Shown here piece by piece: positions 1-64,000 of a stretch of DNA of 64,000 nucleotides (its first letter is position 1; the number at the start of each line of letters is the position of its first letter). Made by a program: the position numbers and the translations under genes. The notes below the pieces were generated by a model. That model saw only the letters and a program-made list of their open reading frames with translations. It was not told the origin of the DNA and did no database searches. Location: NCBI RefSeq assembly GCF_030815405.1, contig NZ_JAUSWX010000001.1, forward strand, positions 620,001 to 684,000, in the 5' to 3' direction. This stretch comes from Agromyces albus (lineage in GTDB: Bacteria; Actinomycetota; Actinomycetes; Actinomycetales; Microbacteriaceae).

Positions 1-27
1 GTTAGCGTTCACATGTTAGCGCTCACA
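1..27 (+). promoter_or_regulatory. Two tandem LacI-type operators
   Basis: Two copies of the same CG-centred palindrome lie back to back: GTTAGCGTTCACA at 1-13 (first base cut by the window edge) and TGTTAGCGCTCACA at 14-27. This form is typical of LacI-family repressor sites. They sit about 90 bases before the arabinofuranosidase start, so they likely repress it in the absence of an arabinose-containing inducer. No repressor gene with an obviously matching site lies in the window. The -35/-10 elements are probably outside the window. Confidence 0.6.
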
Positions 28-77
28 ATGCGAACGTGGCGTGGCGACGGCAGGCGATGCCGTCGCCACGTTCGCAT
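28..77 (+). repeat. Long leader hairpin with a 5-base duplication
   Basis: The left arm (28-50) pairs with the right arm CCGTCGCCACGTTCGCAT (60-77) over 18 base pairs. The left arm carries an extra GTGGC (tandem GTGGCGTGGC at 36-45) that would bulge out. The hairpin lies between the operators and the start codon of the GH43/GH51 gene, so it would form in the mRNA leader. It could be an attenuator, an mRNA stabiliser or a further operator. No U-tract follows. Confidence 0.5.
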
Positions 78-114
78 GAGCGCGCCCTCCTCGAAGACGA
101 GAGAAAGGTCGAAG

Positions 115-3100
115 ATGACCAGGTCCAGCACCACTGCTTCACCGCCGGTGGCCGAACAGTCAGACCGGCGACGAAGGATGAGCAGGCAGTCGGGCGTCGC
201 GCTGTGCGCCGCGCTCACGCTCGCCATCCTCGCGCCGGCCGCCGCCGTCGCCATGCCGATCGTCGCAACCGCCGTCACCGCACCGGCCGACGTCGCCGCG
301 AGCGACGCGTCTGGCGTGAACATCCCCAACCTCGACGACGTGCGTGGCGACATCACGCTCCCCGCGAACGGATCCGGCGGCTCCTCGCTCGCCTGGATCT
401 CGAGCGACCCTGCGGTCATCTCGGCCGACGGGCTCGTCGAGCGGCCGCCCCACGGGTCCGACCCCGCCACCGTGACGCTCCGGGTGACGGCGACCTTCGG
501 CGACTCGACCGCGACGCACGACTACGTCGCGACGGTGACCCCGGCGCCCGTGGACGAGCCGCTCGCCGCCTACTTCTTCCCGCACTTCGTCGGAGAGTCC
601 ACCCCCGACGGCGAGGAGATCTACTTCGCTGCCAGCGAGGGCAACGACCCCGAGGAGTGGATGAGTCTCAACGACGGCGAGTCCGTGCTCGCCTCGACCC
701 TCGGCGAGCAGGGCCTGCGCGACCCATTCCTCATCCGCTCACCCGAGGGCGACCGCTTCTTCCTCCTCGCAACCGACCTGAAGATCTACGGCGGGGGCGA
801 CTTCGGCACCGCTCAGAGACCGGCAGCCGCTCGATCATGGTGTGGGAGTCCGACGACCTCGTGAACTGGTCGGAGCAGCGCGAGATCGTCGTGTCGCCCG
901 AGAACGCGGGCAACACGTGGGCCCCTGAGGCGTACTGGGATGAGGCGAACCAGGAGTACATCGTGTACTGGGCCTCGGCGCTCTACCCCGCAGACCTTCC
1001 CGCCGACCAGCGCGACATCGGCACGAGCTACCAGCGGATGATGTACGCGACGACCCGTGACTTCGTCACCTTCTCGGAGCCGCAGGTCTGGATCGACGAA
1101 CCGCAGGGCGCAGGCCGCGGCATGATCGATTCGACCGTCGCCCTCGAGAACGGCGTCTACTACCGCTTCACCAAGGACGAGTCGGACTTCACCGTCCGCG
1201 AAGAGCAGTCGACCGAGCTGCGCCGCACCCAAGGCGTCGTCGACGGCGACGGCTGGGGCCTCATCGCCGAGCACATCGGGGTCGGCCAGCCGAACCCCTG
1301 GGGCGGCACCTTCACCAACGGCGAGGGACCTTCGGTCTTCAAGTCGAACACGGATGACTCGTGGTACCTGCTGCAGGATCAGCCGTCGTACCACGGCGGC
1401 GAGGGGTACATGCTCTTCGAGAGCTCCGACCTCGCGAGCGGCGCGTGGACCGCGGTGCCCGACGCCGAGCTCCCAGAGAGCCCGCGCCACGGCACGGTGC
1501 TTCCGGTCACGGCGAGCGAGTACCAGCTGCTCCTCGAGACCTACCAGCCCGACGCGCTCGTCGACGGCGTGACCGTGACGCCGGATTCGGCCACGTTGTC
1601 ACCGGGCGAGACGGCCGCCTTCGAGGCATCCGTCACGCCAGTGACCGCGGAAGACCGCAGCGTCACCTGGATCTCGAGCAATGAATCCGTGGCCACCGTC
1701 GACGCAGCGGGCGTCGTGACCGCGATCGCCGACGGCAACGCGACGATCACCGCACGCGCGGCGAGCGGCGCAGAGGGTTCCGCGACCGTGACGGTCGAGA
1801 CGGCGGGGGCTCCTGAGCTTCCCGCCGACGCATGGGTCGACGGGTTCGACGGCGAGACGCTCGACAGCCGCTGGGCCATCGAGGGCGAAGCGCCCGACAC
1901 GTGGTCGCTCACCGAGAACCCCGGCGCGCTCACGGTGCACTCGCAGAGCGGCGACACCTACCAAGGTGACAACAGTGCCAAGAACGTGTTCCTCGTCGAC
2001 GTGCCCGCGGGCGACTTCACCGCGTTCACCTCGGTGACCGGCGCGGTCAGCCGCGACTTCCAGGGCGCAGGGCTCCTCGTCATGAAGGACTTCGACAACT
2101 ACGTGCGCGCGGGCCTCACCAACGTGAGCTTCGCTCCGGGCGGTCCCACCATCATCGAGAACGGCGTCGAGCAGGGCGCGGTCTACGGCTCGACCTTCAC
2201 ACCGCGACCCGGATCGACGCACGAGTACTTGCGGGTGCAGCGCACCGGCGACGTGATCGTGACGAGCTACTGGACCGGCCACGAGTGGGCCGAAGCCGCG
2301 CGCGCGACCGTCGGATTCGACGCCGCCCGCATCGGCCTCTACGCGCTCGCCGCCGGTTCCGCGCCGAGCCACGAGGTGAGGTTCGACTACTTCGCGCTCG
2401 TGGCGCCCGAGGGTGCCGACATCGTGCCCGAGGGCATGTTCACGTTCGAGGGATCCGGCGACACCCGCCACCTCACGGCCGGTGACGGCGGCGCGCTCCG
2501 CCTCGACGGCACGCGGCCGCTCGCGCAGCTCGCGCTGACGGCGACCGAGGTCGAGGGTGACGCGGGTGGCGAGGCATCCGCTGCTCGTCCCGTGGTGATC
2601 CGCGACTCGGCGAGCGATCGCCCGCTCATCGTCGACGGCGACCGGCTCGTGCTCGGTGCTGGCGACGCCGAGGCGACCGCGTTCCGGCTGACGGATGTCG
2701 GTGGCAGCAAGGCCGCCCTGCACACGGTCGACGGCCGGTTCATCGTGCTCGGCGACGACGGCGCGCTCGTCGTCGGCGGCGAGTCCGATGCCGCACGGCT
2801 CACGATCGTGCCGGTCGAGATCACCGATCACACGATCGAGATCGACACCGACGCACCCCGCACCGAGATGAGCGATGACCTCTACGGCATCTTCTACGAG
2901 GACATCAACTACGCGGCCGACGGCGGGATCTACGCCGAGCTCGTACGCAACCGCTCCTTCGAGTTCAACACCGCCGACAACCGGGCGTTCAACGGGCTCA
3001 CGGCCTGGGAGAAGGCCGAGCGAGGCGCCACCGGAACCATCGCGGTCGGGTCCGACCGTGCGCGCTGGCTGAACGACTCGAACCGTGCGTCGCTCACCAT

Positions 3101-5594
3101 CCAGGCGAACGGTGCGGGCGTCGGCGTGCGGAACATCGGGTTCAACCGGGGCTTCGCGCTCGAGGAGGGCGAGAGCTACGACTTCTCGGTATGGGCCCGG
3201 TCCGCGACGGCGCAGCAGCTCACGGTCGCGGTCGAGAACACGGCCGGCACCACGCAGTTCGCGCTCGGCACGGTCGAGGTGGCCGGCGACGACACCTGGC
3301 GCAAGGTCGAGGTGCGTCTCACGGCGAACGCGACGACGGATGCCGGGCGCCTCGTGCTGCTCAGCGGCGCCGCGGGTTCCCTGCAGCTCGACATGGTCTC
3401 GCTCTTCCCGGTCGACACCTGGGTCGGGCCGGTGAACGGACCGAGCGTGCTCCGCAAGGACCTCGCCGAGAAGGTCGCCGAACTCGACCCGTCGTTCCTG
3501 CGCTTCCCCGGCGGATGCGTCACGAACGTCGGCACGTTCAACACGTACCTCGAGTCCGACGGCCAGGACCGCCGTCGCACCTACCAGTGGAAGGAGACCA
3601 TCGGCCCCGTCGAGGAACGCCCGACCAACTGGAACTTCTGGGGCTACAACCAGTCGTACGGCCTCGGCTACCTCGAGTACCTGAAGTGGGCTGAAGACCT
3701 CGACGCGACGCCGCTGCCCGTGGTGTCCGTCGGCGCCAACGGCTGCGGCAGCACCATCCCCGAGATGACCGACCAGGCGCGCATCGACCGCTGGGTGCAG
3801 GACACGGTCGACCTCATCGAGTTCGCGAAGGGCGACGTGACGACCGAGTGGGGTGCCAAGCGCGCCGAGCTGGGACATCCCGAGCCCTTCGACCTGCGCT
3901 ACATCGGCCTCGGCAACGAGGAGAACACCGACACGTTCCAGGCGAACTTCCCGCACTTCCGCGACGCGGTCGCGGCGGCGTGGCCGGATGTCACGATCAT
4001 CTCGAACTCCGGACCGGATGACACCGGTGCTCGCTTCGACGAGCTGTGGCAGTTCAACCGCGAGCAGGGCGTCGACATGGTCGATGAGCACTACTACAAC
4101 GACCCGACATGGTTCCTGCAGAACTCCGAGCGGTACGACTCGTACGACCGCGAGGGTCCGCACGTGTTCCTCGGCGAGTACGCGTCGCGCGGCAACACCT
4201 TCGCGAACGCCCTCTCGGAGGCGGCCTACATGACGGGTCTCGAGCGCAACTCCGACGTCGTGGAGCTCGCCTCCTACGCGCCGATGTTCGCGAACGAGGA
4301 CCACGTGCAGTGGGCGCCTGACATGATGTGGTTCGACAACGACGAGTCGTGGGGCTCGGTGAATTACTACACGCAGCAGATGTTCATGACGAACGTCGGC
4401 GACGAGGTGGTTCCGTCGACCCACACCGAAGCGGATGCCGCATCCGACCTCGACGGCGGGGTCTTCCTGTCGACGTGGAACACGCGCGCGGCCTACGACG
4501 ACGTGCGGGTGACCGACAACGCGACGGGCGACGAGCTCTACGCCGAGTCGTTCGACGGCACGGATGACCCGTGGGCCCCGGTCGCTGGATCGTGGGCGGT
4601 CACGGGCGGCGAGTACGTGCAGTCGTCGGCCACGACCACGGATGCCCGTTCGCTCAGCCCCGACGCGTACGCGCGGGACTGGTCGAACTACACGCTCGAG
4701 CTCGACGCCCGCAAGACGTCGGGAGCAGAGGGCTTCCTCATCGGCTTCGCGGCCGGCGGTCCGAACGACTTCTACTGGTGGAACCTCGGCGGCTGGAACA
4801 ACACCCGCTCGGTGTTGCAGCACGCCGCCGGCGGTTCGGCCGGCGAGGTCGCGGCACTCGAGGGCAAGGGCGTCGAGACCGGGCGTGACTACCACGCGTA
4901 GATCGTGGTGAACGGCTCGACGATCGAGCTCTACCTCGACGGGGTGCTGCAGCTCAGCTACACCGAGCCCGCAGCGAAGGGCCTCTACCAGGTGGTCACT
5001 CGCGATGCCGAGACCGGCGAGCTTCGTCTCAAGGTCGTGAACCCGACCGGTTCGACGGCGCGCACGCAGGTGTCGGTCGCGGGCGGCCTGGAGATCGCCG
5101 ACGAGGTGGCCGTGACCGAGATGGTCGGGGCGCCCGGCGACATGAACACGAAGGCCGATCCCGAGAACCTCGTTCCCGTGGATCGCGAGTGGTCGGGAGG
5201 CGGGAACGAGTTCAGCTACGACTTCCCGGCGTACTCGATCACGTTCCTGTCGCTCAGCGAGAAGCCGCATCCGAGCTGCGAGGTGAGCTACACCGTGGAA
5301 GGGGATTCGAAGAAGGCCTTCTCGGCCGACCTCACGATCACGAATACCGGTGACGCGCCGTACACCGCGTGGGAGCTCGGGTTCGAGTTCGCCGGGAAGC
5401 AAACGCTGCGCAACGGCCACGACGCGTGGTGGCAGCAGGACGGCGCAGCGGTCACGGCGAACAACCTCCCGTGGAACGGCACGATCCAGCCCGGTGAGAC
5501 CGTCGGGCTCGGGTTCAACGGGAGGGTGAACGGGGGTGGGAACACCGAACCGGCCGCGTTCAGCGTGAACGGCGACGCCTGCACGGTGAAGTAG
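115..5594 (+). pseudogene. Broken secreted GH43/GH51 alpha-L-arabinofuranosidase with CBM2
   Basis: Intact, this would be a secreted enzyme of about 1820 residues removing arabinofuranose from plant arabinan or arabinogalactan. Start ATG 115 follows GAAAGG; an RRRR n-region and hydrophobic core form a signal peptide. Order of parts: atrophied bacterial Ig-like domain, GH43 beta-propeller, Big_2 domain (about 1560-1800), a concanavalin-like module, a trefoil-like stretch, then a GH51 domain (from about 2870) with a CBM4/9-like insert, acid/base Glu in GLGNEEN (GAG 3918-3920) and nucleophile in FLGEYAS (GAG 4176-4178), a LamG-like insert, and a C-terminal CBM2-like domain bounded by two cysteines. 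Two lesions are seen. At 814-819 GCTCAGAGACC has lost one G relative to the frame that continues (CAG GAG ACC), moving coding from frame 1 to frame 3. At 4899-4901 an in-frame TAG interrupts YHA-IVVNGS. Either may be real decay or a sequencing error; the rest is well conserved. Confidence 0.85.
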
Positions 5595-5609
5595 CAGCGA
5601 TCAGCCAGC

Positions 5610-5649
5610 AGCGTCGGCCCCGAGCGGAATTCCGCTCGGGGCCGACGCT
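5610..5649 (+). terminator. 40-bp perfect palindrome, terminator-like
   Basis: AGCGTCGGCCCCGAGCGGAA and its exact reverse complement abut, giving a 20-bp stem 16 bases after the GH43/GH51 stop. There is no T-run after it, as is common in high-GC actinobacteria. It probably ends the arabinofuranosidase transcript. Confidence 0.75.
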
Positions 5650-5841
5650 GCGGTTGCAGGACCGGATGGGCGGGTCAGCGCGTCAAAATCGGTCGTTTGC
5701 GACAGGGCCAGCCGACCGCTAGACAAGTGGGCCGATGTAGGCCAGAACGCGAGCTGCGGTTGAGCGAGGTGCCGACGATCAAGAAACGATGGTGTCTGTC
5801 GCCGGCCTACCGGAAGCCACATCAAAGGAGGATGATATTGC

Positions 5842-5864
5842 TTTGTCGAGCATTTCTCGACAAA
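5842..5864. promoter_or_regulatory. Inverted repeat, candidate operator before hydrolase gene
   Basis: TTTGTCGAG, a 5-base centre, and CTCGACAAA form a perfect 9-bp inverted repeat about 50 bases before the hydrolase start. It looks like a MarR/TetR-type site. A strong AAAGGAGG (5824-5831) lies just before it, six bases from an in-frame TTG (5838), so a longer N-terminus or a leader peptide is possible. The stretch 5650-5823 shows nothing else recognisable. Confidence 0.4.
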
Positions 5865-5915
5865 TACTCCAAGCGTGACATGACGCTCATGAATGCGGAC
5901 CGAAGGAAGGCTCTC

Positions 5916-6734
5916 ATGGACACTTCTCCATCCCGCACTGCTCCCGACACGGTCGTGCTGATCCACGGCTTTTGGGTCACGCCGCGCAGCTGGGAGCATT
6001 GGAAGCGGCATTTCGAGGCCAAGGGCTACACCGTCCTGGCGCCCGCGTACCCGGGCTTCGAGGTTGAGGTCGAGGCGCTCCGCGCGGATCCGACACCGAT
6101 CGAGCAACTCTAGGTGTCTGAGATCCTCGACATGCTCGAGAAGTTGATCGGAGAACTCGACCGACCGCCGATCATCATGGGCCATTCGGCTGGCGGGGCG
6201 TTCACCCAGATCTTGCTCGACCATGGATTCGGCGCGGCAGGGGTGGTGATCAATTCGGCGCCGACCGAGGGCGTGAAGGTGATCCCGCTCTCTCAGATCA
6301 AGTCCTCGTTCCCCATCCTGAAGAACCCAACGAACCGGCATCGAGCGGTCGGCTTGACGCCGGAGCAATGGTACGAGGTGTTCGCGAACACGTTCAGCGA
6401 GGAGGAGTCGCTGGCCCTGTACGAGCGTTACCACATCCCCGCCTCCGGCAGGATCTTCTGGGGCAGCGCGCTCGCCAATATCCACCCCGGCAAGGACGAC
6501 ACCTACGTCGACTACCACAACGACGCTCGGCCGCCCCTGCTGTTCATCTCTGGGAAACAGGATCCCCTCTTCCCGCCCAAGGTGGGCCATTCGAACGTCA
6601 AGCACTACGAGTCGAACACGGTGACCGAGATCGTGGAGTTCGACGGACCGCATCTCTTGCCCGCGATCCCGGAGTGGGAGGCCCTCGCAGACTTCGCGCT
6701 CGACTGGGCCCAGAAGCACGCGACGTCCCGTTAG
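5916..6734 (+). pseudogene. Alpha/beta hydrolase interrupted by amber stop
   Basis: This is an alpha/beta-hydrolase of about 272 residues, cytoplasmic (no signal peptide), of the small-molecule esterase/lipase-like type. Start ATG 5916 follows GGAAGG by 5 bases. The first part has the oxyanion motif VLIHGFW near the N-terminus. An in-frame TAG at 6111-6113 then splits the gene; the reading frame goes straight on with the nucleophile elbow GHSAGG and a C-terminal catalytic-His region (FDGPHLLP). A GTG directly after the stop (6114) has no ribosome site, so the second half is unlikely to be made on its own, and neither half has a full catalytic set. It lies just after another broken gene, which hints at local decay or local sequence errors. 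Substrate unknown. Confidence 0.75.
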
Positions 6735-6898
6735 GGGCATCGACGGCGACCATCCTGCCGAGCTTGTGACGGACGCGCGACTGGGCGCTGGGCCCGCCGA
6801 TCATGTGCCAGTACCGGAGGTGCGCGTGGCGAAGTACTCTTGCGTACGCCCGCGGCCCGACATCCCCACATGTCGGCCGCCGGTGGCAGACTGGCCCC

Positions 6899-8422
6899 GT
6901 GCTGCTCGACGAACTCGTGGTGACTGCCGACACCGTCGCGTCGACCCGGTCGCGACTCGCGAAGGTCGACGCGTTGGCCGAGCTGCTGCGCCGACTCGAG
7001 CCCGATGAGATCGCGCCCGCGGTCGGCTTCCTCGTGGGCAAGCCGCGACAGGGGCGCGTCGGTGTCGGCTGGCGATCGGTCGGCGCCGCGATGGGACAGC
7101 CAGCGGATGCAGCGACCGTCACCGTCGCCGAGCTCGACGCGATGCTCGATCGGCTCGCCGCGACATCCGGTGCCGGGTCATCGGGCGACCGCAGCCGCGA
7201 GCTTCGCGAACTCACGGCGCGAGCCACCGAGCGCGAGCAGGGCTTCATCGCTCGCGTGCTCCTCGGCGAGATGCGAACCGGTGCCCTCGAGGGGGTGCTC
7301 ACCGATGCGATCGCGCGCGCGTCCGATCGACCGGGCGGCGTGGTGCGGCGCGCGGCGATGCTCTCGGGCGACCTCGGCGAGACCGCCCGGCTCGCGCTCA
7401 CGGGCACCGAGGCCGAGCTCGAGGCGGTCGGGCTCGTCGTGGGCCGGCCCGTGCTGCCGATGCTCGCGGCCACCGCGTCGAGTGCGGCGGCGGCGCTCGA
7501 GACCACCGGCGAGGCATCCGTCGAATACAAGCTCGACGGCGCGCGCATCCAGGTGCATCGCGCGGGCGACGATGTGCGCGTCTTCACCCGCAACCTCGCC
7601 GATGTGACCCACCGCTTGCCCGAGGTCGTCGAGGTGGTGCGTGGCCTGCCCGTGCACGAGGTGATCCTCGACGGCGAGACCCTCTCGCTCGACGAAGACG
7701 GCGTGCCCAGGCCGTTCCAAGAGACGATGTCGCGGTTCGGAGCGGATGCCGCGCGCGCGACCCTGCTGCATCCGTGGTTCTTCGACGTGCTGCATGTCGA
7801 CGGGCGCGACCTGCTCGACGAGCCGCTCGCGACGCGCCTCGCCGAGCTCGAGCGCATCGCGGCCGCCTATCGCATCCCCGGCGAGGTGACCGCCGACCCC
7901 GAGGTCGCCGAGCGCGTCTCGCGCGAGGCCCTCGCTGCGGGGCAGGAGGGCGTCGTCGTCAAGGCGATCGGGTCGACATATGCCGCGGGCCGGCGCGGTT
8001 CGAGCTGGATCAAGGTGAAACCCGTGCACACCTACGATCTCGTCGTGCTCGCGTGCGAGTGGGGCTCGGGGCGGCGCACCGGCTGGCTCTCGAACCTGCA
8101 CCTCGGCGCGCTCGACCCGACCGGCGAGTTCGGCGAGCCCGGCGGCTACGTGATGGTGGGCAAGACGTTCAAGGGCCTCACCGACGCATTGCTCAAGTGG
8201 CAGACCGAGTACTTCCCGCAGATCGAGAAGCGCCGCACCGAGAACACCGTGTGGGTCGACCCCACCACCGTCGTCGAGATCGCGATCGACGGCGTGCAGG
8301 GATCGAGCCGCTACCCGGGCGGCATCGCGCTGCGGTTCGCGCGCGTCAAGCGGTACCGCGACGACAAGCGGCCCGAGGAGGCCGACACGATCCAGACGCT
8401 GCGCGGGCTGCTGCGCACGTGA
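6899..8422 (+). CDS. ligB: ATP-dependent DNA ligase (LigB type)
   Basis: A 507-residue ATP-dependent DNA ligase that seals nicks through a lysyl-AMP intermediate; in actinobacteria it is an accessory to the NAD-dependent LigA. The adenylation motif EYKLDGARIQVH puts the active Lys at residue 211; the N-terminal half is the DNA-binding domain, followed by the nucleotidyltransferase domain (motif VILDGETL, later EGVVVKAIGSTY and SSWIKVKP) and a C-terminal OB-fold. The start is taken at GTG 6899 because MLLDELVVTADTVASTRSRL matches the known N-terminus and length of mycobacterial LigB; the longer upstream frame is not protein-like. There is no clear ribosome site, so translation may be leaderless. 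It stands alone, convergent with the ACC deaminase. Confidence 0.93.
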   Translation: MLLDELVVTADTVASTRSRLAKVDALAELLRRLEPDEIAPAVGFLVGKPRQGRVGVGWRSVGAAMGQPADAATVTVAELDAMLDRLAATSGAGSSGDRSRELRELTARATEREQGFIARVLLGEMRTGALEGVLTDAIARASDRPGGVVRRAAMLSGDLGETARLALTGTEAELEAVGLVVGRPVLPMLAATASSAAAALETTGEASVEYKLDGARIQVHRAGDDVRVFTRNLADVTHRLPEVVEVVRGLPVHEVILDGETLSLDEDGVPRPFQETMSRFGADAARATLLHPWFFDVLHVDGRDLLDEPLATRLAELERIAAAYRIPGEVTADPEVAERVSREALAAGQEGVVVKAIGSTYAAGRRGSSWIKVKPVHTYDLVVLACEWGSGRRTGWLSNLHLGALDPTGEFGEPGGYVMVGKTFKGLTDALLKWQTEYFPQIEKRRTENTVWVDPTTVVEIAIDGVQGSSRYPGGIALRFARVKRYRDDKRPEEADTIQTLRGLLRT

Positions 8423-8449
8423 GTCGGCCGGCACGCGGCATCCGCTCGC

Positions 8450-9472
8450 TCAGTGGTATCGCCCGCTGTACGCGTTGATCGCGGGCTGTCCACCGAGGTG
8501 GGCGTAGAGCACGTTCGAGTCCTTCGGGATCTCGCTGCTCGAGACGAGGTCGATGAGGCCCGCCATCGACTTGCCCTCGTAGACGGGATCGAGGATGACA
8601 CCCTCGAGCCGGCCGGTGAGGCGCATCGCCGCGTCGGTCGACTCGACCGGGATGCCGTACTCGTCGCCCGCCCAACCCTCGAGCACCGTGATCTCGTCGT
8701 CGCGCAGGTCGCGGCCGACGTCGATGAGCTTCGCGGTGTTGCGCGCGATGCGGGTCACTTGGTCGCGGGTCTCGTCGATCTTCGCCGACGCGTCGATGCC
8801 GATCACGCGCCGCGGCCGCCCGCCGAAGTTCTGCTCGAGGTCGGCGAAGCCGGCGATCATGCCGGCGTGCGTCGAGCCGGTCACCGAGCACACGACGATC
8901 GTGTCGAAGAACACCCCGAGCTCGGCCTCCTGCGCGGCCACCTCGTGCGCCCAGTTCGCGAAACCGAGGCCGCCGAGCCGGTGATCGGATGCGCCGGCGG
9001 GGATCGGGTACGGAGTGCCGCCCGATTCCTCGACATCCGAAATGGCCTGGCGCCACGACTCCTTGAACCCGATGCCGAACCCGGCGGGGGAGAGCCGCAC
9101 GTCGGCGCCCATGAGCCGCGACAGCAGGATGTTGCCGACGCGGTCGTTGACGGCATCCGGCCAGTCGACCCAGTGCTCCTGCACGAGCACGGCCTTCATG
9201 CCGAGGTGCGCGGCGACGGCCGCGACCTGACGGGTGTGGTTGGACTGCACCCCGCCGATCGACACGAGCGTGTCGGCGCCCTTGGCAAGCGCATCGGGCA
9301 CGAGGTATTCGAGCTTGCGGGTCTTGTTGCCGCCGAAGGCGAGGCCGCTCGAGACATCCTCCCGCTTCATCCAGACGCGGGCGCCGCCGAGGTGAGCGCT
9401 CAGCCGGTCGACCGGATGCACCGGGCTCGGGCCGAACGTCAGCTGGTGACGGGGGAAGTCGGCGAGGGGCAT
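8450..9472 (-). CDS. acdS: 1-aminocyclopropane-1-carboxylate deaminase
   Basis: A 340-residue PLP enzyme of fold type II that opens ACC, the ethylene precursor, to 2-oxobutanoate and ammonia. Plant-associated bacteria use it to lower plant ethylene. The PLP lysine is in GGNKTRK (Lys50), the catalytic Ser in SIGGVQSN (Ser77), and Tyr298-Glu299 in DPVYEGKSM; Leu326 follows in YAHLGG. Compared with the Pseudomonas enzyme (Lys51, Ser78, Tyr294, Glu295, Leu322), the Glu and Leu that separate true AcdS from D-cysteine desulfhydrase are present. GAAGGAG lies six bases before the ATG. The gene is followed closely upstream by the small TfoX-like gene on the same strand, possibly one transcript. Confidence 0.93.
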
Positions 9473-9491
9473 GGGAGTCTCCTTCGGATCG

Positions 9492-9812
9492 CTACGGCGT
9501 GATCGAGTCGACGAAGGCGTATGCCTCGTCGGTGATCGTGCGCCACCGATCGACGCCGTCGGCGAGCGGCACGACGGCCCACTCGCGCCTCGGGCTGCCC
9601 GCCATCACCATGTTGTCTAGGCCGAGCGCTTCGATGCGCTCGGCGGGCAGCTTCACGACGAGGTCGCCGGACTTCGAGGCGAAGGCGAAGATCTTGCCAC
9701 GCACCGAGAGACCTTCCGAGTTGAACATCCTGCTCATCGCGGTGTCCGGCTTCGACAGGATGTCGGGCGCGATCTCATCGAGTACCTCGCGTCCTCGCGC
9801 TCGATCGTCCAT
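9492..9812 (-). CDS. TfoX N-terminal domain-like small protein
   Basis: A 106-residue cytosolic protein resembling the TfoX/Sxy N-terminal domain family: the pattern [19 protein letters not shown] followed by [13 protein letters not shown] is typical. In many actinobacteria this fold occurs as a free-standing protein with no proven role and need not concern competence. It lies 19 bases before the acdS start on the same strand and may be co-transcribed. No Shine-Dalgarno is seen before the ATG. Confidence 0.75.
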
Positions 9813-9829
9813 GGGTCGACGTTACGGCC

Positions 9830-9862
9830 GCGGATGCCTCGACGACAAGACGCGGCATCCGC
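9830..9862. repeat. GCGGATGCC hairpin in intergenic space
   Basis: GCGGATGCC (9830-9838) and GGCATCCGC (9854-9862) form a 9-bp stem with a 15-base loop between the TfoX-like start and the end of the RibD-like gene. It may end the RibD-like transcript or be a chance product of a very common local word. Nothing else is seen in 9813-9967. Confidence 0.35.
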
Positions 9863-9967
9863 TGTCTTCAGAATTCAGGATGCCTGCTCGGGTCGGGCTT
9901 GGTCAGTGCGGCGATTCGCGCCCGAAGCGTGCGTCGCGGGTCGCTTGTTCCTGATTCTGCACGCCCT

Positions 9968-10582
9968 CTACTCGAGCTTGGAGATGTCGATTCCGGTGAT
10001 GGGCTCGCCCGCGGGCTCGTAGACGAGCGAGATCGCCCCCTTCGGGAAGACCGTGGGCGGCTCGACGAGCCTGAAGGCCGACGGCACGAGGCCGTCGGTC
10101 CAGAGCCGCTTGCCGGTGCCGAAGGTGATCGGGTAGACCCAGAGGTTCAGCCGGTCGACGAGGTGCTCCGCGAGCAGGGTCTTCACGAGGTCGCCGCTGC
10201 CGAAGACGTGGACCTCGTCGAAGCGGTCGCGGATCGCAGCCACCTCGGTCGCGACATCCGTCACCACCGTCGTTCCAGCCCAGCTGGGGTCGGTCAGCGT
10301 GCGCGACGCCACGAACTTCGGCACCGCGTTGAACTTGACAGCGATGGGATCATCGCCGGCGTTCGGCCAGTAAGCGGAGAAGATGTCGTAGGTCTTGCGG
10401 CCGAGCAGCAGCGCCTGGAGCCGATCGATGCCGGCGCCGATCGACTCACCCGACTCGTCGTCGAAGTACGCGCCCTGCCATCCGCCGAAGTCGAAGCCGC
10501 CTTCGCGATCCTCGTCGGGGGCGCCCGGCGCCTGGTACACCCCGTCGAGGGTGATGAAGAGGTCGACGGCGATGATTCCCAT
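9968..10582 (-). CDS. Dihydrofolate reductase family protein (RibD C-terminal fold)
   Basis: A 204-residue protein with the RibD C-terminal/DHFR-like fold: MGIIAVDLFITLDGVYQAPG at the start, LLLGRKTYDIFSAYWP in the middle and VHVFGSGDLVKTLL then GTGKRLW near the end. Members bind NADPH but most stand-alone ones have no known substrate and are not the essential folate enzyme. GAAGGAG lies six bases before the ATG. It is divergent from the carboxylesterase and shares its 120-base promoter region. Confidence 0.88.
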   Translation of the reverse strand: MGIIAVDLFITLDGVYQAPGAPDEDREGGFDFGGWQGAYFDDESGESIGAGIDRLQALLLGRKTYDIFSAYWPNAGDDPIAVKFNAVPKFVASRTLTDPSWAGTTVVTDVATEVAAIRDRFDEVHVFGSGDLVKTLLAEHLVDRLNLWVYPITFGTGKRLWTDGLVPSAFRLVEPPTVFPKGAISLVYEPAGEPITGIDISKLE

Positions 10583-10633
10583 GAGCTGCTCCTTCGCATG
10601 CGCAAGACGGCGGAATCGACATCCGCCTCCTTA

Positions 10634-10662
10634 CATATTTCGCGAGTTGCCTGAATTTTCAA
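10634..10662 (-). promoter_or_regulatory. Candidate promoter of the RibD-like gene
   Basis: Read on the minus strand, TTGAAA (10657-10662), a 17-base spacer and AATATG (10634-10639) form a sigma-70-like promoter, about 55 bases before the start codon. The local sequence is clearly AT-richer than its surroundings. The -10 match is only moderate. Confidence 0.45.
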
Positions 10663-10702
10663 GCCCTGTCGTGCAACCGGCAACCCGTGCTGCAATGGGC
10701 GA

Positions 10703-12310
10703 GTGGACAAGGGTGCGGAAGTCATCGCACCGAACCGCTCGCTCGACGAAAAGCTCGACGTTCAGGTCACTGGGGGAATGGTTCGCGGCGTACTCGAAGA
10801 CGGCCTGCTCGCCTGGCGCGGCATCCCGTATGCGGCGCCGCCCGTGGGGGAGTTGCGATTCGCGGCCCCGGCTCCGGTCGTGCCCTGGGAGGGCGTCCTC
10901 GACGGGTCCGAGTTCGGCCCGATCGCGCCGCAGCCGTTCTCGTATCGGCTCATCCGTCCACCTTCAGCCGTGGTCCCGAGTGACGAGGACTGCCTCACCG
11001 TCAACGTGCGGGCGCCGATCCGTGACGCGGCTTCCATGCTGTTGCCCGTGCTGGTCTTCATCCACGGCGGCGGCTACAGCGCAGGGTCGTCGCGCGACTT
11101 CTCGGGACAGGGCGAGGGATTCGTGCAGAGTAGGCGGATCGTATTCGTGAGCTTCAACTATCGGCTCGGGGCGCTCGGTTACCTCGACTTCACCGCCTAC
11201 TCGAGCGCGGAACGCCTGTTCGCGAACAACCTCGGACTGCGCGACCAGGTGGCGCTGCTGCACTGGGTGCAGGACAACATCAGCGGCTTCGGCGGAGACC
11301 CCGAGAACGTGACGGTGTTCGGCGAGTCCGCGGGCGGCAATGCCGTCACCACGCTTATGGCCACGCCTTCTGCGCGGGGGCTGTTCGCTCGCGCGATCGC
11401 GCAGAGCCCACCGCCCACCGCCGTCTACGGGCCGGCGGTGACCTCCCGCTGGGCGCAGGAGTACGTCGACATTCTGCGAGATGTCGTCGGTGCGCGTGAG
11501 ACAGTCGACGGCGACGCGGAAGCCGATGGGCGCGCGCTGCTCTCGCCGCAGCAGTTGCTGGCGGAGGCTCCGGTCGACGATCTGGTCGCGGCATCCGTCA
11601 CCCTGCAAGCGAGCATTCCGGATGCCTACCCCGGCGCGTTCTGCTTCGCGCCGGTCGTCGACGGGGAGTTCCTGCCGGAATTGCCGATTCGGGCGATCCG
11701 CGACGGCCGTGCTCATCGAGTGCCGCTCATCATCGGGACGAACGATCGCGAGGGCTCGATCTTCCGCGGCCGCGTCGACATCCTGCCGCGCACGCCCGAG
11801 CGGATCGACGCGTTATTCGAACGCGCGCCCGTCAGCTCGCAACAGGCGATGCGCGACGCCTATCCCGGTCTGCCCGGGCTGCGAGCAGGCGCCGACTTCG
11901 GCGGTGACTACGGCTTCTGGTACCCGAGCACCCGGGTGGCGGACTTCCACTCGCGGTACGCGCCCGTCTGGTCGTACCGCTTCGACATGGCGCCGCGCCT
12001 GCTCGAGATCCTCGGCCTCAACGCAACGCACGGGATCGAGATGTTCACCCTGTTCGACAGCACGGAGGAGCCGCTCGCCCGCATCATGACGTCGCTCGGC
12101 GGGCAGGAGGCCTACGCGGCGGCCGGCGAGCGGATGCGCGCGCTCTGGCTGCAGTTCGCCGAAGACGGGATCCCGGCCGAGACGTGGCCGCGCTACGAGG
12201 AACGTACGAGGTCCACGCTCATCGTCGACGCCGAGGATCGCATCGAATCAGACCCGCGGCGCGAACGACGGCGGGCCTGGAACCGGTTCATCCCGTCACT
12301 GGCGGGCTGA
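10703..12310 (+). CDS. Type-B carboxylesterase
   Basis: A 535-residue carboxylesterase/lipase of the COesterase family, without signal peptide. The nucleophile is Ser209 in FGESAGG; the oxyanion loop is FIHGGGYSAGS; the family marker EDCLTVNVRAP and an internal acidic residue in NDREGS region are present, and the catalytic His is likely in NATHGIEM near residue 437. It hydrolyses carboxylic esters; whether it acts on acetyl or feruloyl esters of plant glycans cannot be told. Start GTG 10703 gives the family's usual N-terminus (VTGGMVRGVL, RGIPYAAPPVGELRF). It is divergent from the RibD-like gene. Confidence 0.88.
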   Translation: MDKGAEVIAPNRSLDEKLDVQVTGGMVRGVLEDGLLAWRGIPYAAPPVGELRFAAPAPVVPWEGVLDGSEFGPIAPQPFSYRLIRPPSAVVPSDEDCLTVNVRAPIRDAASMLLPVLVFIHGGGYSAGSSRDFSGQGEGFVQSRRIVFVSFNYRLGALGYLDFTAYSSAERLFANNLGLRDQVALLHWVQDNISGFGGDPENVTVFGESAGGNAVTTLMATPSARGLFARAIAQSPPPTAVYGPAVTSRWAQEYVDILRDVVGARETVDGDAEADGRALLSPQQLLAEAPVDDLVAASVTLQASIPDAYPGAFCFAPVVDGEFLPELPIRAIRDGRAHRVPLIIGTNDREGSIFRGRVDILPRTPERIDALFERAPVSSQQAMRDAYPGLPGLRAGADFGGDYGFWYPSTRVADFHSRYAPVWSYRFDMAPRLLEILGLNATHGIEMFTLFDSTEEPLARIMTSLGGQEAYAAAGERMRALWLQFAEDGIPAETWPRYEERTRSTLIVDAEDRIESDPRRERRRAWNRFIPSLAG

Positions 12311-12407
12311 CGCTGCGAGCCGACGTCGTCTCGGCGAGAGTCCGACCTGTACGCTCGGGACCGGTCCCGCCGCCGATCGGCGGACGGTGAGGGAGACCGC
12401 GATTCAT

Positions 12408-12974
12408 ATGTCGTCGGTGTGGGAGCGCTACGGTGTCGTCATCTCGGCGACCGTCCTGCTCGGCCTGCCCCTCGGTGCGCTCGTGGTCTTCTGGCTGGTG
12501 CGGCGTCGAATCAGACGTGGCTGGTCGCCGGCGTGGGCTTGGCGCGCGACGGTGGCCGAGGTCTGCCTCGTCGTGGGCACGGCGCCCTGGGTGTGGATGA
12601 TCATGACTCCGACATCCGGCCCTCACAGCCTTCAGCTCATCCCACTGCATGATCTGCAGGCTGTGCTCACGGGGGACGACAGCGTCGTGCAGGTGATCGG
12701 GAACCTCCTGGCCTTCGCCGCGCTCGGATTCGTTCTCCCGATCCGATTCCGCCTCGCGGAGGCCAGGTGGGTTCCGGGCGTGGTCGCGGTCGTGGTCGCC
12801 AGCTCGTCGCTGCTCGTCGAGGTGCTGCAGTTCACACTGCAGCTCGGCCGGGTGTCATCAGTCGACGACCTCCTGCTGAACACGGTCGGGGCAGTTCTCG
12901 CGGCCCTCGCTTCGATGCGATGGTGGCGGTCACGCGCCGACTGCGCTGCGAGCCCGAGCCCGCTACCAGGGTGA
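12408..12974 (+). CDS. VanZ-like membrane protein
   Basis: A 188-residue membrane protein of the VanZ family. Four hydrophobic segments are seen (about residues 8-30, 50-68, 95-112 and 120-140, with a last short one near 155-175), and the VanZ core pattern VIGNLLAFAALGFVLPI followed by SSLLVEVLQFTLQLGRVSSVDDLLLNTVGAVLA is clear. VanZ relatives are linked to low-level glycopeptide resistance but most have unknown roles. ATG 12408 is preceded by GAGGGAG at a long spacing; an in-frame GTG at 12387 is the alternative. The 3' end overlaps the convergent cupin gene by 12 bases. Confidence 0.82.
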   Translation: MSSVWERYGVVISATVLLGLPLGALVVFWLVRRRIRRGWSPAWAWRATVAEVCLVVGTAPWVWMIMTPTSGPHSLQLIPLHDLQAVLTGDDSVVQVIGNLLAFAALGFVLPIRFRLAEARWVPGVVAVVVASSSLLVEVLQFTLQLGRVSSVDDLLLNTVGAVLAALASMRWWRSRADCAASPSPLPG

Positions 12975-13391
12975 CGGGCGGTCGTTGTCGCGCTGGCTGT
13001 CGTCGGGGAGGTGCGGCAGCTCGGATCCGCCCGCGCGGATGCACAGCCACCGCAGTTGCTCTGGACTGTCGGGGATGCACCGCCACGTGCGCCAGACGCC
13101 CTGACCGACTCGCACGACGGCGCCGGGACCGACGTCGACGACATCCTCGTCCAGACCCATCTGCCCACGTCCGGCGAGGAACACGTAGAGCTCCTCGATG
13201 CGAGCGTGCGTGTGCCAGTATCCTGCTTGCTCGCCCGGCTCATACGCGTTCGCAGTCATGCCGATGTACTGCATCGTCAGGTCATGATCGACGACCCGTC
13301 GACCGTCACGCGAAGTGTCGGGGCGGAAGCCGCCGTAGTGCTCCCGCCACTCGTCGGGCCCGCCCATCTCCAACACCTCGTAGTCGCTCAC
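12963..13391 (-). CDS. Cupin-domain protein
   Basis: A 142-residue single-domain cupin. Motif 1 is seen as GYWHTHARIEELYVFLAGRGQMGLD and motif 2 as VDVGPGAVVRVGQGVWRTWR, where the usual second His is replaced, so metal binding may be incomplete. Substrate unknown. It is monocistronic, convergent with the VanZ-like gene and separated from the GH59 gene by a terminator hairpin. Confidence 0.8.
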   Translation of the reverse strand: MSDYEVLEMGGPDEWREHYGGFRPDTSRDGRRVVDHDLTMQYIGMTANAYEPGEQAGYWHTHARIEELYVFLAGRGQMGLDEDVVDVGPGAVVRVGQGVWRTWRCIPDSPEQLRWLCIRAGGSELPHLPDDSQRDNDRPSPW

Positions 13392-13419
13392 GACGTCACT
13401 GTAGCGGGCCGAGCAAGGA

Positions 13420-13456
13420 GAGCGGATGCCGCGGGCGCTCGCCGCGGCATCCGCTC
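13420..13456 (-). terminator. Terminator of the GH59 gene
   Basis: GAGCGGATGCCGCGG (13420-13434) and CCGCGGCATCCGCTC (13442-13456) form a perfect 15-bp stem with a 7-base loop, five bases beyond the GH59 stop on the minus strand. No T-run. Confidence 0.75.
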
Positions 13457-13460
13457 GGCC

Positions 13461-16214
13461 TCACTTCAACACGTCCACACCGTCGAGGGTGAAGGTGCCG
13501 CTCACGACGGTGACCGCGATCGTATGCTCACCGCTTCCGAGGCCGCGCACCCAGTGCGACGTCTGCCGCACACCGGTCGCGCCCACCGTCACTCGCGTCG
13601 GCGGCGCGCCGTCGACGGAGACGTCGATCGTCGCGGCAGCCGTCGCGCCGAAGAGGTTGATCCCGCTCCCGCTGAAGGGCAGGGAGACGGATGCTCCGGC
13701 CGCGAGCTCGTGGTTCGTGCGGTTGTAGTGCGCGAACCCGACCTGGCGGAACGTGACCGGCCCGCTGTACGCGAGCGACGCCACCGTGTCGTCGAGTTTC
13801 TCGGACTGCCACGCGAGCCCGTCGACCGGGGTGATCGCGAGGTCGTCCCAGTTCGTCTCGTAGTATCCCGAGACGAGTGAGACGCGGCCCGTCATGACCG
13901 GGCTCACCGAGGTGTCTGTCCAGGTCGTGAGCTCGGTGCCGTCGACCGACGGCGTGAGGGCGTTCTCCGCCGCCGTGAGCGAGATCCGGTGCCACGCCCC
14001 GGCGTCGAAGTCGGCGATGGTGCCGGATGCCACGACGGCGTCGCGCTTGCGAAGCTCCCACGCGCCGCCCGGTGAGACTCGCACCGCATAGGCCGCGAGG
14101 TCGGAACCCTGCGTCACCACCTGCCGCACCCCGAGGCCGGCGAAGTTCGCCAGCGTGGCATCCTTCACCTCGGTGTCGAACTTCACATCGACGGCCGCGG
14201 TGTAGTTCGCCCACGTGTGGTCGCCGAGGATCGTCGCGGGTGCGTCGGTCGACAGCTTGTTCTGGCTTCCGTCGCCCCAGACGTTCCAGGTGTAGGGCCG
14301 GTTGTCGGCGGTGATGCGTTGCTGCAGCACGTTGTCGTGCCCGGCTTCGGCGGAGCTCACCACCTCGAAGGCGCCGTTCTGGTCGGCCGTGTAGCGGGGC
14401 GTGCCGCCGCGACGGTCGAGGTACGACATGCTCACGCCGCCGACGTCTTCAGCGGGGTAGTCCGCGTATTCGAAGTCGTCGGTGTAGGGCAATTCCAGCG
14501 GGCTGTTCTCGGCGGTCGAGGCGTATTCGCCGCTCGCGTACTCCGTCGTCGTGTCGGTGAGCCCGTCGGCGAGCGACGAGATCGTGAGGATCGAGTACGG
14601 CGCGACCTCGACCCTGTAGACGACGTAGCTCGTGCCGTCGGCGCCGGCCTCGGTGCGCACCGGCTTGATGTAGCCGATGTTCTGGAAGTAGTCGGCATCG
14701 TAGGCCTCGCCGGACTCCGGGCCCGTCGTCTCCCACAGGTGCAGGGGCGTGTTCTTGGTGACCCCCAGATCGGCGACCTTGACCTCGAAGTGGCGGGGCT
14801 TGGCGGTGTTGTTCGCGTGCACCTGGGTGAAGTCGGGCTTGTGCGCCCCGCGGCCCGGGGCGTCGGCCGCGGCCGGGTCGAGCGGTTCGCGCAGTGTCAG
14901 CACGGTGCGGGTGCTCGATCCGACGGCGGTGCCGCCGTCGGCGAACGTGCCGTCGCCGCCACTCGCGCCCTCGATGTATTCCCAGCCCTGGTCGATGAAC
15001 TGCATGAAGTGGCGCACCAGGACGATGCCGACGCCGCCCTCGTAGTAGCCCGACCATGGGTCGGAGGCACGGATCAGGTGCTTCGGCGAGTACGACGAGC
15101 CCTCGTACAGGGCGCTCACCGCCGGCTGGAAGAGGAACGAGGTCATGTGCGCGGGGTTCGCGCCCGACCCCGACCACTTGTATGCGTTGATGAACCGGTC
15201 GGCGATGTCGACCGCGCCGACCGTGCCGCCGATGCCGCCCATGTCGGGCTGCGCGGTGAGCCGGTACTCGGGGTCGATCATCGGGGCCACGCCCTCGGAG
15301 TAGATGACCTCCTTGCCGAACTCTTTGTTGAGCCGGGTCAGGTTGGGGCCGCCGCCGATCGTGTAGTGGATGCCGATCGCATCGACCTGCTCAAGAGCCT
15401 CGGGGCTCGCGAGGATCGCTCCCGCGACGCCCTCGCCGTTCCGGTAGGAGTCGAGCGCGACGATCTCGATGTCGCCGTAGTCGTATCGGGCGTCGGATGC
15501 CGCTGCGTCGGCCTCGAGGCGCGTGGCGACCTCGATCGTCCACGCGAGCTCGCTCGCGATGTACTTGGCGTTCACCTCGTTCTGCGACGGGCTGATGTAG
15601 TCGAACTTCACGCCGTAGGTGTCGTATGCGGCGTCGATGGTCTCCTTGTACCACTGATACCGCGCATCGGTCTGGTTCCCCGTCCACGACGGCTCGGCCC
15701 ACCGCAGCGCCTCGACCTTGAGGTCGCGGTTGATCGTCTTCGCGTCGGCGATCAGCCGGAATCCGGCGCCGCGCAGCACGTTGGCCGGCTCGTCGGCGCT
15801 GCGCTTGGTCGCGGGCTCCGCGCCCGACGACGTGTTCACGTCGGCGCCGAGCTCGACCTTGATGTGCATCAATCCCGCGCCGGTGTCGGTGTTGAACAGC
15901 ATGTTCAGAATCCGCCAGTACGCCTCGGGGTTCTCCTCGCGATAGTCGAGCAGCAGCCGCGACGTGTTGTTGCACGACACCGAGCCGAACCCGCCGAACA
16001 CGTTGAACGCGCTCCCGTCGGGCGCACGTTCGACGTCGTCGCCGTCGACGATGAGCTCCTTCCAGTCGACGGAGTCGTCACCGAACTCGAGCTTCGGGGG
16101 CTCCGAGCCACTCGTGTCGAGCGCGATCGCCGACGGCGCCGCTGCGAGCGACGCAGCGATCAGCGCCCCTGCGGCGGCGGTGGCGGCGAGCCTCCACCTG
16201 GATTTCTGAGTCAT
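13461..16214 (-). CDS. Secreted GH59 beta-galactosidase-like protein
   Basis: A 917-residue secreted protein with a Sec signal peptide (residues 1-31, ending PSAIALD). Residues about 70-400 resemble GH59, the family of animal galactocerebrosidase: FGGFGSVSCNNTSRLLLDY, an acid/base Glu213 in SPSQNEVNAKY and a nucleophile Glu307 in VIYSEGVAPM. A beta-sandwich follows, then two carbohydrate-binding-like regions (a LamG-type module about 575-770 and a C-terminal beta-sandwich about 780-917 without a known name). Family knowledge gives retaining beta-galactosidase action; a plant galactan or arabinogalactan side chain is the inferred substrate, given the GH127/GH30 neighbours. GAAAGGA lies seven bases before the ATG and overlaps a palindromic operator. 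It has its own terminator. Confidence 0.85.
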   Translation of the reverse strand: MTQKSRWRLAATAAAGALIAASLAAAPSAIALDTSGSEPPKLEFGDDSVDWKELIVDGDDVERAPDGSAFNVFGGFGSVSCNNTSRLLLDYREENPEAYWRILNMLFNTDTGAGLMHIKVELGADVNTSSGAEPATKRSADEPANVLRGAGFRLIADAKTINRDLKVEALRWAEPSWTGNQTDARYQWYKETIDAAYDTYGVKFDYISPSQNEVNAKYIASELAWTIEVATRLEADAAASDARYDYGDIEIVALDSYRNGEGVAGAILASPEALEQVDAIGIHYTIGGGPNLTRLNKEFGKEVIYSEGVAPMIDPEYRLTAQPDMGGIGGTVGAVDIADRFINAYKWSGSGANPAHMTSFLFQPAVSALYEGSSYSPKHLIRASDPWSGYYEGGVGIVLVRHFMQFIDQGWEYIEGASGGDGTFADGGTAVGSSTRTVLTLREPLDPAAADAPGRGAHKPDFTQVHANNTAKPRHFEVKVADLGVTKNTPLHLWETTGPESGEAYDADYFQNIGYIKPVRTEAGADGTSYVVYRVEVAPYSILTISSLADGLTDTTTEYASGEYASTAENSPLELPYTDDFEYADYPAEDVGGVSMSYLDRRGGTPRYTADQNGAFEVVSSAEAGHDNVLQQRITADNRPYTWNVWGDGSQNKLSTDAPATILGDHTWANYTAAVDVKFDTEVKDATLANFAGLGVRQVVTQGSDLAAYAVRVSPGGAWELRKRDAVVASGTIADFDAGAWHRISLTAAENALTPSVDGTELTTWTDTSVSPVMTGRVSLVSGYYETNWDDLAITPVDGLAWQSEKLDDTVASLAYSGPVTFRQVGFAHYNRTNHELAAGASVSLPFSGSGINLFGATAAATIDVSVDGAPPTRVTVGATGVRQTSHWVRGLGSGEHTIAVTVVSGTFTLDGVDVLK

Positions 16215-16222
16215 GCGGGATT

Positions 16223-16240
16223 CCTTTCAACGTTGAAGGG
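16223..16240 (-). promoter_or_regulatory. LacI-type operator over the GH59 ribosome site
   Basis: CCTTTCAACGTTGAAGGG is an 18-bp palindrome with one mismatched pair, centred on CG as in LacI-family sites. It overlaps the GAAAGGA ribosome site of the GH59 gene. The half-site differs from all other operators here. A second, weaker inverted repeat, GAACG-CATT-CGTTC, lies at 16331-16344 in the same gap. Confidence 0.6.
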
Positions 16241-16388
16241 AGCGTGGATGCCTCGATCAGCAATGACCTGGGCGATCCAGACCTACGCGACGCGAACGTA
16301 TCGACCCGCGAACAGGGCGCACAACGAAAGGAACGCATTCGTTCGCACTCGAGCCCAAGCGAACATCGGCCGGCTCAGGCCGTCGGGC

Positions 16389-18332
16389 TCATCCGCCCGA
16401 GACCGGTATCCACACCCGCATCGTCGAAGGGCCCCGATTCGCCCAGTCCTTGTACGGTCGCATCTTCGCGGTGAACGGCTCGCCGAGTTCTGCAGCGGCG
16501 GCCTGATACGGCCAGTCGTCTTCGGGTGCCGTGCGACGGCGGAGGCGCACGATCGCGCCGTCGAAGTCATCGACGGGGGAGAAGTCGGGGTCGAGCTCCA
16601 CGTGCTCGACATCGATGCCCTGGGGCAGGTCCACATCCTCGAGCGCGAGCACGAGCGGACCGCGCTCCACGGCGGACTGGCCGCGCACCGCGTCGATGCG
16701 CGGATGGGCGCGGCTGAAACGCGGCTCCATGGGGAGGCGGAGCTCGATCACGTCGCCCACCGAGAGGCTGCGCTCGACGGTGAAGACCGAATCGGTCGCC
16801 AGGGTCGTGACGCCGGCGATCGCGACCTCGGCGCGACCCAGGGCCCACCCGGGGATCCGCAGCGAGACGGGCACGGGCCGTTCAGGGGCATCCACCACGA
16901 CGACACGCACCGCGTGCGGGTACTCGCTCTCGATGCGGATCGCGATGCGCTCGCCGTCATCGAGGGTCGTGTCGACGGTGTACGAGCCGTACTGGTGCAG
17001 CTGCACTCCTGCGCCGTCGGTCGTCGCGAAGTACCCGGCCGCAGATGCCAGGGTGCGGGCGACGTTCGTCGGGCAGCACGACACTTCGAACCACGGCGCT
17101 CGCATGCTCGCCTCAGCCCGCTCGCTCAGTTCGTCGTCGGTGGTCGCCGCCCCTGCAGCGCGCTGGTGCAGCGTGTTCGCGTAGTAGAACGCCCGCCCGT
17201 CGGCTCGCGGCGACACGAGCACGGCGTTCAGCAGCGTCCGCTCGATCTGGTCGGCGTAGCGGGCGTCGCCCGTCTGCACGAGCAGCCGCCAGCTGAGCAT
17301 GACCGACGCGATCGCGGCGCAGGTCTCGGCGTAGGCGCGGTCGGACGGCAGCTCGAAGTCGTCGCCGAACTCCTCGTTCTGGTGGTGCGCGCCGACCCCG
17401 CCGGTGAGGTAGCTGCGGCGCGCGATCGTGCGCAGGTACTGCGATTCGACAGCGGCGAGCAATTCGTCGTCGCCCGTCTCGACGGCGACGTCCACGGCGC
17501 CCGCGGAGAGGTAGAGCGCTCGCACCGCGTGCCCGCGCAGCACCTCGGCATCGCGCACCGGCACATCGTCCTGGAAGTACTCATGCCCCTGGAAGAGCGT
17601 CGTGCCGAGCGTGCCGTGCCCGCGCCGTTCGACGAACAGCCGGGCCAGTTCCAGGTACCGGGGTTCGCCGGTCGCGCGGCCGAACTCGGCGAGGGCGACC
17701 TCGATCTCGGGATGCCCGCACACCGCCGGCCGGCCCCCCGGACCGAACTCGGTATGGAGGTGGTCGGCAAGGCGGCGCGCGATCGCGGGCAATTCGTCGT
17801 CGTGGCCCGTGCGGAGCCGAGCGACGGCGGCCTGGATGAGGTGGCCGTGGCAGTACAGCTCGTGGCCCCATTCAAGGTCGCTGTAGCGGGCGCGCTGTCC
17901 GGCGTGCCCGAAGCTCGTGTGGAGGTATCCGTCGTCGTCCTGCGCTGCGGCGACGCGCGACACGATCCCGCGGTAGCGCTCGTCGAGCACGGCATCCGGT
18001 CGTCGCCCGAGTTCCCAGGCCATCGCCTCGAGGAGCTTGTACACCTCGGAATCGACGAACTCGATACCCGCGTGGCTGCCAGAAGCGATGCCGGCGACGC
18101 GATCGAAGTTCGCGATCCAGCCGATGCGCTCCATCCAGCCGAGGCAGTGGTCGACGATGACGCCCGCATTCAGCTCCTGCATCCGGGCCCAGAGGCCACC
18201 CGTGATCTTCACTTCGCCGACTCCGAGCGGGCGGAGCGCCCCGCGCGACGGCGCGATCGGCCCACCGCGTCTGGTCGAGACGGAGGCGAGATGTGGGGAG
18301 GCGGTGCTGTTCACGGCGGTGTGCGTCCTCAT
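16389..18332 (-). CDS. GH127 beta-L-arabinofuranosidase
   Basis: A 647-residue cytosolic enzyme of GH127, removing terminal beta-L-arabinofuranose by a cysteine nucleophile with zinc. The zinc and catalytic set seen here is Glu336 and Cys338 (YAETCAAI) with Cys419-Cys420 (SCCPTNVAR); the Bifidobacterium longum HypBA1 set is Glu338, Cys340, Cys417 and Cys418. An (alpha/alpha) barrel fills residues 35-450 and beta-sandwich parts follow. No signal peptide, so it acts on imported oligosaccharides. The first 30 residues are not conserved-looking and ATG 18332 has no ribosome site; the true start could be internal. A LacI operator and promoter lie just upstream, shared with the divergent lacI gene. 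Confidence 0.92.
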   Translation of the reverse strand: MRTHTAVNSTASPHLASVSTRRGGPIAPSRGALRPLGVGEVKITGGLWARMQELNAGVIVDHCLGWMERIGWIANFDRVAGIASGSHAGIEFVDSEVYKLLEAMAWELGRRPDAVLDERYRGIVSRVAAAQDDDGYLHTSFGHAGQRARYSDLEWGHELYCHGHLIQAAVARLRTGHDDELPAIARRLADHLHTEFGPGGRPAVCGHPEIEVALAEFGRATGEPRYLELARLFVERRGHGTLGTTLFQGHEYFQDDVPVRDAEVLRGHAVRALYLSAGAVDVAVETGDDELLAAVESQYLRTIARRSYLTGGVGAHHQNEEFGDDFELPSDRAYAETCAAIASVMLSWRLLVQTGDARYADQIERTLLNAVLVSPRADGRAFYYANTLHQRAAGAATTDDELSERAEASMRAPWFEVSCCPTNVARTLASAAGYFATTDGAGVQLHQYGSYTVDTTLDDGERIAIRIESEYPHAVRVVVVDAPERPVPVSLRIPGWALGRAEVAIAGVTTLATDSVFTVERSLSVGDVIELRLPMEPRFSRAHPRIDAVRGQSAVERGPLVLALEDVDLPQGIDVEHVELDPDFSPVDDFDGAIVRLRRRTAPEDDWPYQAAAAELGEPFTAKMRPYKDWANRGPSTMRVWIPVSGG

Positions 18333-18370
18333 CGTTCGTGCGAATCAGGTGTTCCGGGAGACTTGCAATG

Positions 18371-18415
18371 TCGAACCGGTTCGATTACCGTAGCGTCTCA
18401 TCCACACGGATTCAA
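18371..18415 (-). promoter_or_regulatory. GH127 promoter with LacI operator
   Basis: On the minus strand TTGAAT (18410-18415), 17 bases, and TACGGT (18387-18392) form a good promoter. The perfect palindrome TCGAACCGGTTCGA (18371-18384) follows directly, where bound repressor would block initiation. Confidence 0.7.
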
Positions 18416-18482
18416 GACGTTCGTTCGACGGCCAGATGCGGGAATTCCCGCGTTCGACGACACGGTATGGCTCGGAATCCGG

Positions 18483-18515
18483 CATAATCCGATGAGAATC
18501 ATCGAATCGGTTCGA
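18483..18515 (+). promoter_or_regulatory. lacI promoter -10 and autoregulatory operator
   Basis: CATAAT (18483-18488) is a good -10; no clear -35 is seen. TCGAATCGGTTCGA (18502-18515), one base off the perfect palindrome used at the other three sites, lies between it and the lacI start, so the repressor likely controls itself with a somewhat weaker site. Confidence 0.65.
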
Positions 18516-18532
18516 AGAAGAACGGGACGAGA

Positions 18533-19537
18533 GTGGCAACGATCGGCGACGTAGCCAAGGCGGCGGGAGTCTCCCGCAGCACCGTCTCGTACGCCCTGTC
18601 GGGCAAGCGCACCATCTCGGCTGAGACGCGTGAGCGCATCGAGTCCGCGATCAGCCGGCTCGGCTTCACCCCGAATGCGGGGGCGAGAGCGCTCGCGACC
18701 TCGCAGACCATGGTCCTCGGCCTCTTCGTGCAGTTCTTCCGCGACGAGTTCTCGCCGGCCATGCTGCAGTATGTCCTCCCGATCTCGGATGCCGCACGGG
18801 AAGCGGGCTACGACATCCTCATGGTCACGGAAGACGACGGCCCGAAAGCGCTGCGCCGCATCACCGACTCCGACATGGTCGACGGCGTCGTGCTCCTCAA
18901 CGTCGCCCACGAGGATGAGCGGATCCCGCCGCTGCGCGCCGCGCGCCAGCCGGGCGCCCTCGTGGGTCTCCCGAAGGACACCGAGGGCCTCGACGTCTTC
19001 GACCTCGACTTCGGTGAGGCCGCCCGCATGCTCGTCGATCACCTCCACGACCTGGGCCATCGCGAGATCATCCTGGTCTCCCCGCACGAGCACGTGATCA
19101 CGCGCGGCGGCGCCTACGCCTGGCGCTTCCGAGAGGCCGCACTCGAGCGCGCCGCGCGATACGGGCTGCGGATCCACCCGTACGCCGGTGAGACGCAGCA
19201 GCCGGCGATCAACCAGTCGCTCAACTCCATCCTCGACCAGCGCCCGAGCGCAACAGCGCTGATCGTGCACAACGACGCCATGATCGCGGGGCTCCCGCCC
19301 GTGCTCAACGCCCGCGGGGTGCGGGTTCCCGACGACCTCTCGGTCGTCGGCATCTTCTCCGAAGACTTCGGCCGACTGTTCTCATTGCCGTACACGGCCA
19401 TCGAGACGTCGCCCGACAAGCTGGGCCGCGCGGCGGTCCAGGCGCTCGTGCAGCGAATGCAGGATCCCGACAGCGCCAGTGCGCCCGTGGTCCGATTCAT
19501 CGCACCCGAACTGACGGATCGAGGCAGTACCCGCTGA
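18533..19537 (+). CDS. LacI-family repressor of the arabinoside operon
   Basis: A 334-residue LacI-family regulator. The N-terminal helix-turn-helix and hinge read TIGDVAKAAGVSRSTVSYALSGKRTIS, then a periplasmic-binding-like sugar-sensing domain (about 60-330) ending in IETSPDKLGRAAVQALVQRM. Start GTG 18533 gives the standard N-terminus. The gene lies between GH127 (divergent) and a sugar ABC operon (same strand), and the palindrome TCGAACCGGTTCGA occurs before GH127, before itself, before the ABC operon and before the GH39-like gene; it is therefore the natural owner of that site. The inducer is inferred to be an arabinose- or galactose-containing oligosaccharide. Confidence 0.92.
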   Translation: MATIGDVAKAAGVSRSTVSYALSGKRTISAETRERIESAISRLGFTPNAGARALATSQTMVLGLFVQFFRDEFSPAMLQYVLPISDAAREAGYDILMVTEDDGPKALRRITDSDMVDGVVLLNVAHEDERIPPLRAARQPGALVGLPKDTEGLDVFDLDFGEAARMLVDHLHDLGHREIILVSPHEHVITRGGAYAWRFREAALERAARYGLRIHPYAGETQQPAINQSLNSILDQRPSATALIVHNDAMIAGLPPVLNARGVRVPDDLSVVGIFSEDFGRLFSLPYTAIETSPDKLGRAAVQALVQRMQDPDSASAPVVRFIAPELTDRGSTR

Positions 19538-19576
19538 CCCGTCGCTCACCTGTCGGCGGGGCATCCGTCGGCTCGG

Positions 19577-19596
19577 CTGTCGAACCGGTTCGACAG
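19577..19596 (+). promoter_or_regulatory. LacI operator of ABC operon
   Basis: CTGTCGAACCGGTTCGACAG is a perfect 20-bp palindrome containing TCGAACCGGTTCGA, 50 bases before the binding-protein gene. No convincing -35/-10 was found next to it. Confidence 0.75.
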
Positions 19597-19645
19597 AACA
19601 CCAGGAATCACTGAACACCACACGCACCATTCAAGGAGGAATACC

Positions 19646-20875
19646 GTGGCAACACTGCACAAGGCGCGCGTGTTCGGCGCCGCCATCATCACCGTCGGCG
19701 TGGCAGCCGCAGCACTGACCGGATGCTCGACCCCTGGCGAAAGCACGGCGGCGTCCACCGAGTACACGCTCTGGGACCCGTACCCCGACCGTGACGCCGA
19801 GTCGACGTGGGCGAAGGCCATCGACGCCTGCGCCGCCGACCTCGACATCACGATCAAGCGCAACAGCGGCAACACCGGCGACACCGTGAAGGACCTCACC
19901 ACGGCGGCCGGCAACCTGCCCGACGTCGCCATGGTCGACAACCCCAAGGTCGCCACGCTCGCCGACGCCGGCCTGCTCACGACGACCGAGGACAACGGCT
20001 TCGACGTCTCGAGCATCGAGGAGAACATCCTCAGCGCCGGCGAGATCGACGGCAAGGTCTACGGCGTGCCGGTCGGCGCGAACACCCTCGGCCTCTACTA
20101 CAACCCCGCGGTGCTCGAGGCTGCAGGCGTCGACATCGCGTCGGTGACCGACTACGCGTCGCTCACCGCGGCGCTCCAGCAGATCGTCGCGTCGGGGAAC
20201 AAGGGCATCACGTTCTCCGCGGTCGGCACCGAGGAGGGCTCGTTCCAGTTCCTCCCGTGGTTCTGGGGAGCCGGCGCCGACCTCACGGCGCTCGACTCCG
20301 GTGAGGCCGAGAGCGCGCTGCAGCTGTGGACCGGCTGGGTGACCACGGGCCTCGCCCCGAACTCGGTGATCTCCAACACCCAGGGCACAAGCTGGGACGA
20401 GTTCCTCACGGGCGAGTACGGCTTCGCCGAGAACGGCTCCTGGTTCAAGTCCGCCGCCGATGAGGCGGGCTACGAGTCCATCCAGATCCCCGGCATCGAC
20501 GGTGGTGTCGCCCCGGCTCCGACCGGCGGCGAGTTCATCACGATCCCCGTTCAGAAGGACACCGCCCGCTACGAGACCTCCGCGAAGATCGTGGAATGCC
20601 TGAGCAGCGGCGACACCGGTGCGACCGCTCTCGGGTACGTCGCGCCGACGGCCGACGGCCAGGCAGCCCAGCTTGCGGCCGACCCGACGCTCGAGTTCTG
20701 GACCAGCGCCGTGGGCGACGCGAAGCCGCGCACCGCCGACAACCTCGGCATCTCTTACGGCGTGATCTCGGAACAGCTCTACACCGCCGTGCAGAACGCG
20801 CTGAGCGGTGCGTCCTCTCCGGCGGACGCGCTCGCCGAAGCGCAGGCGACGGCAGCCGAGAAGCTCGAGAAGTAG
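19646..20875 (+). CDS. Sugar ABC transporter substrate-binding lipoprotein
   Basis: A 409-residue extracellular solute-binding protein (CUT1 type). The signal peptide ends in the lipobox LTGC with the lipidated Cys near residue 27, followed by a Ser/Thr linker. AAGGAGGAA sits at the right distance from GTG 19646. The fold resembles family-1 extracellular sugar-binding proteins (DVAMVDNPKVATLADAGLL, GKVYGVPVGANTLGLYYNP). It is first in an operon with two permeases and a GH63-like glycosidase and is under the TCGAACCGGTTCGA operator, so the ligand is probably an oligosaccharide released by the secreted arabinogalactan enzymes. Confidence 0.92.
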   Translation: MATLHKARVFGAAIITVGVAAAALTGCSTPGESTAASTEYTLWDPYPDRDAESTWAKAIDACAADLDITIKRNSGNTGDTVKDLTTAAGNLPDVAMVDNPKVATLADAGLLTTTEDNGFDVSSIEENILSAGEIDGKVYGVPVGANTLGLYYNPAVLEAAGVDIASVTDYASLTAALQQIVASGNKGITFSAVGTEEGSFQFLPWFWGAGADLTALDSGEAESALQLWTGWVTTGLAPNSVISNTQGTSWDEFLTGEYGFAENGSWFKSAADEAGYESIQIPGIDGGVAPAPTGGEFITIPVQKDTARYETSAKIVECLSSGDTGATALGYVAPTADGQAAQLAADPTLEFWTSAVGDAKPRTADNLGISYGVISEQLYTAVQNALSGASSPADALAEAQATAAEKLEK

Positions 20876-20925
20876 TCGGCGGAACACCCGCACCGCCCGC
20901 ACCGCCCCTCGATGGGAGAAGTCAC

Positions 20926-21930
20926 ATGACCGCGACACACACCACATCCAGGGTGACGGTGCGCGGCGAAACAGGGGAGGTGGCGTCGTTCCCCCGCGCC
21001 ACCTCCCCGGTTCGCCCGCTTCCCGATCGCCGGCTTCGCAGCAGGCAGCGCCTGCGGGGGCACCTGACGGCCTGGGCGTTCATCGCGCCCGTCGTCATCT
21101 ACCTCGCCGTGTTCTACGCCTACCCGCTCTACCGCAACCTCGACCTGAGCTTCCGCGACTACACGCTCCGTTCGTTCATCGACGGAACGGCCCCATTCGT
21201 GTGGTTCGACAACTACGTCGAGGTCATCCAGAGCTCGACGTTCACGCCGGCGCTCCTCAACACGGCGGTGTTCACCCTCGTGTCGATCGTGTTCCAGTTC
21301 GCCATCGGCCTCGCGCTCGCCGTGTTCTTCTTCAGGCGGTTCCCTCTCGCGCCCACCCTCCGCGCGCTCTTCCTGGTGCCGTGGCTGCTTCCGCTGCTCG
21401 TGTCCGCGTCGGTCTGGGCGTGGATGCTCAACAGCGAGTCGGGCATCATCAACGCGGGACTCGAGGCCATCGGCCTCACACAGGTGAACTGGCTGACCTC
21501 ACCGCAGTGGGCGATGGTGTCCGTGCTCCTCGCGAACATCTGGATCGGCATCCCGTTCAACCTGGTGATCCTCTACAGCGGGCTGCAGAACATCCCTGGT
21601 GAGGTCTACGAGGCGGCGTCGCTCGACGGCGCCAACGGCTGGCAGACGTTCTGGCGCATCACCTTCCCCCTGCTCCGGCCGGTGTCGGCGATCACGATCC
21701 TGCTCGGCCTCGTGTACACGCTGAAGGTCTTCGACATCATCTGGATCATGACGCGCGGCGGGCCCGGCGACGCGTCGGCCACGTTCGCGATCTGGTCGTA
21801 CCGGCTCGGCTTCGGCGGCGGATCGCCCGAGCTGAGTCCGGCCGCCGCGGTGGGCAACCTGCTCATCGTGCTGGCGTTCGTGTTCGGCCTCATCTACATC
21901 CGTACGCAGCGTCGATTGGAGCGCGCATGA
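20926..21930 (+). CDS. Sugar ABC transporter permease (MalF type)
   Basis: A 334-residue inner-membrane permease with six transmembrane segments after a basic N-terminal tail of about 45 residues. The EAA loop that contacts the ATPase is seen as EVYEAASLDGANGWQTFWRITFP. ATG 20926 is preceded by GGGAGAAG. Its stop overlaps the next permease start (ATGA), so the two are coupled. No ATPase gene is nearby. Confidence 0.92.
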   Translation: MTATHTTSRVTVRGETGEVASFPRATSPVRPLPDRRLRSRQRLRGHLTAWAFIAPVVIYLAVFYAYPLYRNLDLSFRDYTLRSFIDGTAPFVWFDNYVEVIQSSTFTPALLNTAVFTLVSIVFQFAIGLALAVFFFRRFPLAPTLRALFLVPWLLPLLVSASVWAWMLNSESGIINAGLEAIGLTQVNWLTSPQWAMVSVLLANIWIGIPFNLVILYSGLQNIPGEVYEAASLDGANGWQTFWRITFPLLRPVSAITILLGLVYTLKVFDIIWIMTRGGPGDASATFAIWSYRLGFGGGSPELSPAAAVGNLLIVLAFVFGLIYIRTQRRLERA

Positions 21931-22745
21931 CCTCGGCGAGAAGGATCGGGAACACCGTGATCGGCGTGATCTTCACGGCGCTGATGCTCTTCCCGCTCTA
22001 CTGGATGATCAACGTCTCCCTGACGCAGCCGACGGACCTGCGGAAGGACCCGCCGAACCTGTTCCCAGTGAACCCCACCTTCGACGGCTATACGCGGGTG
22101 CTCAGCGAGCAGTTGCCCTACCTCGGCACGAGCCTCGTCATCGGGCTCGGCACGGTCGCCGTGACGCTCCTGTTGTCGGCGCCTGCCGCGTTCGCGCTGG
22201 CGAAGCTCCGGCCCCGCGGCGGCACGGTGCTGAACTTCGTGCTGCTCATCGCCCAGATGATCCCCGGCATCATCATGGCGATGGGCTTCTACCTCATCTT
22301 CCACAGCTGGGGCATCCTCGACACGGTTCCCGGCCTGATCCTCGCCGACTCGACGCTCGCCGTGCCCTTCGGCGTGCTCATCTTCACGGCATTCATGGCG
22401 GGGATCCCCGAGGAGCTGATGTCGGCGGCCAAGATCGACGGCGCCGGCCCGTGGCGCACCTTCCGGTCGATCGTCATGCCCATCAGTCGCAATTCCGTCG
22501 TCACGGTGTCGCTGTTCACGTTCCTGTGGGCGTGGTCCGACTTCATCTTCGCCTCGACGCTCAACCGCGGCGGTGGGTTCCAGCCGATCACGATGGGCAT
22601 CTACAAGTACATCGGCAACAACACGCAGGACTGGAACGCCATCATGGCCACCGCCGTCGTCGCTTCGATTCCGGCGGCCGTGCTGCTCGTCGTCGCACAG
22701 CGCTACGTCGCGGCCGGCGTCACCGCAGGGGCGGTCAAGGACTGA
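21927..22745 (+). CDS. Sugar ABC transporter permease (MalG type)
   Basis: A 272-residue permease with six transmembrane segments and the EAA loop GIPEELMSAAKIDGAGPWRTFRSIVMP. It starts by ATGA overlap with the MalF-type partner and its stop overlaps the start of the GH63-like gene (TGATG), so all four genes are one tightly coupled operon. Energy must come from a shared ATPase encoded elsewhere, as with MsiK in actinobacteria. Confidence 0.92.
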   Translation: MTSARRIGNTVIGVIFTALMLFPLYWMINVSLTQPTDLRKDPPNLFPVNPTFDGYTRVLSEQLPYLGTSLVIGLGTVAVTLLLSAPAAFALAKLRPRGGTVLNFVLLIAQMIPGIIMAMGFYLIFHSWGILDTVPGLILADSTLAVPFGVLIFTAFMAGIPEELMSAAKIDGAGPWRTFRSIVMPISRNSVVTVSLFTFLWAWSDFIFASTLNRGGGFQPITMGIYKYIGNNTQDWNAIMATAVVASIPAAVLLVVAQRYVAAGVTAGAVKD

Positions 22746-24517
22746 TGCCGACCCTCGAATTCCCCCTCGCCGAGGTGCCGTTCAGCATGCGCGGCTCATG
22801 GCTGTCGGTATCGCGCGTGCTCGGACTGCACCGCTCGGCCGAACTCATCCACCTCGTCTCGCACCAGACCGGCATGCATCCCGTGCTCTCGTTCCAGCCC
22901 ATCGCGGGCGGCACGCCGGTCGAGACGACCGAGTTCGCCGCGCCCGAGCGGCTGCGCTGGGCGAGCGGCGCCGGCGAGTTCACCGCAGCCTTCGCCGACG
23001 TCGACACCGTGCGGGTTCGCGGCGCAGGGCTCGGATTGCGACTTTCGGATGCCTCGGGCGGATTGACGCCGTTCACGGGCACGTTCCTCTTCATCGCGCC
23101 GCAGGACGGCGCCGCCGTACTGACCTCGTACGAGACCGGTCGGCGCTACCGCGTCACCCGGCTCGCCGGGGAGTTCTCGGTGATCGGCGCCGAGCGCCTG
23201 GGCGCGGGGGAGCGGGCGATCGAGATCGGCGCCGACGGGGGCGAGTGGGAGATCGCCATCGAGGAGCTGATCTCCGAGCCGGCCCCGTTCCGGCCGAAAC
23301 GATCCTTCGACGACGTCGTGGCCGCCCGGGCGGCCGAGTTCGCCGAGTTCGCCGACGGGATCGCGCCTTGGCGCGCGGAGCATCCGGGCGCCGCGCTCGC
23401 GGCATACGTGCTCTGGTCGGCGACCGTGCGCCCACTCGGATTCGTCACCCGCGAGGCCGTGCTGATGTCGAAGCACTGGATGAACAAGGTGTGGAGCTGG
23501 GATCACTGCTTCAACGCCCTGGTGCTCGCGTCGTCGCATCCCGAGCTCGCCATCGACCAGTTCCTCGTCGTGTTCGACCATCAGGTCGCGACCGGCGCGC
23601 TGCCCGACTCGATCACCCACTCCGAGGTGCTCTACAACTTCGTGAAGCCGCCGATCCACGGGTGGATGTGGTCGGAGCTGCGGCGCCGGCTCCCCAGCCC
23701 CGTACCGGCCGACGTGCTGCTCGAGGTCTACCGGCGGCTCGCCGCGTGGACCCGCTACTGGCTCGATCATCGCCGCGGACCCGGCGAGGCACTGCCGTTC
23801 TACGAGCACGGCAACGACAGCGGATGGGACAACTCGACGGTGTTCGACCTCGACCGGGTCGTCGAGTCTCCCGATCTCGCCGCCTTCCTCGTGCTCCAGC
23901 TCGACGAGCTCGCCCGGCTGGCCGACGAAGTGGCACCGGATGCCGCTGGCGGCTGGCGCATGGAAGGGGAACTGCTCCTCGGGGCCCTCATGAGCGAGCT
24001 GTGGGACGGGGAGCAATTCGTTGCGCGCTCGGTCGCCGGTCGGCGCATCGCGAGCACGTCGAGCCTGCTCACGGCGCTGCCCCTCATCGCGAGCCATCGG
24101 CTCCCCGGCGACGTGTCGCAGCGCCTGGCCGAGAAGGTCGCGGCGCACCTCACCGCGTTCGGCCCGGCGACCGAGCTGCCGAGTTCCCCGCTCTACGACG
24201 CCGACGGGTACTGGCGGGGGCCCATCTGGGCTCCGTCGACGATCATCGTCGAGGCGGGCCTCCGCGCCGCGGGCCACCACGACCTGGCGGACGACGTCAG
24301 CGAGCGCTTCCGCCGCCTCTGCGAACGCAGCGGCTTCGCGGAGAACTTCGACGCGCTCACGGGTGCGGGCCTGCGCGACCGGGCCTACACCTGGACGGCG
24401 AGTGCCTACCTGCTGCTCGCAGGCCAGGCATCCGAGCGCTCGATGGTGATGGCGGAGGCGGTGACAGCGGAGATGGCGCTAGCCGAGATGGCGAGCGAGT
24501 CGGCTGGAGGAACCTAG
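22745..24517 (+). CDS. GH63-like intracellular glycosidase
   Basis: A 590-residue cytosolic protein with an N-terminal beta-sandwich (about 1-190) and an (alpha/alpha)6 barrel (about 200-575) like GH63/MGH1-type glycoside hydrolases. Marks are KHWMNKVWSWDHCFNALVLA, NDSGWDNSTVFD (likely general acid Asp362) and YWRGPIWAPSTIIVEAGL. These enzymes invert alpha-glucosidic or related linkages (alpha-glucosidase, mannosylglycerate hydrolase); the exact substrate cannot be told. With no signal peptide and overlapping the permease gene, it probably cleaves the imported oligosaccharide. It is the last gene of the operon and is followed by a terminator. Confidence 0.82.
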   Translation: MPTLEFPLAEVPFSMRGSWLSVSRVLGLHRSAELIHLVSHQTGMHPVLSFQPIAGGTPVETTEFAAPERLRWASGAGEFTAAFADVDTVRVRGAGLGLRLSDASGGLTPFTGTFLFIAPQDGAAVLTSYETGRRYRVTRLAGEFSVIGAERLGAGERAIEIGADGGEWEIAIEELISEPAPFRPKRSFDDVVAARAAEFAEFADGIAPWRAEHPGAALAAYVLWSATVRPLGFVTREAVLMSKHWMNKVWSWDHCFNALVLASSHPELAIDQFLVVFDHQVATGALPDSITHSEVLYNFVKPPIHGWMWSELRRRLPSPVPADVLLEVYRRLAAWTRYWLDHRRGPGEALPFYEHGNDSGWDNSTVFDLDRVVESPDLAAFLVLQLDELARLADEVAPDAAGGWRMEGELLLGALMSELWDGEQFVARSVAGRRIASTSSLLTALPLIASHRLPGDVSQRLAEKVAAHLTAFGPATELPSSPLYDADGYWRGPIWAPSTIIVEAGLRAAGHHDLADDVSERFRRLCERSGFAENFDALTGAGLRDRAYTWTASAYLLLAGQASERSMVMAEAVTAEMALAEMASESAGGT

Positions 24518-24536
24518 CAGAGAACGAGCACATGGC

Positions 24537-24566
24537 CGGCCGCGATCTCACCCGGGATCGCGGCCG
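24537..24566 (+). terminator. Terminator of the ABC/GH63 operon
   Basis: CGGCCGCGATC (24537-24547) and GATCGCGGCCG (24556-24566) form an 11-bp GC-rich stem with an 8-base loop 20 bases after the stop. Confidence 0.75.
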
Positions 24567-24627
24567 CCGGCGTGCATCGTTGCCGATAAATCCCAGATCA
24601 GATGCCATTTAACTCTGCGCAACACTC

Positions 24628-24677
24628 TTGACCCCAGGGCGCGGGTCGCGCTAGATTCAGCGATCGAACCGGTTCGA
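24628..24677 (+). promoter_or_regulatory. GH39-like gene promoter with LacI operator
   Basis: TTGACC (24628-24633), 18 bases, and TAGATT (24652-24657) form the clearest sigma-70-type promoter of the window. The perfect palindrome TCGAACCGGTTCGA (24664-24677) covers the expected transcription start, a classic repression layout. Confidence 0.8.
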
Positions 24678-24720
24678 CGCTATGGCGTGGCCGGCCCAAC
24701 GGGATGCGAGGAGGCAGACC

Positions 24721-27700
24721 ATGAACCCTTCTGATCGACGAAGCGGCGCCGTGCGGCGCGCAGGCATGGGAATGGGGGTGACGGTGGCGCTCATCGGCTC
24801 GGGCCTGGCGCTCGGCGCAGCCTCGGCGGCCGCGGCATCCGACATTCCCGACGGACATCAGGTGGTGCACTACGCCTTCGACGATGCCGTCGGGAGCGGC
24901 GTGGTGGCCGACAGCTCGGGCAACAACCGCAACGCGACGCTCGTGAACCCCGCCACGGCGACGTCGGTCGACGGCACCGACGGCACGAAGGCGCTCGGAC
25001 TCCCGGGCGGCGCATCGAACGCAGCCGTCGCCTACGTCGACCTGCCGGCCTCGATCCTCCAGGGGCGCACCGACCTCACGGTCTCGACCCGCGTGAACTG
25101 GACGTCGTCGAACGCCGCGTGGCAGTGGATGTACGCGCTCGGCACCAACTCGACCCGCTACCTCTTCAGCACCCCGCGCAACGGCGACGGCCTGCTGCGC
25201 TCCGCGATCACGACGAACGGCGGCGGCGCCAACGAGAACATCGTGACCGGATCGGCCGTGCTTCCCAGCGGGGAGTGGAAGACCCTCACCGTCACACTCG
25301 ACACCACCGCCGACCGCCTCACGAGCTACCTTGACGGCGTCGCGATCGGCTCGGTGACCACTCCCATCACGGCCTCGAGTCTCTTGACCACGACCACCCG
25401 TTCGGGCTACATCGGCAAGTCCTTCTACCCCGACCCCTATTTCGCCGGCGCGGTCGACGACTTCGCGGTGTACGACATCGCGCTCACGCCCGAGCAGGTC
25501 GGTGGCCTCGTGGCATCGGTGCCGACCATCACCGGAGTCGCCGACGACACCCTGGAGGCCCGCACGGCCGTCGGCACGGCGCCTGCGCTGCCCGCGACGA
25601 CGCTCGCCCACTACAGCGACGGCTACGATCGTCCCGCCTCGGTCGTGTGGGACGCCGTCGACCCGTCGTCCTACGCCCAGCGCGGAACCTTCGTGGTGAA
25701 CGGCGTCGCAGCCGGCCAGGCGGTGACCGCCACGGTCACCGTGTTCGTCCCGAACGAGATCACGGTCGACCTCGCGAGCGACACCGGGGCGTTCCACGGC
25801 GGCGCATCCGGCACGCTCTACGGCGTCTACGGAGAGGACATCCCCTCCGACAACCTGCTCGAGGGCATCGACCTGCGCACCGTCTCGACGAAGGCGCAGG
25901 ACGGGCCGCAGCATCCGGGCGCCGACGCGCTCGAAGTGGTGAAGCCGCTTGCCGACGCGACCGATGGCGACGTGTACATCTACATGACCGACATCCATCG
26001 CGGATTCCCGTACGAGTGGGAGGGCTCCACGCCCGCCGAGAAGATGTCGATCTACTCCGAGAAGCTCGCGAAGCAGGTCGACCAGGTGCTCGAGCTGCCG
26101 GCCGAGTACCAGGACAACATCGTCTTCGTGCCGTTCAACGAGCCCGAGGGCAATATGTTCGGCACCGGCACGTGGAGTTACAACCGCGTCAGCTGGCTGA
26201 ACAACCCCACGGACTTCTTCGCCGCGTGGGACAGCTCGTACCGGCTCATCAAGGACAAGCTGCCGACGGCCCGCATCGCCGGCCCCAACACGAGCGTGCT
26301 CTACTCGCAGGTGAAGGGCTTCATGCAGCACACCGTCGCCGAGAACACCGTGCCCGAGGTGATCACCTGGCACGAGCTCAGCAATCCGGCACAGGTGCGC
26401 TCGAGCGTTGCGAAGTACCGCGCCTGGGAGACCGAGGTCTTCGCCGGCACCGCGTTCGAGGGCACGTCGCTGCCGATCAACATCAACGAGTACGCGTTCA
26501 ACTACCACACCTCGGTGCCGGGTCAGATGATCCAGTGGATCTCGGCGATCGAGGAATCGAAGGTCGACGCCGACATCGCCTACTGGAACATCGACGGCAA
26601 CCTGAGTGACTCCGCCGTCGAGGCCAACCGCGGCAACGGCCAGTGGTGGCTGCTCAACGCCTACGCCCAGATGTCGGGTCACACCGTGGCGGTGACCCCG
26701 CCGTCGCCGAACACGAGCTACACCCTGCAGGGCGTTGCCACGCTCGACGAGGACAAGCGGCAGAGCCGGGTGATCATCGGCGGTGCTGCGGGCAACGCGT
26801 CCCTCGCCGTGACGAACGTGCCCGAGAGCGTCTTCGGGTCGTCGGTGCACGCGCTCATCAGGGAGATCCCGTGGACGGGCCAGCTCGGTGACTCCGCGGA
26901 GCCCGAGGTGATCGCCGAGGCCGACCTGCCTGTCGCGGGCGGCGCGGTCGACCTCGGCTTCGGCGGAGCGCTGCCGCAGCTGAAGGAGAGCTCGGCGTAC
27001 GAGGTCATCCTCACGCCCGGCGGGCACTCCACCTCGCCGGCGGTCGCGCCGAAGCTCTGGGCCGCCAGCTATGAGGCCGAGAACGCGGCGCACACCGGTT
27101 CGGTGTACTTCAGGAACGGCCCCGAGGGCACGCCGTCCGACGTGAGCAAGTTCTACACATCGGGCCAGTACAACGTCGGCGGCCTCCGCACCGGTTCGGA
27201 CACGGTCCTCGACTTCGAGGTGACGGTTCCCCAGGACGGCACGTACGACCTCTCGGTGCTCGCGAGTTCGCTCAACACCTTCGGATCCGTCGCCGAGCAG
27301 GGGCCGACGAACGTCTTCCTCAGGGTCGACGGTGGTGCCGAGCAGGAGCTGTTCCTGACCCTCGGGTACAAGTGGGTGGTCTGGGATCACACCGACACGA
27401 CGGTCGACCTCACCGCGGGCACGCACACCATCAGCCTCGCCGCGCAGAGCCTCGACGGGGTCGGCGCGACGAAGGGCGATGTCCTCATCGACAAGATCGA
27501 CGTGTCGCTCGCCAACCCCGACGCGGCTCCGATCTACGAGGCCGAGTACGCCGACCTGCACGGCACCCAGCCGAGCTACGACCACGACGGAGCATCCGGG
27601 TCGGGTGCAGTCGCACTCGACGAGGGCGACTCCGCGACCTTCTGGGTCTACGCCCGCGACGACGCTCCGGCCACGCTCGACGTGCAGACCCTCGGCGGCG

Positions 27701-28953
27701 GCACGGCGTCGCTCGCGGTCAACGGCGTGCGGGTGACGGATGTCGCAGCGTCGAGCCGGGTGCCGGTGTTCCTGTTGGGCGGCGTCAACAAGGTCGTGCT
27801 CACGGGCCTTCAGGGATCCGCGCTCATCGACCGCGTCGGTGTCGGCTCGTCGAACGACGTGCTCGCCACGCAGCGCTACGAGGCGGAGGACGGCGTTCTC
27901 GCCGGCACGGCGCAGGTCACCCCGTTCTCACTGGCGTCCGGTGGCTCGGCGGTCACGGGCGTCGGCGGTGATCCCGGCAACGGCAACACCCTGACGTTCG
28001 ACGACGTCGTGGTCGCGAAGGACGGGACGTACGCGCTCACCTTCGGCTACTCCAACGAGGAGCAGTCGCCGGCGTCGCACTACAACCCCGACCCGCTCGC
28101 ACGTCACGCCGACGTCACGATCAACGGGGAGTCGCATCGGGTCTGGTTCCCGCACTCGTTCCACAAGAACAACTTCTGGGAGCTCAGCGTTCCGGTCGAG
28201 CTCGCGGCGGGATCGAACACCATCGTGATCTCGTCGAGCGAGCTGCCGAACTTCGACGGCGAGACGTACATCTCGGAGACGTTCCCCGATGTGCTGCTCC
28301 GATCGCAGCTGGCGCCGAACCTGGACTGGATCTCCGTGACGCCGTTCACGGCGACGGCTCCGGCGGCACCGGATGCCCCGACCGCCGCCAAGGCGTCGTC
28401 GACGTCGATCGCGGTGCACTGGGCGGCTCCGGGCGATGACGGCGGAAGCGCAATCACCGGCTACCGCGTGTACGAGATCGGCGGAGCCGCGCCGGTGTGC
28501 GAGGTCGCGGCGACCGTGACCGACTGCACCGTCGAGGGACTCGCGCTCGGGAGCACCCACGGATACCAGGTGGCGGCAGTCAACGCCGTGGGCGAGGGCC
28601 CGCGTTCCGAGACCTCCGCGGTGGTGACGCTGCCCGAGGTCCCCGATGACGACGGCGCCGTCACGGTGCCCGCCAAGGCGGTGCTGTCGGCGAGCAACGG
28701 CCCGAAGGACGGCACCTTCACGATCGACATGAGGCTGAAGAAGGGCGAGAACGGGTCGCTGTTCAAGCTCTATGAGAACGGCGTGCTCGTGTCGACGAAG
28801 GTGTTGACCCCGTCGAGCCCGAACCCGCAGTCGGCTTCGGTCGACATCTCGGGCCTGCGGAGCGGCGTGTACCAGTACGTCGGCGTCCTCGTGAACTCGA
28901 AGGGCCAGACCGAGACGAAGCCGCTGAAGGTCACGGTGTCGACCGGGAACTGA
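24721..28953 (+). CDS. Secreted GH39-like multi-module glycosidase
   Basis: A 1410-residue secreted protein. ATG 24721 follows GAGGAGG and gives a signal peptide ending near ASAAAAS; the ATG at 24682 is rejected. Order: LamG-type module (45-265), Big_4-like Ig domain (270-343), a TIM-barrel catalytic domain (about 345-640), a beta-sandwich (660-775), three CBM6/35-like repeats each opening with YEAE (782-925, 937-1045, 1051-1215), a fibronectin III domain (1213-1300) and a C-terminal beta-domain (1315-1410). The putative acid/base is Glu474 in VPFNEPEG and the nucleophile Glu590 in ININEYAF, 116 residues apart as in GH39. Bifidobacterial GH39 enzymes release disaccharides from gum arabic, and such a role fits the context, but the family assignment is by motif only. 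It is under the LacI operator and ends before a repeat and a terminator. Confidence 0.82.
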   Translation: MNPSDRRSGAVRRAGMGMGVTVALIGSGLALGAASAAAASDIPDGHQVVHYAFDDAVGSGVVADSSGNNRNATLVNPATATSVDGTDGTKALGLPGGASNAAVAYVDLPASILQGRTDLTVSTRVNWTSSNAAWQWMYALGTNSTRYLFSTPRNGDGLLRSAITTNGGGANENIVTGSAVLPSGEWKTLTVTLDTTADRLTSYLDGVAIGSVTTPITASSLLTTTTRSGYIGKSFYPDPYFAGAVDDFAVYDIALTPEQVGGLVASVPTITGVADDTLEARTAVGTAPALPATTLAHYSDGYDRPASVVWDAVDPSSYAQRGTFVVNGVAAGQAVTATVTVFVPNEITVDLASDTGAFHGGASGTLYGVYGEDIPSDNLLEGIDLRTVSTKAQDGPQHPGADALEVVKPLADATDGDVYIYMTDIHRGFPYEWEGSTPAEKMSIYSEKLAKQVDQVLELPAEYQDNIVFVPFNEPEGNMFGTGTWSYNRVSWLNNPTDFFAAWDSSYRLIKDKLPTARIAGPNTSVLYSQVKGFMQHTVAENTVPEVITWHELSNPAQVRSSVAKYRAWETEVFAGTAFEGTSLPININEYAFNYHTSVPGQMIQWISAIEESKVDADIAYWNIDGNLSDSAVEANRGNGQWWLLNAYAQMSGHTVAVTPPSPNTSYTLQGVATLDEDKRQSRVIIGGAAGNASLAVTNVPESVFGSSVHALIREIPWTGQLGDSAEPEVIAEADLPVAGGAVDLGFGGALPQLKESSAYEVILTPGGHSTSPAVAPKLWAASYEAENAAHTGSVYFRNGPEGTPSDVSKFYTSGQYNVGGLRTGSDTVLDFEVTVPQDGTYDLSVLASSLNTFGSVAEQGPTNVFLRVDGGAEQELFLTLGYKWVVWDHTDTTVDLTAGTHTISLAAQSLDGVGATKGDVLIDKIDVSLANPDAAPIYEAEYADLHGTQPSYDHDGASGSGAVALDEGDSATFWVYARDDAPATLDVQTLGGGTASLAVNGVRVTDVAASSRVPVFLLGGVNKVVLTGLQGSALIDRVGVGSSNDVLATQRYEAEDGVLAGTAQVTPFSLASGGSAVTGVGGDPGNGNTLTFDDVVVAKDGTYALTFGYSNEEQSPASHYNPDPLARHADVTINGESHRVWFPHSFHKNNFWELSVPVELAAGSNTIVISSSELPNFDGETYISETFPDVLLRSQLAPNLDWISVTPFTATAPAAPDAPTAAKASSTSIAVHWAAPGDDGGSAITGYRVYEIGGAAPVCEVAATVTDCTVEGLALGSTHGYQVAAVNAVGEGPRSETSAVVTLPEVPDDDGAVTVPAKAVLSASNGPKDGTFTIDMRLKKGENGSLFKLYENGVLVSTKVLTPSSPNPQSASVDISGLRSGVYQYVGVLVNSKGQTETKPLKVTVSTGN

Positions 28954-28971
28954 CGCGCGAGCCGTGTGGCC

Positions 28972-29062
28972 CCTGTTACCGGATTCGGGGATCCTCGCGA
29001 CACTCCGGCACCAAGCGCCGACGCACGGCGTGTCGGAGCAAATCCCCGAATCCGGTGACAGG
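28972..29062. repeat. 91-bp nested inverted repeat, possible MITE/REP
   Basis: Outer arms of 21 bp (28972-28992 and 29042-29062) match with one mismatch; the left arm begins CCTGTTACCGGATTCGGGG. Inside, CTCCGGCAC (29003-29011) pairs with GTGTCGGAG (29030-29038) with one G-T. The element is separate from the terminator that follows it and lies between two transcription units. It looks like a small palindromic interspersed element; whether it is repeated elsewhere cannot be seen here. Confidence 0.5.
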
Positions 29063-29072
29063 AAAGCGGCGG

Positions 29073-29099
29073 GGCCCGTGGTCATGATGACCACGGGCC
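29073..29099 (+). terminator. Terminator hairpin after the GH39-like gene
   Basis: GGCCCGTGGTCA (29073-29084) and TGACCACGGGCC (29088-29099) make a perfect 12-bp stem with a 3-base loop. Confidence 0.7.
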
Positions 29100-29118
29100 T
29101 CGCTGTCGTGTCGTGCCC

Positions 29119-29178
29119 TTCCGAATGTTGACGTCAACATGTACAGTCGACCCCGAGCGTGTTGACGTCAACACGCTC
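29119..29178 (+). promoter_or_regulatory. GH30 promoter with two LacI-type operators
   Basis: The palindrome TGTTGACGTCAACA occurs twice: inside a perfect 16-bp site at 29125-29140 and a perfect 24-bp site at 29155-29178. A candidate promoter TTCCGA (29119-29124), 17 bases, TACAGT (29142-29147) has the first site exactly in its spacer and the second just downstream, suggesting strong cooperative repression by a LacI-family protein not encoded in the window. Confidence 0.7.
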
Positions 29179-29215
29179 GCCCACCACCTTCCAACGGCGA
29201 AAGAGGTCGACGTCG

Positions 29216-32200
29216 ATGACGATGTCTCGTGGTACACGACTCACCGCGCTCCTGACAGGAGCAACACTCACCAGTGCATTGCTCGCGGTCCCGATCGGCG
29301 CGGCGACTCCGGCCGCCGCCGTCGACGGCACCACGATCACCCCGAACCCCGCCTATCAGGGTGAGGCGTTCGAGGGGTGGGGCACCAGCCTCGTCTGGTT
29401 CGCGAATGCCACGGGCAACTACCCCGAGGAACTGCGCGAGGAGCTCTACCAGGCGGTCTTCGGTGAAGACGGCCTCGACCTCAACATCGCGCGCTACAAC
29501 ATCGGCGGCGGCAACGCCTCCGACGTGCAGGACTACTTGCGGCCGGGCGGCGCCGTCGAGGGCTGGTGGGCGCCCAACGCCGACGGCGACTCCGGCACCT
29601 ACGGCGGTGTCTCCACGAAGTACGCCGACCGCAACGCACTCCTCGCGGCATGGGATGCCGACAACCCCGCGTCCTACGACTGGTCGGCCGACGAGACGCA
29701 GCGCTGGTGGGTCGAGCGGCTCGCCGCCGAGGGCCAGATCACGCATTGGGAGACGTTCGCCAACTCGGCGCCGTACTTCATGACCGAGAGCGGCTACGTC
29801 TCGGGCGGCTTCAACTCCTCTGCCGAACAGCTGAAGCCTGCCGCCGAGGCGCAGTTCGCGAAGTACCTCGTGAACGTCACGGAGCACATCGAAGACGAAT
29901 ACGGGATCGAGGTCGACACCCTCGATCCCTTCAACGAGCCGAACACCGGCTATTGGGGCACGACCCTGAGCAACGGCAAGCCCGTCGGCGGGCGCCAGGA
30001 GGGGATGCACATGGGGCCGGCCCGTCGGGTCGCCCTCATCGACGACGTGCGCGCCGCGCTCGACGACGCGGCAGCCACGACCGAGGCCGGGCTCTCGGCG
30101 ATGGACGAGACGAACCCGGGCATCTTCGCGACGAACTGGGCAGGTTACCCCGCCGCCACGCGCGACAAGGTCGACCGCATGAACGTGCACACCTACGGCA
30201 CGTCGGGCCGGCTCGCGGTGCGCGACCTCGCGAAGCAGGCCGACACCGACCTCTGGATGAGCGAGATCGAGGGCAACTGGGTCAGCGGTTACAACCCCGT
30301 CAACATCGAGAACGGCCTCGGCATCGCCGGCCGCATCATGGACGACCTGCGTGAGCTCGAGCCCAAGGCCTGGGTGCTGTGGCAGCCCGTCGAAGATCTC
30401 TACAACATGGAGCCGCAGGGCGAGAACCTGAACTGGGGATCGATCTTCATCGACCTCGACTGCCAGCCGTATGAAGAGGCCGAGGGCACCGTCTGGAAGT
30501 CCGCTCGCCGCGTCGCCGACGCGGGCGGCAACTCTGCCGCGGTCGCACCGTGCGGCGTCGAGATCAACTCGAAGTTCAACACGATCCGCAACTTCACGAA
30601 GTTCATTCAAGAGGGCGACCACCTGATCGCGATCGACGACGTCTCGAGCACGGCGGCCGTGCGGGCCGACGGCACGGGCGCCACGATCGTGCACCGCAAC
30701 ACCTCGGCATCCGAGCGCCAGGTCACGATCGACCTCTCCCGCTTCGGTGACATCGCCGAGGGCGCCACGGTCACTCCGGTCGTCACCACGCAAGCCGAAT
30801 CTGCGGATGCCCCGACCTCCAACGCACTCGTCGAGGGCGCTACCGTCGCGATCGACCGCACGGCGCGCACCGCCACCGTGACGGTGCCGGCCAAGTCGGT
30901 CACGACGTTCGTGATCGACGGCGTCTCCGGCGTCGCGGCGGATGCCCCGGCGCTCGTCGACGGGCACCGCTACCAGCTCGTCGGCACGCAGAGCGGCAAG
31001 GCGTTCACCGCCGGCGGATCCACGACGGCGACGTCGATCACGGGTCTCACGACGGATGCCGCGAAGGCCGCCAAGCAGGTCTGGACGGTGCACGAGGTCG
31101 CTGCTGGAGAGCGCGAGGCGACGAAACGCGTCGTGCTCGAGGCATCCGACGGCCGTGTGCTCGGCGCCACGAGCGCGGGCACCGACCTCCGCCAGGTGGC
31201 CCCGGATGCCGCGGCGCTCGACCCAGCCACTCGCTGGATCGTGAGCACGACCGACGGCCGCCGCTACACGCTCGTGAACGAGAAGCTCGCGCTCTCGCTC
31301 GACGTGAACGGCCAGTCCACCGCCGAAGGCGCCGGAGTCGGCGTCTACGGCTCGAACGGCGGCAGTAACCAGTCATGGGCGCCGCGCGATCTCGCGCCGC
31401 TCGCCGACCAGACGGTCGCGGCACGCACGCTCGTGGGTGTGCCACCCGTGCTGCCAGAGACGATCGTGCCGCGCTACTCGTGGGGCGCAGGGGCACCGGT
31501 CGCCGTCACGTGGCAGCTGCCGGACGACGCGGCATGGGCCGAGAGCGGTCGGGTCGAGGTGCCCGGCACCTTGACCGACATCTTCGGGCAGGCCATCGAG
31601 GTCACCGCGCTCGTCGACGTCGGCGGGCTCACGGCCACCGATCCCGTCTCGATCACCGTGGCCGAGGGTGCATCGCTCAGCGGCGTGCAGTCCGAAGCCC
31701 CGGCAACCGTGCCCGCTCGCGTGGGTGCATCGGAGAACGCCTTCGACGTACCCGTGGTGTGGGACTGGACCGGGGTTTCCGCCGATCAGTTCGCGTCGGT
31801 CGGCGTCGTGCACGTCGCCGGCGTCGCGACCGCCGACGGAGCAGAGCTGCCCGCGCAGCTCGCGGTGCTCGTGACCGAGGGGACGCTGCGCAACTTCAAC
31901 CCCGATGCCGGCACCACAGCCTCGGCGAGTTCGACCGAGTCGGGCTACCCCGTCGACCGCACGCGAAACGGCGACATCGGCGACAAGGGCTGGTCGAACT
32001 GGGTGTCGAGCAACAAGCCGACCCAGAGCACGTTGACCTACCAGTACGCCGCCGCCCACCAGGTCGAGCGCGTCGCGGTGCACTTCTACCGCGACGGCAC
32101 GACGAGCTGGGCGCAGACCATGAAGGTCGAGGTGCGCGGTGCGAACGGCGTGTGGGCTCCCGCCCCGGGCTGGGAGACCGCGCAGCCGGTCGTGTCGCCG

Positions 32201-32869
32201 GCCGACGGCAGCGCCCCGGTCGTGGTCGCGGAGTTCCCGCCGATCACCGCCACGGGCGTGCGAGTGGTGATGAACGCCTACGCGAACACGCACCTCATCG
32301 TCTCCGAGGTGCAGGTGTTCGAGTCGGCGGAGTCGCCCGCGGCCGTCAGCGACCTGGCGGCGCTCCGGCTCGACGGCGCGCTCATCGACGGCTTCGACGC
32401 GGCGACGACCGAGTACGAGCTCGATGTCGACGGCGGCCGCCTGCCGCTCGTCGACGCGATCGCCGTGGACTCGGCCGCGAGCGTGCGGATCACCCAGCCG
32501 ACCACGGCGAACGGCGGCGTCGCCACCATCGTCGTGACCTCGGCGGATGGCTCGACCGAGAGCCGGTACACGGTCACGATCCGGCGCCACGCCGTGATCG
32601 CCGACCTCCAGATCGTCGAGCGGCCGCGCGTCGCGTCGCCCGCGCATGCCACCGCGACGATCGATCCGGGCGACGGCGAGATCACCTGGCAGTGGTTCCT
32701 GAACGGCGAGCCGATCGACGGCGCCACCGGGCAGAGCTTCACGCCCGAGACGAACGACGCCGGCAAGGAGCTCAGCGTGCGCGTCACGGTCGCGGCCGAC
32801 GGCGTCGAGGGTGCGTCTGCTGAGACCGAGCGCCAGCGCGTCGTCTCGCTGCATTCGCGCCAGCCCTGA
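29216..32869 (+). CDS. Secreted GH30 galactanase-like multi-module enzyme
   Basis: A 1217-residue secreted enzyme. ATG 29216 follows GAAAGAGG and starts a signal peptide ending near PAAAVDG. The catalytic domain (about 40-560, barrel plus beta-sandwich) resembles GH30 endo-beta-1,6-galactanases: FEGWGTSLVWFAN, acid/base Glu241 in DPFNEPNTG, nucleophile Glu350 in LWMSEIEGNW. Then come a ricin-type lectin/CBM13-like module (581-720), Big_4-type Ig regions (720-880), an F5/8C-type CBM32 (893-1035), a cadherin-like beta-sandwich (1045-1125) and a last Ig-like domain. It would cut the beta-1,6-galactan side chains of type II arabinogalactan outside the cell, feeding the importers. Its double operator sets it apart from the neighbouring regulon. 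Confidence 0.9.
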   Translation: MTMSRGTRLTALLTGATLTSALLAVPIGAATPAAAVDGTTITPNPAYQGEAFEGWGTSLVWFANATGNYPEELREELYQAVFGEDGLDLNIARYNIGGGNASDVQDYLRPGGAVEGWWAPNADGDSGTYGGVSTKYADRNALLAAWDADNPASYDWSADETQRWWVERLAAEGQITHWETFANSAPYFMTESGYVSGGFNSSAEQLKPAAEAQFAKYLVNVTEHIEDEYGIEVDTLDPFNEPNTGYWGTTLSNGKPVGGRQEGMHMGPARRVALIDDVRAALDDAAATTEAGLSAMDETNPGIFATNWAGYPAATRDKVDRMNVHTYGTSGRLAVRDLAKQADTDLWMSEIEGNWVSGYNPVNIENGLGIAGRIMDDLRELEPKAWVLWQPVEDLYNMEPQGENLNWGSIFIDLDCQPYEEAEGTVWKSARRVADAGGNSAAVAPCGVEINSKFNTIRNFTKFIQEGDHLIAIDDVSSTAAVRADGTGATIVHRNTSASERQVTIDLSRFGDIAEGATVTPVVTTQAESADAPTSNALVEGATVAIDRTARTATVTVPAKSVTTFVIDGVSGVAADAPALVDGHRYQLVGTQSGKAFTAGGSTTATSITGLTTDAAKAAKQVWTVHEVAAGEREATKRVVLEASDGRVLGATSAGTDLRQVAPDAAALDPATRWIVSTTDGRRYTLVNEKLALSLDVNGQSTAEGAGVGVYGSNGGSNQSWAPRDLAPLADQTVAARTLVGVPPVLPETIVPRYSWGAGAPVAVTWQLPDDAAWAESGRVEVPGTLTDIFGQAIEVTALVDVGGLTATDPVSITVAEGASLSGVQSEAPATVPARVGASENAFDVPVVWDWTGVSADQFASVGVVHVAGVATADGAELPAQLAVLVTEGTLRNFNPDAGTTASASSTESGYPVDRTRNGDIGDKGWSNWVSSNKPTQSTLTYQYAAAHQVERVAVHFYRDGTTSWAQTMKVEVRGANGVWAPAPGWETAQPVVSPADGSAPVVVAEFPPITATGVRVVMNAYANTHLIVSEVQVFESAESPAAVSDLAALRLDGALIDGFDAATTEYELDVDGGRLPLVDAIAVDSAASVRITQPTTANGGVATIVVTSADGSTESRYTVTIRRHAVIADLQIVERPRVASPAHATATIDPGDGEITWQWFLNGEPIDGATGQSFTPETNDAGKELSVRVTVAADGVEGASAETERQRVVSLHSRQP

Positions 32870-32875
32870 GTGCGG

Positions 32876-32904
32876 GAGCGCCCGGCCTCGTGGGCCGGGC
32901 GCTC
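32876..32904 (+). terminator. Terminator of the GH30 gene
   Basis: GAGCGCCCGGCC (32876-32887) and GGCCGGGCGCTC (32893-32904) form a perfect 12-bp stem with a 5-base loop, 7 bases after the stop. Confidence 0.8.
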
Positions 32905-32913
32905 ACGCCTTCC

Positions 32914-32960
32914 GGTGGTCGAGTAGCGCCCGGCGGAGCCGGCCGCGTATCGAAACCACC
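32914..32960. repeat. REP-like palindrome (GGTGGTCGAG...TATCGAAACCACC)
   Basis: An imperfect 47-bp palindrome: GGTGGTCGAGTAGCGCCCGGC, a short centre, and a complementary arm ending GTATCGAAACCACC. From memory, this kind of intergenic element is frequent in Microbacteriaceae genomes; only one copy is seen here. It sits right after the GH30 terminator and ends 4 bases before the oxygenase stop. Confidence 0.6.
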
Positions 32961-32964
32961 TACG

Positions 32965-34017
32965 TCAGTAGCGGCTCGCGAGCACGCGCTCCGCCTCACG
33001 CTCCGTGTCAGTCGTGTTGTTCACGAGCCCGCGGGAACCCCGGAGCTTCGCCTCGATGTGCTCGCCGATCGAGATCGGACCGTAGAGCTCCGTCTCGCCC
33101 TCGGCGACGCACCCGGGGAGCGTCGTGATCACCGCGTCGACGTTGCCGTCGAAGAAGAACGCGGCGGAGCGGCGCCGCTTGATTCGTCCGTCGATCACGG
33201 GCGGCTTCACGCGATGCAGCGTCGACTTCCAGCGCTCGTTGGTCCACCGGGCCGTGAGGTCGCCGAGGTTCACAAGCAGCGCGCCGGGCAAGGGCGAGAC
33301 GTCGTTCCAGCCGCCGTCGGCGTCGAGCACCTGGAGCCCCTTCACGTCGTCGGCCCAGAGCAGCGTCACGATCCCGAAGTCGGTGTGCTCGCCCATGCCG
33401 ATGAGGTCGCCGTCGAGCTCAACCCGCTCACCGTCAGGCAATGCGTAGTTGTTCATGCGCAGCACGTCGAGCGAGTGGTCGGTGTACGAGTCGAAGTACC
33501 CGGCGGGCAAGCCGAGTGCGTCGGCGAAGACCTGCATCATGACCTTCGCGACGGAGGTGGCGTGCGACATCCAGAGCTCGACGTCGTCTTGGAAGGTGTC
33601 GCTCTCGGCAGGCCAGATGTTCTCGGAGTACATCGCGGGATCGACCTCGACGTGCGGGTAGTCGGCAGCGGTCGCGCCGAGGTTGAAGGCCTCGAAGAAG
33701 TCGTTCATCCGCTCAGCCTTCTCGACGCCGAGGCTGAGGCTGAGCCGCTCCGACTTCGGCGGGCTGTACCCGCGGTTGACGCCGGCGGGCGCCCGGTACT
33801 GCTTCTTCACGTCGAGGGGCAGCTCGAAGAAGCGGTCGCTCGCTCGACCGAGGCGCGCCCAGGCCTCGAGGGGGATCCCGTGCCCGAGGATCTGCATGAA
33901 GCCGACCGTGCGGGCCGCCTCATCGAACTGGCGGGCGACCTGGGCCCGCTCGGCGTCGGTGCCGCCCGCGATGTAGGGGGCGATGTCGATCGCCGGAACA
34001 TGGAATGCAGCTGACAT
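32965..34017 (-). CDS. 2OG-Fe(II) oxygenase, isopenicillin-N-synthase family
   Basis: A 350-residue cytosolic non-haem iron oxygenase. The iron facial triad is His211 and Asp213 (GEHTDFG) with His268 (STLHRVKPP); a downstream Arg-x-Ser (RRRSAAFFFDGN) would hold 2-oxoglutarate. An N-terminal DIOX_N region (VPAIDIAPYI ... ILGHGIP) precedes it. Substrate unknown; many actinobacterial relatives have none assigned. GAAGGAG lies six bases before the ATG. It is divergent from the XRE/cupin regulator across 84 bases, so that protein is its likely regulator. Confidence 0.87.
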   Translation of the reverse strand: MSAAFHVPAIDIAPYIAGGTDAERAQVARQFDEAARTVGFMQILGHGIPLEAWARLGRASDRFFELPLDVKKQYRAPAGVNRGYSPPKSERLSLSLGVEKAERMNDFFEAFNLGATAADYPHVEVDPAMYSENIWPAESDTFQDDVELWMSHATSVAKVMMQVFADALGLPAGYFDSYTDHSLDVLRMNNYALPDGERVELDGDLIGMGEHTDFGIVTLLWADDVKGLQVLDADGGWNDVSPLPGALLVNLGDLTARWTNERWKSTLHRVKPPVIDGRIKRRRSAAFFFDGNVDAVITTLPGCVAEGETELYGPISIGEHIEAKLRGSRGLVNNTTDTEREAERVLASRY

Positions 34018-34101
34018 GCCGGTCTCCTTCGGTGTTCGGATATCTTCGTCCTGTTCCCCACGCCCGTTGCCGGACCCGAGTGATAGGTATTGGTTATCAA
34101 T

Positions 34102-34737
34102 ATGGACGAGAATCGAGCTCCTCGGGTGAACACCGTGTTACAGGATCCGGATGCCGCAGCCGACGTCAGCGCCGCGGTGGGGCGGGCCATCCGGCGTGCC
34201 CGTCAGGCGGCGGGGCTCTCGATGCGGGCCCTCGCGCGCTCGAGCGAGATGAGCCAGCCGTTTCTCAGCCAGGTCGAGAAGGGCGCGACGAGCCCCTCGC
34301 TCTCGAGCCTCTACCGGCTCGCCCACGCGCTCGGACTGCCGCCGAGCGAGCTCATGCCCCCCGTGAGCGCACCCCACGGCGTGTCGGTGCTGCGCCAGGG
34401 GGAGGGGCGCGAGCTCCCGGTCTCCGACGCGCCCGAAGCAGCGAGCGGACGACTCCTCTCCGCGGGCGCCGGTCACGTGCTCGAAGTGGTCGAGTACCGC
34501 GTCGCACCGGGGTCCGACCTCGGCGGCTGGTTCGAATCCGACGGCGAGATGACGGTCTACGTCATCGACGGCGAGATCGAGGTGACGCTCGAGAACGAGG
34601 GCTCCTGGCGGCTCGGAGCCGGCGAGGCGATCAGCCATCCGGCCGACATCCGCCACCGCTGGGCTGCGGTCGGCGAGAGGGAGGCTCGAATCCTGCTCTC
34701 GATCGCGCACACGCGCCCGGCCGCGGCGCGCCAGTAG
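34102..34737 (+). CDS. XRE-family regulator with C-terminal cupin
   Basis: A 211-residue transcription factor: an XRE helix-turn-helix (about 30-85, IRRARQAAGLSMRALARSSEMSQ...SQVEKG) joined to a cupin sensor domain (about 130-205, YVIDGEIEVTLENEGSWRLGAGEAISHP). Such proteins often sense small metabolites and control a nearby catabolic gene. ATG 34102 is preferred over the upstream TTG 34090; no ribosome site is seen, so it may be leaderless. A GATA-N9-TATC inverted repeat (34082-34098) lies directly before the start and may be its operator. The divergent oxygenase is the probable target. Confidence 0.88.
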   Translation: MDENRAPRVNTVLQDPDAAADVSAAVGRAIRRARQAAGLSMRALARSSEMSQPFLSQVEKGATSPSLSSLYRLAHALGLPPSELMPPVSAPHGVSVLRQGEGRELPVSDAPEAASGRLLSAGAGHVLEVVEYRVAPGSDLGGWFESDGEMTVYVIDGEIEVTLENEGSWRLGAGEAISHPADIRHRWAAVGEREARILLSIAHTRPAAARQ

Positions 34738-34750
34738 GCTGGACCGCGCG

Positions 34751-35896
34751 ATGCGGGAGAGGGGGAGCGGCGTGCGAGCGTTCGATCCCACGGCGATGCG
34801 CGAGGCGAACTCCTCGCTGACCCTCCGGTCGCTCTACCTCGCGAGCGGCCCGGTCACGATGACCGAGCTGAATCGCACGACCGGGCTGTCGCGTCGCACG
34901 ATCGAGCTCATCCTCACCGACCTCGTCACCGAGGGCTGGGTCGAGCCGATCGAACCCGGGCCGGCGACAGGCGCCGGGCGCCCGCCGCGTCTCTACGCCT
35001 TCCGGCCCGAGCACGCCCTCGTCGGGGCGGTGCAGTTCGACACGCACTCGACCGAGGCGCTCGTGGCCGACCTCAGCGGCACCGTGCTCGGTCGCTCCCG
35101 GCGCAAGCTCACGAACTCGACGAACCCCGACCTCACCCTCGCGGAGGCGAGGGCGGCCTTGCTCGCCGCGGTCGACGAGTCCGGCAGGTCACTCGAGGAC
35201 TTCCGGGCAGTCGGCGTGGCGATGGGAGGGGCCGTCGACGACGACGGCACGGTCGTGACCCTCGTCAACGCCCCGCGGTGGGCGGGCGTGCGCGCCGCCG
35301 ATGCGCTCAGTCTTCCGGCCGGCGTGCGCGTCACCATCGACAACGACGCGAACCTCGCGGCGCTCGCCGAGGGTGCGCTCGGCGCGGCGACCGACCACGC
35401 GAGCTTCACGTGGCTGATCGCGGGCAATCGTGCAGGCTCCGGCATCATCATCGACGGACGCATCCATCGAGGCTTCCGGGGAGCGGCCGGCGAGATCGTC
35501 GAGGCGAACCTCTTGGGCACGCGAGCGATGGAGCGCAATCCGTTCGGCCTGCTCACCTCGCCCGATCCGGCCGAACGAGCGGCGGGCGAGGCCATCGTCG
35601 AGGGCGTGCGTCGCGGAGACGCCGAGGCGATCGCCGAGCTCGACGCCTTCGTCGCGCCGTTCGCACAGCTGCTCGCGGTGTTCGCGTGGACCATCGCCCC
35701 GCCGCTCATCGTGCTCGGCGGCGGTCTCGAGGCCGGCGCCGACGTGCTCATTCCGAGCCTGCGCGCCGCCCTCGAGTCGGCCGGTGCACCCGCCATGGAA
35801 CTGCGCGGTTCGGCGCTCGGGCGCGAGGCCATGCTGCAGGGCGCACTGCGCGTCGCGATCATGAGCGTCGAGCACGAGCTCTTCAGCTCCGCCTGA
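34751..35896 (+). CDS. ROK-family transcriptional regulator
   Basis: A 381-residue ROK protein: N-terminal winged helix (about 10-75, TMTELNRTTGLSRRTIELILTDLVTEGWV) and a sugar-kinase-like domain (GVAMGGAVD, TIDNDANLAALAEGALG, GIIIDGRIHRGFRGAAGEI). The usual ROK zinc motif (HxCGxxGC) that should follow GAAGEI is missing; the sequence runs EANLLGTRAMERNPFG instead. It may therefore sense its ligand in a different way or be a diverged regulator. ATG 34751 or GTG 34772 may start it. It stands before the GMC oxidase and sugar importer, which are its probable targets. Confidence 0.88.
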   Translation: MRERGSGVRAFDPTAMREANSSLTLRSLYLASGPVTMTELNRTTGLSRRTIELILTDLVTEGWVEPIEPGPATGAGRPPRLYAFRPEHALVGAVQFDTHSTEALVADLSGTVLGRSRRKLTNSTNPDLTLAEARAALLAAVDESGRSLEDFRAVGVAMGGAVDDDGTVVTLVNAPRWAGVRAADALSLPAGVRVTIDNDANLAALAEGALGAATDHASFTWLIAGNRAGSGIIIDGRIHRGFRGAAGEIVEANLLGTRAMERNPFGLLTSPDPAERAAGEAIVEGVRRGDAEAIAELDAFVAPFAQLLAVFAWTIAPPLIVLGGGLEAGADVLIPSLRAALESAGAPAMELRGSALGREAMLQGALRVAIMSVEHELFSSA

Positions 35897-35955
35897 GCCC
35901 TCGGTCGAGCGCTGCCGGGCCGCTTCCACCCGCTTTCTGCAGGAGATTCGCGATC

Positions 35956-36063
35956 ATGTATGCCGTATGCGGATGCTTGACACGGAATCCCCTGCAGTTC
36001 GCATCCGGCAAGTGCCAGCGGCGACATCCGAGTGAAACATCCCGCAGTTATGCTGCAAAGTAG
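35956..36063 (+). CDS. Possible 35-residue Cys-containing leader ORF
   Basis: ATG 35956 opens a 35-codon frame ending TAG 36061, with AGGAG nine bases or so upstream and 30 bases between its stop and the GMC oxidase start. It has three Cys and several basic residues. It may be a leader peptide, or chance. The rest of 35897-36093 contains an imperfect inverted repeat TGCTGCAAAGTAGCA at 36050-36064, perhaps an operator. Confidence 0.25.
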   Translation: MYAVCGCLTRNPLQFASGKCQRRHPSETSRSYAAK

Positions 36064-36093
36064 CAATACTTCGCCGAGTCTCGGGAGTTCCGA

Positions 36094-37653
36094 ATGTCGC
36101 ACGTTCCACCCCCTGCCGACGTCCTCATCGTGGGCAGCGGCCTCATGGGCGCCGCCGTCGCGCGGATCGTGCGTGAGGGGTCGCCGGGTGCCCGCATCCA
36201 CATGGTCGACGGCGGCGCGCCGATCGGGAGCGCACCGGGCCAGCATCTCCACGACCTGCGGGATGATGCGTTGCGCGGCACCTACATCGAGCAGGCGTCT
36301 CCCGGCATCCAGTCCCTCTACCTCGGCGCCGCCGTCACGCCGGCGGTGAGCGCCGAGCTCCGCAGCGTGTCGCCCGGCATGTACCACCTCTCGTCGTTCG
36401 ATGAGAATGCGGCCGGGATGCCCGCGAGCGCCTTCGCGTGGAACGCGGGCGGCATGGGGGTGCACTGGACGGCCGCGACCCCGCGCCCTTGGGGCGACGA
36501 GGTGTTCGCGTACGACGGGCCCGACGCCTGGGCGCGCGACCTCGGCGAGGCCGAGCGGCTGCTCGGCGTGCACGACGCTCCGTTCGGCGTCACGAACGTC
36601 GGCGGCCGCATCCTCCAGGTGCTCGACTCGGTCTTCGGTGCGGTGAGCGCGCCTGGCCGGCATCCGCGCACGATGCCGATGGCGGTGGCGCCGAAGGAGG
36701 ACGGCCGACTGCCGCGCACCGGGCCGAACCGCATCCTTCCGCGCATGGCCGCGCCGAACGGTGACGACTTCACGCTCTCCACTGGCACGCTCGCCGTGGC
36801 GCTCGTGCACGATGGCGCAACGGTGCGCGGCGCCCGGGTGCGTGAGGTCGCAACCGGCGACGAGTACGAGATCGAGGCGGGAGTCACGATCGTCGCGGCC
36901 GACCCCATCCGCACGCCGCAACTGCTCTTCGCCTCGGGCATCAGGCCCGAGGCCCTCGGCCGCCACCTGAACGAGCACGCCTTCCTGACGGGGCAGGTGA
37001 TCGCCGACCTCGAGCGACTCGAGGTCGCGCTCGACGAGATCCCCGACCCCGGACCCGACGAGTGGGTCGCCGGCTCGTACTGGCTGCCGCACAGCGGACC
37101 CACGCAACCCTTCCATGGGCAGATCATGGACCGGCTCTATTTCGACGCGACGGGCGCTCGGCTCGCGTACTCGGTGGGCCTCGCGCTCTATGTGCCGACC
37201 GAGATCAACCCTGAGAACCGGCTGGTCTTCGATGACACGAAACCGGATGTCGCGGGCCTGCCGCGAATCACGGTGCGGTTCACGCACTCCGAGGCCGACC
37301 TGGCCCTTATCGAACAGGCGCGCGCGTCGCAACGGGCCGCCGGGGAGACGCTCGGCGACTTCGACCCCGAGCGCGACTCGGCCCTGCTTCCGCCGGGCTC
37401 CTCACTGCACTACACCGGCACGGCGCGATCGGGTGCGACCGATGACGGCACCTCCGTCTGCGACTCCGTAGGGCGCGTGTGGGGGTTCTCGAATCTCTAT
37501 CTCGCGGGCGGCGCCACCGTGCCGACGGCCGTTGTCGGCAACTCCACGCTCACCGGCATGGTGACCGCCGTGCGGGCCGGCCGTGCGGTCGTCGGTCAGC
37601 TCAGCGGAGGCCGCGTCGATGGTCACGCCGCGGCGCTGAATATTTCTAGGTAG
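36094..37653 (+). CDS. GMC flavoprotein, glycoside 3-oxidase/pyranose oxidase-like
   Basis: A 519-residue FAD enzyme of the GMC family. The dinucleotide site is VLIVGSGLMGAAVA (residues 10-23). GGMGVHWTAATPRPW matches the pyranose-oxidase flavin motif (STHWTCATP), keeping the His that binds FAD covalently in fungal pyranose 2-oxidase. Catalytic His439 (SSLHYTGT) and Asn483 (VGNSTLTG) are 44 residues apart, as recalled for the Arthrobacter-type glycoside 3-oxidases. No signal peptide, so it acts inside the cell. Family knowledge points to oxidation of a sugar or glycoside at C3 (or C2). Together with the ABC importer and the TIM-barrel enzyme downstream it resembles the actinobacterial C-/O-glycoside pathway; the substrate is inference. 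Confidence 0.85.
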   Translation: MSHVPPPADVLIVGSGLMGAAVARIVREGSPGARIHMVDGGAPIGSAPGQHLHDLRDDALRGTYIEQASPGIQSLYLGAAVTPAVSAELRSVSPGMYHLSSFDENAAGMPASAFAWNAGGMGVHWTAATPRPWGDEVFAYDGPDAWARDLGEAERLLGVHDAPFGVTNVGGRILQVLDSVFGAVSAPGRHPRTMPMAVAPKEDGRLPRTGPNRILPRMAAPNGDDFTLSTGTLAVALVHDGATVRGARVREVATGDEYEIEAGVTIVAADPIRTPQLLFASGIRPEALGRHLNEHAFLTGQVIADLERLEVALDEIPDPGPDEWVAGSYWLPHSGPTQPFHGQIMDRLYFDATGARLAYSVGLALYVPTEINPENRLVFDDTKPDVAGLPRITVRFTHSEADLALIEQARASQRAAGETLGDFDPERDSALLPPGSSLHYTGTARSGATDDGTSVCDSVGRVWGFSNLYLAGGATVPTAVVGNSTLTGMVTAVRAGRAVVGQLSGGRVDGHAAALNISR

Positions 37654-37882
37654 TAACAAAACTGCACAAGCACGTTACCGAGCCGTAAACTCTCCCGCGT
37701 GAACCCACTGCGGGCGGGCTATCCCTCTACTCTCAGGGAACAGGCCAGCCAAATCAGCATCCTCGATCACAGCATCGAGTGCTTCCATCAAGATTAGCGA
37801 TAACGAAACATCCCCCCAGAACCGCCGGATAGCTCCAACTTCAGAACCGCACCGCTCTTCCTTGCCCCCGAAAGGAATCACC

Positions 37883-39187
37883 ATGTTCACCACCTCACGA
37901 GCGCGACGCCGGGCACTCGCCGTCGCAGCGCCGGCACTCGCCGCCGCGCTCCTCCTCAGCGGCTGCGGACGCGGCGATGGCGCCGCCGACGCCGCGGCCG
38001 ACATCGAGATCGACGACTCGCCCGCTACCGGATCGCTCAGCCTCTGGATCGGCTCCGGCGAAGCCGATGCTCTAGAGGGCTTCCTCGACGACTTCGCGGC
38101 AGAGAACCCCGACGTCGAGCTCGAGCTCACGAACGTGCCATCCGACTCGCTCGACACGAAGCTCACCACCGCGATCGCCTCCGGGGAGGTGCCCGACCTC
38201 ACGATGCTCTACTCGCAGACGCAGAGCACGATGCTCGCAACGGGGGGCTTCGCCCCGGTGCCCGACGGGCTCGTGGACAGCGAGGCGTTCTTCGAGCCCG
38301 CCTACGAGGGCACGCTCGTCGACGGCGTCTCGCACGCGGTGCCCTGGTACGCCTACGCGAACGTCTGGTACTACCGAAAAGACGTCGTCGAGGCCGCCGG
38401 AGCCACGCCGCCCACAACGTGGGAGGAGACGAGCGCCTTCGCAGAGCAGCTGACGGCGGCGGGTCATCCGATGCCCCTCGGACTCGACGTCGGGTACGAC
38501 GCGTACAGCGCGCAGGCGCTCGATGCCCTCGTGCACCAGAACGACGGCAGCCTGATCAGCGACGACCTCACCACGTGGACGATCGATGACCCCGAGAACG
38601 TCGAGGCGCTCGAGTTCTGGGGCTCGCTCTTCGCCGACGGTGACGCGAGCCCAGACGGCCCGCTCTTCCTCGACACGGTGCCGTGGTTCACGTCGGGCCA
38701 GACCGTCGCCGGGGGCAACGGACCATGGTTCCCCGGGTTCCTCGACGGCGCCAACGGCGAGGGATGGTCTGCCGAGCACCTCGGCGCGATCGTGCCGCCC
38801 GCCGGCCCCGACGGCACGGTCGCGGCGAACTTCGGCGGCGGCAGCCTCGCCGTGCTGAAGGATGCCGAGAACCCCGACGCCGCGTGGAAGCTCGCCCGCT
38901 ACCTCGCCCAGCCCGACGTGCAGGTCGCCTGGTACGAGACCTTCGGCAACCTCCCGACGACGGAAGCCGCATGGGACGAGCCGGTCATCGCCGACGACCC
39001 GCTGCTCGCCCCCGTGCGAGAGGCGCTGCCGCACGCCGTCGCCGTTCCCGCGGTGCCCACCTGGAGTGAGGTCGGCGCGATCATCGGACAGCAGATGGAG
39101 CGGGTCGCCCGCGGCGAGGCATCCGCTGAAGACGTGCTTGCCGAGGCGCAGGCGCAGGCCGAGGCGATCGGCACGGGAGTCGAGTAG
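37883..39187 (+). CDS. Sugar ABC transporter substrate-binding lipoprotein
   Basis: A 434-residue binding lipoprotein; GAAAGGA lies seven bases before ATG 37883, and the signal peptide ends in LLLSGC. Family-1 solute-binding features are LWIGSGEADALEGFLDDFAAENPDVEL and SHAVPWYAYANVWYYRKDV. It heads an operon with two permeases and an isomerase/epimerase. The 229-base gap before it (37654-37882) is AT-richer than its surroundings and holds a -10-like GATAAC at 37799-37804 within TTAGCGATAA; no clear terminator of the GMC gene is seen, so read-through is possible. The ligand is probably a glycoside or sugar used by the GMC oxidase. Confidence 0.92.
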   Translation: MFTTSRARRRALAVAAPALAAALLLSGCGRGDGAADAAADIEIDDSPATGSLSLWIGSGEADALEGFLDDFAAENPDVELELTNVPSDSLDTKLTTAIASGEVPDLTMLYSQTQSTMLATGGFAPVPDGLVDSEAFFEPAYEGTLVDGVSHAVPWYAYANVWYYRKDVVEAAGATPPTTWEETSAFAEQLTAAGHPMPLGLDVGYDAYSAQALDALVHQNDGSLISDDLTTWTIDDPENVEALEFWGSLFADGDASPDGPLFLDTVPWFTSGQTVAGGNGPWFPGFLDGANGEGWSAEHLGAIVPPAGPDGTVAANFGGGSLAVLKDAENPDAAWKLARYLAQPDVQVAWYETFGNLPTTEAAWDEPVIADDPLLAPVREALPHAVAVPAVPTWSEVGAIIGQQMERVARGEASAEDVLAEAQAQAEAIGTGVE

Positions 39188-39190
39188 CCG

Positions 39191-40135
39191 ATGGCCATCG
39201 AGACCACGTCGGCGGGGGTGGCGGCCCTGAGCCGCCCCCTCCGCTGGGGCGTCCTCCGGCGATTGTCGCCGGGGCCCACGGGCGTCGCCTGGCTGTTCGT
39301 GACGCCGTTCCTCGTGATCTTCGCCGTGTTCACAGCAGTGCCGGCCGTCATGGCCGTCACCCTCACGATGACCGACATCGGCGTGGCCGACCTGCGCGAC
39401 CCGCTCGGCGTGAACTTCGTCTTCCTCGACAACTTCCAGACGGTGCTTACCGCCCCCGCGTTCCTTCGCTCGGCGCTCAACACGGTGATCTACGTGGGGA
39501 TCGGTGTGCCGGTCACCATGGCGATCGGCTTCCTGCTCGCGCTCGCGCTCGACAGCGGCATCCGTCGGGCTCGCCCGGTGTTCAGGGCCGTCATCTACCT
39601 GCCAGTGATCGCGAACATCGTCGCGGCCGCGATCGTGTGGCAATACGCCTTCACGCTCAACGGACCGATCAACAGCTTCCTCGCCGATCTCGGGATCGCC
39701 GGCCCGAACTGGCTCGGCACGCCCACCACGGCCATGTTCGTCGTGCTGCTGCTCACCATCTGGAGAACGACCGGCACGTGCATGGTGCTCTTCCTCGCGG
39801 GCCTGCAGGCGGTGCCCGAGGAGGTGCACGAAGCGGCATCCCTCGACGGCGCCGGCTACTGGCGGCGTGTCTTCCAGATGACCCTGCCGCTGTTGCGCCC
39901 GACGACCCTCCTCGTGACCGTGCTGATGAGCGTGATGTTCCTCAACATCTTCGACGAGCCGTTCCTCCTGACCGAGGGCGGGCCGCTGGGCTCGACCAAG
40001 TCGGTCGCGCAATGGGTCTACGAGCAGTTCGGGTTCGGCAACATCTCCAACGCCATGACCGGCTCGATCGTGCTGCTCCTCGGGGTGCTCATCGTGTGCG
40101 TCGTCCAACTCCGAGTGCTGAGGCCGAAGCAATGA
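39191..40135 (+). CDS. Sugar ABC transporter permease (MalF type)
   Basis: A 314-residue permease starting three bases after the binding-protein stop. Six transmembrane segments follow a 30-residue cytosolic tail; the EAA loop reads EVHEAASLDGAGYWRRVFQMTLP. Its TGA overlaps the next ATG (ATGA). Confidence 0.92.
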   Translation: MAIETTSAGVAALSRPLRWGVLRRLSPGPTGVAWLFVTPFLVIFAVFTAVPAVMAVTLTMTDIGVADLRDPLGVNFVFLDNFQTVLTAPAFLRSALNTVIYVGIGVPVTMAIGFLLALALDSGIRRARPVFRAVIYLPVIANIVAAAIVWQYAFTLNGPINSFLADLGIAGPNWLGTPTTAMFVVLLLTIWRTTGTCMVLFLAGLQAVPEEVHEAASLDGAGYWRRVFQMTLPLLRPTTLLVTVLMSVMFLNIFDEPFLLTEGGPLGSTKSVAQWVYEQFGFGNISNAMTGSIVLLLGVLIVCVVQLRVLRPKQ

Positions 40136-40962
40136 ACCGTCTCCACGTGGTGCGGGCATCGGGGCTCTACCTGGTGCTCTGCCTCGTCAGCGCCCTCATG
40201 CTGCTGCCGTTCGCCTGGGTGGTCTTCGGCGCGTTCAAGACCCAGGGCGAGTTCACCGCGAACCCGGGCGGCTGGCTTCCCGAGAGCTTTGCGAACCTGC
40301 AGAACTTCGTCGTGCTCTTCACCGAGGAGGGATTCGGCGGAATCCTCGTGAACAGCATCATCGTCTCGGCGGTGACCGTGCTCGCCAACGTGCTGTTCTG
40401 CTCGATGGCCGGCTATGCGCTCGCGAAGCTGCCGTTCCGCGGCCGTTCGCTCCTGATGGGGTGCGTGCTCGTCGCGATGACCGTGCCGTACGTCGCGCTG
40501 TTCGTGCCGCAGTTCCTCATCATCGTGCAGCTCGGGCTCGTGAACACCCTCGCCGGCATCATCGCGCCGATGCTCGTGATGCCGCTCGGCGTGTTCATCA
40601 TGCGCCAGTTCGCACTCTCGATCCCCGACGAGCTCCTCGAGGCGGCACGCATCGACGGCGCGGGGGAGTTCGGGATCTTCTTCCGCATCTTCCTGCCGCT
40701 CCTCGGCCCAGCGATCGCCACCGTGTCGATCTTCACGTTCCTCGCGTCGTGGAACTTCTTCCTCTGGCCACTCGTGGTGGCGCAGACCGAAGACGTGTTC
40801 ACGCTGCCCGTCGCCCTCGCGATCGCCTCGCAGCAGGCGAACACCACCGTCTACGGGTTGCTCCTCGCCGGTGCGATCGTCGTGCTGCTGCCGGTGCTCA
40901 TCCTCTTCCTGTTCCTCCAGCGGTACTTCATCCAGGGCATCGCGACGGCAGGACTCAAATGA
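40132..40962 (+). CDS. Sugar ABC transporter permease (MalG type)
   Basis: A 276-residue permease with six transmembrane segments; EAA loop DELLEAARIDGAGEFGIFFRIFLP. Both ends overlap neighbours by ATGA, so translation is coupled from the first permease through to the TIM-barrel enzyme. The ATPase is not encoded here. Confidence 0.92.
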   Translation: MNRLHVVRASGLYLVLCLVSALMLLPFAWVVFGAFKTQGEFTANPGGWLPESFANLQNFVVLFTEEGFGGILVNSIIVSAVTVLANVLFCSMAGYALAKLPFRGRSLLMGCVLVAMTVPYVALFVPQFLIIVQLGLVNTLAGIIAPMLVMPLGVFIMRQFALSIPDELLEAARIDGAGEFGIFFRIFLPLLGPAIATVSIFTFLASWNFFLWPLVVAQTEDVFTLPVALAIASQQANTTVYGLLLAGAIVVLLPVLILFLFLQRYFIQGIATAGLK

Positions 40963-41951
40963 CCATGGCATCGGATGCCGCAGAGAGAGGACCTCACTTG
41001 ACGATCCCGCGTGCGCAGTTCGCGCTGAACCCCATCCAGTGGATCAACATCAAGGAGAACCCCGACGACCCGTCGAGCGCCGATCTCTGGCTCTTCGCCG
41101 ACCCCGCGTTCCGCGCCGACTACCCGGCCGTGCTCGGCAAGGTGAAGGCGGGCGGGTTCGACAGCGTGATGATGCAGGTGCTCGACACGCAGACGCTGCA
41201 GAACTACGAGCGGATGATCCGCGAGGCGGGCCTGCGCCTGGCCCCCGGCTACTGCCACGTCGGCCTGCCCGAGGATCACGGCCACGCGTTCGCGCCGGGC
41301 AGCCCGGAGTGGGTGCGCTGGTTCGACGGGATCCGCCGCGCTGCCGAGGAGTCGAACTACTTCGGACTCGAGACGGTCTTCCTCGCGCCCGAGATGTCGT
41401 GGGATGGCGCCGCACGCACGGTCACGAGCTCGGCGGTGGGCGCGGCCTTCGACGAGGGCCGACTCGACCGGGTGGTCGACGTGCTCGCCGAAGCCGCCCG
41501 GATCCTCACCGACGAGGGTGTGCGGCCCGGACTGCACAACCACGTCGGCACGTGGGTCGAGACCGAGTACGAGATCGACTACGTGCTCGACCAGATCGAC
41601 GAGGCTCTCCTCGGCGCGTCGTTCGACGTGGGCCATCTCGCCTGGGCGGGCGTCGACCCCGTCACGATGCTCGCCAAGCACCGCGATCGCCTCGTCGACG
41701 TGCACGTGAAAGACCTCGACCTCGCTGTCGCCGCCGCGAGCCGTGCGCAGCCGACCGACTATCGCTCGACCGTCGATCGTGGGCTCTTCCTCGAGCCGGG
41801 CCTCGGCGACCTCGACCTCGACGGATGCCTCGGCGCTCTGCCCGACGGCTTCGGCGGCTGGGTCATCATCGAGGTCGACCGGGCCTCGATGGATCCCGAC
41901 GAGAGCGTGCACGTGAGTCGCCGCTGGGTCGAGCGGGTCTTCCCGGCCTGA
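40959..41951 (+). CDS. TIM-barrel sugar isomerase/epimerase family enzyme
   Basis: A 330-residue cytosolic protein of the AP-endonuclease-2 fold (xylose isomerase-like TIM barrel). Metal ligands seem intact: Glu in FLAPEMSWDG, Asp/His in FDVGHLAWAG, His in VDVHVKDLD and Glu in VIIEVDRAS. Members epimerise or isomerise keto-sugars, or split 3-keto-glycosides. It is the last gene of the importer operon, joined by ATGA, which ties its substrate to the imported compound. With the GMC oxidase upstream, action on a 3-keto sugar or 3-keto glycoside is the best guess. It ends 10 bases before the convergent sensor kinase gene. Confidence 0.85.
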   Translation: MTMASDAAERGPHLTIPRAQFALNPIQWINIKENPDDPSSADLWLFADPAFRADYPAVLGKVKAGGFDSVMMQVLDTQTLQNYERMIREAGLRLAPGYCHVGLPEDHGHAFAPGSPEWVRWFDGIRRAAEESNYFGLETVFLAPEMSWDGAARTVTSSAVGAAFDEGRLDRVVDVLAEAARILTDEGVRPGLHNHVGTWVETEYEIDYVLDQIDEALLGASFDVGHLAWAGVDPVTMLAKHRDRLVDVHVKDLDLAVAAASRAQPTDYRSTVDRGLFLEPGLGDLDLDGCLGALPDGFGGWVIIEVDRASMDPDESVHVSRRWVERVFPA

Positions 41952-41961
41952 CCGGGCGGTC

Positions 41962-43530
41962 TCAGGTGGTGACGGCGGTACTCGTGACCGGCAGCTCGGT
42001 GCCGGCCGGCCCGGCATCCGCGAGCTCGGCAGCGGCAAGCCCGTCGCCGGCGATCCCGCCCTCGTGCTCACCGAAGCCCATGCGCGGGAGCTCGACGATG
42101 AATCGCGTGCCTGCGGTACTCGTCACCACCGAGACCGACCCGTCGTGCGCCTCGACGATCGACCGCACGATCGCAAGCCCGAGTCCGGTGCTGCCGTGAG
42201 CCCTCGTGCGTGACGGGTCGCCACGCACGAATCGCTCGAAGAGCACCGGCACCAGCTCGTCGGCGATGCCGTCGCCGTCGTCGGAGACGGTGAGCTGCAC
42301 GCGCGGGCGATCCGACGCCGTTGCATCGCGCGTGTGCACGCCGACGGTCACGTGGGTGCCGGCGGGAGTGTGGGTGCCGGCGTTGGCGAGGAGGTTTGCG
42401 ACCATGCGGTGCAACTGCTCGGCATCACCCTGCACGAGCACCGCCTCGTGCGGCACCTCCACCGCCCACTCGTGCGAACGATAGGCGGCTTGGGCATCGC
42501 TCGCCGCCGCCGTCACGACGTCGGCGAGATCGACCTCGTCGGACTGGATGTCCTGCCCCTCGTCGAGGCGCGCCAGGAGGAGCAGCTCACCGACGAGCGC
42601 ACTCATGCGGCCGGCCTCCGCTTCGATCCGCGTGAGGGCGAACTCGGTCGTCGCCGGCAGCTCGGCGCTGTCCTGCCGCGTGAGCTCGGCGTAGCCCAGG
42701 ATCGACGCCAACGGGGTGCGCAGTTCATGACTCGCATCGGTGATGAACCGCCGCATGCGCCGGTCGGTGGCGGCACGCACCTTGAGCGCGTCGTCGACGT
42801 GACGCAGCAACAGGTCGAGCGCGTGGCCGACCCGGCCGACTTCGGTCTGGTCGGTGATGTCGCGGGCGTCGAGGCCGTGCGGCACCGAGACGTCGCCCGA
42901 GTGCAGCGAGACGGCGGTGACGGCGGCCGCGGCATCCGCGACTCGGGACAACGGGCGAAGCGCAGCCCGCACGAACACGGTCGCGCCCAACACCGCCAGG
43001 GCGATTGCGAGGATCGTGATGGCCACGTTCGCCACCGTGTTCGCGAGCGCCGCATCTTGCGCGGCCGCCGTGCTGGCAGCGACGAAGTACGTCGTGCCGT
43101 CAGCGTCGTCGACGATGGTGCCGCGGAGGCTTCCGAAGTCGGCGAGCGCAAGGTCGCTCGGTTCGCCGGCCGACATGCTCGCGACCGTCGATTCGACGGC
43201 GTCGAGCTGGGCGCGATCGAGCTCGGAGCCGCCCGACTCCGTGAATCGTGCGGCGTCGACGACTTCGCCGTCGTCGAGCATCGCGATGATCGTGTCGGGC
43301 GCGTAGCCGACGTAGTCGACGAACGGCTTCTGGAACTGCGGCTTCGCGCGGTACTTCTCGACGGTCTGCTCGAGCATGCCGACGGATGCCGCGAGCTGCG
43401 TGTCGATCATCGAATACGAGGTCGCGTGCAGGGTCAGGGAGCTGACGAGCGTGACCGTGAGGAGCGCACCGGCGAGCAACGTCGCGGTGCCCACGACGAG
43501 CTGCTCCCGAAGTGAGATGCGACGAGTCAT
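41962..43530 (-). CDS. OmpR-type sensor histidine kinase
   Basis: A 522-residue membrane sensor kinase. Two transmembrane segments (about 10-33 and 170-190) flank an extracytoplasmic domain; HAMP, HisKA (phospho-acceptor His in ITDASHELRTPLASI) and HATPase (VSDDGDGIADELV, STGLGLAIVRSIV) follow. ATG 43530 follows AGAGGG by 6 bases; a GTG five codons upstream overlaps the regulator stop and is the alternative. The layout resembles actinobacterial MprB/TcrY-like kinases. It is co-transcribed with, and downstream of, its response regulator. Signal unknown; a C-terminal tail of about 40 residues is low-complexity. Confidence 0.92.
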   Translation of the reverse strand: MTRRISLREQLVVGTATLLAGALLTVTLVSSLTLHATSYSMIDTQLAASVGMLEQTVEKYRAKPQFQKPFVDYVGYAPDTIIAMLDDGEVVDAARFTESGGSELDRAQLDAVESTVASMSAGEPSDLALADFGSLRGTIVDDADGTTYFVAASTAAAQDAALANTVANVAITILAIALAVLGATVFVRAALRPLSRVADAAAAVTAVSLHSGDVSVPHGLDARDITDQTEVGRVGHALDLLLRHVDDALKVRAATDRRMRRFITDASHELRTPLASILGYAELTRQDSAELPATTEFALTRIEAEAGRMSALVGELLLLARLDEGQDIQSDEVDLADVVTAAASDAQAAYRSHEWAVEVPHEAVLVQGDAEQLHRMVANLLANAGTHTPAGTHVTVGVHTRDATASDRPRVQLTVSDDGDGIADELVPVLFERFVRGDPSRTRAHGSTGLGLAIVRSIVEAHDGSVSVVTSTAGTRFIVELPRMGFGEHEGGIAGDGLAAAELADAGPAGTELPVTSTAVTT

Positions 43531-43541
43531 CCGGAGCCCTC

Positions 43542-44315
43542 TCACGAGGCGGCCCGGAGGATGTAGCCGACTCCGCGGACGGTGTGGATCAGGGGAGAAC
43601 GGCCGCGGTCGACCTTCTTCCGCAGGTACGAGATGTAGAGATCGACGATGCTCGCCTTGCCGGCGAAATCGTACTGCCAGACGTTCTCGAGGATCTGCGC
43701 CCGGCTGAGCACCCGATTCGGATTGCGGAGCAGGAAGCGGAGCAGTTCGAACTCGGTCGTCGTCAAGGACAGGGGCTCGTCGGCGCGGAACGTCTCGTAA
43801 CTGCGTTCGTCGAGCACCAGGTCGGCCACCTGCAGGCGCGTGCCGTCATCGGGGGCGAGCACGATGCGGCGGAGAAGTCCGCGGAGCCGGGCGACGAGCT
43901 CCTCGAGGCTGAAGGGCTTCGTCAGGTAGTCGTCGCCGCCGGCGGTCAGCCCGATGATCCGGTCGTCGACCGAGTCGCGTGCGGTCAGGAACAGGGTGGG
44001 TGCCGAGGATCCGAGTTCCCGCATCTGCCGGAGCACGCTCAGCCCGTCGATGTCGGGCAGCATGATGTCGAGCACGACCGCATCGGGCCGCGACGTCTTG
44101 AACGACTGCAGCGCCTCACGACCGGTGTGGGCGACATCGACGACCCACCCTTCGTACGACAGGGCGAGGCTCACGAGTCGAGCGAGCGTCTGCTCGTCGT
44201 CGACGAGCAGGATCCGGATCGGACTTCCGTCGGGCCGGAACATCTTCGGGAGTTGGGCGAGCATGGCTCGCCGTCTCGGGGATCCCTCGACCGGGAGCTG
44301 ATCGGGTGAGTGCAC
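43542..44315 (-). CDS. OmpR-family response regulator
   Basis: A 257-residue response regulator: receiver domain with phospho-acceptor Asp in AVVLDIMLPD and Lys in YLTKPFS, and a C-terminal winged helix (LSLTTTEFELLRFLLRNPNRVLSRAQILENVW). The N-terminus is about 30 residues longer than usual. CATAAT lies five bases before GTG 44315, which suggests a leaderless message from that GTG; TTG 44321 and an internal ATG before FRPDGSPIRILLVDDE are alternatives. An inverted repeat GAAAG-N7-CTTTC (44351-44367) upstream may bind the regulator itself. The kinase gene follows 11 bases later. Confidence 0.92.
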   Translation of the reverse strand: MHSPDQLPVEGSPRRRAMLAQLPKMFRPDGSPIRILLVDDEQTLARLVSLALSYEGWVVDVAHTGREALQSFKTSRPDAVVLDIMLPDIDGLSVLRQMRELGSSAPTLFLTARDSVDDRIIGLTAGGDDYLTKPFSLEELVARLRGLLRRIVLAPDDGTRLQVADLVLDERSYETFRADEPLSLTTTEFELLRFLLRNPNRVLSRAQILENVWQYDFAGKASIVDLYISYLRKKVDRGRSPLIHTVRGVGYILRAAS

Positions 44316-44427
44316 GCTCAATTATGCGGTGCGGCGAAGGCGGGCGACCGGAAAGTGAGCGTCTTTCATAGAGACCTCACATGATCGCATGTCCCAGTCA
44401 ATTGTCGAGTGGTTAACGTCGAGTCTC

Positions 44428-45114
44428 ATGACACGAGCTCTCGCCCCGACCCACCGGGTGCCGGCGCAGCCTCTCGTCTGGCGCCGGCCCTCGTCGCAGC
44501 TCCTCGACCTGTTGCGTCGCCTGCCCCTCCGAAGGCCCCGCTGGATGCGCGGCCCTCGCCTCGAGCGCGTCGTCACGGCGCCGCGAATCGAGACCCCGCG
44601 ACTCAAGTTGCGTCCCCATCGCTCGGCGGACGCGAGCGCCTGGTATGTCCTCCAGTCGGACCCGAACGTGCTCCGGTACCTGCCGTGGCCGCCCCGATCG
44701 CGCCGAGCCTCGCGTCGCCATCTGCGCCACCGCACTCGCCACATCCGGCTCGAGCAGGCAGGTGACTTCCTGGCGCTCGCCGTGGAACTCGACGGCCGAC
44801 TCATCGGCGACGTCTCGCTGCACCTGCGCGAGGTGGATCCCCGTGGCCGTCGTGCGGAGATCGGCTGGCTCATCGGCACGGAATGGGCCGGCCGCGGGTT
44901 CGCGACGGAAGCCGCACGCGCGATGCTCAAGTTCGCGTTCGACACGCTCGAGGCGCGGTACGTGACCGCGGTGATGGATCCCGACAACGAGCGCTCGCAC
45001 GTCCTCGCGCGTCGCTTGGGCTTCCTCGACATCGCCGACGCCGGAGGTGAGCGAACGCTCCTGCTCAGTCGCGAGCAGTTCCGGCGCTGCTCACAGCGAC
45101 GCGACTCCGTCTGA
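44428..45114 (+). CDS. GNAT acetyltransferase (RimJ/RimL type)
   Basis: A 228-residue protein whose last 170 residues form a GNAT domain of the RimJ/RimL/ribosomal-protein acetyltransferase type: IETPRLKLRPH, LAVELDGRLIGDVSLHL, and the acetyl-CoA loop GTEWAGRGFATEAARAML, then NERSHVLARRLGF. It transfers acetyl from acetyl-CoA to an amine; the target is unknown. The Arg-rich N-terminal 55 residues are unusual. ATG 44428 or ATG 44389 may be the start; neither has a good ribosome site. Confidence 0.85.
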   Translation: MTRALAPTHRVPAQPLVWRRPSSQLLDLLRRLPLRRPRWMRGPRLERVVTAPRIETPRLKLRPHRSADASAWYVLQSDPNVLRYLPWPPRSRRASRRHLRHRTRHIRLEQAGDFLALAVELDGRLIGDVSLHLREVDPRGRRAEIGWLIGTEWAGRGFATEAARAMLKFAFDTLEARYVTAVMDPDNERSHVLARRLGFLDIADAGGERTLLLSREQFRRCSQRRDSV

Positions 45115-45155
45115 GGCGTTCGACAGCCCAGCCGGAGTCTCCCAGCGACCCGGCC

Positions 45156-46058
45156 TCACCGGTCGGCGAACAGCCGCAGGTCGCGAAGCCCGAATCCGCC
45201 CGGCTCGGGCAGGGCGCTGCGGATCCGCTCGGCGGTGAACCGTCGGCGGGGCATCAGATCATCGGGAACGGATGCCGCGGGCGGCGCCGCATCGACGACG
45301 CCCTCGGCGAGCATCCGCACCTGTGCTTTCGCGACGAGCGGCACGGTCATCGTCAACTCGGTGAGCTGCGCGAGCGCGTACAGTGCCCAGACGGGCGCCG
45401 GAACGACGACGACGCGACGGCCGAGCACGGCGGCGACTCGGCGCACTGCCTTGCTGAGCAGCAGCTGCTCGGCGCCGACGACGGCGACGGTCTCTCGCGG
45501 CATCCGTCCGTTCACCGCAGCCTCGAGCACGTCGACGAGGTCTTCGATCGGGATCGGGCGGATCGGCTTCTCGCGGAAGCCGACGGTCGCGAAGACCGGA
45601 ATCGTCTGCACCGTGCGGCTCAGATGGTCGACGAGGTGGTCACCGCGACCGTAGATCATGCCGGCCTTGAGGATCGTGTAGTCGAGTCCAGAGGCGCGAA
45701 TGAGCTCTTCGGCCGCCCATTTCGACTCGTGATACGGCGACCCGCATGATGGGCGGGCACGCAGGAAGCTCAGCATGATGATCTTGCGCACTCCCGCGCG
45801 CTTCGCCGCTTCGACCACGGTTGCGGTGCCGCGCACGTGCACGCGCTCGTACGTCTGGTCGCCGATCTCCCGGTTGATGCCGGCGAGGTGCGCCACGACG
45901 TCGCAACCGGCGAACGCGGCGGTGAGCGCCTCGACGTCTTCGACGTCGACACCCGTGCGGCGGGAGATGACGACGGCGTTGCCCGGCGGCATCCGCTCGG
46001 CGAGGTGGCGGCCGACGAAGCCGGTTCCGCCCGTGATGGCGACACGTGATGCCTGCAT
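45156..46058 (-). CDS. NAD(P)-binding SDR/NmrA-like protein
   Basis: A 300-residue Rossmann protein of the atypical/extended SDR group: VAITGGTGFVGRHLAERM at the start, DVVAHLAGINREIG, and a Tyr-xxx-Lys in PYHESKWAAEELIR. Resembles NDUFA9/NmrA-type NAD(P)-binding proteins; reaction unknown. It lies 9 bases downstream of the GT39-like gene on the same strand and may be co-transcribed with it. Confidence 0.83.
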   Translation of the reverse strand: MQASRVAITGGTGFVGRHLAERMPPGNAVVISRRTGVDVEDVEALTAAFAGCDVVAHLAGINREIGDQTYERVHVRGTATVVEAAKRAGVRKIIMLSFLRARPSCGSPYHESKWAAEELIRASGLDYTILKAGMIYGRGDHLVDHLSRTVQTIPVFATVGFREKPIRPIPIEDLVDVLEAAVNGRMPRETVAVVGAEQLLLSKAVRRVAAVLGRRVVVVPAPVWALYALAQLTELTMTVPLVAKAQVRMLAEGVVDAAPPAASVPDDLMPRRRFTAERIRSALPEPGGFGLRDLRLFADR

Positions 46059-46067
46059 GTGGCGAGC

Positions 46068-47639
46068 CTACGGGTGACGCGCTAAGAAGATGGCGCGATC
46101 GGCCTCAACCCGCTGCGTCGTGCGCTCGTACACCGTCACCACGTCGGACACCAGTTCCAGCCGCTCGACCTCTTCAAAGCCCTCTCGCCGAAGCGTCGCG
46201 GTGTCGTCGTCGACGCCGTTGGCGCTTCGCGACACGACCACGACCCGATCGACCCCGTCGAGCCGCTCGCTGACCTCGGCGAGGGGCGCCGTGACATCCC
46301 ACAGCTGGGCGGTCTCGTCGTAGGGGCGCACGAGACCGAGGTCGACGAGACCCTCGAACCCACTCGGGTAGGCGTGCATCGCGAGGCGTGGCCGGCGCGA
46401 CGGGCGAACGCTCTCGTCGAAGACGATCCCGTCGCCCGGCTCGGCGAGTTCGCTGACGACCTCGGCGACCGTCTGCCAGTCGGTACCGTCGTTCTTCCAA
46501 TAGGGGCTGCGCTGATCCAGATAGGCGGGGATCGCGAGGGCCGCGATGACGGCGACCGACGTGACCTGCATCCATCGGCGCGGGAGCGCGGAGACCGCGA
46601 TCGCGATCAGGATCGCCGCGCCGGGCGCGCAGATCGCCAGGTACCGGGGGGTGTATCCGAGCGAGGCGACTGCAGCAGCGAGGGTCAGTGCGGCCGTCGG
46701 CACGACCATCCACGCGGCGCCGAGGAGGAGCAGCTGACGGTTCGCGATCCATTCCGGCTCGCGACGCCCGGCGGTGACGGTGGCGACGACCGATACGACG
46801 ATGAACGCCAGGGCGACGAACGCGACCATCTCGAGCATGAACCACTGCTCGACGAGCACCCCCTCCACCGTGACGGCGCGCCACGGCCTGCTGAACGCGA
46901 TCTGGTCCCGCTGCAGCACGGCGATGACGGCGATCGGCGCCGCGAGGAGCGCGGCGCTCGCCCAGGCGAGCAGGAAGGGACGAAGGCGGATGCCGCGCAG
47001 TCGCCCCTCCCGACTCTGCTCGAGGGCGACGACGACGGCATGCACCGGGATGAGCAACGCGAGGTACAGGAAGAGGTAGGTGCCGAGCGCGAGCCCGAGC
47101 GCGTACACCCACCACCAGCCCCGGTGCATCCGTGCATCGAGCAATCGCAGCATGAGGAGGGTGAGCCAAACGGCTGCGGCGGTCGCGAGCGCCAGCGATC
47201 TGGCCTCGGTCGCGAGGAAGGTGACCCGCGGCAGCACGGCGAAGACGATCGCGGCGATGACCGCCGTTTCGCGTGTCGCGCGCCTGCGCACGAGCAGGTA
47301 AAGCCCAGCGGATGCCGCTCCCACGGCAACGCCCGATAGCAGCCGCACGGCCAACGGCGAGGTGCCGACGACGTCGATCCACACGTGCAGCGCTGCATAG
47401 TAGAGCCCGTGCACGGCGTCGACCGTGCCGAGCAGCGCCCAGAGCGACGTCCAGTCCCGACGTGCCGACATGATGCTCGCGGTTTCGTCGCCCCAGAATG
47501 ACGGGATCCACGTGCCCGTGATGGCGACGAGGGCGGATGCGGCGCCGATCACGACAGCGACCCGTCGGTCGCTCCAACGGGCGGTCGACGGTTCGATTGT
47601 TCTGGAGCCGGTGCGTCCGGCCCCGCCGGTCACAAGCAT
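46068..47639 (-). CDS. GT39-like membrane glycosyltransferase
   Basis: A 523-residue polytopic membrane protein of the GT-C/ArnT-PMT superfamily. About ten hydrophobic segments are visible up to residue 370, with a soluble C-terminal part. The first extracytoplasmic loop carries WGDETASIM, the Asp-Glu that binds the lipid-phosphate sugar donor in this fold. It would transfer a sugar from a polyprenyl-phosphate donor to a cell-wall component. ATG 47639 is taken because VTGGAGRTG and the first segment follow; upstream codons are not protein-like. Start uncertain by one or two codons. Confidence 0.8.
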   Translation of the reverse strand: MLVTGGAGRTGSRTIEPSTARWSDRRVAVVIGAASALVAITGTWIPSFWGDETASIMSARRDWTSLWALLGTVDAVHGLYYAALHVWIDVVGTSPLAVRLLSGVAVGAASAGLYLLVRRRATRETAVIAAIVFAVLPRVTFLATEARSLALATAAAVWLTLLMLRLLDARMHRGWWWVYALGLALGTYLFLYLALLIPVHAVVVALEQSREGRLRGIRLRPFLLAWASAALLAAPIAVIAVLQRDQIAFSRPWRAVTVEGVLVEQWFMLEMVAFVALAFIVVSVVATVTAGRREPEWIANRQLLLLGAAWMVVPTAALTLAAAVASLGYTPRYLAICAPGAAILIAIAVSALPRRWMQVTSVAVIAALAIPAYLDQRSPYWKNDGTDWQTVAEVVSELAEPGDGIVFDESVRPSRRPRLAMHAYPSGFEGLVDLGLVRPYDETAQLWDVTAPLAEVSERLDGVDRVVVVSRSANGVDDDTATLRREGFEEVERLELVSDVVTVYERTTQRVEADRAIFLARHP

Positions 47640-47677
47640 CACGCCCAGCTTGCGCCACCGGGCATCAAAACACGAAG

Positions 47678-47708
47678 GAACGCCCGGCCCTTGACGGGCC
47701 GGGCGTTC
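47678..47708 (-). terminator. Terminator of the third ABC operon
   Basis: GAACGCCCGGCCC (47678-47690) and GGGCCGGGCGTTC (47696-47708) form a perfect 13-bp stem with a 5-base loop, 20 bases beyond the binding-protein stop on the minus strand. Confidence 0.82.
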
Positions 47709-47728
47709 GGTGCCTTCGGTCGGCGAAC

Positions 47729-48991
47729 TTACTCGCCGGACTCCTGGGCGAGCCGCGCATCGAGGGCGGCGCCGACGTCGGTGGGCGTCGCCTGGCCTTG
47801 CGCCATGAGCTGGATCTGCGCAACGAGGTCGGTGTAGAGGGCGTCCTGATACTTGGGCCACGAGATCATCGGCAGGTAGAACTTGCCATCGAGCAGCGCC
47901 TGGAACGGCACTTCGAGCGACTCGTCGATCACCGGGGTGTAATTCGAGGTCGTCGTCATGTCATTCGTCTTCTCCTGGAAGATCCGCACGCCGTCCTCAC
48001 TCGCGAGGAACTCGAGGAACGTCTTGGCCGCCTCGGGCTCCTTCGCCTTCGAGTTGATCGCGTAGCCGGGCGAGGCGGCACCCGTGAAGAACGGCTCGCC
48101 CCCCTTCTGCGGCACGCCCGCGAAGGTGAATTTGAGATCAGGGTTCGCCTCGCGGATCGGCCCGATGTCCCACGGTCCGGCGGTCATCATCGCGACGCGG
48201 CCCGCGACGAACTCGTCACGCACCTGCTCGCCCTTGAGCCCGACGACGTCCGGCGACATGAGTCCGTCTTCGAAGAGCTGCTGCCACGGTGTGAGCGGCT
48301 CCGTCCAGAGCTCTTCGAACGTCGACTCGCCGGCGAAGATCTCGGCGTCGACCGTGCCGCCTGCCTCGAAGTTGGCGAGCCCGACGCTCGAGCCGAGCGA
48401 CGTCGGGAAGCCCTGCCACGACTCGAGGAACGGAACGACACCGGCCTCCTTCAGCGTCGTGAGGGTCTCGACGAATCCGTCCCACGTCGTGGGGAACTCC
48501 GTGATGCCGTGCTCGGCGAGCAGGTCGACGTTGTAGACGATGCCCGACGCCCACGACGAGAGGGAGAGGCCGTACGCCGCACCGTCGGGACCCGCGTAGG
48601 TGGCGGTGTTGAACTCCGATGCGACCTCCATGAACGGCTCGTCGGTGAGGTCGGTGACGAAGCCGCCCTCGATGAGGTTCGTCTTGTTCTCGGCGGCGAT
48701 GACGAAGACATCGGCCGCCGTGTTCGAACCGAGGCGGTTCTGCAGCGTCGAGATGTACTCGGCCACCGGGGGAGCGTTCGAGAACTCGATGCGGATGTCG
48801 GGATTCTCCTTCTCGAAGGCGGCGATGACCGGCTCCATCGTCTCCTCGTTCGACCACGAGAAGAACGTGAGCACGGTACGGTCGTCGGCCTCGCCTGCCG
48901 TGCATCCGGCGAAGGTGGCTGCGGACATGACGGCGATGGTCGCTGCGAGGGCTCGCAGCGCCCGTGACCGGGTGGGGAACGGATGCTTCAT
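47729..48991 (-). CDS. Sugar ABC transporter substrate-binding lipoprotein
   Basis: A 420-residue lipoprotein: signal peptide ending in FAGC, then family-1 solute-binding features (LTFFSWSNEETMEPVIAAFEKENPDIRIEF, LSLSSWASGIVYNVDLL). It is the last gene of the operon, after both permeases, which is less usual than first. The operon is controlled by a TGTATCGATA operator shared with an intracellular GH51 arabinofuranosidase, so the ligand is likely an arabino-oligosaccharide, like that of AraN in Bacillus. Confidence 0.92.
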   Translation of the reverse strand: MKHPFPTRSRALRALAATIAVMSAATFAGCTAGEADDRTVLTFFSWSNEETMEPVIAAFEKENPDIRIEFSNAPPVAEYISTLQNRLGSNTAADVFVIAAENKTNLIEGGFVTDLTDEPFMEVASEFNTATYAGPDGAAYGLSLSSWASGIVYNVDLLAEHGITEFPTTWDGFVETLTTLKEAGVVPFLESWQGFPTSLGSSVGLANFEAGGTVDAEIFAGESTFEELWTEPLTPWQQLFEDGLMSPDVVGLKGEQVRDEFVAGRVAMMTAGPWDIGPIREANPDLKFTFAGVPQKGGEPFFTGAASPGYAINSKAKEPEAAKTFLEFLASEDGVRIFQEKTNDMTTTSNYTPVIDESLEVPFQALLDGKFYLPMISWPKYQDALYTDLVAQIQLMAQGQATPTDVGAALDARLAQESGE

Positions 48992-49022
48992 TGCTGGCCT
49001 TTCCTGTTGGTGGTGATGGTGG

Positions 49023-49850
49023 CTACCCCTTCACGCTGCCGGCCACGAGGCCGCGCACGATGTAGCGCTGCATGAAGATGAAGAAGACGACCATGGGGAT
49101 CAGCACGACGACGCTGAGCGTGAGGAACATCGGCCAGTCCGTCGTGAACTCGCCGACCGCCTTGTAGGTCTGCAAGACGAGCGTCTGCTTCTCGGTCGAG
49201 CTGATGAACACGACCGGGGTCAGGAAGTCGTTCCACACCCACATCGTCTGGAAGACGCCGACGGTGATGAGGATCGGGCGGATGAGCGGCAGCGCGATGC
49301 GCCAGTAGATCTGCCACGGCCCGGCCCCGTCGATGCGCGCGGCCTCGATCACCTCGCCGGGGAGCGTGCGCATGTAGCCGACGATGAGGAAGTAGCAGAA
49401 GACCGAACCACCCGAGTAGAGGATGATGAGGCCCTCGAGCGTGTCCACGAGCTGCGCCTGGCTCAGCATGCGGTAGAGCGGGATGAGCGTCACCTGGCCA
49501 GGAACGAGGAACGCGATCACGAGCAGCACCGTCACGAGTCGCGATGCGCGCAGGATGACGGAGAACGCCGCCATCGAGCCGATGAGCAGCATGAGCAGGA
49601 TCGCCGCCGCCGTGACGTACACGGTGTTCAGGAAGGACTGGACCACGGGGATCTCGCTGAACACCGTCAGGTAGTTGTCGAGGTTCAGGGTCGTCGGCAG
49701 CGCCAGCGGTGCCATCGTGGTCTCCGCTTGCGTCTTGAACGTGTTGACCACGACGTAGTAGAAGGGGAGGCCGACCACCGCGGCGAGCGGGATCATGATG
49801 AGGCTCGTCGCGATCGCGCCCGGCCGGGTGAGGATTCGTGCTGCACTCAT
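49023..49850 (-). CDS. Sugar ABC transporter permease (MalG/AraQ type)
   Basis: A 275-residue permease with six transmembrane segments and EAA loop GEVIEAARIDGAGPWQIYWRIALP. Start overlaps the preceding permease stop (ATGA). 31 bases separate it from the binding-protein gene. Confidence 0.92.
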   Translation of the reverse strand: MSAARILTRPGAIATSLIMIPLAAVVGLPFYYVVVNTFKTQAETTMAPLALPTTLNLDNYLTVFSEIPVVQSFLNTVYVTAAAILLMLLIGSMAAFSVILRASRLVTVLLVIAFLVPGQVTLIPLYRMLSQAQLVDTLEGLIILYSGGSVFCYFLIVGYMRTLPGEVIEAARIDGAGPWQIYWRIALPLIRPILITVGVFQTMWVWNDFLTPVVFISSTEKQTLVLQTYKAVGEFTTDWPMFLTLSVVVLIPMVVFFIFMQRYIVRGLVAGSVKG

Positions 49851-50830
49851 GAGAGCCGCCCTTCGAGTCGGCGCGAGGCGATGAGCTGCGTCGCGACGAT
49901 CGCGCCGACCGCGAGCATGAAGATGACGGCGAGGGCGGAGGCCTGGCCGTACTTCGCCTGGGAGACGCCGTTCTGGATGATCGTCTGCGTGATCGTGAAG
50001 GTCGAGAATCCCGGCCCGCCCCTGGTCAGCGTGATCGGCAGGTCGTACACCTTCAGGCCTCCCGTCATGAGCAGCAGCCAGCTCACGGTCATCGCCGGCA
50101 TCAGCAGCGGCAGGGTGATGTAGCGGAATCGCTGGAACGCGGATGCCCCGTCGATTCGTGCGACCTCGTAGTAGTCGTCGGGGATCGACTGGAGATAGGC
50201 GAGGTAGAGGATGGCGTGCCATCCGGTGCTCGTCCACACACCGACGGCGATCACGCTGAGCTGGGCCAGGGTGCTGTTCGAGAGCCACGGCACCGGCCCG
50301 ATGCCGACGACCGACTGGAGCAGCGAGTTGAGCGCTCCGGAGCCCAGGGGGTTGAGGATGAATCCCCACACGAGCCCCAGGATGGCGACCGACGGGATCG
50401 CGGGGAAGAAGTAGATCGCGCGCACGAAGTTGCGCCCGATGAACGCGCGGTCGAGGGTGACCGCGAGCGGGATGGCGAGGGTGGTGATGAGCACCGTCGT
50501 CGCCAGGGTGAAGAACAGCGTGAACCCGAGGCCCGCGAGCATCGACGGGTCGGTGAAGACGTTCTCGTAGTTGCGCAGTCCCACGAACGCCGCATCGGTG
50601 CTGTAGCCGTTGAAGTCCGTGAAGCTCCACCAGATCGACTGCACGAGGGGGACCAGGAACAGCACGACGAAGACGACGAGCATCGGCACCAGGAAGAGGC
50701 CGATCTTGAGGCGATCCGCTTGGAACGTGGGGCCGTTCGTCGACATCGGGGCCGTCCACCACCTCGAGACGCGGGTGCGCGTCGAGATGGCACGGGTCTC
50801 CGTCGTCGGACGCTCGTCGATGAGGGTCAC
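49847..50830 (-). CDS. Sugar ABC transporter permease (MalF/AraP type)
   Basis: A 327-residue permease with six transmembrane segments; EAA loop DDYYEVARIDGASAFQRFRYITLP. GTG 50830 is chosen since GAAGGAG lies five bases before it; the longer frame to 50866 runs through this ribosome site. First gene of the operon, 97 bases downstream of the lacI stop, with its own promoter and operator. Confidence 0.92.
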   Translation of the reverse strand: MTLIDERPTTETRAISTRTRVSRWWTAPMSTNGPTFQADRLKIGLFLVPMLVVFVVLFLVPLVQSIWWSFTDFNGYSTDAAFVGLRNYENVFTDPSMLAGLGFTLFFTLATTVLITTLAIPLAVTLDRAFIGRNFVRAIYFFPAIPSVAILGLVWGFILNPLGSGALNSLLQSVVGIGPVPWLSNSTLAQLSVIAVGVWTSTGWHAILYLAYLQSIPDDYYEVARIDGASAFQRFRYITLPLLMPAMTVSWLLLMTGGLKVYDLPITLTRGGPGFSTFTITQTIIQNGVSQAKYGQASALAVIFMLAVGAIVATQLIASRRLEGRLS

Positions 50831-50864
50831 GTGATCTCCTTCGATCGGCGGATTCGTGGTCCGC

Positions 50865-50894
50865 ACTCTACCTGTATCGATATAGAAGCGACAA
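50865..50894 (-). promoter_or_regulatory. ABC operon promoter with LacI operator
   Basis: On the minus strand TTGTCG (50889-50894), 18 bases, TAGAGT (50865-50870). The near-perfect palindrome CTGTATCGATATAG (50872-50885) fills the spacer, so bound repressor would exclude RNA polymerase. Confidence 0.65.
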
Positions 50895-50927
50895 GAGCGA
50901 GGGTGACGAATGGGGGAGCCGGCGTGC

Positions 50928-51929
50928 TCAGGCCGTGGATTCTCGCGCGACGACGCGGAATGAGCTCACGAACTCGCGCGGCTGCCACTCGGTGTCGCCG
51001 GCGATGCGCCGTAACACGAGGTCGACCGCGAGGGCGGCGACCTCGTCGTGGTCGGGATCGACGGTCGAGAGCCGGGGGATGCTGTACTCGCCCTCGTCGA
51101 TCGCGTCGAAGCCGATCACGCGCACGTCGTCAGGCACCCGCACCCCGCGGTCGGCGAGCCCGCGCATGACGCCGAGCGCCACCGTGTCGGTGATGCAGAC
51201 GACGCCGTCGAACGGGGTGCCGGAATCGACGAGTCGCTCGGCCGCGTTCCTGCCGCCGGACATGGTGAGCCCGGGGATCCCGATGGAGAGCGCCGGATCG
51301 AACTCGACCCCTGACTCCCGGAGGGCGCGGAGGTAGCCGCCGTGGCGCAGGCTGCTCACGTTCAGGGGCAGCAGATCGTCGCCCTCGACAATGGCGATGT
51401 GCCGGCTGCCCCTCGCGATGAGATGCCGCGTCGCCGCGAACGTGCCCTCGACATTCGGAAGGGCGATGTGGTCGACCGGACCCTCGAACACCGTCTCTCC
51501 GAGGATCACCATCGGGAAGTCCACACGCAGCAGTTCCCGGTCGGCGGTGCCGAGCCCGACCGCCGAGAGGATGAGCGCGTCGTATATCCGGTTGCGCGAC
51601 GACACGATCGCGCTGAGCTCGGTCTCGCGATCGGCGCCCGTCTGCTCGATGACCACGCGGTATCCCGCCGCCGAAGCCCTCGCGATGATGCGGGAGGCGA
51701 GCTGGCCGAAGTACGGCCGGTCGACCTCGGGCACCGCGAACCCGATCGTGTTCGTTCGCCCGGCTCGCAGGTTGCGGGCCGCGACGTTCACGCGGTACCC
51801 GAGGTCGTCGATCGCGCGGAGCACACGGTCGCGTGTCTCGCCGCGCACGTGCGGATAGTGGTTCAGCACGTTCGACACGGTCATCGTCGAGACGCCCGCG
51901 GCTTTCGCGACATCCTGCATCGTGACCAT
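50928..51929 (-). CDS. LacI-family repressor of the arabinose-oligosaccharide genes
   Basis: A 333-residue LacI regulator: MQDVAKAAGVSTMTVSNVLNHYPHVRGETRDRV helix-turn-helix and hinge in the first 55 residues, then the sugar-sensing domain (VPEVDRPYFGQLASRIIARA ... DAIDEGEYSIPRLSTVDPD). It lies 20 bases after GH51, on the same strand, and before the ABC operon. The same palindrome, core TATCGATA, precedes both GH51 and the ABC operon; placement in the GH51 transcript implies autoregulation. The inducer is probably arabinose or a short arabinoside. Confidence 0.92.
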   Translation of the reverse strand: MVTMQDVAKAAGVSTMTVSNVLNHYPHVRGETRDRVLRAIDDLGYRVNVAARNLRAGRTNTIGFAVPEVDRPYFGQLASRIIARASAAGYRVVIEQTGADRETELSAIVSSRNRIYDALILSAVGLGTADRELLRVDFPMVILGETVFEGPVDHIALPNVEGTFAATRHLIARGSRHIAIVEGDDLLPLNVSSLRHGGYLRALRESGVEFDPALSIGIPGLTMSGGRNAAERLVDSGTPFDGVVCITDTVALGVMRGLADRGVRVPDDVRVIGFDAIDEGEYSIPRLSTVDPDHDEVAALAVDLVLRRIAGDTEWQPREFVSSFRVVARESTA

Positions 51930-51949
51930 GGCGGAACTCTATCGCCGAC

Positions 51950-53479
51950 TCATCCGAGGGTGAGTGAGACGGTCGCGAAGGAGTGCGGTGGGAGCGTGAC
52001 CCGCAGGCCGCGGTCGTCGGTCTCGATCGCGGTGAGCTCGGTCGGTGCGACGGCGTCGGGATTCGACGCAGAGTTGTGCGCCTGGAGCTGTGCCCCGGTC
52101 AGCACCCGCCCGGTGTGCGCCGTGACGCCGCGACCCCGCAGGTCGAGCACGACCTCGAGCGGCCGCTCCGCATCGAGGTTGCTGAGCGAGATGAGCGCCG
52201 TGTCGTCGCGCGTGCTCGCCGAGGCCGAGAGCACGTCGAGCGGCCGCCCGGCCTCGGTGCGGGTCTCGGGCCGTTCGACGACGTGCACCGCGAGCGACGT
52301 CGCGTCGTGGTGCCCGCGGTTCATCTCGAAGACGTGATACGTCGGGGTCAGCACGAGCGCGCCCGTCGCCTCATCCGTCAGCAGCATCGCCTGCAGCACG
52401 TTGACGGTCTGCGCGATGTTCGCCATGACGAGCCGGTCGGCGTGCCGGTGGAACACGTCGAAATGCACGGATGCCACCAGCGCGTCGCGCATGGTGTTCT
52501 GCTGGTGGAGGAACCCGGGATTCGTGCCCGGCTCGACGTCCCACCAGGTGCCCCACTCGTCGAGCACGAGCCCGACCTTCTTGCCGGGGTCGTACGCGTC
52601 CATGACGGTGGCATGCGCCGCGAGCACTCGCTCGACGTCTTGCGCCTTGCTCATGGTCGCGTAGTACTGCTCGGTCGTGAAGGCCGTCGCGCTGCCCTTC
52701 TTATCCCACTCGCCGGCCGTGTAGTAGTGGAACGAGATCGCCTGGAAGATGTTCGTGGGCTCCCGCTGGCAGCCGAGGCAGTTCAGCGACTCCATCAGCG
52801 TCTTCGTCCACTTGACGTCGTCGTCGGACGCCCCGGCGGCGATGCGGTACAGCGTGTTGCCTCCGTGGTCGCGGCAGAAGGTCGCGTAGCGGCGCGCCTC
52901 GGCGGCGTAGTGCTCGGCGGTCATGTTGCCGCCGCAGCCCCACGCCTCATTGCCGATGCCCCAGAACGGCACCTTCCACGGCTCGTCCCGGCCGTTCTCG
53001 CGCCGCAGCCGCGCCATGGGGCTGTCGCCGGCGCGAGTGAGGTACTCCACCCACTCGCTCATCTCCTGCACGGTGCCGCTGCCGACGTTGCCGTTCACGT
53101 AGGCGTCGGCCCCGAGCAGCTCGCACAGCGCCATGAACTCGTGCGTGCCGAAGTGGTTGTTCTCCTCGACGTCGCCCCAGTTCGTGTTCACCATGCGGGG
53201 GCGGTCGGCCTTCGGGCCGATGCCGTCGCGCCAGTGGTACTCGTCGGCGAAGCATCCGCCCGGCCACCGCAGGTTCGGGATGTCGATGCGTCGCAGCGCC
53301 TCCACGACGTCGGAACGGATGCCGCCCTCGTTCGGGATCGGCGAGTCCTCGCCGACGTAGAAGCCGCCGTAGATGCAGCGGCCGAGGTGCTCCGCGAAGT
53401 GCCCGTACAAATGGCGGCTGATCTGGGGTCCTGGCACGTCGAGGTCGACGATGGCACGAGCGGTGAGTGGGTCGGTCAC
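51950..53479 (-). CDS. abfA: Intracellular GH51 alpha-L-arabinofuranosidase
   Basis: A 509-residue cytosolic retaining alpha-L-arabinofuranosidase. Acid/base Glu178 is in [13 protein letters not shown] and nucleophile Glu308 in [24 protein letters not shown] and [20 protein letters not shown] are family marks. Length and spacing match bacterial AbfA enzymes (Glu175/Glu294 in Geobacillus). GTG 53479 follows AAAGGAG at a long spacing; the 54 extra upstream residues of the open frame run across the promoter and are rejected. It would free arabinose from imported arabino-oligosaccharides. First gene of a GH51-lacI transcript under the TATCGATA operator. Confidence 0.94.
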
Positions 53480-53516
53480 TGCGGGTTCTCTCCTTTGAGG
53501 CTCTGTTGAACACCTG

Positions 53517-53545
53517 ACTGTATCGATAAATACGGCGAAACGGAA
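53517..53545 (-). promoter_or_regulatory. GH51 promoter with LacI operator
   Basis: On the minus strand TTCCGT (53540-53545), 17 bases, TACAGT (53517-53522). TATCGATA (53521-53528), the core of the palindrome seen before the ABC operon, overlaps the -10. Flanks (CTG and AAAT) are less symmetrical than at the other site. Confidence 0.65.
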
Positions 53546-53628
53546 CTGGGTGCCGAGGGGCAGTGAGCCGGTCGCAGGACCAAGGCGTGTCTCCCCAGAC
53601 GTGCGGATCTGGCTGGAATGCTGAAGGC

Positions 53629-54498
53629 GTGTCGCCAACATCTGACGCCATCAGGCGAGCGTTTCCGGACAGCGAGATCATCCCGCGCAGCGGCGGCGAG
53701 CTGCACAACGTCTTCGAGGTACGACGAACGGCCGCCGATCCACTGATCGTCAAGGTGTACGCACCCGAATGGGCCGGGAAACAGGCCAAGGAGGTCTACG
53801 TGTACAACCTCCTCGCCACCCAGCTGGCCGATGCGGTCCCGCGCGTCGTCGAGGTTGTCGACAACTTCACCACGCTCACGAAGCTCGACGGCGTACCGCT
53901 GTCCGAGACCGATCCGCCCGATTGGCGAGCGACGTACGAGCAACTCGGACGACTCCTCAAGGCGATCCATCGCATCGAGCAACCGGCGTACGGCTATCTC
54001 ACCGACGAGATCCACGATCCGCTGCCGGACAACACGCAGTACATGCGGCGCCAGTTCGCCAAGAAACTCAGGGAATTCGAGGGCCTGAAGGGCGATCCCG
54101 CACTGCACAAGGGCATCCAGCAGTTCGTCGAGACACACGCCGAACTCCTCGAGTCCAACACGACGCCGACCCTGTGTCACAACGATTTTCACGAGGGCAA
54201 CGTGCTGGTGGATCCGGCGACCTGGCGCGTCACCGGGTTCATCGACGTCGAGAACGCGATCGCCGCCGACCCGCTGATGGATCTCGCCAAGACGCAGGCC
54301 TATTCCATCCGCGGGAACGAGGAGAAGCTCGCCGGCCTGCTCGACGGGTACGGCGAGTTGCCGCCGGACTGGCGGGAACGGACCACGCTCTACCGGCTCT
54401 ACCATACGCTCGAACTCTGGGACTGGTTCGCTTCGAGAGGCACCACCGCTCACCTCGACGGCATCGCCCGGGACATGGCCCGGATCGTCGACAGCTAG
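53629..54498 (+). CDS. Aminoglycoside-phosphotransferase-fold kinase
   Basis: A 289-residue protein of the APH/choline-kinase fold. The catalytic loop is [14 protein letters not shown] and the metal-binding Asp is in [25 protein letters not shown] holds the ATP-binding Lys. It phosphorylates a small molecule of unknown identity; resistance cannot be inferred from the fold alone. Starts at GTG 53563, 53587 or 53629 are possible; 53629 is chosen because the conserved N-lobe begins right after it, but none has a proper ribosome site. Divergent from GH51. Confidence 0.8.
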
Positions 54499-54502
54499 CT
54501 GT

Positions 54503-54579
54503 ACTGCCCAGGCAGGTTGGTTGACCGGCTGATGGGTGGCTGGTTCCCGATGGCCGTGTGGGCAACGTCCCTGGGCAGT
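54503..54579. repeat. Widely spaced inverted repeat between convergent genes
   Basis: ACTGCCCAGG (54503-54512) and CCTGGGCAGT (54570-54579) are exact inverted copies 57 bases apart, in the gap between the kinase and the LysR gene. It may form a bidirectional terminator. Confidence 0.35.
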
Positions 54580-54583
54580 GCAC

Positions 54584-55507
54584 CTACGCCGACGGCTGCA
54601 GCTGCCGGGGGTCTGGCTCGACCACCGTGCGGCGCAGCTCGGCGTCGAGGATCTCGAGCAGGAGCGGAGCGGATGCCGCGACCGGGCTGCCCGTGATGGC
54701 CGACACGACCCATTGCGGCGTCGAACTCTGCGGCAGCTGCACCGATACGAGCCCGGCCGCCTGCGGCTTGGCCGCGACGTGCTGCGGCACGAGCGCGACG
54801 CCGAGCCCGCGGTGGATCAGGTCGAGCAGCGTGTGCACGTCGTTGACCGTGCAGCGCACGCGCCGGCCCACGCCCTGGGCGGCGCACGAGGCCTCGTTGA
54901 GCGAGCGCACCGCCCACGACTCCTGGAAGTCGATGAAGTCGAGGTCGCGCAGGTCGGTCCAGTCGACGCGCGTCGAAGCGGCCAGCGGATGCTCCGGAGG
55001 GCACAGCAGCACGACCGGCCACCGGCCGAGCTCGGTGCTCGACACACGGGTGAGGTGATCGGTGGTGGCGACGAAGGCGACGTCGAGCTCGCCGTCGCGC
55101 ACCTGTGCGACGAGGTCGTGCGAGCCGGCCTGGGTGAAGTGGATGTCGACGAGCGGGTAGCGGCGCCGGAACCGCTCGAGCAGCGACGGCACATCGACGA
55201 TGCCGAGGCACTGCTCGGCTCCCACACGCAGTGCACCCGAGAGCTCGTTCGTCGCGCGCACGACGGCATCGCGGCCGGCGGTGGCCTGGGCGAGCATGGC
55301 GCGGGCGAAGGGGAGCAGCGCGAGTCCGGCATCCGTCGGCTCGACTCGTCGGGTCGTACGCGCGAACAGCGTGGTGCCGAGTTCGTCTTCGAGGCTGCGG
55401 ATCGCGGCGGAGAGTCCCGATTGCGAGACGCTGCACACCGCTGCAGCCCGGGTGAACTGCTGCTCGTCGGCGAGAGCGACGAGGTACTCCATCTGGCGCA
55501 GATCCAT
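54584..55507 (-). CDS. LysR-family regulator
   Basis: A 307-residue LysR regulator: winged helix-turn-helix MDLRQMEYLVALADEQQFTRAAAVCSVSQSGLSAAIRSLEDELGTTLFART and a substrate-binding domain (about 90-295). It is divergent from the first aldo-keto reductase gene across about 100 bases, the usual layout for LysR control of a neighbouring operon. Its signal is unknown, perhaps an aldehyde. Confidence 0.92.
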   Translation of the reverse strand: MDLRQMEYLVALADEQQFTRAAAVCSVSQSGLSAAIRSLEDELGTTLFARTTRRVEPTDAGLALLPFARAMLAQATAGRDAVVRATNELSGALRVGAEQCLGIVDVPSLLERFRRRYPLVDIHFTQAGSHDLVAQVRDGELDVAFVATTDHLTRVSSTELGRWPVVLLCPPEHPLAASTRVDWTDLRDLDFIDFQESWAVRSLNEASCAAQGVGRRVRCTVNDVHTLLDLIHRGLGVALVPQHVAAKPQAAGLVSVQLPQSSTPQWVVSAITGSPVAASAPLLLEILDAELRRTVVEPDPRQLQPSA

Positions 55508-55545
55508 TGATCACTCCGGGTTCTGAATACCATCACTGGCAGTTG

Positions 55546-55575
55546 TTGGACTTCTAGCTTGGGGCTGCCTAGGGT
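55546..55575 (+). promoter_or_regulatory. Promoter of the aldo-keto reductase operon
   Basis: TTGGAC (55546-55551), 18 bases, TAGGGT (55570-55575), about 35 bases before the GTG start. The LysR start lies just upstream, so its sites should overlap. Confidence 0.5.
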
Positions 55576-55609
55576 GAAACGCAACCCACACGACAGGAAA
55601 GGCTCATCC

Positions 55610-56482
55610 GTGCAGCAACGAACCATCGGAACTCGTTCGGTCAGTGCGATCGGACTCGGCGGCATGCCCATGTCGATCGAAGGACGCCCTGACGAGGCCA
55701 GGTCGATCGCGACCATCCACGCCGCGCTCGACGCAGGGGTCACGCTCATCGACACCGCCGACGCCTATCACCTGCACGCCGACGACGTCGGCCACAACGA
55801 GGAGCTCATCGCCCGCGCCGTGCGCTCGTACGGCGGCGACACCTCGGCGGTGCTCATCGCCACGAAGGGCGGACACCTCCGCCCCGGCGATGGCAGCTGG
55901 ACGCAGAACGGCCACCCCGACTACCTGAAGGACGCCGCGAAGGCCTCGGCACGACGCCTCGGCGCCGACGCCATCGGGCTGTACCAGTTCCACCGGCCCG
56001 ACCCCAAGGTGCCGTATGCCGACTCGATCGGCGCCATCCGCGACCTGCTCGATGAAGGTGTCATCGAGATGGCCGGAATCTCCAACGCGAACGTCGCCCA
56101 GATCGACGAGGCGAACGCGATCCTCGGCGGGCGCCTCGTCTCGGTGCAGAATCAGTTCTCGCCCGCGTTCGGCTCGAGCCTCGGCGAGCTGGAGCACTGC
56201 GCCGCGCTGGGCATCGCGTTCCTGCCGTGGTCGCCCCTCGGCGGCATCCGTCGCGCCGCCGATGTCGGCCAGAACCACTCGGTGTTCCAGGATGTCGCGG
56301 ACGCGCACGGCGTCAGCCCGCAGCAGGTGGCCCTCGCGTGGGAGCTCGCACTCGCACCAGTGGTCATCCCGATTCCCGGTTCGTCACGACCCGAGAGCAT
56401 TCAAGACTCCGTTCGCGCCGCAGAGCTCAGCCTGACCGACGACGAGCTCGACGAGCTCGCCCGGCTCTCGCGGGCGGCATGA
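55610..56482 (+). CDS. Aldo/keto reductase
   Basis: A 290-residue NADPH-dependent aldo/keto reductase. GGAAAGG lies seven bases before GTG 55610. TIM-barrel marks: IGLGGMPMSI, catalytic Asp and Tyr in LIDTADAYHLHADDVGHNEELI, Lys in VLIATKGGH, and the C-terminal cofactor loop IPIPGSSRPESIQDSV. It reduces an aldehyde or ketone, substrate unknown. Divergent from LysR; a second reductase gene follows after 29 bases. Confidence 0.9.
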   Translation: MQQRTIGTRSVSAIGLGGMPMSIEGRPDEARSIATIHAALDAGVTLIDTADAYHLHADDVGHNEELIARAVRSYGGDTSAVLIATKGGHLRPGDGSWTQNGHPDYLKDAAKASARRLGADAIGLYQFHRPDPKVPYADSIGAIRDLLDEGVIEMAGISNANVAQIDEANAILGGRLVSVQNQFSPAFGSSLGELEHCAALGIAFLPWSPLGGIRRAADVGQNHSVFQDVADAHGVSPQQVALAWELALAPVVIPIPGSSRPESIQDSVRAAELSLTDDELDELARLSRAA

Positions 56483-56511
56483 CCAAGCCATAGCTATAGC
56501 TGAGGAGCATC

Positions 56512-57468
56512 ATGAAGACCTTGAAGAACACCATGAAGACCTTCACCCTGCCGGGCACCGAGATCGTCGTCCCCAACGTCGTGCTCGGCCTCATGCGCAT
56601 CCCCGACAAGACCGACGACGAGGTGCGCGAGCTCGTGCGCACTGCTCGCGACGCCGGCATCGACTTCCTCGACCACGCCGACATCTACGGCAACGACCCG
56701 CACGGCTGCGAACGCCGCTTCGCCGAGGCGATGAAGCTCACGTCGTCGGAGCGGGCGGAGCTCACGATCCAGACGAAGGCGGGCATCGTCAAAGACGGTC
56801 CATACTTCGACTTCTCGTACGAGCACATCATCGAGTCGGTCGAGGGCTCGCTCGCCGCGCTCGACACCGACTACATCGACATCCTGCTGCTGCATCGCCC
56901 CGACGCGCTCGTCGAACCCGAGGAGGTCGCTCGCGCATTCGATGAGCTCGAGGCCGCGGGCAAGGTGCGCGCGTTCGGGGTGTCGAACCACACTCCGCGC
57001 CAGATCGACCTGCTGAAGAAGTACGTGCGCCAGCCCATCGTGGCCAACCAGCTGCAGCTGTCGATCACGCACGCGCCGATCATCGCCCAGGGCGCCGCGG
57101 CGAACATGCTCGCCGAGAGCCAGTCGATCTCGCTCGACGGTGGCGGAATCGTCGACTACTGCCGCCTCAACGACATCACGGTGCAGGCGTGGTCGCCGTT
57201 CCAGGCGGGCTTCTTCACGGGCGTCTTCCTCGACTCGCCCGAGTACCTCGAGCTGAACGCCGTGATCAACCGGCTCGCCGCCGCCTACGACGTGCCGCCG
57301 ATCGCCATCGCGACCGCGTGGATCACGCGCCACCCGGCGAACATGCAGGTCGTGCTCGGCACGACGAGTCCCGAGCGCGTGGCCGGCGCGGCGCAGGGCT
57401 CCGACATCCCGCTCACTCGGGCGGAGTGGTACGAGCTCTTCCGCGCGGCGGGGCACATCGTTCCCTGA
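56512..57468 (+). CDS. Aldo/keto reductase (YdhF-like)
   Basis: A 318-residue aldo/keto reductase of the YdhF-like group: VVLGLMRIPDKTDDEV, Asp/Tyr pair in FLDHADIYGNDPHGCERRFAEAMKL, catalytic Lys in IQTKAGIV, and VVLGTTSPERVAGAA for the NADP phosphate. GAGGAG precedes the ATG. Second gene of the LysR-linked operon; the two reductases are not close copies of each other. Confidence 0.9.
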   Translation: MKTLKNTMKTFTLPGTEIVVPNVVLGLMRIPDKTDDEVRELVRTARDAGIDFLDHADIYGNDPHGCERRFAEAMKLTSSERAELTIQTKAGIVKDGPYFDFSYEHIIESVEGSLAALDTDYIDILLLHRPDALVEPEEVARAFDELEAAGKVRAFGVSNHTPRQIDLLKKYVRQPIVANQLQLSITHAPIIAQGAAANMLAESQSISLDGGGIVDYCRLNDITVQAWSPFQAGFFTGVFLDSPEYLELNAVINRLAAAYDVPPIAIATAWITRHPANMQVVLGTTSPERVAGAAQGSDIPLTRAEWYELFRAAGHIVP

Positions 57469-57503
57469 CGAGCTGACGAGCTGACGAGACGGCAGCAGAC
57501 GTA

Positions 57504-57539
57504 GAGCGCGCCGACCGTTGCCGGCCGTGGCGCGCGCTC
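57504..57539. terminator. Bidirectional terminator hairpin
   Basis: GAGCGCG (57504-57510) and CGCGCTC (57533-57539) with further pairing inside lie between convergent genes and would serve both. Just before it the stop of the reductase lies in a triple TGACGAGC-type repeat (57466-57488). Confidence 0.55.
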
Positions 57540-57542
57540 ATT

Positions 57543-58196
57543 CTAGGAACGGCGGCGGCTCTCGTGCGCCCAGATCGCGACCTCCACTCGGTTGCGGGCC
57601 CCGATCTTCGTCATGAGGCTCGAGATGTGGGTTTTCACGGTGCTGAGCGAGATATGGAGCTCGTGGGCGATCTCGGTGTTGCTGAGCCCGCGTGCCACCG
57701 TCGCGAGCACGTGCTCCTCACGCTCGGTGAGCGGTTCGATCGGCTGCGGCGGCGGCCCCGACGGCGCGGTGCCGGCGAACGCCTCCAGCAGCCGGAGCGT
57801 GACGTTCGGGGCGATCAGGGCATCGCCGCGGGCGGCGGCGTGCACCGCCTCGGTGAGCAGGGCCGGCCCGGCGTCCTTCAGTAGGAAGCCGCGAGCGCCT
57901 GCGCGGAGTGCCGCGTAGACGTACTCGTCGAGGTCGAAGGTCGTGATCACGACGACGGGGATCGGGTCGGCGACGCCTGGCCCCGCGAGGGCGCGCGTCG
58001 CCTCGATGCCGTCGGTCACCGGCATCCGGATGTCGAAGAGGCACACGTCGGGCCGGATGCTCCGTGCAAGCGCCACCGCCTCTGCGCCATCGGCGGCCTC
58101 GCCGACCACCTCGATGTCGGGCTGGGCGTTCAGGATCATCCGGAGCCCCATGCGCACGAGCTCCTGGTCGTCGGCGATGAGCACGCGAACGCTCAT
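57543..58196 (-). CDS. NarL/LuxR-family response regulator
   Basis: A 217-residue response regulator: receiver (ADDQE, phospho-acceptor Asp in CLFDIRMPVTDG, Lys in FLLKDAGP) and a LuxR-type helix-turn-helix (LTEREEHVLATVARGLSNTEIAHELHISLSTVKTHISSLMTKIG). ATG 58196 overlaps the kinase stop (ATGA). Last gene of a three-gene operon with the kinase and a DUF2306 membrane protein. Confidence 0.94.
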   Translation of the reverse strand: MSVRVLIADDQELVRMGLRMILNAQPDIEVVGEAADGAEAVALARSIRPDVCLFDIRMPVTDGIEATRALAGPGVADPIPVVVITTFDLDEYVYAALRAGARGFLLKDAGPALLTEAVHAAARGDALIAPNVTLRLLEAFAGTAPSGPPPQPIEPLTEREEHVLATVARGLSNTEIAHELHISLSTVKTHISSLMTKIGARNRVEVAIWAHESRRRS

Positions 58197-59332
58197 GTCG
58201 ACCAGCCGCTTCGCGGGAGCACGGCGGTGACGACCCATCCGCCGCCGGGCGCCGGGCCGGCTTGGCAGGTGCCGCCGAGGAGGGTCGCGCGTTCGATCAT
58301 GCCGGTGATGCCGTAGCCGGGCGCAGCGGATGCCGCTGGGTCGCCGTCGTCACGGACGTCGAGCCGGATCCCCGCGTCGTCGGCGTGCACGAGCACGTCG
58401 ATGCGGGTCGCGTTCCGCGCGTGCCGACGGGCGTTCGTCACCCCCTCCTGTGCGAGGCGGTACACCGTGGCGGCGATCGTCGGCGGAACCGCCTCAATGT
58501 CGCCGGTGAGCTGCAGGTCGACGACTGGACCGCCGGACTCCGGCCGGGCGAGCTGCCGGAGGTCGGCAATGGCCGGGCTCGGCGCCAGTTCGTGCCCCTC
58601 CTCCCGCCGGAGCACGCGGACGATCGAGCGCATCTCCGCGAGGGTGCGGGATGCCTCGCCCTCGATGACCCGGAGCACCTCGACCGCGGCATCCGGATCC
58701 GCCGCTGCCACCGCCGTGCCGGCCTGCGCCTGGATCGCGATCGCCGAGACGTGGTGCGCGACGGTGTCGTGGAGGTCGCGCGCGAGCTGCTCGCGTTCCT
58801 GAAGTTTCACGCGGTCGAGCTCGCGGGCTCGTGCGGCGGCGCGCCCGCGGAAGGCCACGCCGAGGGTGGTCGTCATGGCCAGCACCGCCACGGAGCCGAT
58901 GACGTCGCTGGGCAGCACCGGCCCGAGGAGGAGTGAGAGGAGGAAACTCGCCAGCACGATCGTCGCACCGAGCAGCATGGCGCGGCCCGTGCCCCAGCGC
59001 ACCGCCGCGTAGACGAGGATGAGCAGGTAGGCGGTCGTGACCAACTGCGAGTCGCTGCCGGTCACGACCGTGACGACTGCGGTGGCACCGAACGCGATTG
59101 CGAGCATCAGCGCCGGGCGGGTGCGCCGCCAGAGCAGCGTCGGCACGATCGCGACGAGCACGACCACCCAGAGCACTCGCCACGGCACGTCGGGCCGGAG
59201 CGCAACCTCGATCAGCGCGATCACGGGAATCACGCCGACGAGCGCCCAGTCGCGCCAGACGCGCCGCGGTGGCGGGGGAGTGGCCGCCGGAGCATCCCAC
59301 ATCGCGCGGACAGGGCTCGTCATTCCCCTCAT
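58193..59332 (-). CDS. NarL-type sensor histidine kinase
   Basis: A 379-residue kinase with about four to five transmembrane segments (residues 28-150) and no large outside domain, then HisKA_3 (phospho-acceptor His in RDLHDTVAHHVSAI) and HATPase (EGVTNARRHA, DDGDP, GYGITGMIERA). This small group senses membrane or wall stress in actinobacteria. ATG 59332 overlaps the stop of the DUF2306 gene; a second ATG at 59323 follows GAGGGGA too closely. Confidence 0.92.
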   Translation of the reverse strand: MRGMTSPVRAMWDAPAATPPPPRRVWRDWALVGVIPVIALIEVALRPDVPWRVLWVVVLVAIVPTLLWRRTRPALMLAIAFGATAVVTVVTGSDSQLVTTAYLLILVYAAVRWGTGRAMLLGATIVLASFLLSLLLGPVLPSDVIGSVAVLAMTTTLGVAFRGRAAARARELDRVKLQEREQLARDLHDTVAHHVSAIAIQAQAGTAVAAADPDAAVEVLRVIEGEASRTLAEMRSIVRVLRREEGHELAPSPAIADLRQLARPESGGPVVDLQLTGDIEAVPPTIAATVYRLAQEGVTNARRHARNATRIDVLVHADDAGIRLDVRDDGDPAASAAPGYGITGMIERATLLGGTCQAGPAPGGGWVVTAVLPRSGWST

Positions 59333-60078
59333 GATAGGTGCGCGCTCGCCGCCGCGGATCGGCCGGAAGTACGGGATGTGCGACCGGAGCGGACGGCGCG
59401 GCGGCGGATGACGAGCTCGGCCACGGCGAGGTTGATGACCCAGCCCGCACCCATGAGCACGGCGTGGGTGCTCACGTCGGGCGGTCCGGCGATCAGCGCC
59501 CACGGCAGCAGCGTGAACACCTGGGTCCCCGCGCCTATGCCGATCGCGTAGGCGCGGGTCATCCACGCACTGTGCGTGCGCACGTCGCCCTTGCGGATCG
59601 CGATGAAGGCGACGACGATGCTCGCGGCCATCGCGGTGCCGAACACGAGCCGCAGCACGAGCAGCGCCTGGCCGTCGTGTGCGGGGAGGGTGGAGAAGAG
59701 CGCCATCCAGATGCCCGTGAGCGCGGTCAGTAGGCCGGCCGGCGCAACGATGCGCCCGGCTCTGCGATGCCAACGGTGCCGGCGCAGTGACGGCGCGAAC
59801 TGGACCGCACCGAGCAGGCTGAACACGGTGACGCTGACGATATGCACCACGACCGGCACGGGCGAGTCGAAGAACCGCGTGTTGTCGGCGCTGACGGCGC
59901 CCGTCGCCAGCTGGGTCAGGCGTGACGCCCCCGCCCCGACCGGCACGAGGCTGAGCAGGATGAGCCCGGTGGGCGCGAGCAACTCGCGTCGTCCCGTTCG
60001 CGCGGGCGCGCCGGCGGGCCTGCCATCGGGGCTGACAGCGGCGCGCGGCGCCGGAAGGAGGTCGGATGCGTCGGTCAT
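59329..60078 (-). CDS. DUF2306 membrane protein
   Basis: A 249-residue membrane protein matching DUF2306: about seven hydrophobic segments, DNTRFFDSPVPVVVHIVSVTVFSLLGAVQF, HRRAGRIVAPAGLL, and RTHSAWMTRAYAI. Conserved His residues in such proteins may bind haem or metal, but no role is proven. It is first in the operon and coupled by ATGA to the kinase, so it may feed or sense the signal. The stretch between it and the TetR stop (60079-60247) shows no further feature. Confidence 0.8.
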   Translation of the reverse strand: MTDASDLLPAPRAAVSPDGRPAGAPARTGRRELLAPTGLILLSLVPVGAGASRLTQLATGAVSADNTRFFDSPVPVVVHIVSVTVFSLLGAVQFAPSLRRHRWHRRAGRIVAPAGLLTALTGIWMALFSTLPAHDGQALLVLRLVFGTAMAASIVVAFIAIRKGDVRTHSAWMTRAYAIGIGAGTQVFTLLPWALIAGPPDVSTHAVLMGAGWVINLAVAELVIRRRAVRSGRTSRTSGRSAAASAHLS

Positions 60079-60247
60079 GCCTCGATGCTGGCTGCGCTCG
60101 GCGTGCACGGCATCGGCCGTTCGGCTTGAAATCGACTCGGCTGATCAGCCAGACCGCGCTCATCCGACCGGTCGTGGAAGAGCCCACCCTCTCCGCGACT
60201 CGAGCGAGCGCCCGTATCTCGGCCACCCGAGTTCTCGCAGTCCGGCG

Positions 60248-60943
60248 TCAGCCCCGGGTGTGGTGCCGCTCGAGCCCGTCGAGGATGATGTCGAGCCCGA
60301 ACTCGAACTCGAATTGGTCGTCGCACCAGCCGAGTGTGGAGTCGGGGTCATCATGCCGCACGACCGAGAGCATCTCGGCGAGGTGGGGCACGTGCACCGC
60401 CATCTGCTCCATCGCGGCCGAGTCGCCGGAGTCGTCGTCCTTGCCCTCGCCGAGCTCTTGTGAGAACCCGTAGGCTCGGCTTCCGAGGGCGTGCATCGCA
60501 TGGTGGATGAGGTCGTACGACAGCCCGCCCGACCGGAGCGTGCCGACCACGGAGTCCACGTATCGCGCGGTGTTCAGCCCGAGTTCCGCCCGCGTGTCCA
60601 TTACCCCGGGGACCCACGGATGCCGCAGCATCACCTCGCGGGCGGAGAGGATCTGCGTGCGCAACGTCGCCCTCCACGCGGCATCCGTCTCGGGCACCGT
60701 GAAACCGCCGACCGCTTCCTCGATCTCCTGGAAGACGAGGTCGACGATGCCGTCGAGGATCGCCTCCTTGTTCGGTACGTGGTAGTAGATCGACATCGGC
60801 TCGACACCGAGCTGCTCGGCGAGGCGGCGGATCGTGAGGGCATCGATGCCGGCGTCGTCGGCGAGCTCGACCGCGGTTCGCAGCACCCGGTCGCGGGTCA
60901 GCGGCGCGCGGCGCTCGGCCTTCGGTTCTGTGGTCGATGACAT
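60248..60943 (-). CDS. TetR-family repressor
   Basis: A 231-residue TetR regulator with the classic tetracycline-repressor-type C-terminal domain: RDRVLRTAVELADDAGIDALTIRRLAEQLGVEPMSIYYHVPNKEAILDGIVD is the DNA-binding part. It is divergent from an MDR oxidoreductase, and a 33-bp palindrome stands directly before that gene; this is its probable operator. Inducer unknown, likely a lipophilic electrophile or drug. Confidence 0.92.
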   Translation of the reverse strand: MSSTTEPKAERRAPLTRDRVLRTAVELADDAGIDALTIRRLAEQLGVEPMSIYYHVPNKEAILDGIVDLVFQEIEEAVGGFTVPETDAAWRATLRTQILSAREVMLRHPWVPGVMDTRAELGLNTARYVDSVVGTLRSGGLSYDLIHHAMHALGSRAYGFSQELGEGKDDDSGDSAAMEQMAVHVPHLAEMLSVVRHDDPDSTLGWCDDQFEFEFGLDIILDGLERHHTRG

Positions 60944-61028
60944 CTGGTCGCCCTCCCCTCCTGCTCCACGCTACAAGCGCGCGGGACATCCGATGCCGAC
61001 CGCTCTGGACAGGAGTTCGATTCTACGG

Positions 61029-61061
61029 TACCTTACGTTGTAAGTCGTACAACGTAAGGTA
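61029..61061. promoter_or_regulatory. TetR operator, 33-bp palindrome
   Basis: Arms TACCTTACGTTGTA (61029-61042) and its exact reverse complement (61048-61061) flank AGTCG. The right arm runs into the TAGGAG ribosome site of the oxidoreductase gene. It lies between the divergent TetR and MDR genes. Confidence 0.82.
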
Positions 61062-61072
61062 GGAGACTCAAC

Positions 61073-62059
61073 ATGGAAGACACCCGAATGCGAGCGGCCG
61101 TCGCTCGGCGTTTCGGCGGGCCCGAGGTCGTGCACGTCGTGCAGGCGCTCAAGCCCACGCCGAAGCGCGACGAGGTGCTCATCAGGGTGCACGCGAGCAC
61201 CGTGAGCATCGCCGACCACCGCAGCCGCAGTCGCGACCTGCCAAAGGGACTCGGGTTCTACGGCCCGATCGCGCTCGGGGTCTTCCGCCTTCGTCGGCCG
61301 ATCCTCGGCATGGATGCGGCGGGCATCGTGGAAGCGGTCGGCGACGAGGTCACGAGGTTCGCGCCCGGCGACGAGGTCATCGCGATGCTCGGCGCGAAGT
61401 TCGGTGGACATGCCGAGTACGCGTGCATCGCCGAGACCGAGGCCGTGACGCGCAAGCCCGCGAACATGACCATGGAGGAGGCCGTGACGCTCGTCTTCGG
61501 CGGACACACGGCGCTCGCGTTCCTGAACCGTGCCGGAGTCGGGCCCGGCGACGAGGTGCTCGTGAACGGGGCATCCGGAGCCGTCGGCAGCGCCGCCGTG
61601 CAACTCGCGAAGCTGCGAGGCGCCACGGTCACTGCCGTGTGCAGCGCCGCCAACGCCGACCTCGTCAGGTCGCTCGGGGCCGACCACGTGATCGACTACC
61701 GGGTCGAGGACTTCGCGTCGAACGGCAAGACCTACGATGCGATCGTGGAGTGCGTCGGCAACGCGGCGTTCGACCGGGTAGAGCACTCGATCAAGCCGGG
61801 CGGCGCCCTCCTCATGGTGGTCACCGACCTCGCGGGATTGCTGTCGGCATCGAGGAACAGCAAGCGCAGCGGAAAGCTCGTGACGGTGGCCGGCGCCCCC
61901 GTTTCAGGCGAGGATCTCGCCTCGATCGTGCACCTCGCCGAGACGGGGGAGTACCGCGCGGTCACCGATCGGGTGTTCGACCTCGACGAGATCGTCGAGG
62001 CCCACCGCTATGTCGACACGGGCCGCAAGAAGGGCAATGTCGTGCTCCGCATCGCGTAG
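61073..62059 (+). CDS. Zinc-independent MDR oxidoreductase (quinone oxidoreductase-like)
   Basis: A 328-residue NAD(P)H-dependent medium-chain reductase. The GroES-like half has GMDAAGIVEAVGDEVTRFAPGDEV; the nucleotide site is VLVNGASGAVGSAAVQLAKLRGA. Zinc-binding cysteines are lacking, so it belongs to the quinone/enone reductase side. ATG 61073 follows TAGGAG. The TetR operator overlaps its leader, so it is the TetR-controlled detoxification gene. Confidence 0.9.
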   Translation: MEDTRMRAAVARRFGGPEVVHVVQALKPTPKRDEVLIRVHASTVSIADHRSRSRDLPKGLGFYGPIALGVFRLRRPILGMDAAGIVEAVGDEVTRFAPGDEVIAMLGAKFGGHAEYACIAETEAVTRKPANMTMEEAVTLVFGGHTALAFLNRAGVGPGDEVLVNGASGAVGSAAVQLAKLRGATVTAVCSAANADLVRSLGADHVIDYRVEDFASNGKTYDAIVECVGNAAFDRVEHSIKPGGALLMVVTDLAGLLSASRNSKRSGKLVTVAGAPVSGEDLASIVHLAETGEYRAVTDRVFDLDEIVEAHRYVDTGRKKGNVVLRIA

Positions 62060-62137
62060 ACGGGGTCGGGCGGATATCCGCGGGATGTCCGCTTGGTAAC
62101 AGTGCGGCTGCGACCTCGGCTTGTCGCCCCTGTTCCG

Positions 62138-62156
62138 TGCTGTACAGCAGTAAAAT
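62138..62156 (+). promoter_or_regulatory. Palindrome and -10 before an unknown gene
   Basis: TGCTGTACAGCA (62138-62149) is a perfect 12-bp palindrome directly before TAAAAT (62151-62156), a good -10 only 6 bases before the start codon, which suggests a leaderless message with an operator in the spacer. A -35 is not clear. Confidence 0.4.
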
Positions 62157-62162
62157 CTGAAA

Positions 62163-62699
62163 ATGGAGCCACCGGGCAGCACCACCCTGGTCATGGTGGG
62201 TGAAGAGACGACGAGCGCGATCCGTTCGCTCGAGCGGTTCGCCAACGTGCAGGCCGCCTCGTTCGCCGGCGAGTCCGATGCCGAGGTGGCGCGCTGGTCC
62301 ATCTCCACGAGCGCCCCCTACGTGGTGCACGATCATGACCCGCTCGGCCACGTCGCCGCGGCCTGGGTCGAATTCTACGACGACCAGTCGACCTACGGTG
62401 TGCTCGAGCTCGAGATCGAGCGGGCCGTCGAGGCCGCCGAACGGCACATGATCAGCGTGCCCGACTACTACGTGGTGCTGCACCCCGAGTCGCTGCCCAC
62501 GACGTGGATGCACTGGTGGCTCGGCGTGCTCGCCGATGCGTCGCCGACCCGCGTCATCCCGTGGCCCGACGCCGACGACTCACTCGCGAGCCTCCTGCGC
62601 CACCTGCCCACGGGGCGCCCGTGGCCCGAGGTCGAGTCCTGGCTGCCCGGCGTCGCCGGCAGCGTGCCCGACCGGATCGGCCTGCACGGGTCGCGGTAA
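62163..62699 (+). CDS. Hypothetical protein, 178 residues
   Basis: Not recognised. A soluble, acidic protein without signal peptide or membrane segment. It is rich in Trp and His in the middle (VVLHPESLPTTWMHWWLGVLADASPTRVIPWPD). The codon use is that of its neighbours. ATG 62163 lies just after a -10-like TAAAAT, so it may be leaderless. It is convergent with the EEP-fold hydrolase, 17 bases apart, and follows the MDR gene after about 100 bases. Confidence 0.75.
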   Translation: MEPPGSTTLVMVGEETTSAIRSLERFANVQAASFAGESDAEVARWSISTSAPYVVHDHDPLGHVAAAWVEFYDDQSTYGVLELEIERAVEAAERHMISVPDYYVVLHPESLPTTWMHWWLGVLADASPTRVIPWPDADDSLASLLRHLPTGRPWPEVESWLPGVAGSVPDRIGLHGSR

Positions 62700-62716
62700 G
62701 ACTCCCGCCGCGGCGT

Positions 62717-63970
62717 TCAGCCGCGCACGCGCACGTCGACCCATACGAGCCGATGGTCGCTGCTCGGGAACGGGAAGTTGCCCGTGAGCGCTGAGAGCGG
62801 GTCGGCCTGCACCGGCCAGAACACGCCGGCGTCGACGACGCGCAGGTCGCGTGAGGGCAGCACGTAGTCGGCGCGCAGGTTGCCCGGTGCCGGGTTGTCG
62901 TTGAAGTCGGCGGTGTCGTAGCGCGGGTCGCCCTCGTGCGCGGGGTTCGCGCCGCCCTGCAGCAGTGCCGTTTCGACGGCGCCATCCGACGTCGGCAGCG
63001 GGTCGGTGATGCGCGGATGCCCCAGCAGCTGGTCGATCGCGGCATCCACCGAGTCGCCATCGAGCGGGTCGGCGTTCTGGTCGCCGAGGATCACGAACGA
63101 CTCACCCGGCTTCAGCCCACCGCTGCCGCCCGCGTCATCCGTGATGTACCGGGAGGTCTCGCCGGGCGTGACGTAGTCGGCCCAGAAGCGGATCTCGTCG
63201 TGGTTGCGCAGACCGTTGCGGTCTTCGGCGCCGTCGAAGGTGGGCGGGGTCGGGTGCGAGGCGAGCACGTGCACCGTGCTGCCGCCCACCTCGATGGGCA
63301 CGTCCCAGTGCGACTTGCTCGAGAGGCGCATCACCTCGAGCTCCTCGGCGGAGTACCAGTCGGCAGGCGCCGGCGTCGCCGGGTCGTCGGGCAGGAGCGC
63401 GCCGGGCATGTCCTTCCAGAGGAAGCTCTGGAACGTGCGCACCTCGGAGGTCTCGATCGGGTGCTTCGAGAGCACCGCCATGCCGTACTGGCCCTCGAAC
63501 ACGCCGAAGCCGAAGGCGTCGTCGCCCCCGCCGATCACGCCGTTGTTGTTGAGGTCGAAGCTGCTCGGAATGCCCGTGTTCGACGGCGCCACGTAGGCGT
63601 AGGGGTACTCGACCGGGTCGGCGCCGCCTTGCGACACCTCGAGGTAGTTGTCGCGGAACAGGTCGGCCGCGAGCCCGTCGGGCACGTAGTCGAACTCATT
63701 GAGCAGCACGATGTCGGGGTTCGCGCGCTGGATGATCTCGGCGACCGTCTTCGCCTGCGCGTCGGTGCCCGTGCTGAGGTCGGCGATGAGCTGGCCCGGG
63801 GCGTTGCGATTGAGCGAGAGGTTGTACGTCGCGACGCGCAGGTCGGTCGTGCCGCGCTCGTCCGCGCTCCTGGCGGCGGTGGCAGCGGCGGCGGTGGTGC
63901 CGAAGGTCGCGGTCGCGAGGGCGCCGACGACGACGGCGATCACGGCGGTGGCGGGGCGTCTCCTGGACAT
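62717..63970 (-). CDS. Secreted endonuclease/exonuclease/phosphatase-fold protein
   Basis: A 417-residue secreted protein with a signal peptide (residues 1-30, ending TTAAAATAA). The EEP fold is seen from VATYNLSLNR (metal-binding Asn) through PDIVLLNEFDYVP (Glu), LASHPTPPTFDG (His), ILGDQNADP (Asp-x-Asn) to the last SSDHRLVWVDV (catalytic His). An insert DLNNNGVIGGGDDAFGFG resembles a dockerin/calcium loop. It may be a secreted nuclease or phosphodiesterase for phosphate scavenging; the exact substrate cannot be told. GAAGGAG precedes the ATG. Confidence 0.88.
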   Translation of the reverse strand: MSRRRPATAVIAVVVGALATATFGTTAAAATAARSADERGTTDLRVATYNLSLNRNAPGQLIADLSTGTDAQAKTVAEIIQRANPDIVLLNEFDYVPDGLAADLFRDNYLEVSQGGADPVEYPYAYVAPSNTGIPSSFDLNNNGVIGGGDDAFGFGVFEGQYGMAVLSKHPIETSEVRTFQSFLWKDMPGALLPDDPATPAPADWYSAEELEVMRLSSKSHWDVPIEVGGSTVHVLASHPTPPTFDGAEDRNGLRNHDEIRFWADYVTPGETSRYITDDAGGSGGLKPGESFVILGDQNADPLDGDSVDAAIDQLLGHPRITDPLPTSDGAVETALLQGGANPAHEGDPRYDTADFNDNPAPGNLRADYVLPSRDLRVVDAGVFWPVQADPLSALTGNFPFPSSDHRLVWVDVRVRG

Positions 63971-64000
63971 GCGCTCTCCTTCGTTGGCGGCTCGAACGAC

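Follow-up and report, generated by a model that had tools for sequence, protein, structure and literature searches.

Whether a flavoprotein oxidase, a sugar importer and a TIM-barrel enzyme encoded side by side can break down glycosides without a hydrolase is the question raised by a six-gene module of the soil actinobacterium Agromyces albus. The module lies in a 64,000-nucleotide stretch (the window, G000:C1:620001-684000) of a genome comprising a single contig of 4.27 Mb, and all six genes are on the forward strand. A ROK-family transcriptional regulator (34751..35896; PF00480, 2.8e-25), with weak HTH matches, is probably the repressor of the module. It is followed by a GMC flavoprotein of the clade III glycoside 3-oxidase or POx-CGOx type (36094..37653; PF05199, 5.1e-14), and by an ABC importer composed of a substrate-binding lipoprotein (SBP, about 37883..39187; SBP_bac_8/SBP_bac_1, PF13416, 9.2e-35), in which LLLSGC reads as a lipobox-like motif, permease 1 of the UgpA/MalF type (39191..40135; PF00528, 1.5e-11) and permease 2 of the GlcU/UgpE/MalG type (40132..40962; PF00528, 9e-22). 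The last gene encodes an IolE-like TIM barrel of the xylose isomerase type (TIM, 40959..41951; PF01261, 5.8e-22), a candidate 3-keto-glycoside β-eliminase. Every gene lies where a preliminary description of this DNA placed it. That description also reported ATGA overlaps; the one between the two permease genes is real, and an ATGA is present at 40959-40962, but TIM may instead start at TTG 40998, because 13 of 22 aligned proteins begin at residue 14 or 15 of the window's TIM, and the starts of another 6 are 1-6 residues from there. Its remark that glycoside hydrolases are lacking holds for the module itself, but not for the DNA upstream, which carries a gene of GH30 type (29159-32869) as well as other GH genes. 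Hydratase and reductase genes are absent from the module.

The window contains two copies, and no more, of the sequence GAAACATCCC, one 5' of the GMC gene (36034..36043, forward strand) and the other 5' of the importer genes (37805..37814, forward strand); the motif might be an operator or shared regulatory site. Two or more copies were seen in 0 of 100 shuffles, for a motif picked after inspection. One 10-mer is common to both intergenic regions, and the same is found in 97 of 2000 mononucleotide shuffles, hence this sharing is weak alone. Both sites are kept in two other Agromyces loci (L053, L054), and a third (L055) has one mismatch at the second site. Because the motif, chosen after inspection, stands before both genes, it suggests that oxidase and importer are under common control.

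In sequence and fold, the GMC protein is nearest to the bacterial C-glycoside/glycoside 3-oxidases; its match to the pyranose oxidase model TIGR02462 (4.3e-38) is under the model's cut-off. Two features read earlier from the sequence are exact. The flavin motif of clade III POx/CGOx enzymes, consensus GVHW (PMC10807413) plus Thr, is present as GVHWT (HWT, residues 124-126), and the catalytic His-Asn pair of that clade is His439/Asn483. An insertion-1 in place of arm and head domains is indicated by a stretch that aligns to 7qf8 60-93 with no large gap, a sequence-based assignment in a region where the AF2 model has low confidence. The substrate loop RLYFDATGA fits the clade III consensus R(P/T)(F/Y)VDEDG(E/R) at 4 of 9 places, and the loops of TIM-linked relatives include TVFVDEEH and TTYVDATG. 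Phylogenetically, the window GMC falls in a 28-row group (95/93) with the Streptomyces canus protein P0207, apart from the clade IV-like rows L036, L037 and L116 (100/100). The tree includes the 7 of 19 added family and class GMC loci that gave a usable frame; the other 12 and three short frames (L070, L073, L079) were left out. P0207 fits the numbering of ScPOx (H438/N482/M344-P355), and its identity with ScPOx rests on that numbering. Over a 488-column alignment, ScPOx and the window GMC are 55.5% identical, with the same His/Asn pair and GVHW motif. The Microbacterium-type GMCs (40-44%) could not be placed in a published clade, since those listed have GVHW but a loop that matches no consensus. 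Since no signal peptide is apparent on reading of the sequence, the window GMC should act in the cytoplasm after import.

The TIM protein is nearest to IolE in both fold and sequence, yet it scores 108.5 bits against the IolE model TIGR04379, whose cut-off is 290. Among the fold matches listed only IolE stands out; the AL1 lyase (Z 23.8) and AtHYD (Z 23.4) score level with sugar isomerases and epimerases, and the 50 matches listed include no C-glycoside deglycosidase. Likewise, the 18 profile matches at E <= 1 include no structure labelled as a CarBC/DgpBC α-subunit, although absence from such a list is not proof. In correction of the preliminary description, TIM is described here as IolE-like, and its membership of the CarC/DgpC type is not borne out. 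His193, His195, Asp223, His249 and Glu305 are invariant in 22 sequences and map to strands, or strand ends, in the structural model. Their HxH-D-H-E pattern agrees, by pattern and not by superposition, with the AtOGE residues His132/His134/Asp163/His189/Glu233 (PMC10628242); the profile match to AtOGE (8bvk) reaches E 0.11 only. The metal residues are common to IolE and do not separate lyase from dehydratase.

Conservation of the module was assessed by a profile scan of genome contigs with the 22-sequence TIM alignment. The scan gave 59 loci, comprising 45 in which TIM is at least 51% identical (L053-L097) and 14 distant loci (L098-L111) kept out of the 45-locus counts; L048 was left out of the locus comparison. 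The closest named TIM-bearing loci are from Agromyces, with A. albus DSM 15934 at 94%. By tblastn at 1e-20, the 45 loci carry GMC in 41, permease 2 in 41, permease 1 in 40 and SBP in 39. ROK has an orthologue in 22, and a second ROK type (16), a Gfo/Idh protein (c7, 16), a deaminase (c8, 15), a hydratase homologue (c11, 14), a carboxylesterase (c16, 8) and a 2OG oxygenase (4, one at only 26%) recur less often. Of the four loci lacking GMC, two (L090, L095) stop close to the edge of a contig, and the other two (L087, L097) have none within the available stretch; among the 14 distant loci, GMC is found in one (L098).

The linkage of TIM and GMC is far beyond chance, since all eight of the 199 family genomes with TIM at 59% identity or more have a GMC match at a distance of 60 to 3308 bases. 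In two further family genomes (G024, G069), TIM is at 43-45% and GMC gives no match. Three others with GMC at 50-57% (G033, G090, G108) do not have this TIM; other AP_endonuc_2-type genes, checked by Pfam for G090 and G033, adjoin GMC or, in G090, the ROK gene. In a class sample of 345 genomes, GMC matches at 1e-60 or better occur in 5, the window's included, and TIM matches at 1e-20 in 11, of which only the one in the window exceeds 39% identity. Even within Agromyces the module has a patchy distribution, because the five other sampled genomes of the genus (G079, G142, G194, G405, G481) have no GMC match and no TIM match above 33%.

Three main layouts are found, with L075, L080 and L096 outside them. 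The Agromyces loci share the window's order, ROK-GMC-SBP-P1-P2-TIM. Rathayibacter, Agreia, Promicromonospora, some Microbacterium and others have SBP-P1-P2-(carboxylesterase)-ROK-GMC-(deaminase)-TIM, and many Microbacterium loci have ROK2 / Gfo-GMC-SBP-P1-P2-TIM-(second TIM)-(c11), as does Leifsonia without c11. c11 matches the hydratase structure 8ro4 (2.9e-35), and the best model for c7 is levoglucosan dehydrogenase, under its cut-off; the two are in keeping with the pathway of Agrobacterium, which has a hydration and a reduction step (PMC10628242). The window's genome has copies of c7 (about 65-66%; C1:315386-316471) and c11 (about 85-88%; C1:322496-323497) grouped with a different importer at 315-324 kb on this contig, from where they would serve the module in trans. 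More distant TIM homologues keep other company. A Streptomyces plasmid carries one (41%) in a ROK-Gfo-TIM-Gfo-TIM-ABC set, as if the oxidase had been exchanged for Gfo/Idh dehydrogenases. A Neorhizobium homologue (39%) adjoins no annotated oxidase or Gfo/Idh-type partner in a gene table that is incomplete.

Of the 15 loci with the deaminase c8 (203 aa), 14 have it placed between GMC and TIM; in L097, which has no GMC, it is beside TIM on the opposite strand. It keeps HAE and PCxxC motifs. Its best structure is 2g84/4hrq (5.5e-40), generically named in the PDB, which we take to be the guanine deaminase NE0047; the guanine deaminases 1wkq and 1tiy come next at about 9e-11. Two genomes, G400 and G385, have GMCs 55-56% identical to the window's in a much similar operon with c8 directly after GMC, but with a different IolE-like TIM, which in G400 matches PF01261 (1.8e-13) and, at E <= 0.1, only IolE structures. 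In the tree, which does not include the G385 GMC, that of G400 is placed next to the S. canus protein. The window's module has no deaminase, and a 61% copy of c8 stands elsewhere in the genome beside a different ABC importer. The gene may hint at an amino-heterocyclic aglycone, or could instead be accessory. A bolder and rather doubtful extension is that clade III oxidases of the ScPOx type natively start an oxidative pathway for glycosides of such aglycones, in which C3 oxidation would be followed by elimination by an IolE-like lyase and guanine-deaminase-like deamination. Purine- or pyrimidine-type conjugates, such as vicine-like compounds or purine N-glucosides, are speculative candidate substrates in the same reading; if it is true, such conjugates would be cleaved without a hydrolase or phosphorylase.

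These observations modestly favour a cytosolic, non-hydrolytic glycoside-degradation module that combines import, C3 oxidation, β-elimination and ROK control. Sugar conjugates would probably be imported, their sugar oxidised inside the cell and the bond split by a metal enzyme and not a hydrolase; import and oxidation are likely, and the balance leans toward β-elimination by TIM. In this scheme, the CUT1-type importer would take in the intact glycoside, and the GMC flavoprotein would oxidise the sugar at C3 using O2, yielding H2O2. TIM would hold a divalent metal on His193, Asp223, His249 and Glu305, with His195 as the base that removes the C2 proton, so that the aglycone is expelled in a manner akin to the loss of water from a cyclic ketone by IolE. 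Genes outside the module would supply the enzymes that then hydrate and reduce the glycal product, the candidates being the hydratase homologue and the Gfo/Idh protein at 315-324 kb, and the ROK protein would switch the module. An oxidation and elimination route had already been raised as a possibility in the preliminary description. Comparative genomics supports it well, because oxidase, TIM and importer are conserved together, Gfo replaces the oxidase beside a distant TIM, and a hydratase homologue occurs in 14 of the 45 loci; the suggestion that C-glycosides are cleaved this way, by contrast, finds no support.

Oxidised O-glycosides can break down without an enzyme (PMC12724307), which counts against this reading. 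TIM might act after cleavage, hydrating, isomerising or epimerising the 3-keto sugar or glycal once the oxidised glycoside has broken spontaneously or by another enzyme. This course is possible, if distinctly less probable. TIM is retained beside the closer hydratase homologue c11 in every locus that has c11, which argues that TIM is not simply the hydratase, and TIM presumably differs from the two-Glu epimerases in having His where they have Glu, which we count against such a role. The resemblance to IolE raises a further option, a cyclitol pathway, with an inositol-like ring as the substrate oxidised by GMC and TIM as a genuine inosose dehydratase. The TIGR04379 score argues against it, as do the membership of GMC among the glycoside and pyranose oxidases and the lack of an iol-type partner among eight proteins scanned at 32965-41948; a genuine IolE was rejected on that score and the near gene partners, and the pathway as a whole is very improbable.

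The oxidase itself invites a third possibility, that TIM alone cleaves 3-keto C-glycosides with no CarB/DgpB-type partner. ScPOx favours the C-glycoside puerarin in vitro (PMC9659204, PMC10807413), with an activity of 7.35 U/mg against 0.045 for glucose (PMC9659204). The known C-glycoside lyases, however, have an active site formed between two subunits (PMC8563793), and AtOGE, likewise without a second subunit, is O-specific (PMC10628242). No match to PF19906, the CGDB β-subunit of the known lyases, was found in the window's genome by a search that gave matches in 14 of 199 family genomes, which serve as positive control; a CarBC-like lyase was rejected on this basis. Among the 28 family genomes with a GMC match, pairing with TIM largely alternates with the CarBC-type partner. 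The 11 with GMC at 42% or more include TIM in 8 and PF19906 in 1, and in the 17 whose GMCs all stay at or below 40%, TIM occurs in 0 and PF19906 in 13, a split for which Fisher values overstate the evidence because the genomes are related. In the single exception, G045, PF19906 lies on another contig near a second GMC (38%). Cleavage of C-glycosides without a partner subunit is hence unlikely, its assignment to TIM alone improbable, and an O-glycoside (or N-glycoside) is the more likely substrate. A 3-keto-disaccharide hydrolase (PF06439) was also considered and rejected, both matches in the genome being under the cut-off.

The module represents a variation, at the operon level, on an oxidative mode of deglycosylation that is already known. 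CarA/CarBC and PurA/PurBC of soil actinobacteria also pair a TIM-barrel enzyme with a GMC oxidase that depends on FAD and comes from the same branch of the superfamily, but CarBC and PurBC are two-subunit DgpBC-type lyases, whereas the lyase candidate here is IolE-like. The Agrobacterium GlycDH-AtOGE-AtHYD-Gfo pathway follows the same proposed order (oxidise, eliminate, hydrate, reduce), shares the HxH-D-H-E pattern and has an AtHYD homologue in the relatives and in the window's own genome; it uses GlycDH in place of a POx/CGOx-type GMC oxidase. The 3-keto-β-glucopyranoside-1,2-lyases AL1/BT1 (8tcd, 8tct) are remote, at 18-19% identity to TIM, and IolE differs in its gene partners. The ScPOx paper mentions neither an operon nor a gene cluster (PMC9659204), and no description of an IolE-like lyase of such a pathway, or of this operon, was found in the open-licence PMC literature (further sources: PMC10646112, PMC11673046, PMC9007349).

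The oxidase type is already known, and the partner enzyme and natural substrate are new ground. In the literature consulted, actinobacterial glycoside oxidases have mostly been assayed singly, on plant phenolic glycosides. With one oxidase clade now tied to an importer, a regulator and an IolE-like enzyme that are conserved, experiments can be aimed directly at the lyase step and the natural substrate, and the deaminase gene suggests a specific class of substrate that had not been expected. A second reaction could also emerge for some of the IolE-like proteins.

The putative oxidative module is adjoined by genes for a 2OG-Fe(II) oxygenase and, in divergent orientation, for an XRE-cupin regulator (window 32965-34737). 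This pair also lies beside the module in the Agromyces loci L053 and L054 and in the Antribacter soli locus L094, and the oxygenase is 93% identical across families by tblastn, which suggests recent transfer.

Six loci (L078, L079, L082, L084, L088, and L093) carry a tandem pair of genes for the IolE-like TIM-barrel protein of the module (TIM), the second member of which is 48-52% identical to the window TIM; the tandem genes possibly serve two linkage types or two steps. In two further genomes, a different IolE-like TIM (L118:10701-11672 and L119:7111-8082) fills the operon place of the usual TIM, and the GMC flavoprotein of both is near the Streptomyces canus oxidase.

A second oxidative-type operon is harbored by the same Agromyces albus genome (L132:6061-15501, about 314-324 kb). 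It encodes a Gfo/Idh protein, an RbsA-like ATPase, two permeases, a binding protein, a psicose-epimerase-like TIM, and a hydratase homologue, and is accompanied by a divergent ROK gene.

Elsewhere in the window, a single in-frame TAG (4899-4901) breaks a long reading frame at about 0.8-5.6 kb, and a weak, below-cut-off match to the 3-keto-disaccharide hydrolase family PF06439 spans this codon. Upstream of the module, an island encoding GH59-type, GH127, MGH1-like, LamG/fn3, and GH30-type proteins (13464-32866) includes another CUT1-like ABC importer near 19.6-22.7 kb. This island probably targets plant arabinogalactan-like glycans.
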